A stretch of 64,000 bases of DNA from Laetiporus sulphureus 93-53. Taxonomy: Eukaryota; Basidiomycota; Agaricomycetes; Polyporales; Laetiporaceae. The stretch lies in NCBI RefSeq assembly GCF_001632365.1, contig NW_024468544.1:130978-194977 (forward strand), given 5' to 3'. Positions 1 through 64,000 of the stretch are shown here, piece after piece. Within the stretch, counting starts at the first letter, position 1. Each line of letters starts with the position of its first letter. The translations under genes were made by a program, and so were the position numbers. Below the pieces are notes generated by a model. That model was not told the DNA's origin, made no database searches, and saw only the letters and a program-made list of their open reading frames with translations.

Positions 1-1492
1 TCTTGCTGATGATCATGCCAAGATACTCAATTGAGAACTCAAAGAAGCATTTCTCCAGTTTGACATATAAGTCATTGTCCCGGAGTCGCTGTAAAACTGC
101 TTTTACTAATTGTCGGTGTTCTTCGAGATTGTCCGTAAAAATGAGGATGTCGTCTAGGTAAACTACTACCTTTACAGTACAAATTAGGTCTTCTAGGACC
201 ATATTCATCATTGTTTGGAAGGTACTAGAAGCGTTGCAGAAACCAAAGTCCATTACTGTGGGTTCGAAGAGTCTGCGATGTGTAATGAATGCAGCTTTCT
301 CCTCGTCTCCCTCCCTAATCCTTATGTTGTTGAATCCCCATCACAGATCAAGCTTAGTAAAGATGCTAGCCTGTGAGAGTCTGTCGATGAGGTCTGAAAT
401 GCATGGGATTGGGAACTTGTTCTTCTTGGTTGCCGCATTGAGGTTCCTATAGTCTTGTACTAGCCTCAGTGATCTGTCTTTCTTTTTGATGAAGAAGACA
501 GATGCTGCTGTTGGACTCCTAGATCTCTTGATGTATCCCTTGGCCAACTCTTGGTCTATCCATATGTCGAGCGAATTTCTTTCCTGTAGGTTAATAGGAT
601 ATAGCTTTGCCGGGCATGGTAACGATGCCTCTGGAACAAGTTCGATTGGATGATCGTAGGGCTTTCTTGTGGGCATTGGTTCTGACTGCTTCTTGGATAA
701 CACATCACCATACTCATGGAAGTGTTTGGGGACATAGGCTGACCAGTAGTCTTTGTCCTGTTCTCTATTCTGCGGCATTCTATCCTGATTCCTCTTGGTG
801 TCTAAACCTATAATAAGTGATGCTACGGCTTGTGCATCAGGGTCTTCTGATAATGACACCCATTTAATGAAGCTGTCCATGTCATTTCAGTTGTCACCTA
901 ACTCCTGAAAACTGACAAACTCTATCAAGTCTTCGATGTGGGGGATGTTCATGTCTTCCAGGTCCTTCTACTAGACTGCTACCTGTGAGGGTGCACATCT
1001 GTGTGGGCATTGGATGAATTCGACAGTGAGTTTTCCCCAATCTACTTCAGGATTATGCTCCTTAAGGAAACTCATGCCTAGTATAATGTCCTTGTGATCT
1101 ATATCAGTGACCAGAAGACTCTGTCTGCTTGTATGTTTTCCGATAGTTATGCTAAGAAGAACCCTTTTCTCAATAGTTCCACCCCTGTTGTGAGATGCGT
1201 CTGCATTGTATACCCTGATCTCCTTCTCAAGTGAGATCATAGCGAGATTCAACTGATAAACCAGCCATGGGTTGATGTAGCAAGAATATGCTCCTGAGTC
1301 AAGGAGTGCCTCAGTCTGGACTTTCCTTACTCCCTGTTTGAGGTGAACAGGTAAATTGATCGCGTGTTTTGACAAACCAGTAGATGCAATATATAAAAAA
1401 CTTGATACTGGTACATGCGAGAGCGAGTAGGTACTATTACATTGTACATGGGAACTCTGGCCAGACCTCAGAGAACCCACCGAAGAAAATCC
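1..1492 (-). pseudogene. pol fragment: aspartic protease and N-terminal reverse transcriptase (copy I)
   Basis: The open frame starts in the 25-nt overlap with gag at a GGATTTT heptamer (1486-1492 on this strand). The retropepsin core motif LLDSGAYSCYI lies near 1270-1310, followed by ILGMSFLKEHNPEVDWG, the usual protease C-terminal strand. A linker leads to the RT palm: PTRKPYDHPIELVPEA, then LVQDYRNLNAATKKNKFPIP and FTKLDL at about 341-480. The catalytic YLDD box would fall just inside the window's left end, near 150-170. Two adjacent in-frame stops near 970 separate protease from the linker. The products would normally process the polyprotein and copy element RNA in virus-like particles. 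Confidence 0.85.
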
Positions 1493-3081
1493 TCATCATC
1501 TTTCATCTCCATGATTCTAGCTGTTTTGACAGCTGGTTCTGGTTCTGCCTCTTGACCCTTCGCATCATAGCTGGCGAGGAATGCATGGACTGCTTCCTCT
1601 CTCACCTTTCCGTCATCAGAACTGCTTGATGCTGCTGGTGTAGATATTGCCCTTGTTGCTTGGTCCTGTTTTGGCATTTCAAATTTGCCTTTGTACTTGG
1701 GATCTGGGCAATGTTGCTTGAATACAAAGGGATGCTTCCTGCAACGTACACAGAGCTTCTTCTCCAGCCATTCTTCTTGTTCCTTGGTGAGTTAAGACAG
1801 ATGGTCCACGTTCATTGCATTTGGATCTTTTCAGGCTCTTGGTGCCTGTGATGATAATGCTGTTGTCATTTCACACTGACCTGCCTTGTCAGCTCTGAAC
1901 TTAGACTCGAGTTAGAGACAAAGGTCAAGATACTCCGGCCATGTGATTGGGTCAGCGATACCTAAGCTGTCCGGTGTCACCATTGCTTGGTGCACATCCT
2001 TGTTCCTGTATTCAGCGATGTAACCGATGAGTGCGGTGTGCCCCAAGTTGGTCTTGGTGGCCCATTGGCAGAACTTCTCTGCAAAGGAGACCATTGTTGA
2101 GTAGGTCTTTGCACAGATCTCCTTTAAGTGTTGTTACACATCCTTGTCTAGGTCGAGGGTCCTGTAGTTAATCTTGAGAATGTCGATGAAGTCGTTCCAT
2201 GTTCTGAGCGATTGTCGTGCCGCTGCTCTAGTTGCATATTCTGACATATAGGTGAATGCACTGCCTTCCAGGTGCAGTAATGCCATGATGATCTTTCGTT
2301 CATCATCGTTGATCTCATTCCACTGCATCCAGATGCCAAGTTGTTGGAGCCATTCCTCCAGGCTTTCTTTGCTCAAGTAGTGTGGAGGTTCAGCTATCTT
2401 GACGTGCAGTTTATGTGGTTGGATTGTGCCGGAGTTGTGACCTTGCGTCATTGAGACGCCACTTGCTTTGAGTGAAGCTAACTCATGGCGCAGCTTGGTA
2501 TTGTATGCACCCAATTCCATCATCTTCTTTGCCGAGTCCAACATTGCTGTTTGGGTATCGACAATTTCATCATTGAGAATGACTATATGTGCATCCTGAG
2601 CCTTGATCCTGTCTGAGAGTTTCTCGTTCTCAGACTTGAGTACTGCCTCTTTGAGTCATCGCTCTGTCTGGATAGACTGAATTGAGGCATCAAGAATTCT
2701 CTTGTGATCGTACATCTTGTTGCTAAGCACATTATACATTTTCTTGAGCTCATTGTTAATCATTGACTTCATGACGACAATCACCCATTCACGGATGTTG
2801 TCAGGGACTTCGCCAGGGGCGGACTGTCTGATGGCATCTTAGAGATGCTCATATTCATGTCTGTCATATGACCATGTGGGAGATATGTAGGCAGGGAGAA
2901 GTGATGGGGTTGGTGACCCTTGTCCTCCAACTTGTGATGCAGAATCCTGAGGTGTGAGCTCAGATGATGCCTGTCTGGAAGCCTGGGGAGTGCTTCCATC
3001 ATGTGTCTCGATATTTGGTTAGAGTACATCCTGCATTCTTTGCATGAATGTAGACATGTGTGCATGACCAGACTCTGACAT
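1468..3081 (-). pseudogene. gag of copy I
   Basis: Structural protein of the retrotransposon particle. The frame runs 538 codons from an ATG at 3081 (MSESGHA) to TGA at 1468-1470 with no frameshift, matching copies II, III and IV in length. Order: a Ser/Pro-rich N-terminus, a predicted coiled coil around SAKKMMELGAYNTKLRHELA, a capsid-like helical region (PPHYLSKESLEEWLQQL and onward), and a C-terminal zinc knuckle near 1720-1790. At least five codons are nonsense, including a TGA after Thr-Glu-Arg shared with all other copies and a TAA before Leu-Glu-Ser shared with II and IV. It can therefore yield only fragments unless the stops are recoded. Confidence 0.85.
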
Positions 3082-3100
3082 TGTGAAGGTAAAGATGTGT

Positions 3101-3955
3101 CTAACACAAAAAGTTCAAGTATCCTTTCTGCTGGATCTCGAACAGCTCCCTGACAATTTTGTCTAGCCTTTCCTGCTTTCCTATCTGTTTGAAGCTGATT
3201 CTGCCTATCTCCAGGCAGAGCACATTGACCACTTGTTTCTCGATGAAGGTGTATTCATGAGTTCCTGTGTAAAGGTCTGCACAGACCTTGTCTAGCTCTG
3301 ACAATATAACCTGTATTCTGCCATGTCGATCCTTATCGAGGCATTCCCAGAAAGCTCCTAGTAAAGATTGGAGCCTGAAGCAAGTAATGGTTACTTGCTT
3401 CTTGAGGGTTTCGAGATGCAGGGTAGGTCTGACTCTGGCTGGGAGTGGATGGATGGGTTGTGCATGTGTGTTAACCTTGACAAAGTTGGGTAGTGGTTGC
3501 ACTGGCTGTGGAGCAACAATGACGGGGGGAATGGCATTGCTGGTGATGATCTCTGAGAGAGGTTTTGGCTTATGACCGCCAGTGCTGATATGTCCAGGCT
3601 TTGAGCAAATGCGCTCAAGTGATGGAGTTCGACTGTGAGGTTAGTGAATGGTGCCTTCGACCTTGATGTGCATGGTGTCCACAACTCGAGCTGCTATGTG
3701 CTGACGATCTGTGGAGGATGCGCCTAGTGATGCAAGGGTGAGAAGTCTCCCTCGCTCCTTGTTGGTCAATCGATGCTTGTTTCCTGCTTCAGGATCTTCC
3801 TTGTGAGTCGCCTTGTGCTTTGATGCCTTGGGCTGCTCAGTGCCTTGCTGAGACTCACGCCTGGTAGATATCGGATTGAAATGTGTGTCAAAAAAGCCAC
3901 GTGCTACAGCTGAAACTGCTTGCACTGAAAATATGTGGCCGCTAGTGTTGGACAC
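3101..3955 (-). pseudogene. Pre-gag open frame (ORF0) of copy I, unknown function
   Basis: An open frame of about 285 codons lies between the 5' LTR and gag; its stop at 3101 is 19 nt before the gag ATG. It begins with GTG, and I find no ATG in that position in any copy. The N-terminal part contains RGRLLTLASLGASSTD, and the C-terminal part (VCADLYTGTHEYTFIEKQVV, then EIGRISFKQIGKQERLDK) looks helical. One in-frame TAA follows EGTIH. The protein sequence is conserved in copies II, III and IV, which suggests it was once translated, perhaps as a gag extension or after splicing. I recognise no domain. Confidence 0.6.
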
Positions 3956-3992
3956 TTAGCAGGGGTGCAGAAAATTGTCAGATTGTTTCTAA

Positions 3993-4669
3993 TGTCACAG
4001 CAAAGACTGGACAAGAGATCAAAAGACTAAAAAAGGGAACGGTCACGTGAAACGTGCTGCCCTGATCCCCCTGATCTCTAAAGTGGCTTAAGAGCCTAAC
4101 ACTTACTAGCTGTGTAGCAAGCATCTGGAAACGTGATAGATATAATGAGGAAGCTGGTAAGCTCAGTGGTCGCTACAGTGGTAGACGAGGAGAAACAATC
4201 TGAGGTTTCATCCTCTACATGCTGGTCTTATATATGTGTACAGGTGCTGACTATTACAAGACATGCCATTGGCTATCTATGTATCTACACAACTAAACTA
4301 TACACGAAACAATAAGGGGGAAGATCTATCCATAAGTAGAACAATAGGTGAGAAGATCTGTCTTCATCCATAACAATGGTGAGACGATCCATCCTATCAT
4401 GGTAATGGCTATACCTTGAGCCAATTGCCTAGATGATCCCTAACAATAGTCCTTGTTCCCTTTTTTCCCAAATGGGTGCCTCTTTTGTATCCTGGAATAG
4501 ACTGATCTGATCGTATCATCTGCGGGTCTGGACTGTAACATGTGATATGGACTATCACCTGATCTCTACGTGTCATGTCTGTGGCTGAGTGGCATGAGAT
4601 ATTGGTGAAGCACGTGATTTGTGATGTGAGAAAAGTCACGTGCAGACTTTATGGCAAAAATCTGTGACA
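3993..4669 (-). repeat. 5' LTR of copy I (677 bp)
   Basis: It starts TGTCACAG and ends CTGTGACA on the plus strand, so it has perfect 8-bp inverted ends, and it aligns end to end with the LTRs of copies II, III and IV. In the element's sense the sequence after the LTR is TTAGAAACAATCT, not a standard TGG-start primer site. Confidence 0.92.
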
Positions 4670-5046
4670 AATTCATTGAAACACATCGCAAAGCTCACTC
4701 CTGCCCCCCCTCTGCATATCATACAGTCAGGGAACTGGAAGTCTGGCCCTGCCAGGGTCTGTTGGTCTGCTACCCTCTCTCATATACTGTGCATTCACTT
4801 TTTGCCGCTGTTGCTACCACATGGCTCACCACGCTTCGCACTACCAGCTACCATCCTTGACACCGTGCTCTCTGCCATACCCTCAGAACCTCGCCGTGAT
4901 CTGTTCCAACACCCCACAGTTTCGCAGCACCCAGGTGCGAGATGTTCACTCCTGAGTGGGCTGTCCGTTCGCATCGTACTTGTTTGGGCATGATCACAGA
5001 GTGCACGTAACCGCATGCTAAGGTCAAATCGCAGCACCAGGTGATG

Positions 5047-5628
5047 TCATTCGCTAATCTCGGCCACTGATGTCCTGTCTTCCTCTAGCACCCTCGCATC
5101 CTCCCACACACTCCCTTCATCCACCATGCATCTCTCTGCACACAACCGCAATGCCTTTTGTCCTGATGCACACTTCGCTGAGCTGCAACCCGATGTAGGC
5201 TCTGACGCAGTCCTGAACATGTTCCTGCATGCAGTTCCGAATGCAGTCCCAGATGCGGTCCCTGATGCAGTTTCTGATGCAGTTTCTGATGCAGTCTGCG
5301 GCTCATGCTCCACTGAGCAAAGCACTGATGCATTACTCATTGAAGGCTCCACTGAGCTGTTTCGCAATGTGGGCTCTGCTAAGCCCATTCTTGACACATT
5401 TTTGAATGCATGCTCCACTGAGCATGGACCCGAGGTGAGCTCCGCTGAACTCAAACCTGCTGTAGGCTTCGCTGAACCTGTTTTTGATGCATTGTAACTC
5501 ATTGTGGACTCCGCTGAGCCCGAACCCGACGCGTTTTTGACATTATACTTGACCCGGCTCGTTGCACACCTCCATGCTTTTGCTATCATTCCTGTACCAG
5601 ATTCTAGCCCAAGCTCCTGTTGTAGCAT
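5047..5628 (-). CDS. Hypothetical low-complexity ORF over a minisatellite
   Basis: A 193-codon frame without stops, rich in Ser, Ala, Thr, Gly and Glu, made of degenerate 10-13 residue repeats (for example SKTGSAKPTAGL, SRMGLAEPTLRN) and a run of SETA/SGTA four-residue units. The opposite strand is also open over much of the repeat (5126-5497, units of VPDA/VSDA). Open frames on both strands are expected from any repeat whose period is a multiple of three, so coding is not established. It could instead be a non-coding minisatellite in decayed sequence. Confidence 0.25.
   Translation of the reverse strand: MLQQELGLESGTGMIAKAWRCATSRVKYNVKNASGSGSAESTMSYNASKTGSAKPTAGLSSAELTSGPCSVEHAFKNVSRMGLAEPTLRNSSVEPSMSNASVLCSVEHEPQTASETASETASGTASGTAFGTACRNMFRTASEPTSGCSSAKCASGQKALRLCAERCMVDEGSVWEDARVLEEDRTSVAEISE
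5126..5560. repeat. Degenerate minisatellite (12-bp units inside 30-36 bp units)
   Basis: Between about 5215 and 5300 the 12-base unit GATGCAGTTTCT / GATGCGGTCCCT recurs about seven times. To the right, longer units around GGCTCCGCTGAGCC-like cores recur roughly every 30-36 bases. All periods are multiples of three. Confidence 0.6.
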
Positions 5629-6191
5629 GCTTGAATATATTTAGATGTGGTCCCGAGGACGGATGGAGTAAGACAGGGCAACCAATGAAATCCCTCGTGA
5701 TGGGCTTCAAAATGTGTGATCGTCACTGGGGCTGGTGCCGAAGTGTGATATGTTCATCTGAGGGGTTTACGAGGTGTTGCCTAGTCCAAGAAGATCCTTT
5801 GGGAAGCAGAGAAGTATGGCTGAAAGCAGAGGATGTGCTTCGGAAAGTGAGGTAAAAGCAGAGGAGTCGTTCTGAGACACACCCTGAGATGGCTTTCGAG
5901 GACAGTTTTGAGGGGCTGTTCACAGGCACTCAATCTGGCCAGGAATGTGTAGATATCACACTCACACAGTGCACAGAGAGGGACAATCGATTTGCCTGTA
6001 GCTACCACAATGGAGGGGAGGGAAGAAGTCCCCGAAAACTTCTAACTAGGGGCCTCTTATACTACCCGAAAAAGTCCGAAGATAAAGAAAACAAATTAGG
6101 TAAGGTAAGTTAAATCAAAAATAGAGTAAGAAATAATGCGAAATTAGACGTAGTGTAGGATTGTAGTGGCAGCCTGACTACAGTCCTCACA

Positions 6192-7187
6192 ACGGGTGCT
6201 GCTGTTGAACTCCTAGATCTCTTGATGTATCCCTTGGCCAACTCTTGGTCTATCCATGTGTCGAGCGAATTTCTTTCCTGTAGGTTCATAGGATATAGCT
6301 TTGCCGGGCATGATAACGATGCCTCTGAAACAAGTTCGATTAGATGATCGTAGGGCTTTCTTGTGGGCATTGGTTCTGACTGCTTCTTGGAGAACACATC
6401 ACCATATTCATGGAAGTGTTTGGGGACATAGGCTGACCAGTAGTCTTTGTCCTGTTCTCCATTCTGCGGCATTCTATCCTGATTCCTCTTGGTGTCTAAA
6501 CCCATAATAAGTGATGCTACGGCTTGTGCATCAGGGTCTTCTGATAATGACACCCATTTAATGAAGCTGTCCATGTCATTCCAGTTGTCACCTAACTCCT
6601 GAAAACTGACAAACTCTATCAAGTCTTCGATGTGGGGGATGTTCATGTCTTCCAGATCCTCCTACTAGACTGCTACCTGTGAGGGTGCACATCTGTGTGG
6701 GCATCCGGTGAATTCGACAGTGAGTTTTCCCCAATCTACTTCAGGATTATGCTCCTTAAGGAAACTCATGCCTAGTATAATGTCCTTGTGACCTATATCG
6801 GTGACCAGAAGACTCTGTCTGCTTGTATGTTTTCTGATAGTTATGCTAAGAAGAACCCTTTTCTTAATAGTTCCACCCCTGTTGTGAGATGCATCTGCAT
6901 TGTATACCCTGATCTCCTTTTCAAGTGAGATTGTAGCAAGATTCAATCGATCAACCAGCTGTGGGTTGATGTAGCAAGAATATGCTCCTGAGTCGAGGAG
7001 CACCTCAGTCTGGACTTCCCTTACTCCCTGTTTGAGGTGAACAGGTAAATCGATCACATGTTTTGATGAACCAGTAGATGCAATATATAAAAAAACTTGA
7101 TACTGGTACATGTGAGAGTGAGTAGGTACTATGACATTGTACATGGGAACTCTGACCAGACCTCAGAGAACTCGCCGAAGAAAATCC
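6192..7187 (-). pseudogene. pol fragment of copy II: protease and start of RT
   Basis: Retropepsin with LLDSGAYSCYINPQLVD (about 6950-7010) and ILGMSFLKEHNPEVDWG, then the linker with MDSFIKWVSLSEDPDAQAVA and the RT entry segment ending at the truncation. The open frame begins at the same GGATTTT overlap (7181-7187) as in the other copies, one base back relative to gag. A stop pair near 6662 separates protease from the linker, as in copy I. The RT palm and catalytic motifs are absent. Confidence 0.85.
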
Positions 7188-8776
7188 TCATCATTCTCCA
7201 CCTCTGTGATCCTAGCTGCTTCAACAGCTGGTTCTGGTTCGGCTTCTTGATCCTTCATATCATAGCTGGCAAGGAATGCACAGACTGCTTCCTCTCTTGC
7301 CTTGCTATCATCGTAACTGCTTGATGCCACTGGTGTAGTTACTGCCCTTGTTGCTTGACCTCACTTCAGCATTTCAAATTTGCCTTTGTACTTGGGGTTC
7401 GGACAACATTGCTTGAATATGAAGGGGTGCTTTCCACAACGTACGCAGAGCTTCCTTTCCAGCCATCCTTCCTGTTCCTTTGTGAGTTGGTTCAGGTGAT
7501 CGACGTCCATTGTGTTAGGGTCCTTTCGAGCCCATGGTGCCTGTGATGATGATGTCATTGTTGTTCCATGCTGTCCTGCCTTATCGGCTCTGAATTTGGA
7601 CTCGAGTTAGAGACAGAGGTCGAGATACTCTGGTCATGTGACTGGGTCAGCGATACCTAAGCTGTCTCATGTCACCATTGCCTGGTGCACGTCCTTGTCC
7701 CTATGTTCAGCGATGTAGCCAATAAGAGTGGTGTTCTCCAAGGTGATCTTGGTGGCCCATTGGTGGAACTTCTCTGCAAAGGAGACCATAGTTGGGTAGG
7801 TCTTTGCACAGATCTCCTTCAAGTGCTGTTGCACGTCTTTGTCCAGGTCGAGGGTCCTGTAGTTAACCTTGAGGATATTGATGAAATCGTCCCAAGTGCC
7901 AAGTGGTTGCCATGCTGCTGTCCTGATGCCGTATTCTGACATGTAGGTGAATGCGCCACCTTCTGGGTGCAGTAGTGCCGTGGTGATTTTTCGTTCGTCC
8001 TCATTGATCTCATTCCACCGCATCCAGATGCTGAGTTTTTGGAGCCAGTCCTCCGGACTTCCTTTGCCCGAGTAGTGTGGAGGTTCGGCTATCTTAACAT
8101 GTGGTTTGTGTGGTTGGGTCGTTCCGGGGTTGTGCCCTTGTGTTGTTGAAATGTCGCTTGCTTTGAGTGAAGCTAACTCATGGCACAACTTGGTGTTGTC
8201 TGCACCTACTTCCATCATTTTCTTCACCAGTTCTAACATTCCTGCTTGGGTGACTGTGATTTCGTCATTGAGGATGATCATGTGTGTGTTCTGAGCCTTG
8301 ATTTGTTCTGAGAGTTTCTCATTTTTGGTTGTGAGAACTGCCTCTTTAAGTCATTGCTCTGTCCGAGCTGACTGAATTGAGGCCTCAAGAATGTTTTTGT
8401 GCTCATACATCTTGTCTCCAAGCACATTATACATTTTCTTGAGCTCGTTGTCGACCATCGACTTCATGACGATAATCACCCATTCACGGATGTTGTCAGG
8501 GACTTCGCTGGGAGCGGACTGTCTGATTGCATCTTTAAGATGCTCGTACTGGTGCCCCTCATATGACCATGTGGGAGGTATGTAGGCAGGGAGAAGTGAT
8601 GGTGTTGGGGATGAGGGTCCTCCAACTTGTGATACAGAGTCCTGTGGTGTCAGGACTGGTGATGTTTGTTGTGAGGCTCACGGAGTACTTCCATTGTGCA
8701 TCTCAATGTTTGATCATAAGATGTCCTCCATTTGCTGCGTGAAGGTAGACATTTGCTGGCGACTAGATTCTGACAT
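7163..8776 (-). pseudogene. gag of copy II
   Basis: 1614 nt, exactly the length of gag in copies I and III. The ATG at 8776 is in the context ACAATGTCAGAATC. The region 7667-8281 is open for 204 codons and covers the coiled coil (KKMMEVGADNTKLCHELA) and the capsid-like core (PPHYSGKGSPEDWLQKLSIW). The zinc knuckle CVRCGKHPFIFKQCC is near 7400-7440. It carries the family's shared TGA before LKEAV (preceded here by Gln) and the TAA before LESKF. Confidence 0.85.
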
Positions 8777-8795
8777 TGTGGATGTAAAAGTGTAT

Positions 8796-9649
8796 CTAAT
8801 ACAAAAAGTTCAAGTATCCTTTCTTCTGGATACTGATGAGCGCCTCTGAGATCTCGTTCAACTGCTCCTATTTTCCTATCTGCTTGAAACTAACCCTGCC
8901 TATCTCCAGACAGAGCGTGTTTATAACCTGCTTCTCGATGAAGGTGAAAGTTCATGTGCCTGTGTGGAGGTCTGCACAGACCTTGTCTAGCTCTGCTCCC
9001 AGTACTTGTATTGGGCTGATTGGAGTTGCTTTGAGATGATCTGAGAAGGCTCCTAGTATGGGCTGGAGCCTGAAGTGGGTACTGTCAACCTGCTTGATGA
9101 GGGTCTCAATGTGGAGGGTCGGTCTGATTCTGGATGGGAGAGGACGAATGGGATGTGTGTGTGTGTTCACCTTGATGAAGTTAGGTAGGGGTCGCACTGT
9201 CTGTGGAGCTATAATGATGGGAGGAACAGTGTTGCTGGTTATGATCTCTGGAAGAGGTTTCGGCTTGCGACACCAGTGCTGATATGTCCAGGTTTTGGGC
9301 AAATGCGCTCAAGTGGTGGAGTTCAACTGTGAGGTCAGTGAATGGTACCTTCGACCTTGATGTGCGTGGTGTCCACAACTCGAGCTGCTGCACGCTGACG
9401 ATCTGTGGAGGATGCACCTAGTGATGCAAGGGTGAGGAGTTTCCCTCGCTCCTTGTTTGTCAATCGACACTTGTTCCCTGCTTCAGGATCTTCCTTGTGA
9501 GCCACCTTGTGCTTTGATGCCTTGGGCTGCTCAGTGTCTTGCTGAAGCTCACACCTGGTAGATATCAGATTGAAATGTGTGTCAAAAAAGCTGCCTGCTA
9601 TGGCTGAACCTGCTTGCACTGAAAATACGCAGCCGCTAGTGTTGGACAC
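8796..9649 (-). pseudogene. Pre-gag open frame (ORF0) of copy II
   Basis: Homologue of the frame at 3101-3955. It begins with GTG (SNTSGCVFSVQAGSA), has a stop after VEGTIH at the same place as copy I, and changes phase once before the NFIKVNTHTHPIRPLPSRI segment, so its length is not a multiple of three. It ends 19 nt before gag. No known domain. Confidence 0.55.
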
Positions 9650-9686
9650 TTAGCAGGGGCACAGAAAATTGTCAGATTGTTTCTAA

Positions 9687-10360
9687 TGTCACAGCAGCAC
9701 TGGATAAGAGATCAAAAGACTATAAAAGAAATGGTCATGTGGAACGTGCTGCCCTGATCCCCCTGATCCCTAAAGTGGCTGAAGAGCCTAACACTTACTA
9801 GCTGTGTAGCAAGCATCTGGAAGTGTGATAGATATATGATGGAGCTGGTAAGCTCAGTGGTCGCTACAGTGGTAGATGAGGAGAAACAATCTGAGGTTTC
9901 ATCCTCTACATGCTGGTCTTATATACGTGTACAGGTGCTGACTACTATGAGACATGCTATTGGCTATCTACGTACCTATGCAACTAAACTATACATGAAA
10001 CATTAAGTGGGAAGATCCATCCATAAGTAGAACAATAGGTGAGAAGATCTGTCTTCATCCATGACAATGGTGAGATGATCCATCCTATCATGGTAATGGC
10101 TATTCCTTGAGCCAATTGCCTAAACAATCCCTAACAATAGTCCTTGTTCCCTATGTTCCCAAATGGGTGCCTCTATTGTATCCTGGAATAGACTGGTCTG
10201 GACATATCATCCGTAGGTCTGAACTGTAACATGTGATGTGGACTATCACCTGATCTCTACATGTCACATCTGTGACTGAGTGACATGAGATATTGATAAA
10301 GCACGTGATCTGTGATGTGAGAAAAGTCACGTGTGGACTTTGTGGTGAAAATCCGTGACA
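9687..10360 (-). repeat. 5' LTR of copy II (674 bp)
   Basis: Ends TGTCACAG and CCGTGACA; collinear with the copy I LTR and closer to it than to the III/IV LTRs in length and small indels. Confidence 0.92.
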
Positions 10361-11123
10361 TGAGTGATGATAGGGAAGAGGCGGAGAACATTTTTGGAAA
10401 CTGTTTCAGAGGATCGGAAATGTGAGCAAGGATCGGAAACGTCTTCTACCATATTTGAAGGTGCTATTCTACACCTATATAATGACCCATGTACCTACCA
10501 CAAAACAAGAAGAAAGTTCACCCTTCAGAGTTCAAGTTCTATGCAGTTCTACACTCATCGTCTCAATAGGGCAGCATGCCCTATCCAGTATTACTCATCT
10601 ACATCTCGACACCACGTCTAGTTAGCTCTCAACATTGTGCAGGATAGCACTCCTCATAGTGGCCCATAGCTTGACTCAAGAAGCACTCAGTATAAGTCAT
10701 GTTACTGGGTTTTCCTCTCACGCTACCTCATTTCCTTTCTCACACCATCTCATTTTCTTTCTCATGCCATCTATCATGAGCTTTAGCAACTCAAATCTCC
10801 ATCCCCATCGGACTCTGTAGCCTCAGCAAGCATCCAAGTCTCATCCATAGTGCTGGAGAGCCCTGTATAGATGCCCCGGAGACCTAGGGAGCACCCAAAC
10901 CCCCTCCGTAGTGCTGGGGAGAGCTGCCTATAGTTCTCACACCACAAGATTGGTCAGCTGAAGATCTGCATCACCGCTCAATCCTCGTTCCTCGACCACC
11001 CATCCTGTAGTGACACTCTCTGCCCTACTAGCTGTTCCACATTGTCCACCCTCTTCTCAACTCGACCTGAGTCAGGGACACTCCCCTAGTCAGAATCACC
11101 GCTCACCGCTCATTTTAAGCACA
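10361..11123. other. Intergenic sequence with short local duplications
   Basis: A possible core promoter-like CTATATAATG lies at about 10474. Three degenerate copies of a pyrimidine-rich 20-25 bp unit (TTTCCTTTCTCACACCATC) occur at 10715-10770. A roughly 70-bp duplication around GTAGTGCTGGGGAGAGCTG / ATAGTGCTGGAGAGCCCTG is at 10835-10925. I see no supported gene. Confidence 0.4.
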
Positions 11124-11300
11124 ATGCCAAATGACTCACAGCCACCTCTCAAGCATTATCAGCTGAAGTTCCTGTGACTGTGGCCCAAGGTGAATGGAGA
11201 CGGACAGCTCCAATCTGCCTTCCTCGACAGGATAGGAGTAGCTGGCAGCCAGAAAGTGGTTGAGCATATCAACGCATGTCTCCACTCAGCTTTTTTCTGA
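11124..11300 (+). pseudogene. Small open frame upstream of the ZIP remnant, unknown
   Basis: A 59-codon frame with one internal TGA begins MPNDSQPPLKHYQLKFL and continues FLDRIGVAGSQKVVEHINAC. The residue pattern looks protein-like rather than random, but I do not recognise it. It is followed after 23 nt by an AG and then by the frame leading into the ZIP-like segment, so it may be an unrelated exon or a fused upstream gene remnant. Confidence 0.3.
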
Positions 11301-11391
11301 GGTTTACTGATTATCTTTGTTTAGGCAGGCAGAGAAGCAACATGAGCAAGCGTGCTGGCTAGAGTGGGTGCTCAAACCTGCACTGACACTT

Positions 11392-11716
11392 ATGTTCACA
11401 ATGACGATGCCCGTGAGAATTGCCATCGGGCTGGCGGTGTTTGGGCCTTGCAAAAGTGAGGGAGGTGCATGCCACCTGTCTTACTATCTTCTTGGTCTCA
11501 GTCTGACTCTGTGTTTCACCTCCAGTAAAAGTAATTCTGCTCATGGGCGTGATGTTCATGCTTTTGGTGGGTATGCTCATATATGCGGCATGCGTCGAGA
11601 TGCTCACAGGTGATTTTGTGCTCGACCTACATCTGTGGCACTCTAGTGTTGGTCGGCAGGCTCTGGCACTGGGTGCACTGATGGCAGATGTGGCTGTGAT
11701 GGGGGCGGTTGGGTGA
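11392..11716 (+). pseudogene. 3' remnant of a ZIP-family zinc transporter gene
   Basis: Two segments match the ZIP (SLC39/ZRT) layout. FTMTMPVRIAIGLAV (11393-11437) resembles the TM segment with the TTPIGIAIG motif. VGMLIYAACVEMLTGDFVLD (about 11563-11622), followed by a last TM segment and TGA at 11714-11716, resembles the fungal ZRT C-terminus. A GT-AG intron of about 84 nt (about 11440-11523) would join them. Known ZIP proteins import Zn or Fe across the plasma membrane. The rest of the usual 300-400 residue protein is missing, and the Gly-Ile of the motif is changed, so this is probably dead. The family assignment rests on motif recall, not on a search. Confidence 0.5.
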
Positions 11717-12642
11717 GTGAACACATTTATATTAGTGCAGGAGAATTGATGCTGATGCAGATGACGTGGCAGAATCGTTGGAGAGTAGTTCTTGATTGCA
11801 GTGGCACGTGCTGTGTGTGAGTGCTCAATCTCTGTTTTCCGTGGATGCTTTATACTGAATGCATGTGTGATCACAGATGGAAGCCCACAGTGGCTGTGCA
11901 CACATAATGATACCTTATGAATGCAGATACTGCATAATGAAGTTGGATGTGTGCATGATCAGGTTTTTGTATTCTTGGACAGATTATCGCAATGCTATCG
12001 GTGTCTTCATTGTTGTGCATTCTCAATCATTTCATTGATGAAAAGTACGTCATTGGCAAGAATGCTTGTGGTGATCGATAGTCAGATAAGGTCTACATGA
12101 ATTTACTCATTCCCAAATGCTAATGAGAGGCTCTGGCAGCAGAACCAGCAGCCTCTGCTGCTATACTGTGTAATGTGATCAGTGAGCAATCCAACCATGG
12201 AAGCAATGACATTTTGCTTGTGCATTATCTGCATTTAAGGAACCCACGTCAACATGGAGATGAGCAGATAGAGCTCGTCCGATGCATCGAAATTTGTGAA
12301 TGCGACCAGTAGTGGCTTGTACACCTCAGCATGACAGAGGCAGCATCAATGGTTGCATTTGGAGTCATCACTTTCATATTCTCAGAACCTCGGCAGCGTA
12401 GGTTCTGCCGCCATGGTGATCGAGCTATAAGGTGAATGCTCTACTTACACTTGTACTTTTCAGGCACTGCAATGGGCTCCATTACTACATCTGGATACTT
12501 GTGAGCCTTTATACTATATTTCATGTAGCTCATCTGATAGCACAAACACTACATGCTACCTTGCACAGTTCTACAAGACCCTTTATGTTAATGCCTAGTC
12601 TAATGATGCATCATCTATTTACATCTACAAACAGTCACCAAG
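11717..12642. other. Intergenic / decayed sequence
   Basis: No recognisable coding region. Several GT...AG pairs in 12430-12570 could be remnants of short introns 5' of the next feature, but I cannot build a continuous frame through them. Confidence 0.35.
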
Positions 12643-13333
12643 TTGTGGTCTATGCAGTCAATTACCACCAGCTCCTTCAGCCTGTCTGACTTCACCACCA
12701 TCCTGAACTATGACACTAACACATTCTACGTGCTGTTGGGTGACTCATCATACTACCTGGACATGGGCACATTGATGACAACAAATTTGAGTGCGTTCTC
12801 TTGGGTAGATGTCGAGCAGATCTCCTTACAGATCGAACTATTCGAATCCGATAATGGCATTCACCCACGATCACATTGGCTTCCTAGACAGGGCTGAAGT
12901 TAGCGCTGGTGAAACAAAGACTTTTGTTATTCACTGTGAGCCCTTCTTTCTTATATAGATTACCCTGTACTCATCTTATTGTAGACTCATATTTTCAACC
13001 CACTGTGCAGGCATATTCATTCTCAAATGGCAGCACTGGTTTCCCTGCAATGCATGAGAAATCAGAGACTTCTTCCAGTTTGAGGACATGCAGCAGGAGT
13101 TCACATTTATTCCAGATGATGGCTTGGCAACATCAGTGGTCAACATTGATACATATGCACCGAGATATTCTGTGATCGAAAAATGCCAGAAAATGTGTCC
13201 GACTATCGCACAATTAGATAGCGAGTCGCCACGACCCAAAAAGACAAACTCTGAGCTGAAACAGTCCAGAGTAAGCGAAGGAAGGCTTTGTCGACAGCCT
13301 GAGAACATGAAACTGCATGAAGGGGTCAGAAGG
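12643..13333 (+). pseudogene. Uncharacterised intron-containing protein gene fragment
   Basis: Coding-like segments: an 84-codon frame (12643-12897) with NYDTNTFYVLLGDSSYYLDM and WVDVEQISLQIELFESDNG; a shift of +1 into AFTHDHIGFLDRAEVSAGET; a GT-AG intron of about 67 nt (12943-13009); and a second exon with DFFQFEDMQQEFTFIPDDGL, ATSVVNIDTYAPRYSVIEKC and a basic tail to 13333. The frameshift at about 12855 and a stop after the intron suggest a pseudogene. I recognise no domain, but the composition is clearly protein-like compared with the flanks. Confidence 0.4.
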
Positions 13334-13484
13334 TGAATGTGAGGCATGAAAATGACAAGCAAGCCACGAAGAAGTGTAGCCAATTACAAGGTGCAGCACG
13401 TGAGTGGAATACGACCAGTTAGGCAACTCAAAAATGAGCAAGTGCACTAACTGAATAGAAGACACACGAAGCAACACCGGAGAC

Positions 13485-16400
13485 GTTCAGGTGCATGACA
13501 ACCAGACCAATGCATTGCTCAGCACTTCAGGAGTCATGGACCAGGACGCATCTGATGCTTGGGCAAATGAAGAAGTGCATGACGTACTGGAAGCAGTTGA
13601 ACACAGGCTCGGGCTCAACAACTTCCCCCAACATGCTTCTATAGGCCTCCATTTGCTGGCCAGGTCATCGTGTGAGGCTACTGTCATAGATGATATGGAA
13701 ATGAGAAAGACAGGAAAGACCCAACTCACCAGCTTCTGAGGCACTGAGGCCAGCACGATGCCAGATCACCCTGTGCAGCTGCTCCATGAAATCAACTTAG
13801 AGGAACTCCCTCTTGGGTACAGCGCACTCGCAGAATCTCAGATGAGCGATGAGGATGTGGAAGGAGCCAGTGATGATCAAAAAAAATGGGTGGACGGAGC
13901 GACATGTTGGGCAGCAAGCGAGGTTGGTAGCATGGAGGTGTGAGCAGAGGAGGGCAATGGTGGTGAGGCAATGAGCGAACAGGGGGACATGAATGAATAC
14001 GACTCACCAAGAACAACTCGAAGTGACCACTGTCTGTCTCACAATATGCAGCCTTCCAGTGTGCAATCCTACAGCAGCTGTCCAATGATGTGTGAGGTCG
14101 CATGCACACCTGAGGGGCTCTCTGACACTGCAGACAAGTGCATCATCGCAACTGGATCAATGGCCAGCGATCCTGTGCGAACACTTGGTGAGATCAACTC
14201 AAATGAGGTGCTCACAGGATACACCATGAGCGTGGAGGTTCAAGTGAGTGACAAAACCCAAGAGGTGGCTGGCCACAATCGAGGCAAGTGGATCAACATC
14301 ACGGTGAATGTTAATGAGGTGGGCAGCGTCAAGGTGCGATGGGTGCCAAGCAAGGAGGAGGAAGCCAGCAGCGTGCATCAGACCATGTGCAAAGCCGAAC
14401 GTGGAGCAGCACGCGATATGGGACATGGAATAGTGGCAGCAGAAGCGTATTGCACATGTACCAAGGTGGTGACCATAGCGAGATGCAAGGAGCATAGCAC
14501 CAGTTCGCATGGGCTGCATCAGGCACAGTGTTTCCTGGAAAGCAAGAATGAGTGTGATCCACCATGTATAACTCAACAGCACCCCTTGCTTCCCAGCGCG
14601 AAACTCTCCTACTGCAATTCAGTGACTTGTGTGGGTGAGCACATTCTCGAGAGGCTCTCAAATGCTGCAGCCAAGAATGAGACCAGAATGCAGGACGAGG
14701 TGAAAGAGGAGCTTGCCGGTCACCGAGACCTCATGGCTGGGATAATGGCCTGCATCCCTGTGCGAACGTGTGGCCAAATCCACTCTGAGAAGCAGCTTAC
14801 AGTACACAGCACACGCGTGGAGTCCGAAATGAGTGACGGCAGCTGAGAAGCAGTTGGCAATGATCATGGAAAGTATGGCAATGGCACGATGTGTGCGGAG
14901 GCATATGAGGTGGGTAGCACTGAGGCACGAGTGGAGGAGAGTGATGAGGATACAATAAGTGAATGCAGAGGCAGACTTGGGCATGACTCACCAAGGATGT
15001 CTCAGAGATGCTCCTCATCATGCAACATGTGTTCCCCGGGCTGAATTCTAGTGATGTTCATGGGCACACATGCTCCTGAGGGCCCCTCCAATGCAAGCAC
15101 TGTGGTTGATGCATTGACAGGTGACTCCAGGTGACTGTATTGCAGTATCAAGTCAAGGGGGCTCATTATCTCGGACAGTGTGCACGCGGAGTTTCCAGCA
15201 AGTGACGATATGGGTGCGGCTGGTGACATCTGAGGAGGGCAGAGAAACAGAGTGAAGTGGAGGATGGTGCACGAGGTGGATGAAGATGAGGCATGGACTG
15301 GAGTCTGCGATGAGGGGAATAAGATCAGCAAATTTGAGGATGAATGGGCAGCGCAGACAAAGCACAGTACAGCACAACCACTCACTGAGATCGAGTTGAA
15401 TGGGCTGCTTGTCTTGTACTGTGCACACGTGGGATTTTCATCGAGTGAACGTGATGAAACGGCGGTTGACAATGATCGAGGAGAGCAGATCGATGGTGTG
15501 ACATTCACGGAGATATGTGACCTGGGTAACATCATGGCACAGATGGAAACGGGCTACAGGATGACACAACCAGTGAACGTGGATGGAAAAATGAAGGTGA
15601 CTCACCATGCCTGATTTGAAGAGGCCCCTCATCATCCAACGTACGGCTCTCCTATGCTGTTCTGATCATTGTTACAGCTGCACATTCTCCCGGATGAGGC
15701 TTCAATGCTGTGGCCAAAGAGATGTGCAGCCATGATCAGAAACAGTTCAAAGATGATCCACCAGTGCAGGTGAACAACAGGATGGGCATGGCGACTCATG
15801 GAGTGGGTAGCATTGAGATGTGAATGGAGGTGAGCAGCGAGGGTGTGGTCGAGGAACGAGCGGAGGTGGCCAAAGAGGAGGAAGTCATTAGTGCTTCTGG
15901 AGGCAATAATGAGTGCGACTTACCATGGATGCATCAATGGGGCCTCTCACCACTCAGTGTGCATCCCTTCCACTGCGATCCAGCAGCGTTTGCGGCCATG
16001 CGTGTTCATAAACAGCACTCCAATACTTTAGCCAAGGGAATTCAGCGATGCCATGGAAAAGAATCAGAACCGCTTGCCTGCGAAAATGCATCAGATGGAC
16101 TCCCAGTGCTCAACCATGGTTGAAGATGATCCGAGGGCTGTTCACCAGCACATACGCAGCAAGGCTGGTGTAGAGGCATGTGCGATTGGTGCCTTCGAGG
16201 TGCAGGCAAAGCTGATGAGAGCAGAGGTGGTGAGCGATGTACGCAGTGCAATGCTAAAGGATGGATGTGGAATGGGGATGAAGGATGTTTCTCGAGCACG
16301 CGTTGACATGGCAGATGCATGTCGGGTGCCTCCTGATGCATCGGAGGAGAGGCATGCAGTGTGGGTCTTCTTGTTAACTGGTCTTGGCGATGGTCTCTGT

Positions 16401-17340
16401 GACAGTTTGCTTCTCCTTTATTCTGGAGGCTCTCTGGTCTCAGCGTGTGATCTTGCAAACCATATCCTAACTGAAGGCTGGCCGTGTGCTGTGGTGACAG
16501 ACTGTGACCCTGGGCAACTGGTTCGCGAGCTCGATGCCGAGGAAATGACTACCACTTATGGTGCGCTCGCTGAACTCAAGATGATTGGTTGCAGCAGCGA
16601 GGCAAGCAGTGATGTTCCCAGATAGCGGATCGATGGCCTGATGTTTGCAGAGGTACGTGGAGTGGATAGCATCATGCGAACAGAGGAGGTGGGTTATGAG
16701 GATGATACGGCCAGTGAACGTGGACACAAAAATGAATGCGACTCATCATACCTCATTCAAAAAGGTCCCTCATCATCCAGCGTACAGCCCTTCTGTGATG
16801 TCCCAATCATGTTTGTGGTGGCGTGCATTCCCAGATGAGGCTTTGATACTATGGCCAGATCTGCCTGGCTCCCAGCATGCGCACGCGGTCAGAATGAAGC
16901 TGAGAATAATGCAACGAAGCAGACAAATTCTAAAGTAGGGATAGGATGGCCCAGGACCAGTTCTGATAATGGGATGATGAATGAGGAGAGCACGAGGGTG
17001 GTGAGTGATTTGTGCAGGGCGGTATGCAAGATGAACACAGGGCAAGGACAGAGGATGCTGTTCAAGTGTGTGCTGACATGTCAAACATTCCTGGGGCACA
17101 TACTGACTTGGCGGAGGCACGTCCGGTGCCACATGAACCTCTGGAAGAGGCTGCCCATAGACTCTCTTCATGCTCGCTGTCTGCTGGTGTGGTGGAAGGT
17201 GACTCTGGAGAGTTGGTTGGCAAGATCGACGCCGAGGAATTGACTGTCATGCGCGATGTCTTGTAGAACTCCCGAGGATCAGTGGTGGCTATGCAGCAAG
17301 TGATGACATTCAAAGCCAACAGATCAACAGTGCGACGTGC
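13485..17340 (+). repeat. Degenerate tandem array in one reading frame (possible decayed repeat-protein gene)
   Basis: Two recurring modules alternate at irregular spacing of about 0.4-0.8 kb. One has residues like EINLEELPLGYSALAES followed by MSD (near 13788, 14190, 14772, 15388, 16510, 17210). The other begins NECD- or HDSP-like and covers GACTCACCATG-type DNA (near 14000, 14556, 14985, 15600, 15920, 16740). The frame containing 13491-13739, 13758-13943, 13971-14846 (291 codons), 15252-15614, 16053-16625 and 16641-16838 is one and the same, broken by roughly ten stops, most of them TGA or TAG. I know no protein family like this. The array stops at the left LTR of element V and resumes beyond its right LTR. 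Confidence 0.6.
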
Positions 17341-19189
17341 TGTGATTGCGAGTACTCAGCTAGCTGTGAAGGGACAGCAAACAACCGAGTGGGGTGAAGG
17401 GGGAACAGTGCGGGGAAGGTCTGCATCTACAGGCGATGCAAGAGCCAAATGTAAAATATGGTGAAGAAGTGAATGAACAAGGCAGCCAATAGACCAGCAG
17501 CCATGTAGAGTGTATGGTCCAGGGTGATGTACGCAAGATACGCCTGATAGAATGGTTCCGGGGTGAGTCTAATGACTTCCGAACAGAGTACAGGAATCTC
17601 AGGAGGCGGGTGTACTGTCTCTGTGGCAATGTCCCAGTGGTCAGTCAAGCGCATTCGACAGTGAGAGCAAAGATTCTGATTAGATCATGAAGTAGAAGCA
17701 GTAGGTTGTGGAGGAGGAGGGAGACCGCTGTCTCTGTGCACTGCTGTGTAAGCCTCTTCACATACTCTAGCTCGTAGATACGCCGTCTGAGGTCCTCCCT
17801 CCAACTACCTACCTATGCTACCCTTTTATACTATGCCCTCAGGGCACATTTGCCTGAGACTCAATTGCACATCAGACCACGCCTGGTCCTGTAACTCGTT
17901 CCCTTGCTTCGCTCGTCTCGTTCCAAATCCCTTGGAGGGCCTGCCGCTGCAGACCACCCCATCGCGTCTCGTTCCGAATTTCTTGGAGGGCCTGCCACTG
18001 TGGACCACTCCATTGTGTCTCATTCTGAGTTCCTTGGAGGGCCTGCCACTGCAGACCACTCCATCGTGTCTCGTTCCAAATCCCTTGACTTCCACTCACC
18101 CGTGTTGTCCTCCGCTCACTGCACTCCCCAAGAGCCCGCCCCAGCGGTCATCCCATATCACAGAAGTCCCCTTGTCCCCGTCCCGAAGGTACCCCATCCG
18201 CTCTTTGAACACCTCGCCCGTGCTGCCTCAACGGTTTCACCTGTTTCTTGGCCCATGTTCGTACGCTGGGTTTTCCTGGAATCATCTCAGATGTGGTCTC
18301 CCGTTGGCACCTCATCCGGTCCACAGCTGCGGGCCTTGGACACATCCACATCTCAACCCACCCACTCCTTCTCGTCCCCTCCCAGTCGTTGCCACTCTTC
18401 ACCCTATTTCCATCTTGCCATGTCTCACACACCAGATGGCATCTCTGGTGAACAGCAATCCACCTACACTCTGCACATACATCAATACCTTCTGCTGCTT
18501 GAGGCCCTGTCCGTGGAACACGTACATGTTCCGTCTGGTTCGCATCCCGCTGTGGTTGAGTGGAATGAATGGTGCCACCGAGTCTGATCCCTCCTGATAC
18601 ATGTCCTATGTCCTCTTTTTCTCCTCCATTTGGATTGACCCATAGCTTCAGGAACTCGCTGACACTGCCTGCACCGCGCTCACCCGGACTGGAATGCAAG
18701 TGCCACTGACTGACTCCTTCGAGTGGGTCAGCAATCTCCGTGTCCTCACTGCCTTCCCCTTGTCACATGATCACAGTTTGAGGTCCCCCTTTATGGTTGA
18801 GGATCTCTTCTCGGATCCTCGATTGCAGCAGCACTTGCTTGAGGCACTCGGCCGAAGATCGTTGCGCCCTGAGGTTGACTCATCTGAAGCTTCCACCCCC
18901 CTTTCGCTCCAACATGGCCAGCCTTCTGCTGTGCCATACACCTCCATGCCTGTAGAAGCTGGTGATGATCCGGACCATACGCTGCACCCGGAGGACTTTT
19001 CTGGAGGCAACAGTCAGTTCTGAGGTCGCGTCCCGAGGTTTGGAGGGCCCTGTCCGTGTAGACGATATGTAGCACAGACTCGACGTACCTGTCCTGCCCT
19101 GAACGCAATGTACCTGTTCTGCTTCGAGCTTGCTGTCAAATGTTAGGGAGAGCAATTATAGTGAGGGCAGCCAAGCTGGCCACCTCACA
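17341..19189 (-). repeat. 3' LTR of element V (1849 bp)
   Basis: Begins TGTGATTGCG and ends CACCTCACA; aligned against 29748-31543. It has three tandem copies of a 54-bp unit (core CTTGGAGGGCCTGCC) at about 17925-18085, whereas the other LTR has two, which explains the 53-bp length difference. Many other differences are transitions. Confidence 0.93.
17427..17654 (-). CDS. LTR-embedded 75-codon membrane-protein ORF
   Basis: Sense-oriented frame near the 3' edge of the LTR, starting at ATG 17654 and ending TAG. The product would have a soluble N-half rich in Pro (ETVHPPPEIPVLC) and a C-terminal hydrophobic segment (MAAGLLAALFIHFFTIFYI) ending WLLHRL, consistent with one transmembrane helix. 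The diverged element VI has a collinear 75-codon frame with identical length, ATG and TAG (33675-33902), and the right LTR of V has the same frame with ATG changed to ACG. In the 5' LTR it would lie in the transcript leader upstream of gag. An overlapping second frame is also open in all copies, so coding needs a substitution test. Confidence 0.45.
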   Translation of the reverse strand: MRLTDHWDIATETVHPPPEIPVLCSEVIRLTPEPFYQAYLAYITLDHTLYMAAGLLAALFIHFFTIFYIWLLHRL

Positions 19190-19199
19190 TCCCCTCCAC
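19190..19199 (-). other. Polypurine tract of element V
   Basis: On the minus strand the ten bases GTGGAGGGGA directly precede the 3' LTR, where plus-strand DNA synthesis is primed in LTR elements. Confidence 0.75.
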
Positions 19200-19551
19200 A
19201 CTCAAATATCGATCGTCCCCAGTCAACGTCACAATCTCCCGATGCAAGGTGCCATGTGATGGTTGCAGGCTCTGGCAGGTACCATGAAGCCCAAGTCAGG
19301 GAGCGGCTGAATCTTGTCCAGAACATGCAGTGCCTGGCCCACACAGCCAGTAGCCGGACGGCCCTCGAGCTATCACGCACGTCACATCCCGTGACCCAGA
19401 GATGGTTTCGCGAGAGTTTCCATCAGCGGTTGAAACCCCACAGCGTGTCCGTGACCCACTCCATCGAGTTCAACAAGGAGTGTGGCCAAGAACACCCACA
19501 CCCTTTTGCTCCCCCTCTGCTTTCGCCCCACTCTCCTCACACTCCGTTGCT

Positions 19552-21826
19552 ATGTCATCGAATACTGCTCCTTGCCCCACGGCCAATACAGCTGCCAACG
19601 ACACTGCCCTTGCCGAAGCTGCCGACCAGCACATTATCTGAACAGTGCACAATCTGGCCACCGCTATTCACCTCGAGTATGCAGGGTTCCCAGAGTGGAG
19701 GATGCCCCTGGCACCAAGTCTGCTCATGGAGTACTGAGCCATGACCGAGTGGCTTGCTCCACTGATTGTGAGTGACAGGTCACACTCGGGGCATTGCCAC
19801 CGCTGATCTGCCACTACAGTGTCACCTTCGCACCATTGAGCAAATTGCCAAGGCCTGCCAGACACCTCTGCCTTGGATGTGGCAACACATGGAGGTCATC
19901 TACTCCATCACCATTGGCCACTTGCAGGGGCTCGGCCAGCATGGCAAGGAGCTTCCACAGTCCCTTGAGTGGATCAATGACATGCTCCCCCTGACCGTGG
20001 CCGAGGAGCACTTTTTCTTGCATGCAGTAGAGTTGATCACGCATGCTCCCCAGCCCATCATCCATTACTGGGCAGGGAAGACCATTCCCATGAATCTCCT
20101 CTGCATCATATGGCAGAACTTCATCTCCCAGTACCCGAATCCTCCCCCTGCACTGCTAACTGCACCACCCACCCCACCACCAATGTCAACAGCCCCTGAT
20201 TCAAACACTTTTGCTGGCCCACCTCCCACTCGGCACGACGAGGGGCTTCTGCCTCAAGGAAGGGCAATGGTGACTCAGCCTGCATGCAGCACAGGTCCCA
20301 TAGAGCTGAGCAGCAGCACGCTCAGGTTGCACTCATTGTGGATGCCCCAGAACCCTGCTCTGGTGAGTCCTTCTCGGTACAGAGAAGCCCATGCTAACCA
20401 CCAGCCACAGCGCAAACTTGCAGAAGCAGTCACACTTCGGGTTGAGGAACTGCCTGTTGGCATGTGTGGAGTCTCTGTGCTGGACAAGACCTACTCGCTG
20501 AGGGGTAGCCCTGCATGCTCTGACAAGGAGTCAGAGGAGAGTGACCAATGGGCCCCACATGTGCTGCCCAACCTGAGCCCCATGCCACGACTCCGTCCAA
20601 GGTGCCAACTCCCCACGCTGCAACGTGCCCCTGGTGCCCAACCCACTGCCATTCAGCTAGCAGCCCCACGCATGTCTGACCCGATCACCATGGCCCAGTG
20701 CATGTTGACTCACGCTGCTGTCGAGGGGGCAACCGCTCCGTCTTCGATGTCATGCACAGCAGTCCCTGCTCAGTCGTCCCAAGTCACTGCACCTACTGCT
20801 CGACCAGCCCAAGTCACCACGCCCGTCGCTCGCCCCCCCACCTCTGACATTTGCAGATCATCTCACCTCCCACCCCCACCTGTTGTTGTGATACCTATCA
20901 CGATGGGCGCACCACACAAATGCATCGAGATCAATCCCCTGACACACACGCCCACCGCCACATATGCTGAAGTGTGGCACGCAGATGACCTGTGCGCTCC
21001 TTGTCGCCAGGACCAGATCTCCTGCTGGTGGGATGCATGTGGTCACACTTGTCAGCGGTGTGCCAGAGCACGTGCCAAGTGTCCCTTGGCATTCAAGAAT
21101 GACGTGCCCAATCTACCCCGTAAGTGGTTCCCTCCCCCATTCTTGTTCTCAGTCTGCCTCGATACTAAAGACAGTTATCCTGCAACCACTTCGACATACC
21201 TGGGCATCACTGGGGCCACCCCGGGCCTTGTCATTTTGATGGGATGGCCACTGTATGGCCCAGATCTGACCACGTGTGGAGAGCTACCCGAGGCCTTGGA
21301 CCCCGAGATCCACCACCCGGATGTGTACATTGACGAGCTGCCCACCGCCCGCAAATGAGGTCACAGCACCAAGGGTGGCTCACCCCCAAAGAAGTGCACT
21401 CGCACTTGCACCCCATCACCACTGCCTGCCCTGACCATCGTATGAGCTGGCTCGTCCGACCGCTCATCTTCTGGCAAGGAAGCGGAACCCTCGAGGGTTC
21501 TGATTGCAGCGCCAGAGCCTGGACCATCTGTGCCCTCCTGCAGGTGCACGAAGAAAGAACACGGGGATATGCATCGCGCATGCACCCGGACGCCATCCAT
21601 CTACAATGATGCCCCTCTGTCTGCCCCACCGTCCAGCGCCTCTGGGCCGATAAGTGAGCATGTACTGTCACTGATCACTGATTCCGCCAGTGGTGAAGAA
21701 ACCTCCCAGACTCAAAGCACCATTTCCCCCAGCCCAAGTGCGAAGGCACTCGGCAAGTGCAGGGCTGTCAACGTGTCCAATGAGGAGGGCAAGGTCGAGA
21801 ACGTGCTGGGCCCCACAGTGGAGTAG
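19552..21826 (+). pseudogene. Antisense gene A of element V: protein with Zn2Cys6-like cluster, one intron
   Basis: Exon 1 is 19552-19767 (72 codons), the intron is 19768-19819 (52 nt, GTGAGT...CTACAG), and exon 2 is 19820-21826. The join keeps frame (Leu-Ile then Cys-His-Leu-Arg), giving about 740 codons with four TGA codons (19639, 19735, 21356, 21459); otherwise the frame is clean, with 528 codons open at 19772-21358. Residues from about 464 read C-X2-C-X6-C-X8-C-X2-C-X6-C (20993-21082), the spacing of GAL4-type binuclear zinc clusters, here central rather than N-terminal, with one extra Cys in the loop. The rest is Pro/Ser/Thr-rich, and the C-terminal tail has basic and acidic stretches. 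It runs opposite to gag-pol between the LTR and gene B. Function unknown; nucleic-acid binding is an inference. Each TGA could be one C-to-T step from CGA, so inactivation may be recent. Confidence 0.65.
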
Positions 21827-22162
21827 GCAATGGTGTGACTTGGTAGGTTGGTCATCGTGCATGGGCACAAAGTATGTTCGCTTCTCTAGCTTTTTGTGTT
21901 GCTACATCCTGTCACCCCGCCCGCTTGTCCCGTCTCACCATCCGCATGCATATCTCTGAACTATCCTGTAAAACACATACCGGAATAGATGCTTTTCGCC
22001 AAGGTCCCGCATGCGCTCAGGGCACTCTGACCTGCCCCGATTAAAAGGCCCACCCAGAGCGGCTGCCACAGCCCAGTGGTCACGTGCCTCGGGTGGCCCA
22101 GCTAAAAATGAGCCAAAGTCTCGCAGACACTCTACCCATTTGTCCCACAGGGAGGAGCCACC
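21827..22162. other. Spacer between antisense genes A and B
   Basis: 336 bp holding the presumed 3' end of gene A and promoter of gene B. An A-rich GATTAAAAGG at about 22039 is the only TATA-like sequence I see upstream of the gene B start. Confidence 0.35.
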
Positions 22163-23138
22163 ATGAAAGATCTTCCCTCGGTGTTCCTGTGTGCTCATCC
22201 CCACCTGGCTGTGTTAGTGGACCGCTTCACTGCGTCGACTGCAGTCTGTCTTCTGGAGGGCCGGGATGAGTTTTTGTCACATCTGCACATGTTAGAAGCC
22301 CAGTGGGTATGCACCAGCATGTTGCCCTCCCCATAGTATGATTGCTGACCTCATCCGATAGTTGGATTTGCAGGACTATATCTCCATCGAGACATCCATG
22401 GGGAGCTCAATGCCCTCTCTGCTCAGTTGGTCGACACTCCGGCAACCCCTCGCCCGCTTTAGTGTGTGGAGAGTCTGTGGTGAAGAGTACAGCTGTCCGC
22501 ACGCTGATTCTCAGTTTGAGAGCCACTTCCTCAGTCCTGGGCCCACCCCGGTGAGGATTACGCTCCCCGATGCCAATCCTTCCCTGGCACCGTTGGCCGG
22601 CGAGACCGCTTCTGCTCCATCCATCTCATCCCCGTTCCTGGTTGCCCTTGCTGCATCCAATACCCCTGTCCACACTGTTCCAGAGCTCATCCACCAGATA
22701 TCCACCATGGAGGATGTCTTGGTGGCTACATTCAACGGCTTGTAGGTCAGGTACAAACACGTTTTCGATCACGCCTGTACAGCTATTAAAGAGAGCTTAA
22801 CTCAGGATATTGAGTCATCGGTCCATAGTGCAGTGGAGGAGGAGGCCATTGACTTGAAGGCTGAACTCCGTAGCTCCATTCATCATGACCGTGTCACCCT
22901 TCTCACCCTTATTCACGATCTCCAGATGGTGTCCCTTCCGAACACCAAGTTTGGCTTTGCCCTTGCCCGCCTTTCCCGTGCATTCACCGAATCCCTCGAA
23001 CAGCATGAGAACCTCCAAGACGAGCTCTCTATTCTCATGAGCAGCCCCCAATTCCTGCTCCTCATTGCATCTGCGTTGGACATGGCCCAAAACTTCGACT
23101 ACAGCTCCCTTGCGCAGACCCTCCAGGAGGCCACCTAA
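22163..23138 (+). pseudogene. Antisense gene B of element V: uncharacterised coiled/helical protein, one intron
   Basis: The start ATG at 22163 has a good context (CCACCATGA). Exon 1 is 22163-22306 (MKDLPSVFLCAHPHLAVLVD to LEAQW), the intron is 22307-22361 (55 nt, GTATGC...CGATAG), and exon 2 is 22362-23138 (LDLQDYISIETS onward), in frame across the junction. About 307 codons with a single TAG at 22743-22745. The C-terminal 130 residues are strongly helical (HVFDHACTAIKESLTQDIES, ending SSLAQTLQEAT), with a Ser/Pro-rich middle. The stop TAA (23136-23138) overlaps the pol stop on the other strand by two bases. No domain recognised; nothing suggests an enzyme. Confidence 0.6.
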
Positions 23139-24337
23139 TTCTCATCGGATGAGGTCTCCTTCCTTCCAGACAATGGCTCTGCTTCCCATTCCCATTCGAT
23201 CATGTCCAGATCTTCCTGTACCTCCCCCGGTTCCTGATGTATCACATCCTGTAGCGATACCTGTGCATCCATCCACGATTTGTATGGAATGACCCTAAAA
23301 GCCGCATAGCGATGCTTTGAAATAGAACCATCCAACTCAGCCAGAATGTATGAACCTCCCATATTGCGTCAGACCATGACCATCGGCCTGACATAGCACA
23401 GCTTCAACTTCCGGTTATGGTCAGTTTCGAATTGCGAGTTCCGTACCAGTACCAGGTCGCCCGCCTTGAACTTAAACTCACGGATCGTGTTCTTGAATGC
23501 TTTCTCAACCTGCTTGATTGACTTGAACCACGTGGCCCGAACCCGTCTCCTGACCTCTTGCAGGTCCTCTTGCCTCTTGAGTAGCTGCCATGCCCGTACT
23601 GCCAGTAGCTGCTCCATCGACATCAGCTCATCTGTGGCTGGAGAGAGGTACGTAGCTTCTGCGAGGTCGAACGGAAATACTGGCTCCACCCCATGGACCA
23701 TGAAATACGGAGACCATCCAGTACTCTTCTGAATCGAGACCCTTTCCGCCCAGAAGACAGCATGTATGACCTTCGGCCAATCTGTCGCATTCCCTTCACC
23801 ACAAACCTTCATGGCCGCTTCCCGAACATCGAAGTGCCACTGTTCCACGATACCGTTTGCTTGAAAATTGTACGCTGAGATCTGGATGTGCGTGATCCCG
23901 TATTGTTTGCAGAGGTGCTCCAGGGCTGCAACAAATGGTGCCCCGTTGTCCGTGACTATCTCTGTGACTGCTCTCCACTGACAAAGCACTTTCTCGAATA
24001 AGAACGTTCTGAGAGTCTTTCCGGTTTCTTACCGCAACATCCTCCACTCGGGCCAGGACGAGAGCGCGCACTGAGCCTGTACAATGTGCACGTATCCACC
24101 CGCTTTAGGCATATGCATTGAATCCACATGTAGCTTCTGGAACAGCCCCAACACATGCACCATCGGAGGGGGTACATGGTACTTGTACATTTTCTGGAGC
24201 TGGCATTCATGACAGATTTGAACGTACCATTTGACATCCTGGTCAAGGTACGGCCACCAGAACTGCTCCAGCAACCTGGTCTGGATGATAAAGATACCTT
24301 TGTGTCCTAGCTCATCATGAGCTGTCCATAGTAACAC
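23135..24337 (-). pseudogene. Integrase region of element V pol
   Basis: The HHCC zinc-binding start shows as HDELGHKG then CHECQ near 24190-24310. The catalytic core shows LHVDSMHMPK (first Asp), IVTDNGAPF (second Asp) and, 35 residues on, GIVEQ (Glu), so the DDE set is present. The C-terminal part has a KFKAGDLVLVRNSQF strand typical of the gypsy GPY/F-like region and ends at SSDEN-stop (23135-23137). Frame breaks occur around 24030 and 23366. There is no chromodomain after it, unlike family A. It would insert element cDNA into the host chromosome if intact. Confidence 0.85.
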
Positions 24338-24619
24338 ATAATGGTGAGCCTGGTCCGGGACCCGCTTGTGTCATCCCTGAGCATCCCTCCACCATAGCCG
24401 ACCTTTCCGTATGAAAAATCGCGCCACCTCACGGACAAACCTGTCGAACTCCTTCTCATTCAGTTCGTCCGGTTTCTGTGAGTCTTGAAGGAAGTGCTGG
24501 ATTTTCTTCACCCACTCATCTGCCTGCTGAGCTTTTGACATATGGGAATATCTACATTTGCGACTGCCTCAGATGAGTGTACTGACATGGTGCCCATCAT
24601 ATCTTCCCTGCACGTGCTG

Positions 24620-25345
24620 TACTGGCCCTGAAGGACCGTCGTTGGGCTGAGGTTGGCCCATTCCACTGTGAATGCACACGCTTCATCGATCCACTCTTCG
24701 AAGTCATCTGGTTCGGGCTCATCTTCAACCGTCCCAGGTTATCGCGAGAGCCCATCCGCCGCTCCGTGTCACGCCGCCGGAACATGTACCAGGTTGAAGT
24801 CAAAAAGGAGTATCCCAGCTATCCAGTGGTTGATGGTCACATTCAGTTGAATGTCCAGGTTGTTGAGCATCCCTTTGACATATTTGGCGTCTACCTCCAC
24901 GTCAAATGTCTTAAGCCTGATCAGATATATCCGGTATGCTCGCAGCACCCTAAATAGTCCGAGTAGCTCTATCTTTGCCTGAGAGTACCGTGATTCTCGC
25001 TCGTTCCAGGTAATCGACCCGAAGTGGCTCGGACACTGTCATTTCTGCGTGTCTATCTGAAACAAGATGAACCCTACCGCTATGACTGACAAATTGACTG
25101 CAAGGATGACCTTTTCTTCCGAAGTATAGCTGATCAGGGCGAGAGCTCCTGAATTCATGACCGTGTCCTTGAGTGTCTGCATAGCCCAGGCATGCTCGTC
25201 CCTCTACTCAAAGTCCACCTCCTTCTTGAGCAGGGTGGTAAGAGGCTTCACAAGCTTCGCAAAGTTTTTCACAAAGATCCATACGAGCCCACACATCCCC
25301 AGAAACCCCCTCACCTGCGAGATCGTCTCGCACTGTGGCCAGTCC
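24620..25345 (-). pseudogene. RNase H region and linker of element V pol
   Basis: VILAVNLSVIAVGFI (about 25070-25115), FGSITWNERESRYSQAKIEL (about 24960-25030) and LFRVLRAYRIYL identify the gypsy RNase H domain that degrades template RNA. The first catalytic residue is Asn where the family has Asp (Ala-Val-Asp). A connection segment with FLGMCGLVWIFVKNFAK precedes it, and HGADGLSR, with stops on both sides of it, follows as the hinge to integrase. Several nonsense codons. Confidence 0.8.
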
Positions 25346-25359
25346 CAAATTTTCTGCAC

Positions 25360-26472
25360 TCAGGCTTCGTCTGGAAGCCATCCTACGTACGTACAGTGGT
25401 GCCTGACAATGACCACTTTCGGGACGCATAGGTAAGCCTTTTTGCCCAAAAAGGTTCCTCCAAAACGTTTCATCTGATGTATGACCCGGTTCATATTTTG
25501 GAAGTGCTCCCATACGAACTGCCGGATCCCTGGGTTCTCAGAAATAGTCTCATACCTGCCCTCCGGAAGCTCATAACATGTCGCTGGCCCCTTCACTGGT
25601 ACATTGTCGACAAAAGGAACAGTGACCTCTGGTATCTCATCCTGCAGAATATGTGTCACATCGCCATGCATGATTTGCATTGAATTGGTATAGCCCATCA
25701 GAATCGAGGTAAGCCAGAGAGACCCTAGTGGAGTCTGGAAGGAGGTCAGGTCATGCGACCGCCAGTTCAAGGTCTGCTGGTTGAAAGCAACAAATAGGTC
25801 CAGGCTTCCATAGCATCCACGAGCTCTGAAGGATTTCACCAGATGCTCCACCATCAGAGGGACCACTGAATCTTTAATCACTATCCCGTTCAACGTCTGT
25901 AGGTCGTGAACCAACCGGAGCGACTTTCCATCCTTCTTGACAACGCAGAACCACCTTGACCGATACGATGAGTTCGATCCCTCATAAACCTCTGAGTCGA
26001 TCTTGTCCTTGATAATCTGTACCACTTGTTCGAATATTCCCGGTGTTATCAGCATGTTTTTGAGCACCTACGGGATGTGTTCCACCGTCAGAATGACTAC
26101 CAGGTCGAAGTACTCATTCTGAAACTGCCCCTTTTCCGTTTCGTCCCATGCAAATGCCATGTCATGTGCGCACATTAAGAAATCTGTGAGCTTCACCTCC
26201 TCCGGCCAGAGGAAACCATCACCCGTGACATTAAGTGTATCGTGCCTCTCTCGTGTGTACCTCCCTTGAGGCTCGAATTCGGGCAGCTGGACCAGTAGGG
26301 TTGGAAGCCCCTCTAGCGGGTTGAGCAGTTTCCTTCGCACAATTTGGAACCCTTCTGGTAATGTGGTCACCATGGGCTTGACCCAGTTGGCCACCTTCTT
26401 GTAGGTGAATATTTCTGTCTTTTGCCTTTCGACCGTGACCTGCCCCACCTTCCCGTGACTCCATACTCTCAT
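25360..26472 (-). pseudogene. Reverse transcriptase region of element V pol
   Basis: In one frame with a single stop at 26068: linker KKVANWVKPMVTTLPEGFQI to VILTVEHIP, then RT from PGIFEQVVQIIKDKIDSEVY through SRWFCVVKKDGKSLRLVHDL (fingers/palm), SLDLFVAFNQQ (first Asp motif) and FVDNVPVKGP (catalytic box, canonical FVDD or FIDD). The second Asp of the box is Asn, so the polymerase would be inactive. The C-terminal NRVIHQMKRFGGTFLGKK thumb-side motif is shared with the fossil at 38133-38850. Confidence 0.88.
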
Positions 26473-26759
26473 CTCCTCAGTTCAAAACCCAGTCCGAAGA
26501 TCCATGCGCTCACGTCCCACGTCATACAGCAAAGAAAAATGTATTTCAGATTCGGTGACTTTACATGGGACACAAGATGATGTGGAACTAACGGATGCAG
26601 TTTCGGACTGTACCTGGCTCTTTTCTGTACACGCCTTCTTCTTCTCGGGGCGTGTCTCTTCTATGGATCTGCCTATCCTTCCCTCCGGACTCTGTTGAAC
26701 AGTCCATGGCAGTGTGAGCACATACATGGAATACAATCCTAATATCGCATCTCCTCGAG

Positions 26760-27404
26760 CTACACCCAATTCATCGACCCATGAAAACCCACAAGGTTTG
26801 GATCGACCTCTCGCTGCACGGTCCACACTTTTGTTGGTACCACGACCCGTTCCCCTGAGTGTGGGTCTGTAATTGTGATTTGCTGCTCTCCAGAGGCAAA
26901 GTCTCTAGTCTCACACACCGCTGTAGCAAAGAACGGCCACCCTAAGAGGATTTCGAATGACATATGGTGCATCACCTGAACTTGTACCGCAATGATGACT
27001 GAGCTGAACTGGAGCTGAACACACGGAAGCTTTCTGACTGTCTTCATTACCGAGGTGTTCGCAGTCTCGAGCAGGATTGCTCCATCTGGGTTGAGTGGGG
27101 CTCTGAGGTCTTTCCAGACGTCCTCCTGCATGACGCATATCTGCACGCCCTGGTCCAGAATACATTCGCACTGAAGTGTGTCCTTGATGATTGGCTCGAC
27201 AACCCAGAGCGGGAGCGACCCCTTTGTTGGCAACATTGTCTTGGATGCCGTCAGAAACACACTCTTCTCGCCCGCTCCGGCTTCATCCTCATCCGTGACT
27301 TCTTTGACCCAAGCAGTCATTGCGACTCGCTTCAGGGTGATCAGCTCTTTGAGGTGTTTCTGCAGTTCTGGAGTGTGTTGTATGAGCTCTCTGATAGTGA
27401 CCAT
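26760..27404 (-). pseudogene. Protease region of element V pol
   Basis: A 214-codon frame with ECILDQGVQICVMQEDVW (about 27110-27165), matching a retropepsin Asp-x-Gly active site with Gln instead of Ser/Thr, then FEILLGWPFFATAVCE, the ILG-type strand. It follows gag after a frame break and precedes RT in a different frame, so this copy has at least one frameshift in 26470-26760. Confidence 0.7.
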
Positions 27405-27625
27405 TACGGGCAGATCGAGTATCTTCCTGACTATTCCAGGGATGTTCTTCTTGTCTTCGATCGGGGTGCGATACCCATAGGTGGACTGTGAGGCCAGAAC
27501 CCCCCTGGAAGTGAACTCACTTTGATTCCGGGTGGCCCCTTCTGCACTCCGCGCCCTTCCCCGGACACAACCTTATCCTTTCCAGGCTTGCCACTGACCA
27601 CCTCAACCCTGTCGAAGTGTACCCT

Positions 27626-29690
27626 TCATCGGGCATTGTCTATCACCTGAAAGACATGCTCTGTTCTGTCCATGACCCGTGACTCATCGATGACTGCCAT
27701 GTTGACCTTGCGCACTTCCTCGAGTATATTGACTTGGTGCGGTGGCTTGTCCCTTGATTGCGGAGTCGCAGCGGACTGCACCGCTCCCGGAACAGATGAT
27801 CCGAGGTGCTGGGAGTACCAGGAGTTGACCCGATCCCACATGTTGTTTCCAGGGAGCGCCCTCAGAACGTACCCCCCATCGGGCAGTCGGATGCGACCAT
27901 TCTTGTCACGGTACACCTTTCCGGCCTTGATGTCTTTGTCCACATGGGGGCAACAGCTCATGAAGTGGTCCAGTCCATCGCAGTAGTTGCAGTTGCAGTT
28001 CATGGGGTAGACCGTCATGTTTCCTGGGGCACCTGCCATGGCCCTAGCTGCTGACGTCGTTGCTGGTCCTTGTGGTGCATAACTTTCCCAGCATCCCTGA
28101 CCACCTGCAGTAGACTGAGCTTGGCTCTGTAAGAAGCTTGTGAGGCGTTCCACTGACTTTTGCAGGTCCACAATTTCACCAGACTCCTGTTTGATCACCG
28201 TAGCAGTCACCCCAGAAACTGTTCCTCCGATGGTAGTATTCGCAGATTGTCCTATGGTGGGGGCAGCCGGAGTGACTCCCGGACCGCTCGTACTTGCCCT
28301 GCCTCTAAGGATACCATAGCTACCTCCAACTAAACCTCCTCCTGCCAGAGTTTTCTAGGCTGCGTCGTGAATGTTGTTCATGCTCCATGGATCATCTGGA
28401 TGATGGTTCGGGTGCAGGATCTCGCACCGGAGCAGAATGGTTGCTTTTTTGGTCGGGTGGAATCCCCTGACATATTGCTCATCCTGGGCCGCGGGCGATA
28501 CTCATCCCATCCAGATTAGGTAGTTCGCTATTGGGGCAAATTCGTGGAAGTAGATAGCTTCTTTGGCCCAAGTGTGAATACCCTGGGCAAGTGCTTCATA
28601 GATGCACTGTTCTAGGTCAGCAATGATGTAGAGTCAATCGCCCTCTGCTCTGGGGTACAACTCAAAGATCTGCTGTCTGAACATCATGTAGTCAGCCGTT
28701 GCCGCTGCGGAGACCATAGACCACAGCTCCTCTTGTTATACAGTAAGATAGTGCAGTGCATAGTGAACCTTTTGTGCACCTGTGAGCCCGGCCTGTATTG
28801 CCAGCTCATCTAGGTCATCGAAGTATCACTGCAGCTTTCGAGGTTCTCCATTGAACATTGGCATGGTCTTCTATTCCTGGGCCGGCATCAAGAAACCTCT
28901 TTCCGGAGCCTGTCCTGGTCCTTGTCCCCTGCCTTGTCCTGGTCCTGATCCGCTGCCGCCACCTCCTGATCCTCCCAGTCCCCCTGGTCTGCCTGTTCCA
29001 CCTCCTCCTCCGCCTCCTCCACCGCTGCCCGATCTGCCCCCGTATCTGCCACCAAGTCCACTTGATCTGCTCAGGCCACCACCCGGGTTCCTGCCCAGTC
29101 TGCCTCCTTCTCCACCACTGCCACCGCTGCCCCCGCTGCCTCCATGGAACCCTCCGTTACCTGGACCAGATCCTCCACTGTGCCCTGCCGTGATGAAGAT
29201 CGGTATCTGCGAGGCGAACACTGATCGAGTCCCAGTTATGAGCTCCAAGGGTCGCTGAATGGTGACTGTCAGGGCCATCCCACCTGATGCTCCTTTGGGC
29301 GTGTATGAGAGTGTATGCTTACGTTTTCGTACTTCAGACGGGGTCGTTACTGTTTCCCTTGGTACCGCGAAGTGCCCGGGGAGAATCGCAGAGAGGTCTC
29401 GTAGTATGGAATCTTCTTGCCGTGCTATGTCTGTCGTGTCATCATAAGTCGACAGTTCATATTCGTCCACTCCTGCTGTCGTGCTGTTGATCGGGATTTC
29501 GGAGTACAGATTTTCAGTAGTTGCTCTGAGGTCAGACACAGTTTCGGTCACGGTCTCGATCGCCTCCTCGAAAATTTTGTCTGAGATGCTTGGCACTGCT
29601 GAGAGTGTTGACAAAGCTGAAATGTCCACATCTGGAGAGTCTGTTCTGCTGGACGCTCTTTCCTTGGTGAGGGCTTGGGCTGCCCAGACT
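27626..29690 (-). pseudogene. gag of element V
   Basis: One phase throughout (segments 28871-29629 and 27626-28210 are in the same frame) with about six nonsense codons between. Order: an N-terminal acidic part (EEAIETVTETVSDLRA), a Gly/Ser/Arg-rich stretch of about 90 residues near 28890-29150, a capsid-like region (NGEPRKLQ, then QQIFELYPRAEGD), and a C-terminal segment with NCNCNYCDGLDHFMSCCPH, a zinc-knuckle-like C/H cluster. No ATG is visible before SQVWAAQALTKER, so the start is unresolved. A TGA after Trp-Met-Gly is shared with element VI. Confidence 0.8.
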
Positions 29691-29731
29691 TGGCTTCAGG
29701 TCTTCACCTTCCTAAACTTTTCCCTCCTTGT

Positions 29732-29742
29732 GGTGGGCTCCA
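29732..29742 (-). other. Primer-binding site of element V
   Basis: On the minus strand TGGAGCCCACC lies five bases after the 5' LTR, as expected for pairing with a tRNA 3' end GGTGGGCTCCA. The same 11 bases occur at the same distance in element VI. I cannot assign the tRNA. Confidence 0.6.
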
Positions 29743-29747
29743 GAAAA

Positions 29748-31543
29748 TGTGATTGCGAGTACTCAGCTAGCTGTGAAAGGACAGCAAACAACTGAGTGGG
29801 GTGAAGGGGGAACAGTGCAGGGAAGGTCTGTGTCTACAGGCGACGCAAGAGCCAAATGTAAAATATGGTAAAGAAGTGAATGAACAAGGCAGCCAATAGA
29901 CCAGCAGCCACGTAGAGTGTACGGGCCGAGGTGATGTACATGAGATACGTCTGATAGAACAGTTCCGGAGTGAGTCTAATGATTTCCGGACGGAGTACAG
30001 GAATCTCGGAAGGTGGGCATACTGTCTCTGTGGCAATGTCCCGGTGGTCGGTCAAGCACGTTCGACAGCGAGAGCAAAGATTCTGATTAGATCATGAAGT
30101 AGAAGCAGTAGGTTGTGGAGGAGAGGGAGACCACTGCCTCTGTGCACCGCTGTGCAAGCCTCTTCACATACTCTAGCTCGTAGATATGCCGTCCGAGGTC
30201 CTCCCTCCAACTACCTACCTATGCTACCCTTTTATACTATGCTCTCAGGGCACATTTGCCTGAGACTCAATCGCACATCAGACCACACCTGGTCCTGTAA
30301 CTCGTTCCCTCGCTTTGCTCGTCTCGTTCCAAATCCCTTGGAGGGCCTGCCGCTGCAGACCACCCCATTGTGTCTCGTTCTGAATCTCTTGGAGGGCCTG
30401 CCACTGCGGACCACTTCATTGCATCTCATTCCAAATTCCTTGACTTCCACTCACCCATGTCACCCTCCACTCACTGCACTCTCCAAGAGCCTGCCCCAGT
30501 GATCATCCCGTATCACAGAAGTCCTCTTGTCCCCATCCCAAAGGTACACCGTCTGCTCTTCGGACACCCCTCCTATGCTGCCCTAACAGTTTCACCTGTT
30601 TCTTGGCCCGTGTTCATACACTGGGTTGTTCTGGAATCATCTCAAATGCAGTCTCCCATTGGCACCTCATCCGGTCCACAGCTGTGGGCCTCGGACATGT
30701 CCACATCTCAACCTGCCTGCTCCTTCTTGTCCCCTCCCAGCTGTTGCCACTCTTCACCCTATTCCCATCTTGCCATGTCTCACACACCAGATGGCATCCC
30801 TGGCAAACAGCGATCTGCCTACACCCTGTGCATACATTGATACCTTCTGCTGCTTGAGGCCCTGTCCGTGGAACGTGTATATGTTCCGTCCAGTTCACGT
30901 CTCGCTGTGGTCGAGTGGAATGAATGGTGCCACCGAGTCTGATCCCTCCTGGTACGTGTCCTATGTCCTCTTTTTCTCCTCCATTTGGATTGACCTGTAG
31001 CTTCAGGAACTCGCTGACACTGCCCGCACCGTGCTCACCTGGACTGGAATGCAAGTGCCACTGATCGACTCCTTCGAGTGGGTCAGCGATCTCCGTGTCC
31101 TCACTGCCTTCCCCTTGTCACATGATCACAGTTCGAGGTCCCCCTTTACAGTTGGGGATCTCTTCTCGGATCCTCGATTGCAGCAGCACTTGCTTGAGGC
31201 ATTCGGCCAAAGATCGTTGTGCCCTGAGGTTGACTCGTCCGAAGCTTCTGCCCCTCTTTCGCTCCAACATGGCCAGCCTTCCGCTGTGCCATACACGTCC
31301 ATGCCTGTAGAAGCTGGTGATGATCTGGACCATATGCTGCACTGAAGGACTTTTCTGGAGGTGACGGTCAGTTCTGAGGTCGTGTCCTGAGGTTCGGAGG
31401 GCCCTGTCCGTGTAGACGATCTGTAGCACAGACTCGATGTACCTGTCCCGCCCCGAACGCAATGTACCTGTTCCGCTTTGAGCTTGCTGTCAAATGTTAG
31501 GGAGTGCAATTATAGTGAGGGCAGCCATGCTGGCCACCTCACA
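29748..31543 (-). repeat. 5' LTR of element V (1796 bp)
   Basis: Direct repeat of 17341-19189 with the same TGTGATTG and CCTCACA ends (plus-strand view). It contains two copies of the 54-bp unit. It should hold the promoter for gag-pol; a TTTTATACTATG sequence near 30230 is a possible TATA region. Confidence 0.93.
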
Positions 31544-32320
31544 GCACATGAAGGTCCTCATGAAGGGTCACATCAGAGCATGAGCGAAGGTGACCCATCA
31601 CGAGGAGGTCATCAGTGAACAAGCCGGTAGAGATGCGTTTGACTCACTGCAAGTGACTCAATGAGAGCTCTCCTTACCCAATGTGTCAGCCTCCTATCGT
31701 GATTCAGTAGCATTTATGACTGTGGATGCATCTGAATGGTGACCAGATGCTGTGATCAAGGAAGATAAGTGAACACGGGGAGAAGAGTTGATGCAATGTA
31801 CCGGGGAGGATGGATCTGCCAGACTACCAGCACGTGCATGCAGTCAGAATGTAGCCGAGCACCATTTGGGGGTGCAGTCAAATGCTGAGGTGTGGATGGA
31901 GCTGTGTGGATGGAGCTGCTCGAAGTGGGTATCATCGAGAGACAGATCAACACAGGCCATGGAGATATGGTGGGTGACATCAGTGGCAGGGCACGCAAGG
32001 ACAACCATGAGGTGAGGGCAGAGGATGTTGCTCCGTGTGTGCTGATGCAACAGGTGTCTCTTAGGCATGTACTGACATGGCGAGTGCACATCGGGTGCCT
32101 TGCAATATGTCAGAGGATGTGCATGTGGTGCGAACTCCCCTATCGACCGATTCTTGGAATTGCTCAGCTCTGCCCTTTTTGGAGTGTTATCAGGTCTCGG
32201 GCTGTACCTCTTCTGGCTCTGGAGCTGGTCATCTCCATGCTGAGACTGGCGAACGGTATCTGCACGACTCATTGAGCTTGAACAGTGCACGATCAAATGC
32301 ACCCAGAGAGAGTGTTGCAC
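31544..32320 (+). repeat. Continuation of the degenerate tandem array right of element V
   Basis: Resembles the 13485-17340 array: GTTTGACTCACTGCAAGTGACTC at 31628 matches the NECD-type module, and CCAGCACGTGCATGCAGTCAGAATG at about 31828 matches 16870-16900. It ends where the LTR of element VI begins. The longest frame, 127 codons at 31892-32275, has no recognisable domain. Confidence 0.5.
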
Positions 32321-33988
32321 TGTGAGGTAGCATTCCGGGCTGCCCCCACACAGAATGAATTATCTCGGATGAGCTACACAAAGCGAACAAGCATGGCTTC
32401 AGAATGAGTTCTCTGAGACAGGTACATGGCGCATCAGACTCTGGGTGAAGTATACAGTGTGGGGCAGCTACTAGCTCAGGAGAAGTGACATCTCGAGGCA
32501 GCACCATACATTCCTACGCTACGGGATGACTACACAACACGTGATGCTCATCCACGGTGAACCAGCACACACACGGGATCTCATAGCAGAACTGACCACC
32601 AAAGTCCTTGAGGCACAGCATGTGGTCAGGATCGTCCTCTGGGGTGATGGCGGGGCGAGTCCTGCTGGTCGGAGCATGGTCAGGGATTGGCAAAGAGTTG
32701 ACAAGTATACACAGTTCATGGACCCATGGGTAGGAGTCAATCGAGTGAACGTGCAACCTGGACTCCACAAGGTCCGAATGAGCAGACGCCGCCCAATGCT
32801 ACAAGGAGACCTCAGACTGGCACGTGCAAGGAAGGAGGTCGATAGACATACCAAAAGCGACCAGACTGCAGTGCACCAGTGATACCACTCCATCACAGTG
32901 GGATGTGACTCAGACGGGATATGGGCATGCTCGAACGCCAGCACCTCGAGCAAGAGGAGGTAACGATGGAGCCGGGTGGTGCAAGTGACAGCTAGAGAAT
33001 CAAACTGTGATTGCGTGGTGCGAGACATGGCTGAGTGGGAGGAGAGAGGGGGAAGAGGGGCCAGGACAGGCAGAGAACTGAACACGGACAGAGTCCCGGG
33101 GCAGGTGCTCAGACTCTAGGGGGCAAAGCCGACGGAGAGCCGTTGGAGGAGGTAACCAGTCTCGGCCAGAGGGGTAAGGGCAGATTAGGGCAGGAGTGAA
33201 CCATCGGGGTGGTGAGGTGGGCGAATGGGAATGCGATTACGATGCTGCGGAGGAAGTCAGCAGGACGAGACATGGTGGAGGACGAGCATTGGGGTGGGAA
33301 ACCGGGAACTGGAGCGAGTGGGTCTCTGCAGAAATGAATAGCAAAATGCAGGTTTGGAATGCGATGCGATGGAGTGGCCAGCAGCGATGGGCTCTCCGAG
33401 AAACGAGGGATAGTGGAACAAGTCAACGAGTTAGGGGCCAAGCATAGTCGGATATGGGAGCCAGGACCGGGGTAAGTGCACCTCGAGTTTGCAATATTTA
33501 AAGAATGTGTAGACAGAGATAGGGGGAGGACTTTCAGACCATGTACCTAGGCGATAGAGAATGTGAACGAACTTGCACAGCAGCGGACAACAACAGGGAC
33601 AGCGGTCTCAGTTCTTCTCTCAAGCTTCGGGCTCTACCACACATCAGAATTCTCATCTTTGCTCTAACTGTTGAATGAATCTTGCGAACCAGCAGAGCGC
33701 ATCAGCGGACACAGTACGCCCTCATCCCGAGACCCCTATATTCTGTCCGGAGCCAGTTAGACTTGCCCCGGAGCTGTTCTATTTCTCGTACTTTATGTAC
33801 ATCACACTGGACTGTGTCCTTCACGGTCTCGCTGTCTTCATGGGCATCACCTTCATTCATTTCTCCACTATCTTCTACATTTGGCTTCTGTGTCACCTCT
33901 AGATGCAAACCTTCCGTGCACTGTTCCCCCTTCATCCCTCTCAGTTGTTTGCTGTCATTTCGCAGCTAGCCGAGTACTTGCAATCACA
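32321..33988 (+). repeat. 5' LTR of element VI (1668 bp)
   Basis: Starts TGTGAGGTAG and ends GCAATCACA, as in V. The middle is only patchily alignable to V, but the last 350 bp are well conserved. Confidence 0.8.
33675..33902 (+). CDS. LTR-embedded 75-codon membrane-protein ORF of element VI
   Basis: Counterpart of 17427-17654. ATG at 33675, TAG stop, 75 codons, no indel relative to V. Shared residues cluster at YITLD and at the hydrophobic C-terminus (FIHFSTIFYIWLL). About half of the residues are identical by eye. Confidence 0.45.
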   Translation: MNLANQQSASADTVRPHPETPIFCPEPVRLAPELFYFSYFMYITLDCVLHGLAVFMGITFIHFSTIFYIWLLCHL

Positions 33989-33993
33989 TTTTC

Positions 33994-34004
33994 TGGAGCC
34001 CACC
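33994..34004 (+). other. Primer-binding site of element VI
   Basis: TGGAGCCCACC five bases after the LTR, identical to element V. Confidence 0.6.
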
Positions 34005-34064
34005 GCGAGGGGGAAAAAGTTTCAAAAAGTGAAGACCAGAAGCCAAGTCAGGGTGGCCCAAGCC

Positions 34065-35455
34065 CTTGCCAAGGAGAAGTGACAGGAGCAGTCGAACCCG
34101 CCGGACATAGAGATTTCAAATTCATTGGTTTCCTCGGTGATGCCCAGCCTTTCCTACAAAAATTTAGAGACAGTCATCGAGACCGTGTCCGAACCTGCAT
34201 CGAGCACGGACAAATTGTTTCCGGAGATTTTGACCAGTGGGCGAGACAACGAGGCAGAGGAGTACGAGCTTTCAATGTACGATGATGCAACGGACGCAGC
34301 CCAGAATGAGGACTCTATTCTCCATGATCTTTCAGCAATCCTTCCCAGTCACTTCTCCATTACAAGGGAAGTGAGGCAGAACCCTTCTGAGATAGAGAAG
34401 CAAAAGCACACCATGGCCTACTCTGGTACACCAACTCTTACCGAAATGGGGTCGACGACTACGATTCAGACTCCTGTGCAGACGGGTTCCATAGCCCTGT
34501 CTGAATATGCGTCCCGGATTCCAGTATTATCAGTGACGGAACACACTGCAGTGCCTGGCAACATGGGGGGTACTCGGGAGGAGGTGGAGGAGGCAGAGGA
34601 GGCAGAGGAGGCAGAGGTAGTGATGGAGGAACAGGACAGGGGAGTAATACAGGAAGAGGGTTTAGCAGGTCAGGCAGACTGGGTAGCAGGGGCGGTGGCA
34701 TGGGCGGTGGCAGTGGCAGTGAACCAGGTGGCAGATCTGGACCAGGAGGAGGAGGAAGCGGTGGACCAGGTGGACCAGGCAGAGGTGGTGGCAGTGGCAG
34801 TGGCAGATCAGGACCAGGTGAAGGAGGAGGAGGACAAGGGCCAGGGAAAGTACCCGGGAGAGGTTTCATGATGCCAGCTTATGGACAGAAGATGGTGCCA
34901 GCATTCGATGGAGAACCTAGGAAGCTTAGGCAATATTTCAATGACCTGGCGGAGCTGGCGGCACAGGCTGGACTTACTGGTGATCAGAGAATTCACTACG
35001 TGCTGCGCTACTTGATGGTCCAGCAGGAGGAGCTATGGTCAACGGTCCTGGTGGCATCCACCGTGAACTTCGCCCTCTTCAAGCAACAGATCTTTGAGCT
35101 CTACCCAGAAGCAGAAGGTGACTGCCTCTACACCATTGCCGATCTCGAACAGTGCATCACAGAGGCTCTCGCTCGGGGTATCCATACCCGCACCAAAGAG
35201 GCGATCTACTTCTGAGAGTTCACCCCGATCGCAAACTACCTCATTCAGATAGGATGAGTCTCGCCCGTGGCACAGGACGAGCGGTACATCCAGGGCTTCC
35301 ACCCAGCTGTGAAGGTGACGATCTTGCTTCAGTGCGAGATCTTTCATCCCAATCACCATCCGGATGATGCCTGGAACATGAACGACATACACGATGCTGT
35401 GCAGAAAATCCTAGCTGGAGGAGGTCTTATTAGAGGGAGCTATGGGATTCGCAGA
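34065..35455 (+). pseudogene. gag of element VI (truncated)
   Basis: Homologous to gag of V: SNSLVSSVMPSL and YKNLETVIETVSEPA at the N-end, EEYELSMYDDATD, a Gly-rich domain (34560-34860), then FDGEPRKLRQYFNDLAELAA and QQIFELYPEAEGDCLYTIAD in a second phase, so there is one frameshift inside the Gly-rich part. Stops include TGA at 34072 and the TGA after Gln-Ile-Gly that V shares. It ends at the truncation. Confidence 0.8.
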
Positions 35456-35942
35456 CACTGGGTGAAACATTCAATACTTTCACTTCAAACATGATAAAAA
35501 GATAGAAAAAAAAATTTAAATCATATCATCATCTTTCATCTGAAAAAATCTTTAAAATTTTTAAAATCTTTTTAGAATTGTTTTATGTAAAAGATTCTGA
35601 AAAGATTTTAAACATTTTGATGCAAGTGCTTTGAAATGATGTTCACAGTCTTTTTATCATCTTATGGCATGAATGATCAAAAAACTCTTTGATCTATATC
35701 TTAACCTTTGCAACATATAAATATTATAAGAAGATTTGATAAATATTAATAAAAAGATTTAAAACCCTTTCAAGATAATTTATTGAGAAAGATGGAGAAA
35801 GAAATGTGACCATGTCACATTCAAAATAAAATATAAACATTGATTCTTCAGTGATCACTACTATGTTCAGCAGCATAATGTCATTAGTGAGTATCAGTAT
35901 TTCAAATCAGTGGTTATTAAATATATACAAAATATATTATAT
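35456..35942. other. AT-rich non-coding sequence
   Basis: Very A/T-rich with A-tracts (35500-35780) and no open frame of interest. Sharp compositional change from element VI. Confidence 0.5.
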
Positions 35943-36196
35943 TAGCATTAGCATAGTACTAGCATAGTACCAGCACAGTACTAGCACAGTACTAGCTTAG
36001 TACTAGCGTTGTACTAGCTTTGTACTAGCATTGTACTAGCATAGTACTAGCACAGTACTAGCATAGTACCAGCACAGTACTAGCTTAGTACTAGCATAGT
36101 ACTAGCATAGTACTAGCATAGTACTAGCTTTATACTAGCACAGTACTAGCTTAGTACTAGCATAGTACTAGCTTAGTACTAGCATTGTACTAGCAT
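35943..36196. repeat. 11-bp tandem repeat array (about 23 units)
   Basis: Unit AGCATAGTACT with variants AGCACAGTACT, AGCTTAGTACT and AGCATTGTACT, almost without interruption. The same 11-mer occurs inside the adjoining 82-bp satellite unit. Confidence 0.92.
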
Positions 36197-38130
36197 TGAA
36201 ACATTTGTATCATTCTTTAAAGATGCATACTATCACAGTAAAAGCCTTAAAACCTTAGTATAGCAGTTTTACTATAATTTTAAAAGTGATATTATAACTA
36301 AACTATCATTGCTAGCATAGTATTAGCCCTGTAACCTTAGTACAGCAGTTTTCTATGATATTTAAATTGATACTAGCATTTAAATGTCAGTATTAGCATA
36401 GTACTTGCCTTAACACCTTAGTACAGCAATTCTATTATAATGTTAAGATTGATAATGCCATTAAAATGTCAGTATTATCATAGTACTAGCTCTATAACCT
36501 TAGTATAGCAATTGTTCTAGCATTTAAAAATTGGTGTTAGGCTCAGGCACTTTGTGCTAGCATATATAGGTTCAGCCTTGACACCTCAGTACAGCTGGCT
36601 CACTACAATATAAAATTGTTTCTAGCATTCAAATATTAGCACTAGCATNNNNNNNNNNNNNNNNNNNNNNNNNNNNNNNNNNNNNNNNNNNNNNNNNNNN
36701 NNNNNNNNNNNNNNNNNNNNNNNNNNNNNNNNNNNNNNNNNNNNNNNNNNNNNNNNNNNNNNNNNNNNNNNNNNNNNNNNNNNNNNNNNNNNNNNNNNNN
36801 NNNNNNNNNNNNNNNNNNNNNNNNNNNNNNNNNNNNNNNNNNNNNNNNNNNNNNNNNNNNNNNNNNNNNNNNNNNNNNNNNNNNNNNNNNNNNNNNNNNN
36901 NNNNNNNNNNNNNNNNNNNNNNNNNNNNNNNNNNNNNNNNNNNNNNNNNNNNNNNNNNNNNNNNNNNNNNNNNNNNNNNNNNNNNNNNNNNNNNNNNNNN
37001 NNNNNNNNNNNNNNNNNNNNNNNNNNNNNNNNNNNNNNNNNNNNNNNNNNNNNNNNNNNNNNNNNNNNNNNNNNNNNNNNNNNNNNNNNNNNNNNNNNNN
37101 NNNNNNNNNNNNNNNNNNNNNNNNNNNNNNNNNNNNNNNNNNNNNNNNNNNNNNNNNNNNNNNNNNNNNNNNNNNNNNNNNNNNNNNNNNNNNNNNNNNN
37201 NNNNNNNNNNNNNNNNNNNNNNNNNNNNNNNNNNNNNNNNNNNNNNNNNNNNNNNNNNNNNNNNNNNNNNNNNNNNNNNNNNNNNNNNNNNNNNNNNNNN
37301 NNNNNNNNNNNNNNNNNNNNNNNNNNNNNNNNNNNNNNNNNNNNNNNNNNNNNNNNNNNNNNNNNNNNNNNATAGGTTCAGCCTTGACACCTCAGTACAG
37401 CTGGCTCACTACAATATAAAATTGTTTCTAGCATTCAAATATTAGCACTAGCATAGTACTAGCTCTGTAACATTAGTACAGCAATTGTGTCTGAAATTGA
37501 AAATTGATACTAGCTTAGACACTTAGTGCTAGCACAGATTTAGCCTTGACACTCTGGTACAGCAGTCAAACTACAATGTAAAAATTGATACTAGCATTAA
37601 ACTATTAGTATTAGCATAAGTACTAGCCTTAACACCTTAGTAAAGTGATCTTACTACAATTTTACAATTGACACTACCACTAAAATGTTATTACTACCAT
37701 AGCACTAGCCTTATGACCTTAGTATAGCAATTGTGCTAGTATAGATTCAGCCTTAACACCTTAATACAGCTGGCTCACTACAATACCAAAATTAATTCTA
37801 GCATTCAAATATTAGTACTAGCATATATAAGCCTTGACACCTTAGTAGAGCAATTTTACTATAATTTTAAAATTGATACTAGTGTTATAATGTTAGTACT
37901 AGCATAGTGCTAGTCTTGACACCTAAGTGCAGCAATTGTATCATAATTTAAAAATTGATACTATCATTAAAAACTTAGTACTACCATAGTACTAGTTCTG
38001 TAACATTAGTACAGCAATTGTGCCATCGTTTAAAAATTAGTACTGAGCTCAGACACTTAGTGCTAGCACAAGTTCAGCCTTGATATTCTGGTACAGCAGC
38101 TTTACTATAATTTAAATTTGATACTAGCAT
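36197..38130. repeat. 82-bp satellite array interrupted by an assembly gap
   Basis: A landmark CCTTAGTACAGCAATTTTAC-like segment recurs at about 36253, 36333, 36416, 36498, 36582 and then 37390, 37471, 37551, 37636, 37718, 37841, 37922, 38004 and 38089, spacing 80-85 bases (one half unit at 37759). Each unit also carries ACTAGCATAGTACTAG. CpG is nearly absent. Confidence 0.9.
36649..37371. other. Assembly gap (723 N)
   Basis: Run of N inside the satellite. The 83 bases directly left (36566-36648) and directly right (37372-37454) are identical, so the gap size and the array copy number are unreliable. Confidence 0.98.
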
Positions 38131-38132
38131 CA

Positions 38133-38850
38133 TACTCAGTACAATTCATAAAGCTCTAGCTTTGGCTGAGAGAAATGTTTTTCATAATTATTGAGTGTAG
38201 TTGAGTCAAACTGATTGAAGAATTGCGTCTTCAATCTGTCATTCATGGCTTGACACAATTGATATTCAACTGTATTCAGAAAGGTATCCACTGCTAGAAT
38301 ATGCAGTGCAGGTGAGTTGTAGTCAATTGCATGCAAAGTGGGGAGCTCAAGTAAGGCCTGCTTCAAATTCTCTATGGCTTTGAGCTGTGATTTATCAAAT
38401 TCAAACAGAACTCCTTTCTACATAAGCTGAATCAATGAATGTGCTCATTTTGCAAAGGTCTTGATGAAAATTCTCACAAAAGTGATTGTGTGCTCAAGAA
38501 TGCTCAAATCTCTGACACATCTTTGTACAGTTTTCAGTTTCTAACTGTTCAAACTTGAGACTTATCTGGCAATCTTCCTTCTGGCATGCATCTATGTTCT
38601 ACTATCATAATGTTTTCATATAGAGTGTTAGCTTTGTGCCTGAAAAGGTTCTGTCTACATACTTCATATGCTATACCACCCTGTTGAGGTTTTAAAAATG
38701 TTCCCAGATAAAGTGCTGAATATCACTATTGTCTGCGATCATTTCAAATGTTCTGTCTAGCTTGATGTGTCTAGTTGGTTGCTGAACCATTCAGTGGTAT
38801 ATCATCAACATATGAAACTAGATAGGCAGATATTTCTGCTTGTAAAATGT
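38133..38850 (-). pseudogene. Fossil RT/RNase H fragment of an element-V-like gypsy lineage
   Basis: Conceptual translation with stops and shifts gives YVDDIPLNG (catalytic box, about 38800), FIWEHF then LNRVV, TFSGTKLTLYENIMIVEHRC, MPEGRLPDKSQ, FVRIFIKTFAK, and a 76-codon open piece (38136-38366) with LKQALLELPTLHAIDYNSPA, LHILAVDTF and FSQPKLELYELY. These match the order RT thumb, connection, RNase H in element V (for instance NRVIHQMKRFGGTFLGKK), but V itself is too different to be the direct source. It is cut at the satellite boundary. Confidence 0.7.
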
Positions 38851-39342
38851 AAATTACATCATCATGAAAGATAGGGACTAAGTTGATTCACCTATTGGTG
38901 GAATAACAAGTCACAATGCTTTACAGGAATTTGAAAAGTTATGAGATAATTATGTGACATCTCTGCTATGAGTCTTTCATCATATCTGACATAAAGGTTT
39001 AGCATTGCACTGCATGCTGGACCTCAAACTGCTCTGTCATATATTTTAAAGTCAGAGTGACACCTGAGTGCTGAATCGTGACTATGTTTAGTGGCTCTAG
39101 ACTACATACCAATGCCTTTGTCAGTTATTGTAGATGATCTTTTTCACACTAATGTTGTGTATTTTACTGATCAACCATATATTAATGTCAACATATATGT
39201 GGCACTTTTTCTCTTTCATTTACATTATCTTTAAATTGTCTTAGCTGATCTTAGTTAGAAGTATTTCTGTAATACTCTATTGCAAGGATTATTTTAGATT
39301 ATCTTCATCACACTCGACAATGTATTTATCTATCACACACTA
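38851..39342. other. AT-rich decayed sequence left of the Tc1-like element
   Basis: No open frame or repeat recognised. It may be further decayed pol sequence, but I could not match it. Confidence 0.35.
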
Positions 39343-39553
39343 CAGTGACCCACAAAACTGTTGATAAAATTGCTCACTTCAACTTGTGTAGTAAATATCT
39401 CTTCAACCAATCTGTCAAATGAGTTAAGTAGGGGTCATTTCAAAGCCTATTATCATGGCTTTCCAAAATAGTCTTGTTCATATTTTTACCATATTCTGAT
39501 CTGAAAATATTGACTAATCTTTGAGAGCCACTCTTATTAACAGTTTTGTGGCA
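39343..39553 (+). repeat. Left terminal inverted repeat of the Tc1-like element
   Basis: About 211 bp. The outer end (CCACAAAACTGTTGATAA) reappears inverted at the inner end (TTATTAACAGTTTTGTGG), so each terminal repeat is itself bounded by a short inverted repeat. Confidence 0.75.
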
Positions 39554-39714
39554 TATACACAAGTGCTCAGAAAATTGTGATTTTTGATGTGTTGACAGGG
39601 TAAAATATTGATTGAATGATTATGTTTCAACATGAGCAATGTATCAACAGTCATACACAACTCTTCACGCTCAACCAATATCATGTCAAAGCTGTTGCTA
39701 CTGAAACTGTCAAC

Positions 39715-40413
39715 TGTCACAGCGACGCTGGACAAGAGATCAAAAGACTAAAAAAGGAACGGTCACGTGGAATGTGCCGCTCTAATCCCCCTGATCCCAA
39801 ATGTGGCTGAAGAGCCTAACACTCACTAGCTGGGTAGCAAGCATATGGAAAAATGATAGATATATAATGGGGCTTGAAAAGCTTAGTGGTTGACTGGGTG
39901 ATAGACGAGGAGAAACAATCTGAGTTTTTGTCCTCTTTATGCTGATCTTATATACATGTACAGTGGGCTATCTTACCTAAGCTACCTATTTACGGGTATA
40001 AGCTAATGGCTGTACATGAAACAATGGAATGTCTGGAAGTAGAATAATAAGTGAAAAGATCGATGGCTGCCGCAGCAATGTGTGCGAACATCGCGTCTAT
40101 CTTAGTTTCCCTTTGTTCTCTGGTGTGAACATCATGCCTATCTGGGCTTCTGGCTAAACTAATAGGAAGTGGAAGGCCAATGCTTAACAATAGTTCTTGT
40201 TCCCTTTGTTTTCAAATGGGTGCCTCTATTGTATCCTGGAATAGACAGGTCCGACCGTATCATCCACGGGTCTGGACCATAACATGTGATGTAGATTATC
40301 ACCTGATCCCTACACATCGTGTTTGTGGCTGAGTGGCATGGGATATTGATGAAGCATGTGGTCTGTGGTGTGGTAATAGTCATGTGCAGACTTTGTGGTG
40401 AAAATCTGTGACA
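39715..40413 (-). repeat. 3' LTR of copy III (699 bp)
   Basis: Ends TGTCACAG and CTGTGACA; same length as the other LTR of the element. In element sense it is preceded by the purine tract GAGAAGGGGGTAG (40414-40426). Confidence 0.95.
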
Positions 40414-40431
40414 CTACCCCCTTCTCAAGGC

Positions 40432-40740
40432 TCATTGTTCCGAGGAGCCAAAACCTTTATTGCCTCTTCTTGTTGCACATAACGGTTGGTAACTTCTAGA
40501 TGGAAGCCCTTCGGCATAATATTTGAAGATTATCTGGGCTATCCTGTCTCCTGGTTTGACCGAGAATACGAAATCTGTTGTATTAATCAGTATGACCTTG
40601 AGTTCTCTCATGTAGTCTGGCTCAATGACTCCTGTGCCCACATCAATTCCTCAAGAAGCCAGTCCACTTCATGGAGCTATTTGTGTGTAGGTGTGTTTCA
40701 GAGGGTCGATGGTGACTCCTATGATATAGGAAGAACTCGT
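40432..40740 (-). pseudogene. dUTPase domain at the C-terminus of copy III pol (5' part deleted)
   Basis: GTGVIEPDYMRELKVILIN (motif 3), VKPGDRIAQII (motif 4) and RGNKGFGSS (motif 5) are the signature of the trimeric dUTPase family, which hydrolyses dUTP to dUMP. Motif 2 (IAP-stop-SGLA) is readable in a shifted frame, and motif 1 has been lost to a deletion that joins the HPNEFFLY region directly to it. Compare the complete set in copy IV. Confidence 0.85.
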
Positions 40741-42480
40741 TCGGGTGGTCAGACATGCTGATTCTGTGCATGGATTTCGAGACAACTTCATATGAGGACA
40801 ATTTGAAGCGTTTTCCACCAAATGTGACAACCCTGATCAGTGCTTTGGGTGCATCTGGGTGTTGCTGGTGGAATTCTTGAAAAAGCTTATTGACGTTGGT
40901 GAGATTTGTTTGGGGTTCCCATGTATCGTCGGAATGGTTATAACCTTTCCATTTGACGAGGTATTGAACCCTTCCCTTCACGACCTTAGCGTCTAGAATT
41001 TCTTGAACTTCAAATTCTGGTTCTCCTTCAATTTCTATGGCTGGGGGCTTTAGGGGTTCACGGTTTGCGACCATGTCTTGATGATACATGATCAACTTGT
41101 TAGCATGGAAGACTGGGTGGACCTTCATTTGCTTGGGTAGCTCTAGTCTGAATGTGACTGGGTCTAGCTTTTGAAGTACTTTGTAAGGTCCAAAGTTTTG
41201 TATGCCTAGCTTCGCGGATTTGACTTTCACTCTGAGATCTTTTTCTTTGAGTAATACTAGGTTTCTGACTTTGAATGGGACTTCTCCCTTTTTCTCATCG
41301 AAGTACCATTTCATCCGTGAAGCCAAAACTTCCAATGCTGCCTTTGCCTGTTCTTATGCCTCGGCTCGGTGAGTGAATAGGTGCTCCAATGAAGGATGAC
41401 ATATTAATTCATGTACATCTGGTGCCATTTTTGGATGTTGGTCATATTCGATAAAGAATAGAGACAGTGCGGTGGACTCATGGGTCTGGTTATTGTATGA
41501 GAATTCTGCCGTTGGCAGATAGTAGATCCAATCATTTTGTCTGTGGTTACAGTACATGCAGAGGTACTGTTCCAATACCTGATTAACCCTTTCTGTTTGA
41601 CTGTCTGTTTGGGGGTGATATGCTGTGGACATTGTAGACTTTATACCGAGCTTCTGGCAGAACTCCTGGAATAGTTTACTCATGAACTGAGTACCTCTGT
41701 CTGAGATAATGTGGTGTAGTAATCTGTGGAGTTTGAAGACTTCATTATAAAATACATTAGCGACTTGGGACGAGGTGACTGTGTCATCCATTGCATAAAA
41801 GTGCACTCATTTTGTGAGTCTGTCCATGACAACAAGTATTGCCATCTTCTTTTCTCCCCTAAAGTCCATGGCTGGAGGAAGTTGAGTGATAAGATTAACT
41901 GTGACAATCTCCCATGGTCCTCCTGGTACATCATTGGGCTGTAGTAGTCTGTATGGTTTTTCTCTTGAGTACTTATTGCATTGACAACTGTCGCAACCTT
42001 GTACGTATTTTTTAACCATTACAGACATTCCTGGCCACCAATAGTTCTGAGTGATGAGCTCCAATGTCTTGAACCTGCCTGGGTGTCTGGCTGGTGATGT
42101 GTCGTGATGGAGCTTTATTAGGTCAAGGCATAGCTGTTGATCCTTGGGGACATAAACCTTTCTATGATGGAGCAGCAGTCCATGCTCAAAGTTCCATTCT
42201 GCGAGGTTTTTTTCACATTCACGCTGTCCTATAGTCAAAAGCGCACAATAATCCTTGATCATCATGTCATCTGTGAGTGCCTTCTTGATCCTTTCCAGTA
42301 GTTTGAGCATCATCAACTTCAGATGCGTGAGCGGGTCGAATTGCATTGATAGTGAAAAATTTGGATTTTAACAGCATTTGGTTCGAATTGTCGCTGTCTA
42401 TCCCCCTCTCATGGTCTGGCCTCCTGGACAGAGGATCAGCACATAGCATAGTCTTTCCAGGTCAGTGACTAAGTACAAAG
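40643..42480 (-). pseudogene. Integrase and chromodomain region of copy III pol
   Basis: HHCC zinc site: LHHDTSPARHPGRFK then CDSCQC. Core: TVNLITQLP (the position of the first catalytic Asp is Asn), IISDRGTQF (second Asp) and TERVNQ (Glu). A GPY/F-like [18 protein letters not shown] segment leads to the chromodomain: [34 protein letters not shown] and [12 protein letters not shown], near 40870-41040. Chromodomains guide integration to modified histones in known chromoviruses. One frameshift lies near 42300, with stops near 41340 and 42420. Confidence 0.9.
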
Positions 42481-42481
42481 T

Positions 42482-44543
42482 TAAATCGCATGAGGAATAA
42501 TGCCCAGCGTGCTTGGTGCCGGGATAACTTTTGTGTCTGGTGGGAGTATGTAAGGTTGAGATGATCTGACCAAATCTCAATTCATTCTGGATGTCCTTCT
42601 AGATAGTGCTGGTATTCTTCTAGTGCCTGAATGATTGCAAGCATCTCTTTGTCATAAATCTCATAGTTTTGCTCATGTTCGTTGAGTGATTTGAAGTAGT
42701 ATGTGACTGGATGCCATAGCTTGTCTTCTTCCAGTTGTTCGAGTACTGTCCCAGTTGCGTAGTCTGAGGAATTTGTCTCTAGATGGTATGGTGCAGTGTC
42801 GTTGGGGAGTTGTAAGATTGGGGCTGATGTAAATGCCATTTTGAGTGCACTGAAGGCTTGGTCTTGCTCTTCCTTCCATTGCCAGGGCATGTCCTTACAG
42901 GTGAGAAGCGTTAAAGGTTGTGCAAGTTTCACAAAGTCCTTTATGAATTGCCTGTAGAAATTCACGAATCCTAAAAAGGCCTGTACTTGTTTGACCTTAG
43001 TAGGTGCTGGCCAGCCAAGGACACCTTCGACTTTAGCAGGGTCCATCTGTATCGAGTTCTTGCTGATGATCATGCCACAATACTCAATTGAGGACTGTTC
43101 AAAGAAGCATTTCTCCAGTTTGGCATACAAGTCGTTGTCTCGGAGGTGCTGTAAAACTGCTTTTACTAGTCATTGGTGTTCTTTGAGATCATCCGTAAAG
43201 ATGAGGATGTCGTCTAGGTAGACTACCACCTTTTCAGTGCGAATCAAGTCCTTGAGGACTGTATTCATCATTGTTTGGAAGGTGCTAGGAGCATTGCAGA
43301 AACTGAAGTACATTACGGTGGGTTCGAAGAGGCCACGATGCATAATGAAAGCAGCCTTTTCTTCATCTCCCTCCCTAATCCTTATGTTATTGAACCCCCA
43401 TCTCAGATCAAGCTTTGTAAATATGCTAGCTTGTGAGAGTCTGTCGATGAGATCCGAAATGCATGGGATTGGGAACTTGTTCTTCTTTGTTACTGCATTG
43501 AGGTTCCTGTAGTCTTGTACTAACCTCAGTAAGCCATCTTTCTTTTTGATGAAGAAGACGGGTGCTGCTGTTGGACTCCTTGATCTCTTGATGTATCCCT
43601 TGGCCAACTCTTGGTGTATCCATGTGTCGAGCGAATTTCTTTCCTGTAGGTTCATAGGATATAACTTTGCCGGGCATGGTAACAATGCCTCTGGAACAAG
43701 TTCGATTGGATGATCGTAAGGCTTTCTTGTGGGCATTCGTTCTGACTGCTTCTTGAAGAACACATCGCCATACTCGTGAAAGTGTTTGGGGACATAGGCT
43801 GACCAGTAGTCTTTGTCCTGTTCTCCATTTTGCGATGCTCTATTCTGATTCCTCTTGGTGTCAAGACCCATGATAAGTGATGCTATGGCCTGCACATCAC
43901 GATCTTCTGATAATGACACCCATTTAATGAAGCTGTCCATGTCATTCCAAGTGTCACCTAACTCCTGGGAACCGATGAACTCCATGAGTTCTTCGATGTG
44001 GGGGATATTTGTGTCTTCCAGGTCCTCCTCCTGGACTGCTACCTGTGAGGGTGTGCATCATTGCAGGCATCGGGTGAACTCAATGTTAAGTTTTCCCCAA
44101 TCTACTTCGGGATTGTGCTCCTTGAGGAAACTCAGGCCTAGTATAACATCCTTGTGGCCTATATCGGTGACAAGAAGGCTCTGTCTGCTTGTATGGTTTC
44201 CGATGGTTATACTTAGAAGAACCCTTTTCTTAATAGTTCCACCCTTGTTGTGCAATGCATCTGCATTATAAACCCTGATCTCCTTCTCAAGTGACATCAT
44301 AGCAAGATTCAATCGATCAACCAGCCGTGGGTTGATGTAGCAAGAATATGCTCCTGAATCAAGGAGTGCCTCAGTCTGGACTTCCCTTACTCCCTGTTTG
44401 AGGTGAACAGGTAAATCGATTGCATGTTTTGATGAACCAGTTGATGCAATATATAGAAAACTTGAAACTGGTATATGCGAGAGCAAGTAGGTACTATTAC
44501 AATGTCTATGGGAACTCTGGCCAGACCTCAGAGAACCTGCTGA
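42482..44543 (-). pseudogene. Protease, RT and RNase H region of copy III pol
   Basis: Protease LLDSGAYSCYINPRLVD near 44330-44380; linker with MDSFIKWVSLSEDRDVQAIA; RT open for 271 codons (43170-43985) with LVQDYRNLNAVTKKNKFPIP, FTKLDLRWGFNNIRI and an intact YLDDILIF; thumb/connection GWPAPTKVKQVQAFLGFVNF; RNase H with ETNSSDYATGTVLEQ, where the usual Asp is Asn, and YEIYDKEMLAI. The phase is constant from protease through RNase H. A few stops (44066, near 43170, near 42581) interrupt it. Confidence 0.92.
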
Positions 44544-46141
44544 AGAAAATCCTCATCACTTTCTATCTCTGTGATCCTAGCTGCTTTGACAGCTGGTTCT
44601 GGTTCCACCTCCTTATTCTTCGCATCATAGCTGGCGAGGAAGGCTCAGACTGCTTCTTCTCTCACCTTGCTGTCATCGGAACTGGTTGATGCTGCTGGTG
44701 TGATTACTGTCCTGGTCGCTTATCCCCATCTCAGCATTTTGAGTTTGCCTTTGTACTTGGGGTCCGGGCAATGTTGCTTGAATATGAAGGGATGTTTTCT
44801 GCAGCATAGACAGAGCTTTCTTTTCAGCCAGCCTTCTTGTTCCTTGGTGAGTTGAGACACATGGTCCACGTCCATTGCATTAGGATTATTTCAGGCTCTT
44901 GGTGCCTGCAATGATGATGTCATTGTTGTTCCGTGCTGTTCTGCCTTGTCGGCTCTGAACTTGGACTCGAGTTGGAGGCATAGGTCAAGATACTCTGGCC
45001 ATGTGGTCGGGTCAGCGATACCTAGGCTGTCTCGTGTCACCATTGCTTGGCGTACATCCTTGTCTCGATGTTCAGTGATGTATCCGATGAGTGCAGTGTG
45101 CCCTAAGTTGGTCTTAGTGGCCCATTGGCAGAACTTTTCTGCGAAGAAAACCATGGTGGGGTAGGTCTTTGCGCAGATCTCCTTCAAGTGCTGTTGCACA
45201 TCCTTGTCCAGGTCAAGGGTCCTGTAGTTTACTTTGAGAATGTCGATGAAGTCCTCCCAAGTACTGAGTACCTGTTGTGCTGCTGCCTTGGTTGCATATT
45301 CTGACATGTAAGTGAATGCACCTCCTTCTAAGTGTAGCAGCGCCGTGATGATCTTGCATTCATCATCATTGATTTCATTCCACTGCATCCAGATGCCGAG
45401 TTGTTGGAGCCAGTCCTCCAGACTTCCTTTGCCTGAGTAGTGAGGAGGTTCAGCTATCTTGACATGTGGTTTGTGCAGTTGGACCATATCAGTGGTGTGA
45501 TCTTGCATCATTGCGACGCTGCTTGCTTTGAGTGAAGCTAACTCGTGATGCAGCTTGGTTTTCTCACTGCCTAGTTCCATCATCTTCTTCCCCATGTCTA
45601 GCATAGCTTCCTGTGTACTTGTGATTTCATGATTTAGAATGACCATGTGTGCATCCTGAGCCCTGATCTTGTCTGAGAGTTTCTCATTCTCGGACTTGAG
45701 TACTGCCTCCTTGAGTCATCGCTCTGTTTGAGCTGATGCAATTGAGGCTTCAAAAATTCTTTTGTGCTCATACATCTTGTTGCTGGGTACATTGTACATT
45801 TTCTTGAGCTCATTGTCAACTAATGACTTCATGACGATGATTACCCATTCACGAATATTGTCAGGGACTTTGCTGGGTGCAGACTGTTGGATGGCATCTT
45901 CAAGATGCTCATACTGATTTCCATCATATGATCATGTGGGGGGTATGTAGGCAGGGAGGAGTGATGGAGTCAGGGATGGTGGTTCTCTGAGTTGTGACAT
46001 GGAGTCTTGTGGTGTCAGCTCCAACGATGCTTGTCTTGAGGCATGAGGTGTGCTTCCGTCATGCGCTTCGATGTTTGGTCACATGATGTCCTGCATTCTC
46101 TGTGCGAACATAGACATTTGGGCACGACCAGATTCTGACAT
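44528..46141 (-). pseudogene. gag of copy III
   Basis: 1614 nt, ATG at 46141. The 251-codon open part (44891-45646) spans a coiled coil (KKMMELGSEKTKLHHELA) and a capsid-like domain (KGSLEDWLQQLGIWMQW to TTWPEYLDLCLQLESKF). Unlike I, II and IV it keeps CAA (Gln) before LESKF, but it has the shared TGA before LKEAV. The zinc-knuckle region is near 44760-44820. A candidate -1 slip site GGATTTT sits 14 nt before the stop. Confidence 0.88.
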
Positions 46142-46159
46142 TGCATGGATAGATATAAA

Positions 46160-47016
46160 GAAGGTCTAGTTAAAAATGAAGCCTAGGTACTGCTTGTCCT
46201 TGACTTTGCCAATCTCCCTAACGATCTCGTTCAACCTCTGCTGCTTTCCTATCTCCCTGAAGTTGATCCTGCCTATCTCCAGGCAGCACGTATTGATGAC
46301 CTGTTTCTCGACGAATGTGTATTCGTGAGTTCCCATGTAGAGGTCTGCACAGACCTTGTCTAACTCTGATGCAAGGAGTTGTACCTTCTTTCTGCTATCC
46401 TGGTTGATTATTTCCCAGAATCCTCCTAGTATCAGCTGTAGTCTGAAGCGGGTTGTGGATACCTGCTTCTTGAGTGTCTTGATATGGACTGTGGGTCTGA
46501 CTCTGGATGGGAGGGGGCAAATGGGATGTGTGCTGATTTTCTCAAAGTTGGGGATTGGTCATATCGGCTGTGGGGCTATGATAGTAGGAGGAATGGCGTT
46601 GGAGGTGATGATCTCTGGTGGTGGTCTCAGCTTGTGACTGCCTGTGATGAGACGTTCAGCTCTGGGCTTGTATCATTCAAGCGGGGGGGGTGACTGCAAG
46701 GTCAGCGAATGATGCCTTGGACCCTGATGTGCATAGTGTCTACTACTCTTGTCGCTGCTCTCTGATGATCTGTGGAGGATGCGCCTAGTGATGCTAGAGT
46801 GAGCAGTCTCTCTCTCTCCTTGTTGGTCTCCTGGCACTTGTAATGGGTGTAAAGATTGATCCTAGGGGTGGCCTTGCACTTTGCTGCTTTGGGCTGCTCA
46901 GTGTCTTGCTGAGGCTCACGCCTGGTAGAAGTCAGGTTGGAATGTGTGTCAAAAAAGCCATGCACTATGGCTGAAACTGCTTGTGCTAAAAATATGCAGC
47001 TGCTTGTGTTAAACAC
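46160..47016 (-). pseudogene. Pre-gag open frame (ORF0) of copy III
   Basis: A 104-codon N-terminal piece (46702-47016, with RERLLTLASLGASSTDHQRA) and a shifted C-terminal piece with EYTFVEKQVI, EIGRINF and KVKDKQYLGF-like residues. It begins without ATG and ends just before gag, as in the other copies. No recognised domain. Confidence 0.5.
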
Positions 47017-47052
47017 TAAGCAGGGGTGCAGAAAATGTCAGATTGTTTCCAA

Positions 47053-47751
47053 TGTCACAGTGATGCTGGACAAGAGATCAAAAGACTAAAAAAGGAACAG
47101 TCATGTGGAACGTGCCACCCTAATCCCCCTGATCTCAAATGTGGCTGAAAAGCCTAACACTCAGTAGCTGGGTAGCAAGCGTATGGAAAAATGATAGATA
47201 TATAATGGGGCTTGGAAAGCTCAGTGGTCGACTGGGTGATAGACGAGGAGAAACAATCTGAGTTTTTGTCCTCTTCATGCTGATCTTATATACATGTACA
47301 GTGGGCTATCTTACCTAAGCTACCTATTTACGGGTATAAGCTAATGGCTGTACATGAAACAATGGAATGTCCGAAAGTAGAACAATAAGTGAAAAGATCG
47401 ATGGCTGTCGCAGCAATGTGTGTGAACATCGTGCCTATCTTAGTTTCCCTTTGTTCTCTGGTGTGAACATTATGCCTATCTGGGCTTCTGTCTAAACTAA
47501 TAGGAAGTGAAAGGCTGATGCTTAACAATAGTCCTTGTTTCCTTTGTTCCTGAATGGGTGCCTCTATTGTATTGTGGAATAGACAGGTTCGACCGTATCA
47601 TCCACGGGTCTGGACCATAACATGTGATGTAGACTATCACCTGATCCCTACGTGTCACGTTTGTGGCTGAGTGGCATGGGATATTGATGAAGCATGTGAT
47701 CTGTGATGTGGTAATAGTCAAGTGTGGACTTTGTGGCAAAAATCTGTGACA
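47053..47751 (-). repeat. 5' LTR of copy III (699 bp)
   Basis: Direct repeat of 39715-40413. In sense orientation the next bases are TTGGAAACAATCTGAC, the only copy with a TGG close to the LTR end. Confidence 0.95.
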
Positions 47752-47769
47752 TCAACCATGTCATCGCTT

Positions 47770-48739
47770 TGCTTCAGAATGGCACATCTCTTTGAGAAAT
47801 TGAAGCTTTGAGTGGTCTACACTATTCTACAATCAGTAAACTATGCCTCACACACTGTTTCAACCTTTCTAAGGTCAAAGGAGGATGTCCTTTCATTCTT
47901 ACTACTGCCAATCTTTACTATGCTACTTGACTTATTGGGACTGGCAAGGCTACCACATCTTCTGCTGTGGCCAGAGCTCTTGAAAATGTTACTGGTAGGG
48001 TTGTCAATGCAGAGGTAGTGTGAAGAGGGTTGAAGAAGGCAGGAATGAAGGCTGTAGTAAAGTGAAAAAGATCTTTACTCTTTGCAAGACATCGAAAGGA
48101 GAGGATGGACTTTGCTTTAGCTCACCAATATTGAACTGTGGAGGACTGAAGAAGGGTGGTATGGTCAGATGAGATAAAAATTAACAGGATGGGATCAGAT
48201 GAAAGGTGTGGGTGTGAAAAAAGCCAGGAGAGAGCCTCAGTGATAGGTTGATGGAAGGGACCCAGATGTTTGGAGGTGGATCCTTGATGATGTGGGGCTG
48301 TATGGGCTGGGATGGTGTGGGGTATGCCTGCAAGATTGATGAAAGGATGGATGCAGACCTTTATGTCAGCATTCTGGAGGATGAGCTGCAGAATAGCCTG
48401 GAGGATTAGGGCAAAACTGTGGATGTGGTGTTCCAGCAAGACAATGACCTTAAGCACACCAGCAAGAAGGCCAAGGATTGGTTTGAAGACCATGGTTTCA
48501 GCACTATGATATGGCCCTCTCAATTCCCAGATCTCAATCCCATAGAGCATCTGTGGAGTCACCTCAAAAGGAAACTTGCAGAGTATCAGGAGCCACCAAA
48601 GAGAATTACTGAGTTGTGAGAAAGGGTGGAGAAGGAATGGGAGGCTATTGAAAAGGAAGCATGTCAGAATCTGATTGAAAGTATGCCAAGGAGGGTGGAT
48701 GCAGTGGTGAAGGCAAAGGGAGGCTACACCAAGTATTGA
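47770..48739 (+). pseudogene. Tc1-like transposase (DD34E), inactivated
   Basis: Readable with stops and a few phase changes: an N-terminal helix-turn-helix-like region (ILQSVNYASHTVSTFLRS), a second DNA-binding part (VNAETVRRGLKKAGMKAVVK), then RHRKERMDFALAHQYWTVED and VVWSDEIKINRMGSDE (first Asp), VVFQQDNDLKHTSKKAKDWF (second Asp) and PSQFPDLNPIEHLWSHLKRK (Glu, 34 residues after the second Asp), ending GGYTKY-TGA. The segment 48419-48619 is fully open. Intact homologues cut and paste the transposon at TA sites. Its 5' end may extend into 39554-39714, left of element III. Confidence 0.88.
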
Positions 48740-48768
48740 AAGTATAAGTTTTGTAGAACCTGGATATG

Positions 48769-48971
48769 TGCCACAAAACTATTGATAAGAGTGACCCTCA
48801 AGGATTAGTCAATATCTTCGGATCAGAATATGGTAAAATATGAATAAGGTGCTTTAAGAAGCCATGATAATAGGCTTTCAAATGAGCCCATATTCAATTT
48901 ATTTGACCAATTTGTTGAAGAGATATTTACTACACAAGTTGAAGTGAGCAATCTTATTAACAGTGGTTGTG
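48769..48971 (+). repeat. Right terminal inverted repeat of the Tc1-like element
   Basis: About 203 bp, the reverse complement of 39343-39553 at roughly 80% by eye. The outer end is decayed (GTGTA at 48969-48973). Confidence 0.75.
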
Positions 48972-51202
48972 TATGTGTGCATTATACTTTCATATGTCAT
49001 TATACAAAACATCTTTGCTTGGGCCACTGATCATAGTTTTGATGATGCAAGTGACCCTGGACATTGGTTACACATATACCTAAGACATTATAGTCTATAT
49101 GGCTCACTGTGAAGAGAATATCTCCCATTGATAGATGCAGCATTAAATTGCAAACATTGTCTGAGTTGAATTGTGCACTGCGTGACAATGGAGCATCCTT
49201 AGGTGTGTCTGTTCTGCATGGTTTCACTCAATTGCATTAATTTGATATAGAGCAGAACAACTATCACTCTAACTCAATTATTTCCTTGACCTCAATGAAC
49301 TCATCCTCACTATCAGAAGAAACATAGCTGTTGTCACTAGCCAACCCTTTGATACAACCCTCATCCTTCTGCTTCTTCACTGGAGGCTCATCATCACTCT
49401 TCAACTCCACTATGATGGCCTTTTCTAATTGATGCTGTGAGTGACAAGTGAGCATTAGCACAAACTTATATGCTTATATTTGCAAAGGCTGTTAGAGCTT
49501 CCCTGCTCAAATTTAGTAGTCATTGTCAAACAGCTCTATATTCTAGCTTCAACTTAAAAGACATTACAATCATGCTGTGTAAGACTAATCTCCTATGATT
49601 GGTGTCTCTGCTTCACTTTTCAGAAGCTCATGCCACCTCTGGTCAGTGAATATTCAATAATTTACACTCTAGTGAAGGAACACCAGCAATGTATGCTCAT
49701 GAAGAATGCCTTATTAAGACAATGACTTATGAAAGAAAAGAGTGCTGTTCAGTGAAATCTCACTATTTAACAATTATGATATTCCATGCTTAATAGTGAT
49801 CTGGATTTGCCTTTGTGGTTACCAGCTCTGGAGGGGACTTTGAGTCACCACTAGCTCATGGAGGAACTTAACTACAATGTATCAGAAATGCTATGTCATA
49901 GCATGTAAATGTATGTTTATACAACTACATTAAAAATCAGTTTGTACAGGGATGAAGGAAGTGAGAATTTCTCAGGGTATAAAAGATGTAACTGACTGGT
50001 CAAGTCTTGTCACATGAGGACAACATGGGCTGTGACAGCAATGATACATATAATGAGGCGTATAATGATGACAAGCAAAACACATATGACCAATTTCTCT
50101 GCAGAGTCATCTGATATAGAAGCATCACTGTTTTTCTGAAGATGGGTCAGGAGCAAAGCAGATGTTACCATATGGGCATGACAATACCTTGGTGTGAAGT
50201 CATGTTTGATACTCAGCAGATTCTGATGTATGAAGCTGACATTTGTCTGAGACATCTTCATCAGCAATGAAACAAGTCGATCAAAAAGGGAGAACTTACT
50301 TTGAGGTGGAGTTCAGTGTGGTGAGGTCTGTCACAATTTCATGATCATGATGCCTCCTAGGCCTCAAAAGCCAACACACCCTCTTGAGCCAACCACCTTT
50401 CCAGCTGCCTTTTTCACAGCTCTTTCTGTGCTATCTGGCACTTCTGTGATCTGTTGCATTTCTATAGCACCCTGGATACAGGTGCTCCTCTTGTTCTGAT
50501 GTCTCACCCTATCCCAGCTCTGGAACTTTACATGTGATCTTGCATTCACATCACCTTCTCAACATGCACAGCCTGGGGTCTCCAACCCCCCCCTCCTCAC
50601 CATGCCCTGCACTCACATCCATGCCTGGGCTAGGATAACCCCCTCTTCCCTTCTCACTCTTCAATAGATGCTACACAACCTAATTCAGATGCCTCACACC
50701 AGCATCTCCTCCACCCCCACCTACTTCCTACCCTTTCAACCATCCATTCCTTATGCTTTCACCTCGAACAGCTTGGTGCACAGCACCATGATGTCATGTC
50801 AAAGAAAATCAATGTCAAAGAAGGTCAGCCCAGAGTATAACTGAGAGTTTCAGAGTGACAATGACTCATTTGTGTTGAACAACAGGAGCCAAGACCAGTG
50901 CCACATCCAATTACTATTGAACACCACTGGGGATTTAGGTACAAATGAGTGAGGAACACTCTCACCTAGCTACCCCTTTTATATCATGACACTTCGAGGC
51001 AGGTGGCACAGCTCACATATCAGGCACTTATTCAACTACCATTTTTGCAGCCTCTGTACCCTGTCCAGTGTCTCTGAGGTCTGCCACCATGCCATGGTGC
51101 CTCCCAGGCTCTAAAAGCCAACATTAATGTCTATTGAATGAGTAGTAATTTAGATTTATATCAGAACTTCTCTGAGAACAATTACTCCTATCAATCATGA
51201 TG
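48972..51202. other. AT-rich locus without a convincing gene
   Basis: A minus-strand 65-codon frame (49264-49461) encodes an acidic, Lys-rich tail (PPVKKQKDEG then SDSEDEFIEVKEIIELE) that could be a terminal exon; I cannot extend it. Two related short segments around GCCTCCTAGGCCTCAAAAGC occur at about 50355 and 51095, suggesting an old duplicated repeat. Nothing else supportable. Confidence 0.35.
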
Positions 51203-52140
51203 TTAGTGGCAGGGAAAGTTCAGATACCTTTCTTGTATGGTGGCAGCACAGTACTCACATATGAAGGAGGATGTGTCACTGACAGCCTCATCCCATGGTG
51301 GTAGTAACACATTACAGGAGCTAGTGCTTTCACTAATAAGCTTGTCACAGATGCTCCACAATTTTGCTCTGCAGATATTTTTTACTGACACATGGTATCA
51401 GCTTTTGATTTAAAGCTGTGGGCTCTGAACTTATTGATGTGCCACTATAGGTCTGCACATCCATTGATGCACCTCACCAGGTCTTTGAGGTCCAATACAT
51501 ATATTACTCTGTCACTGTCTATTACTCCATTGATGAGATGTCTTGAATCCAATTGAGAGCAAAGGTAGAAGGTGATGGAAAGCATAAAGTCTGTTTGCGT
51601 GAGGCAGGCAAACCAGATTATGATGATGGCATCTTCAGCCTCAGCAGTCCTTTTCATCTGATCACTGTCAGCATAGACTTTGAGAAACATGTCTGAGTCT
51701 TCCAGAAAGCCAGTCTTCATACAATCTAAAGCACTTGCACATATAGCTATCATCTCATATTTGTGTTTTCTGTGAATGAGTGCAGCTAGCATTCAGAATT
51801 CTCATCGAGCATCAAGGCCTAAAACACTTCCAGCAAAGTGTCAGTGATCACTTCTAAGCCACTGAGATAGCTATGATATCTCATGTTCTCACCTGCTTCC
51901 ATCATATAGGGCTTTCAACAAGCATTGAACATCATGCAAACAGTTAGACAGATGCATGACAGGGCAGCCATCAATCATCTCTGCACCTTCAGGCTAAGGT
52001 ACTTCAAACATAATGTACACCAGCATAAATGTGCATCTAAGGTTAGAGGCCTCATAAACTGTAACAATAAAATCTGTATATGCAATAAATTGACAGAGGC
52101 AAAGCTTTTAATTACATGCTACTCTAAGTCTCACAAATGA
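51203..52140 (-). pseudogene. BTB/POZ-domain protein gene (left copy of inverted pair)
   Basis: Reading leftward: YIMFEVP-stop-PEGAEMIDG, then CPVMHLSNCLHDVQCLLKAL and YDGSR match the second half of fungal BTB/POZ domains. A GT-AG intron (51892-51819) follows. Then a 115-codon frame (51445-51792) with LIHRKHKYEMIAICASALDC and DAIIIIWFACLTQTDFMLSI, and a last piece (51203-51391) with CRAKLWSICDKL and ICEYCAATIQERY, match the C-terminal region of the large Agaricomycete BTB family, as I remember it. An in-frame TAG in BTB, TGA before MLAAL and a phase mismatch at the intron indicate decay. Such proteins are thought to act as adaptors; the function here is unknown. Confidence 0.6.
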
Positions 52141-52170
52141 AAGGTGAGCTACATAATGTGACATCAACCT
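51366..52170. repeat. Left arm of a long inverted repeat (805 bp)
   Basis: Collinear with 53056-53861 in reverse complement (coordinates sum to 105226 over most of the length, with one 1-bp indel near the outer end). Only a handful of differences by eye. Confidence 0.95.
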
Positions 52171-53055
52171 GGCACACTTGACATTTTATTTTGAGGTTTA
52201 CCTCTTTGAGCCATCATAACTAATGATGGCTGATGTTTTGTGCCAGTCATCACAGGGTGGTTAAGAAAATAAAGTTAATCTGTACTTTGAGATCTGACTC
52301 ACATGATAAAATATTTGTCATACATTTTATAACATCACATAAACTACTTTATTAGGATGAAGCCCCCTTTTGCTCAATGAATGAATGAGTAAAAGACTAA
52401 TGCAGTCAGCCATCTGTTTCATATTACATGACTTTATCTTATCTCTGATATGTTCCATGCCTGATATATAATCAATCAGGTGCATGCGAAGAGCAAGCTG
52501 CCCTCTGAATTGCCATAATGCAGTACCAGAGATAATTTAGACATCACACAATTAAACATCATATCTACTCACTGAATTATGCTTTCTCCTCTATAATTCT
52601 GCAGCATTTCAATCATATGCTGCATGCACTTGTACACCTTAAACATGATAGCCTGTTAAAGCATAAGAAAAATGAGTATAACACTAATCATCATCATCAG
52701 GTTGCCCTCATACCATCAGTAACCATCATTTATCACTCACACCTCACAGCCATAATATTTACATGAACCTGGTTGGCAGACTGATCACAGAAAGAAATCA
52801 CAAGGCCTACTGGGTTATTGGGCTACGTTGTGCACCTCTACCCTTCCTTAAACCTTTTAGCAATAATGACACATGATGTTCTATCTAAGCCCTTATTAGT
52901 CATGCTTCTCTTCTCACCCATGCATGCACCTTCTTTTGACAGCCCTGTTATGCATCCCTACTTGCACATCCCTTGACAATGCTTGTCATTGCCTTTCTTG
53001 TTTTCTCCATGTCAGGTAATGAAACCTTCATCATGCTGCAGAAGTGCCTCTGTAT
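52171..53055. other. Spacer between inverted-repeat arms
   Basis: 885 bp of AT-rich sequence. No frame with recognisable content. Confidence 0.5.
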
Positions 53056-53861
53056 AGGTTGATGTCACATTATGTAGCTCACCTTTCATTTGTGAGACTT
53101 AGAGTAGCATGTAATTAAAAGCTTTGCCTCTGTCAATTTATTGCATATACAGATTTTATTGTTACAGTTTATGAGGCCTCTAACCTTAGATGCACATTTA
53201 TGCTGGTGTACATTATGTTTGAAGTACCTTAGCCTGAAGGTGCAGAGATGATTGATGGCTGCCCTGTCATGCATCTGTCTAACTGTTTGCATGATGTTCA
53301 ATGCTTGTTGAAAGCCCTATATGATGGAAGCAGGTGAGAACATGAGATATCATAGCTATCTCAGTGGCTTAGAAGTGATCACTGACACTTTGCTGAAAGT
53401 GTTTTAGGCCTTGATGCTCGATGAGAATTCTGAATGCTAGCTGCACTCATTCACAGAAAACACAAATATGAGATGATAGCTATATGTGCAAGTGCTTTAG
53501 ATTGTATGAAGACTGGCTTTCTGGAAGACTCAGACATGTTTCTCAAAGTCTATGCTGACAGTGATCAGATGAAAAGGACTGCTGAGGCTGAAGATGCCAT
53601 CATCATAATCTGGTTTGCCTGCCTCACGCAAACAGACTTTATGCTTTCCATCACCTTCTACCTTTGCTCTCAATTGGATTCAAGACATCTCATCAATGGA
53701 GTAATAGACAGTGACAGAGTAATATATGTATTGAACCTCAAAGACCTGGTGAGGTGCATCAATGGATGTGCAGACCTATAGTGGCACATCAATAGGTTCA
53801 TAGCCCACAGCTTTAAACCAAAAGCTGATACCATGTGTCAGTAGAAAAATATCTGCAAAGC
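53056..53861. repeat. Right arm of the long inverted repeat (806 bp)
   Basis: Mirror image of 51366-52170. It ends exactly where the LTR of element IV starts, so the original arm was probably longer. Confidence 0.95.
53086..53861 (+). pseudogene. BTB/POZ-domain protein gene (right copy, cut by element IV)
   Basis: Same content as the left copy on the opposite strand: the BTB C-terminal half, then the 115-codon frame (53434-53781), which differs from the left copy by one residue (VLNLKDL for VLDLKDL). The terminal segment with CRAKLWSIC is absent because element IV begins at 53862. The outside of element IV does not resume the gene. Confidence 0.6.
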
Positions 53862-54571
53862 TGTCACAGATTTTCGCCACAAAGTCTGCACGTGACTTTT
53901 CTCATGCCACAGATCATGTGCTACACCAATATCCCATGCCACTCAGCCACAGATGCAATACGTAGGGATCAGGTGATAGTTCACATCACATGTTATGGTC
54001 CAGATCCGTGGAAGATACGGTCGGACCTGTCTATTCCAGGATACAATAGGGGCACCCATTTGAGAACAAAGGGAACAAGGACTATTGTTATGCATCAGCC
54101 TCCCACTTCCTATTAGTTTAGCCAGAAGCTTAGATGTTCTCACCGGAGAACAAAGGGAAACCAAGATAGGCACAATGTTCGCACACATTGCTGCGACAGC
54201 CATCAATCTTTCCACCTATTGTTTTACTTCTGAACATTGCATTGTTTCATGTATGGCCATTAGCTTATACCTGTAGATAGGTAGCTTAGGTAAGATAGCC
54301 CGCTGTACATGTATATAAGATCAGCATGTAGAGGATGAAACTTCAGATTGTTTCTCCTCGTCTACTACTGTAGCACCCACTGAGCTTTCCAAGCTTCTGC
54401 ATATATCTTTCACCCTTTCATATGCTTGCTTCACCAACAAGTAAGTGTTAGGCTCTCAAGCCACTTAAGGGATCAGGGGGATCATTTGGGATCAGGGGCA
54501 TCAGGGCAGCATGTTCCATGTGACCGTTTCTTTTTAGTCTCTTTGATCTCTTGTCCAGCAGTGCTGTGACA
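53862..54571 (+). repeat. 5' LTR of copy IV (710 bp)
   Basis: Starts TGTCACAGATTTT, ends GCTGTGACA. A TATATAAGATCAG sequence at about 54312 is a plausible TATA box for the element transcript. The next bases are TTAGAAACAATCT. Confidence 0.95.
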
Positions 54572-54607
54572 TTAGAAACAATCTAACATTTTCTGCACCC
54601 CTGCTTA

Positions 54608-55466
54608 GTGTTTAACACAAGTGGCCGCATATTTTCAGCGCAAGCAGTTTCAGCCATAGCATATGACTTTTTTGACACACATTCCAACCCAACTTCTATC
54701 AGGCGTGAGCCTCAGCAAAACACTGAGCAGCCCAAGGCAGCAAAGCGCAAGGCCACCAAGGCAGAAGATCCCTATGCCAGCTACAAATGCCACGAGATGA
54801 ACAAGGAGCAAGGAAGGCTTCTCACTCTAGCATCCCTCAGAGCTTCATCCACAGATCATCAGAGAGCAGCGGCAAGGGTAGTAGACACCACGCACATCAG
54901 GGTCCAAGGCATCATTCACCGACCTCGCAGTCACACCCCCCCACTCGAACAATACAAGCCCAGAGCTGGACGTCTCACCACAGGTGGTCGCAAGCTGAAA
55001 CCACCCCCCAGAGATCATCACCTCCAACGCTGTTCCCCCCATCATTGTCGCTCCACAGCCAGTGTGACCCCTTCCCAACTTTGTTAAAGTCAACACACAT
55101 GCACGACCCATTTGCCCTCTTCCATCCAGAATCAGGCCCACCATCCACATCGAAATGCTCAAGAAGCAGGTCTCAGCCATCCGCTTCAGACTGCAACTGA
55201 TATTAGGAGCATTCTGGGAGAGGATTGATTAGAATAGATGAAAGAAGGTACAACTCCTTGCATCGAAGTCAGACAAAGTCTGCGCAGACCTTTACATGGG
55301 AACTCGTGAATACACCTTCGTCGAGAAACAGGTCATCAACACGTGCTGCCTGGAGATAGGCAAGATCAACTTTAGGGAGATAGGAAAGCAACAGAGGTTG
55401 GACGAGATCATCAGGGAGATTGGGAAAGTCAAGGACAAGCAGTACCTAGGCTTTATTTTTAACTAG
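54608..55466 (+). pseudogene. Pre-gag open frame (ORF0) of copy IV
   Basis: Starts with GTG (FNTSGRIFSAQAVSA), and the first 159 codons are open. A one-base shift leads to VKVNTHARPICPLPSRI and, after two stops, EYTFVEKQVINTCCLEIGKI, ending TAG at 55464-55466, 17 nt before the gag ATG. Here the codon after GIIH is CGA (Arg), where copies I and II have stops, which suggests the N- and C-terminal parts belonged to one protein of about 285 residues. Confidence 0.55.
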
Positions 55467-55483
55467 AGATTTTTATACACACA

Positions 55484-57100
55484 ATGTCAGAATCTGGTCA
55501 TGCCCAAATGTCCACATTTGCACAGCGAATGCAGGACATAATGCGCCCAAACATCGAGGCACATGACGGAAGCACACCTCGTGCCTCAAGACAAGCATCA
55601 CCAGAGCTGACATCACAAGACTCCGTGTCACAACTCGGAGGACCACCATCCCCAACTCCATCACTACTCCCCACCTACATACCCCCTGCATGGTCATACG
55701 ATGGACACCAATACGAGCATCTTGAAGATGCTATCAGACAGTTTGCATCTGGCGAAGTTCCCAACAATATTCGTGAATGGGTGATCATTGTCATAAAATC
55801 ACTGGTAGACAACGAGCTCAAGAAGATGTTCAATGTACTCGGTGACAAGATGTATGAGCACAAAAGAATTTTTGAGGCCTCAATTGCATCAGCTCAGACT
55901 GAGCGATGACTGAAAGAGGCGGTACTCAAGTCCGAGAATGAGAAACTCTCAAAAAAGATCAAAGCTCAGGACGCACACATGATCGTCCTCAATGATGAGA
56001 TCACAAGCACCCAGGGAGCCATGTTAGACATGGAAAAGAAGATGATGGAACTAGGCAGTGAGAATACCAAGCTGCGTCATGAGTTAGCTTCACTCAAAGC
56101 AAGCAACGTTGCAATGACGCAAGGTTACACCTCCGGCATGGTTCAATCACACCACCCTCACATCAAGATAGCTGAACCTCCACACTACTCAGGCAAAGGA
56201 AGTCTGGAGGACTGGCTCCAACAACTCAGCATATGGATGTGGTGGAATGAAATCAATGATGATGAGCGCAAGATCACCACAGCGCTGCTGCACTTAGAAG
56301 GAGGTGCATTCACTTACATGTCAGAATATGCAACCAAGGCAGCAGCATGGCAGGCACTCGGCACTTGGGAAGACTTCATTGACATCCTCAAGGTAAACTA
56401 CAGGACCCTCGACCTGGACAAGGATGCGCAACAACACCTGAAGGAGATTTGCACAAAGACCTACCCCACGATGGTCTCCTTCACAGAACAATTCCACCAG
56501 TGGGCCACTAAGACCAACTTAGGGCACACTGCACTCATCAGTTATATCGCTGAACATCGGAGCAAGGACATATGACAGGCAATGGTAACTCAAGACAGCC
56601 TAGGGATCGCAGATCCGATCACATGGCCAGAGTACCTCGACCTCTGTCTCTAACTCGAATCCAAGTTCAGGGCCGATAAGGCAGGACAGCATGGAATGGC
56701 AACAACACCATCACTAGCACCAAGAGCCCGAAAGGATCCTAATGCAATGGACGTGGACCATGTGTCCCAACTCACCAAGGAACAAGAAAGCTGGCTGGAA
56801 AAAAAGCTCTGTGTACATTGTGGGAAGCATCCCTTTGTATTCAAGCAGAAGTGCCCCAACCCCAAGTACAAAGGCAAACTAGAAATGATCAGATGGGGAC
56901 AAGCAACAAGGGTGATATTGGCACCACCAGCATCAAGCGGTTCCGACAATGGCAAGGCAAGAGAAGAAGCAGTCCATGCCTTCCTCACCAGCTATGACGT
57001 GAAGGAAAAGGATAAAGAGGTGGAACCAGAACCAGCTGTCGAAGCAGCTAGAATCACGGAGGTGGAAAGTGATGAGGATTTTCTTTGGCAGGTTCTCTGA
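55484..57100 (+). pseudogene. gag of copy IV
   Basis: 539 codons in one phase from ATG 55484 (MSESGHAQMSTFAQRM) to TGA 57098-57100, with three stops: TGA 55907, TGA 56572 and TAA 56651. Order: a Ser/Pro-rich N-terminus; EWVIIVIKSLVDNELKKMF; a coiled coil 55920-56105 (EKKMMELGSENTKLRHELA); a capsid-like core; and the zinc knuckle CVHCGKHPFVFKQKC (C-X2-C-X2-H-X7-C, about 56812-56856), then an acidic tail to the overlap with pol. Confidence 0.9.
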
Positions 57101-60100
57101 GGTCTGGCCAGAGTTCCCATAGACATTGTAACAGTACCTACTCACTCTCGCATGTACCAGTTTCAGATTTTCTATATATTGCATCAACTGGTTCGTCAAA
57201 ACATGTGATCGATTTACCTGTTCACCTCAAACAGGAAGTAAGGGAAGTCCAGACTGAGGCGCTCCTCGACTCAGGAGCATATTCTTGTTACATCAATCCA
57301 CAGCTGGTTGATCGATTGAATCCTGCTACGATCTCTCTCGAGAAAGAGATCAGGGTTTATAATGCAGACACGTCACACAACAAGGGTGAAATCATTAAGA
57401 AAAGGGTTCTTCTAAGTATAACTATCGGAAACCATACAAGCAGACAGAGCCTTCTTGTCACGGATATAGGTCACAAAGATGTTATACTAGGCATGAGTTT
57501 CCTCAAGAAGCACAATCTCGAAGTGAATTGGGGAAAACTTACCATTGAGTTCACCTGATGCCCACAATGATGCACATCCTCACAGGTAGCAGTCCAGGAG
57601 GAGGACCTGAAAAACACAAACATCCCCCACATCGAAGACCTAATGGAGTTCATCGGTTCTCAGGAGTTAGATGACAACTGGAATGACATGGACAGCTTCA
57701 TTAGATGGGTGTCATTATCAGAAGACCCTGATGTGCAGGCCGTAGCATCACTTATCATGGGTCTTGACACCAAGAGAAATCAGGATAGAGTGCCGCAAAA
57801 TGGAGAACAGGACAAAGACTACTGATCAGCCTATGTCCCCAAACACTTTCACGAGTATGGCGATGTGTTCTTCAAGAAGCAGTCAGAACGAATGCTCACA
57901 AGAAAGCCCCTATGATCATCCAATCGAACTTGTTCCAGAGGCATTGTTACCATGCCCGGCAAAGTTATATCCTATGAACCTACAGGAAAGAAATTCGCTT
58001 GACACATGGATACACCAAGAGTTGGCCAAGGGATACATCAAGAGATCAAGGAGTCCAACAGCAGCACCCGTCTTCTTCATCAAAAAGAAAGATGGCTTAC
58101 TGAGGTTAGTACAAGACTACAGGAACCTCAACGCAGTAACAAAGAAGAACAAGTTCCCAATCCCACGCATTTCGGATCTCATCGACAGACTCTCACAAGC
58201 TAGCATATTTACAAAGCTTGATCTGAGATGGGGGTTCAATAACATAAGGATTAGGGAAGGAGACAAAGAAAAAGCTGCTTTCATTATGCATCGTGGCCTC
58301 TTCGAACCCACCGTAATGTACTTCAGTTTCTGCAATGCTCCTAGCACCTTCCAAACAATGATGAATACAGTCCTCAAGGACTTGATTCGCACTGAAAAGG
58401 TGGTAGTCTACCTAGACAACATCCTCATCTTTACGGATGATCTCAAAGAACACCAATGACTAGTAAAAGCAGTTTTACAGCACCTCCGAGACAACGACTT
58501 GTATGCCAAACTGGAGAAATGCTTCTTTGAACAGTCCTCAATCGAGTATTGTGGCATGATCATCAGCAAGAACTCGATACAGATGGACCCTGCTAAAGTC
58601 GAAGGTGTCCTTGGCTGGCCAGCACCTACTAAGGTCAAACAAGTACAGGCCTTTTTAGGATTCGTGAATTTCTACAGGCAATTCATAAAGGACTTTGTGA
58701 AACTTGCACAACCTTTAACGCTTCTCACCTGTAAGAACATGCCCTGGCAATGGAAGGAAGAGCAAGACCAAGCCTTCAGTGCACTCAAAATGGCATTTAC
58801 ATCAGCCCCAATCTTACAACTCCCCAACGACGCTGCACCATACCATCTAGAGACAAATTCCTCAGACTACGCAACTGGGACAGTACTCGAACAACTGGAA
58901 GAAGACAAGCTATGGCATCCAGTCACATACTACTTCAAATCACTCAACGAACATGAGCAAAACTATGAGATTTATGACAAAGAGATGCTTGCAATCATTC
59001 AGGCACTAGAAGAATACCAGCACTATCTAGAAGGACATCCAGAATGAATTGAGATTTGGTCAGATCATCTCAACCTTACATACTCCCACCAGACACAAAA
59101 GTTATCCTGGCACCAAGCACGCTGGGCATTATTCCTCATGCGATTTAACTTTGTACTTAGTCACTGACCTGGAAAGACTATGCTATGTGCTGATCCTCTG
59201 TCCAGGAGGCCAGACCATGAGAGGGGGGTAGACAGTGACAATTCGAACCAAATGCTGTTAAAATCCAAATTTTTCGCTATCAATGCGATTCGACCCACTC
59301 ACGCTTCTGAAGTTGATGATGCTCAACTACTGGAAAGGATCAAGAAGGCACTCACAGATAACACAATGACCAAGGAGGATTATCGTGCACTTTTGACTAC
59401 AGGACAGCGTGAATTTGAGAAAAACCTCGCAGAATGGAACTTTGAGCATGGACTACTGCTCTATCGTGGAAAGGTTTATGTCCCCAAGGATCAACAGCTA
59501 TGCCTCAACCTAATAAAGCTCCATCACGACACATTACCAGCCAGACACCCAGGCAGGTTCAAGATGTTGGAGCTCATTACTCAGAACTATTGGTGGCCAG
59601 GAATGTTTGTAATGGTTAAGAAATATGTACAAGGTTGCGACAGTTGTCAACACAACAAGTACTCAAGGAAAAAACCATATGGACTATTACAACCCAATGA
59701 TGTACCAGGAGGACCATGGGAGATCATCACAGTCAATCTTATCACTCAACTTCCTCCAGCCATGGACTTTAGGAGAAAAAAGAAGTTGGCAATACTTGTC
59801 ATCGTAGACAGACTCACGAAACGAGCGCACTTCTATGCAACAGATGACACAGTTACCTCGTCGCAAGTCGCTAACGTATTCTATAATGAAGTCTTCAAAC
59901 TCCACAGATTACCTCGACAAATTATCTCAGACAGAGGTACTCAATTTGTGAGTAAACTATTCCAGGAGTTCTGCCAGAAGCTCAGTATAAGGTCTACAAT
60001 GTCTACAGCATATCACCCCCAAACAGACAGTCAGATGGAAAGGGTTAACCAGGTGTTGGAACAGTACCTTCGCATGTACTTCAACCACAGACAAAATGAT

Positions 60101-61316
60101 TGGGTCTACTATCTGTCAACAGCAGAATTTTCATACAATAACCAGACCCATGAGTCCACCGCGCTTTCTCCATTCTTTGTCAAATACAGCTGACAAATAA
60201 AAAATGGCACCTGACGTACATGAATCAATATGTCATCCTTCATTGGAGCACCTATTCACTCACCGAGCCGAGGCATAAGAACAGGCAAAGGCAGCATTGG
60301 AAGTTTCAGCTTCACGGATGAAATGATACTTCGACGAGAAAAAGGGAGAAGTCCCATTCAAAGTCAGAAACCTAGTACTACTCAAAGGGAAAGATCTCAG
60401 GGTAAAAGTCAAATCCGTGAAGCTAGGCACACAAAACTTCGGACCTTACAAGATACTTCAGAAGCTAGACCCAGTCACGTTCAGACTAGAGCTGCCTAAG
60501 CAAATGAAGGTCCATCCGGTCTTCCATGCTAGCAAGTTGATCATGTACCATCAAGACATGGTCACAAACCGCGAACCCCCAAAGCCCCCAGCTATAGAAA
60601 TTGAAGGAGAATCAGAATTCAAAGTTGAAGAAATTCTAGATTCTAAGGTGGTGAGGGGAAGGGTCCAATACCTCATCAAATGGAAAGGCTACGACCATTC
60701 CGACAATACATGGGAACCCCAAACAAATCTCACCAATGCCAACGAACTTCTTCAAGAATTCCACCAGCAACACCCAGACGCACCCAAAGCGCCAATCAGG
60801 GTTGTCACATTCGGTGGAAAACACTTCGAACTTTCCTCATATGAACTTGCACTGAAATCCACACACAGAATTAACATGTCTGATCACCCAGACGAGTTCT
60901 TCCTATATTGCAAAATGACTGACCTCACCAAATCACCAAAGAAATTCTCAAGTGAGGCAGCTAAATGGGATATTTTTGCTGCAGAAATGCATGAAATTCC
61001 TCTACGTTCATGAGCTGTAATAGGAACTGGAGTCGCCATTGACCCTCCAAAACACACCTACACACAAATAGCTCCATGAAGTGAACTGGCTTCTCAAGGA
61101 ATTGACATCAGTGCAGGAGTCGTTGATCCAGATTACACTGGAGAACTTAAGGTCATACTAGTCAACACAACAGATTTCATATTTTCGGTCAAGCCAGGAG
61201 ACAGGATAGCCCAGATAATATTCGAGTATTATGCAGAAGGGCTTCCCTCCAGAAGCTATCAGCCGTTATGAGCAACACGAAGAGGGAACAAAGGTTTTGG
61301 CTCCTCCGAACAATGA
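57076..61316 (+). pseudogene. pol of copy IV: PR-RT-RNase H-integrase-chromodomain-dUTPase
   Basis: The frame is -1 relative to gag, beginning in the 25-nt overlap. Protease LLDSGAYSCYI (57260-57300); RT LVQDYRNLNAVTKKNKFPIP (58105) and YLDNILIF (58410, second Asp is Asn); RNase H ETNSSDYATG (58850); integrase HHCC (59520-59660), TVNLITQLP, IISDRGTQF, MERVNQ; chromodomain [20 protein letters not shown] (60630) and DNTWEP; then dUTPase. The integrase ORF is open for 337 codons (59180-60193). Frameshifts near 57910 and 60195-60300, and about eight stops. Confidence 0.92.
60928..61316 (+). pseudogene. dUTPase domain of copy IV pol (all five motifs)
   Basis: In the same phase as the chromodomain. 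Motif 1 [11 protein letters not shown], motif 2 YTQIAP-stop-SELA, motif 3 GIDISAGVVDPDYTGELKV, motif 4 VKPGDRIAQII and motif 5 RRGNKGFGSS, with canonical spacing over about 128 residues. Three stops (after PLRS, in motif 2, and before ATRRG) inactivate it; the motif-2 stop sits where the family has Arg. dUTPases keep dUTP low and so limit uracil incorporation during reverse transcription; this role in the element is inferred. Confidence 0.9.
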
Positions 61317-61321
61317 GCCTT

Positions 61322-61334
61322 GAGAGGGGGGTAG
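61322..61334 (+). other. Polypurine tract of copy IV
   Basis: GAGAGGGGGGTAG immediately before the 3' LTR; the copy III equivalent is GAGAAGGGGGTAG. Confidence 0.85.
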
Positions 61335-61625
61335 TGTCACAGATTTTCACCACAAAGTCCACACGTGACTTTTCTCATGCCACAGATCACATGCTACACC
61401 AATATCCCATGCCACTCAGCCACAAACGTGACACGTAGGGATCAGGTGATAGTCCACATCACATGTTATGGTCCAGACCCATGGATGATACGGTCGGACC
61501 TGTCAATTCCAGGATACAATAGGGGCACCCATTTGAGAACAAAGGAACAAGGACTATTGTTATGCATCGGCCTCCCACTTCCTATTAGTTTAGCCAGAAG
61601 CTTAGATAGGCACGATTTTAGCACA
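61335..61625 (+). repeat. Truncated 3' LTR of copy IV (about 290 bp)
   Basis: Matches the first part of 53862-54571, lacks about 32 bp between short AGAT repeats (near 61607), and stops soon after AGGCACGATTTTA, where unrelated DNA begins. No target duplication can be recovered. Confidence 0.85.
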
Positions 61626-61779
61626 ATCAAGCTCATCAATATCAGTGCACAGGGCATCACCCCCATCTGCATCATAGAGCAGGTACATATCACTTTAAGA
61701 CATATAAAAGGGTCAATGCAGGGCATCACTCTAATGAGTAGAAGAGGGGATATGCATATGATGAAGCATGACAGGCCTA
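61626..61779. other. Junction sequence between element IV and the heptad minisatellite
   Basis: AT-rich, no feature recognised apart from two GGGCATCACYC-like segments (61654 and 61723), about 69 bases apart. Confidence 0.3.
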
Positions 61780-62545
61780 TGATAACATAGCATGAAAAGT
61801 TTATAATGAGCAGTACAAAGCCATTGACAAGCAATATGAGGCTTATGATGAGCAACATGAGGCCTATGATGAGCAATGTGAGGCCTATAATAATGCAGTG
61901 CTACAGATCTATGACAAGCAGCATAAGGTCATTGATGGGAAGTGTGAGGTCATGAAAAGGCAGCACAAGAACATTGTTAAGCAGCTCGAGGCCATCAACA
62001 AGGAGTTGAGATCATGGAAAAGCAGTGTGAGGATGGTGACAAGCAGCTTGAGATTCTTAACAAGCCACTTGAGACCTTTGATGGAAGTGCAAGGCCATCG
62101 GCAGGGAGCATAAGGTCATTAGCAGGGAGCACAAGATGATCAGCAAGCAGCTCAAGGCCTTTGACAGGAAGTGCAAGGTCTTTGACAGAAATTACAATAC
62201 CTTCTACAAGCAGTGTGAGGCCATGAATAGGCAGCATGAGAACATCAATGAGCAGCTTGAGGCCTTCAATAAGGATCTTAAGGTCATAAAAAAGCAGCAT
62301 GAGGATGCTGACAAGCTGCTCAAAATATTTGACAAGCTGCTTGAAACCTCTGACAGGCAATGCAAGGCCTTCAGCAGGTAGTGCAAGGTCAGCAATAAGT
62401 GATGCAAGGCCTTTGACAAGCAGCTCAAGGCCTTTGACAGAAAGTGCAATGCTGTCAACAGGCAGTGCAAGGCCTTTAACAAGAAGCTTGAGGCCTTCAA
62501 CAGGGATCACAAGGCCATCAACAAGCAGTGCAAAGTTATCACTGT
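61780..62545. repeat. 21-bp minisatellite encoding heptads (about 36 units)
   Basis: A degenerate 21-base unit of the type GCCTTTGACAAGCAGCTCAAG tandemly repeated. On the plus strand it encodes seven-residue units such as AFDKQLK, AFDRKCN, AVNRQCK and AFNKKLE (open 62136-62381), a coiled-coil-like pattern. Other frames read LALPVKG-type units on the minus strand (open for 194 codons, 61995-62579). Frameshifts break the plus frame, so a current protein is doubtful. Confidence 0.88.
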
Positions 62546-64000
62546 GAATGGTTGATGAGAGGTGAGCATCAATTGCCAAATGTAATGAGAGCTTTGCTCA
62601 GATGGCTGATTTTCATTAGAGTGATGGCACTCATTTGTCCTGAAGTTCTTTAAGAAATGTTGAATGATTTTGATTGTTTATCTTGCATACATCAGTCTCT
62701 TTGATATCACAAGCTTTGAATTCAGTTATTGCATCTATGTATATTGTGGTGAATCAGTTGAATGTGTATATCTATGCAATCATTCTGTACTAGTAGACTA
62801 CTTGGATAATATTATCTCTGCTTTGACAATTCATATGCATTCAGATAAATAAGCTCATAATGATGGTGGTATAGAATATAGTATACATAATGTGCAACAT
62901 GAAAGGACATCCACCACAATCTATGGCATAAGTGTGCCTCGGCCAACTCCATGCTATCATACATATCATCTGTATAATCTGTCAATATTTAATGCAAGCA
63001 TGGCAGATGGTGAAGGTGGTGAGTTAAAGAACATACACTGCATCATATACACTATGTGTGCCCCTGCCATTCAACTTTTCTCCAAAGTTCACTCCACCAC
63101 AGTTCAGCTAAGGTCTGTCTGCACCATGCTGTATGCAGCTTTGTGATCTATGCACTATCAGTTCATGCTTCTTTAATTCATGGCACTAGCTGATAAGGAC
63201 CATGATGCATAGCAGATATCAGATACCAGATATGAGAATGGTGCAGATACATGAGACATCCAAGCCCAAGCCAGAATCTCATTACAAAGTTAAGATTGTG
63301 CCATCCTTATTGCTAGCAGCTATACTATGCTATCTTTGCATTTATGGTGAATTTAGCACAGCAAAGCTTGCAGGTGTCAATGCACAGGATCTTACCTCTG
63401 TCTCTACCCTGACACAGATACATCTTCAAAATATGCAAGAAAAACAATGTACAGCATCACTGCAATAAGTAAAGGAGGAAATGTGCACCTGCAAAGCAGT
63501 GTGAGAAGCCAGAGACAGGCACCACAATATGCAGGTTCTAGCCAAGTTGTTTTATGATCATGAGCACCTGTTTAAGCAGCTAGACTAGAAGATGGTGCAT
63601 CTGATGCTCCAAGCACTCACACTGCTCATTGTGATGCCATTCTTTCTTGTGGGTGATGCACTTAGGGAAGCAGGCAAGTTTATATAAAATATTTAGAGCT
63701 TGTTGACATTGTGGCCACAAGAGTATCACAAACTTAGGACGCAGAGTGCCGACTAAGCCTATGACCTTATGATCAAACACTTACTGACTGTTGTCGATGT
63801 AGGGATGGACACAAAGATGATCAAGGTGAAGCAGTACCTTTCAAGTGGGTACTGGTGACACTATATGGATAGACGTAGCAGAGATGAGAATAAGTCTGGG
63901 GGACTTATGCGTCTCAGAGCTCTGGCTTATATACATGAGTGGAGGGACCCTTGGTACCCTGATACCCCAGAACCGCTAGCTAATGGACATTGTCTGATTG
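62546..64000. other. AT-rich terminal region without a convincing gene
   Basis: A plus frame of 88 codons (63202-63468) has one hydrophobic segment (IVPSLLLAAILCYLCIYG) but no support from context. From about 63850 the sequence GACACTATATGG and GCTTATATACATGAG resembles LTR promoter sequence, but without a second copy I cannot call it. Confidence 0.35.

What the first reader, a model, noticed from the sequence alone, without database searches (positions are those of the whole stretch)
19190..23138. LTR retrotransposon carrying two antisense, intron-containing genes
Between pol and the 3' LTR of element V lie about 3.9 kb with two genes on the opposite strand (19552-21826 and 22163-23138). Both have a clean short GT-AG intron that restores frame exactly, long open frames, and few stops. 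Introns survive because these genes are antisense to the genomic RNA, so splicing signals are not read in that RNA. This implies a standing antisense transcription unit carried with the element rather than captured mRNA.
Basis: partly seen in the sequence, partly recalled or inferred. Interest (0 to 1): 0.9.

Follow-up and report, generated by a model that had tools for sequence, protein, structure and literature searches.

The report
Antisense intron-bearing genes in fungal retrotransposons
In the genome of a wood-decay fungus, most integrase-bearing copies found of one lineage of LTR retrotransposons carry one or, more often, two genes on the strand opposite to their replication genes, with introns at conserved places in the copies compared; the proteins are predicted to bind zinc and likely regulate the element.

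Summary
The window matches Laetiporus sulphureus 93-53. Element V has LTRs at 17341-19189 and 29748-31543, gag-pol on the minus strand, and two plus-strand genes between pol and the 3' LTR. Both are decayed in V (four TGA and a lost splice acceptor in gene 1, one TAG in gene 2), yet between copies the antisense frames show purifying selection, and introns keep their places. Gene 1 has two introns, not one.

Two sister clades carry other antisense genes at the same place. Of 40 related integrase loci, 32 have such genes downstream on the opposite strand, 23 of them two; 0 of 100 distant integrases do. In one younger element the matched stretches have no stops, but one gene has a frame break. 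Cysteine clusters, Zn2Cys6-like by spacing only, recur.

The kind is known (plant Retand/Grande/RIRE2, Botrytis Boty, HTLV-1 hbz); my searches listed no basidiomycete report. Regulation of the element by these proteins is inferred; no RNA or protein evidence exists here.

The parts
17341..19189 (-). 3' LTR of element V
   Evidence: 88% identical to 29748-31543; TGTGAGG...AATCACA ends
19190..19201 (-). polypurine tract next to the 3' LTR (candidate)
   Evidence: GTGGAGGGGA before TGTGAGG; this edge is conserved in V, C5, C87 and C92
19552..21826 (+). antisense gene 1; exons 19552-19767, 19820-21119, 21186-21826; four internal TGA in V
   Evidence: (model P0001)
19768..19819 (+). gene 1 intron 1 (GTGAGT...ACAG)
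   Evidence: same place in V, C5, C2, C92; donor GT in 3 of 4 (C5 reads AT), acceptor AG in 4 of 4
20993..21082 (+). cysteine cluster C-x2-C-x6-C-x8-C-x2-C-x6-C, Zn2Cys6-like by spacing
   Evidence: the six Cys are kept in V, C92, C72, C25, C63 (59-61 kb) and C5, the last with one stop inside the cluster; weak PDB matches of this stretch to RING and Zn2Cys6 proteins
21120..21185 (+). gene 1 intron 2; acceptor reads AA in V
   Evidence: donor GTAAGT in 4 of 7 copies, ATAAGT in 3; AG acceptor in 5 of 7 (not V, not C25)
22163..23138 (+). antisense gene 2; exons 22163-22306 and 22362-23138; one internal TAG in V
   Evidence: (model P0003)
22307..22361 (+). gene 2 intron (GTATGC...GATAG)
   Evidence: GTATG donor and AG acceptor in 6 of 6 copies aligned
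23135..23138 (.). overlapping stop codons CTAA: gene 2 TAA on plus, pol TAG on minus
   Evidence: at the aligned place a gene 2 stop reads in 9 of 9 copies and a pol stop in 7 of 9 (frames not checked copy by copy)
23135..29747 (-). gag-pol region, decayed: gag-like, DUF4100 and protease, RT, integrase
29730..29742 (-). candidate primer binding site (TGGAGCCCACCAC)
   Evidence: read beside the 5' LTR; complementarity to a tRNA not tested
29748..31543 (-). 5' LTR of element V

Best explanation
Element V belongs to a lineage of Ty3/Gypsy-type LTR retrotransposons of Laetiporus in which antisense genes with introns of their own lie downstream of pol in most copies found, as a pair in 23 of 40, and these genes likely encode zinc-binding regulators of the element. 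Shown: position, opposite strand, introns conserved in the copies compared, recurrence in three clades, purifying selection on the antisense frames. Inferred: a promoter in or beside the 3' LTR (U3 side) reads gene 1, and gene 2 is read from its own start region; the introns survive because they are reversed in the genomic RNA; the gene 1 protein, and both proteins in the sister clades, fold a Zn2Cys6-like cluster, enter the nucleus and act on the element's LTRs or on host silencing; gene 2 makes a helical partner protein. This would work like HBZ of HTLV-1 or as proposed for gene23 of Grande.
For: Co-occurrence: 32 of 40 integrase loci at 34% identity or more have an antisense V, S or T gene within 6.5 kb downstream on the opposite strand (three of the 32, V, C85 and C80, are the sources of the queries), against 0 of 100 integrases at 29% or less. 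Introns: gene 2 intron in 6 of 6 copies, down to 47-50% protein identity; gene 1 introns in 4 and 7 copies; S2 has at least four introns with GT and AG in both copies aligned, read by eye (L037, L038). Selection: gene 2 dN/dS 0.10-0.52 in the 16 of 21 pairs with finite dS, pN/pS 0.23-0.54 in 21 of 21; integrase dN/dS 0.06-0.46 in 15 of 15; gene 1 0.17-0.37 in 5 of 6. Own frame lowest of six in 14 of 15 gene 2 pairs and 6 of 6 gene 1 pairs, and in the one S1 pair and one S2 pair tested. Cysteine clusters recur in V gene 1, S1, S2, T1 and T2; Pfam Zn_clus at E 0.015 in S1, below its cut-off.
Against: No transcript, protein or binding data. No Pfam family reaches its cut-off in any antisense protein scanned. 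The gene 2 fold prediction is poor (mean pLDDT 44). V gene 1 and the S2 cluster region do not align as profiles (probability 1%), so common descent of the V and the S/T units is not shown. 8 of 40 integrase loci lack a detected antisense gene within 6.5 kb, and 9 of the 32 have only one; C77 lacks exactly the stretch that C80 has. The youngest element dated has a frame break in S1. 10 of 14 gene 1 hits are not beside an integrase hit. The own-frame test is noisy: integrase, a known coding gene, fails it in 3 of 15 pairs. dS is saturated in deep pairs and CpG decay is not corrected for. The 0 of 100 control shows only that crowding of transposons does not explain the association, since the queries are specific to the lineage.
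Confidence: 0.55

Rival explanations
1. The antisense RNA itself is what matters: it pairs with genomic RNA and limits copy number, and the proteins are incidental.
For: Gene 2 ends within the pol stop codon, so an antisense transcript would be complementary to the genomic RNA; this role is discussed for plant elements (PMC7264820, passages).
Against: Constraint sits on amino acids in the antisense frame and introns are kept; an RNA-only role needs neither.
Confidence: 0.15
2. The genes serve another step than regulation, for example nuclear entry, export or packaging, or an envelope-like role.
For: Third-gene position between pol and the 3' LTR, as for env-like genes (PMC7264820, passages).
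Against: Antisense orientation; cysteine clusters of a DNA-binding kind of spacing. Membrane segments and signal peptides were not tested.
Confidence: 0.2
3. Host genes captured by chance into one copy of the element, now decaying.
For: V's copies carry stops; a gene 1 relative stands apart at C25 with CpG o/e 1.04.
Against: Gene 2 at the same place in all 9 V-clade integrase loci found, with selection and conserved introns.
Confidence: 0.03
4. The conservation comes from the other strand (a sense ORF or RNA structure in genomic RNA).
For: A minus-strand frame is lower in 1 of 15 gene 2 pairs (C5-C87) and within 0.01 in another (C92-C63b).
Against: Own frame lowest in 14 of 15 and 6 of 6 pairs; GT-AG signals are conserved on the antisense strand.
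Confidence: 0.03

Closest known systems
Plant Retand-lineage Gypsy elements (Retand, Grande gene23, RIRE2) with antisense ORFs
   Same: [quoted passage not shown] PMC7264820 passages and one section)
   Different: TRP28 domain in Retand, no Pfam family here; the word 'intron' is not found in the main text of either paper, though PMC7264820 asks for a look at spliced transcripts; here usually two genes, with conserved introns, in a basidiomycete
Boty brtn of Botrytis cinerea and Sclerotinia sclerotiorum
   Same: Antisense extra gene in a fungal LTR element (Zhao et al. 2011, not read; known here through PMC7264820 section 5 and PMC8365987 passages)
   Different: Ascomycete; one gene named; brtn sequence not compared here; whether it has introns is not known to me
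HTLV-1 hbz
   Same: Antisense gene expressed from the 3' LTR, with a spliced transcript, encoding a nuclear bZIP protein that counters Tax and Rex effects (PMC10186651, passages)
   Different: bZIP protein, retrovirus; no sequence comparison made

Membership tests
LTR retrotransposon, Ty3/Gypsy type | two LTRs flanking gag-pol, integrase downstream of RT | tested here: met
   LTR pair; DUF4100/protease ORF 26763-27572, RT ORF 25363-26067, Integrase_H2C2 24032-24370 and integrase core 23372-24028, in that order on the minus strand; in decayed V only H2C2 and DUF4100 pass Pfam's cut-off, RVT_1 (E 0.078), rve and protease do not
Antisense additional ORF between pol and 3' LTR (aORF-3R) | coding frame opposite to gag-pol, between pol and 3' LTR, present in most copies | tested here: met
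   the LTR beyond the genes was seen for V-clade copies and for two S elements, not for every copy
Plant Retand aORF | TRP28 domain (PF04195) | tested here: not met
   Pfam-A scans, not listed at E up to 1
Boty brtn | sequence similarity to BRTN | not tested
   brtn sequence not in hand; the protein searches listed Laetiporus records only
Fungal Zn2Cys6 cluster protein | Pfam PF00172 above its cut-off | tested here: not met
   only E 0.015, 15.8 bits against a cut-off of 21, in S1; not listed for gene 1
Fungal Zn2Cys6 cluster protein | C-x2-C-x6-C-x(5-12)-C-x2-C-x(6-8)-C spacing (recalled) | tested here: inconclusive
   exact in V gene 1; S1, S2, T1 and T2 deviate in the first half (x5, x9, x5, x8) and keep C-x2-C-x6-C (read by eye)
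HBZ-like antisense regulator | antisense transcript from 3' LTR and effect on sense transcription | not testable with these tools
   no RNA data

The most novel reading that the evidence does not exclude
A whole lineage of basidiomycete Gypsy elements carries a self-encoded, multi-intron antisense regulatory cassette of two genes, built on zinc-cluster proteins, that has been inherited through retrotransposition since before its clades split: an independent invention, beside plant Retand and HTLV, of antisense nuclear regulators in reverse-transcribing elements, in which antisense placement is what allows introns to persist.
Probability: 0.35. Interest if true: 0.8.

Novelty: new variant of a known kind. 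Interest (0 to 1): 0.62.

Why it matters
Introns read in the sense of a retroelement's genomic RNA are expected to be lost on copying. Here introns persist at fixed places across strongly diverged copies, because the genes are antisense to the copied RNA. This gives a natural set, dozens of copies in one sequenced fungus, for asking why selfish elements keep antisense genes despite the risk of double-stranded RNA, and whether plants, fungi and retroviruses came independently to antisense nuclear regulators.

Tried and rejected
Single-copy capture: rejected by recurrence. Captured mRNA: rejected by conserved introns. Sense-strand constraint: not favoured by six-frame tests. Homology of V gene 1 with the S2 cluster: not supported. 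Relatives in other species: three protein searches listed only Laetiporus records; each scored only the 7998, 7998 and 7989 candidates sharing most words, so absence elsewhere is not shown. No fold search was made because the gene 2 model is poor. Literature: the listings (one search found no paper) show no title or abstract start that reports antisense genes in basidiomycete elements; of the listed papers I looked into five by passages, one section of one being read whole; fungal transposon papers in the listings, such as PMC4905642 and PMC5381629, were not opened, most subscription papers are missing, and Zhao 2011 was not read.
Full report
What is there. The window lies in G000:C35:130978-194977. 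The gene model P0001, 97% identical over 96% of the query, is from Laetiporus sulphureus 93-53, so the host is this species or very close. Element V has LTRs at 17341-19189 (3') and 29748-31543 (5'), 88% identical. Gag-pol is on the minus strand: DUF4100 above and aspartyl protease below Pfam's cut-off, RT (RVT_1 E 0.078) and integrase (H2C2 E 6.4e-15, rve E 0.003). It is an old, decayed copy: gag-pol is broken by stops and frame changes, its RT reads FVDN where YxDD-like motifs are usual (recalled), and CpG observed/expected is 0.66 in gag-pol and 0.51 in the antisense region. I saw no target-site duplication beside its LTRs (by eye).

The two genes. Gene 1: exons 19552-19767, 19820-21119 and, by comparison with other copies, 21186-21826; four internal TGA, and the acceptor of intron 2 reads AA. 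Gene 2: exons 22163-22306 and 22362-23138, one internal TAG. Public models P0001 (gene 1) and P0003 (gene 2) use the first gene 1 intron and the gene 2 intron and leave out stretches around stops. The pol stop (TAG, minus) and the gene 2 stop (TAA, plus) share the bases CTAA at 23135-23138; at the aligned place in nine copies a gene 2 stop reads in 9 and a pol stop in 7 (frames not checked copy by copy).

Copies of the same clade. Searches find relatives on C5, C87, C72, C92, C63 (two), C13, C24 and C2. All nine integrase loci found for this clade (V included, 66-100% identity) have gene 2 next to the integrase on the opposite strand; gene 2 is 80, 65, 50 and 47% identical to V in the four copies aligned. 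Gene 1 hits lie antisense at four of the nine (V, C5, C92, C72); C87 keeps a piece of exon 1, and C2 has gene 1 without an assigned integrase. The edge of the 3' LTR with the polypurine tract is conserved in V, C5, C87 and C92.

Introns. Gene 2 intron: donor GTATG and acceptor AG in 6 of 6 copies aligned, 52-58 nt. Gene 1 intron 1: 4 copies, donor GT in 3 (C5 has AT), acceptor AG in 4. Gene 1 intron 2: 7 copies, donor GTAAGT in 4 and ATAAGT in 3, acceptor AG in 5 (not V, not C25). At intron 2 the ATAAGT donors follow a C, so CpG decay is a likely cause (inference).

Selection. Nei-Gojobori on gene 2 exon 2, 21 pairs of 7 copies: pN/pS 0.23-0.54; dN/dS 0.10-0.52 where dS is finite (16 of 21). 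Integrase, 15 pairs of 6 copies: dN/dS 0.06-0.46. Gene 1 exon 2, 6 pairs of 4 copies: pN/pS 0.50-0.66, dN/dS 0.17-0.37 in 5 of 6 (the V slice starts inside intron 1, 48 bases early). With all six frames read on the same alignments, the gene's own frame is lowest in 14 of 15 gene 2 pairs (the six C63a pairs left out; exception C5-C87, 0.56 against 0.54) and in 6 of 6 gene 1 pairs; integrase, a known coding gene, is lowest in its own frame in 12 of 15. Gene 1 evolves faster than gene 2 and integrase. No correction for CpG was made, and deep pairs are saturated.

Sister clades. The integrase search scored 150 of 215 candidates and gave 150 rows. I used 40 loci at 34-100% identity, left out 10 second pieces, and kept the 100 rows at 29% or less as a control. 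Stretches downstream of two sister integrases (L037, L038) hold two other antisense genes, S1 and S2, with ATG starts in both copies and at least four introns of S2 (GT, CTAAC-like branch, AG) in both, read by eye. S2 and S1 exons have their lowest pN/pS (0.28 and 0.50) and no stops in the antisense frame (one pair each; the L037 S1 slice runs past a frame break). A third clade (L040, L041) has T1 and T2. T1 finds weak hits that overlap S1 relatives on C20 and C94, and T2 weak hits just downstream of S2 on C105 and C56; they share cysteine arrangements and an intron just before the cluster (by eye), so the S and T units are probably related by descent (inference). In all, 32 of 40 integrase loci have a V, S or T gene within 6.5 kb downstream in antisense, 23 of them both genes of a pair (three of the 32 are query sources). 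None of the 100 control integrases has one; since the queries are specific to the lineage, this rules out crowding only. The eight without: C77, C47, C11, C9, C113, C24:60403, C46 and C56:84166. In C77 the whole antisense stretch present in C80 is missing; about 11 kb downstream of C46 lie S1 and S2 hits, and of C24:60403 an S1 hit, perhaps parted by insertions; the others were not looked at.

Age. The S-clade element on C5 has an LTR part 94% identical over 800 bases, against 88% in V. Its matched integrase, S1 and S2 stretches have no stops, but its S1 match is split between two frames; its antisense region has CpG o/e 0.92. This is one element, so the trend 'younger means intact' is suggested for S2 only and not measured.

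What the proteins may be. Gene 1 of V has C-x2-C-x6-C-x8-C-x2-C-x6-C (DNA 20993-21082). The six Cys are kept in V, C92, C72, C25, C63 (59-61 kb) and C5, the last with one stop inside. A further Cys and a His are also conserved, which may be why RING proteins appear among weak PDB matches (best E 0.071) beside PPR1, Pho7 and LEU3 (E 0.58-6.6). S1: x2, x5, x11, x2, x6 (L038 has a stop inside). S2: x2, x9, x8, x2, x6. T1: x2, x5, x8, x2, x6. T2: x2, x8, x8, x2, x6, pieced from two broken copies. Pfam Zn_clus is hit only below its cut-off in S1. This is a resemblance, not membership. Gene 2 has no domain above cut-off and a helical, low-confidence model (pLDDT 44). V gene 1 and the S2 cluster region do not align as profiles.

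How it likely works (inferred). The antisense unit would be transcribed from the U3 side of the 3' LTR or the 362 bases before gene 1, and gene 2 from its own start region; the proteins would go to the nucleus and act on the element's LTRs or against silencing. Introns persist since in the genomic RNA they are reversed and invisible to the spliceosome. The price is complementarity with genomic RNA.

Comparison with print. [quoted passage not shown]), from the ascomycete Boty (Zhao 2011 as cited in PMC7264820 and PMC8365987) and, as a spliced antisense gene, from HTLV-1 (PMC10186651). The listings show no basidiomycete case; few of those papers were opened. Hence: a new variant of a known kind.

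Noticed in passing
L036 (G000:C25:366001-373000), 2237-3389: A gene 1 relative with CpG o/e 1.04 stands between a gene that looks like a CorA transporter and one that looks like a MYND-finger gene (both by eye); no V-type LTR, RT or integrase found in the 7 kb. Possibly a domesticated or source copy.
   Followed up: partly
L039 (G000:C77:86001-92000), 589-624: An element lacking exactly the 4-kb antisense stretch that its close relative on C80 has, with about 36 bases shared by both flanks at the junction: looks like an internal deletion.
   Followed up: partly
window 33524-35448: A partial relative of V (LTR end, gag part) in the opposite orientation, 69-73% identical.
   Followed up: no
window 498-4670, 6192-10361, 43558-47752 and inverted 53862-59326: Another repeat family in several copies, two of them 5.7 kb apart, about 65-99% identical, with large inverted arms.
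   Followed up: no
window 35902-36228: Tandem array of an 11-base unit, next to AT-rich repeats of about 82 bases.
   Followed up: no
window 51378-52170 and 53056-53848: Inverted pair of 793 bases, 99% complementary, 885 bases apart.
   Followed up: no
P0005 (LAESUDRAFT_764900): A public gene model that matches the C92 copy fuses gene 1 and gene 2 into one protein; gene models over these elements are unreliable.
   Followed up: partly
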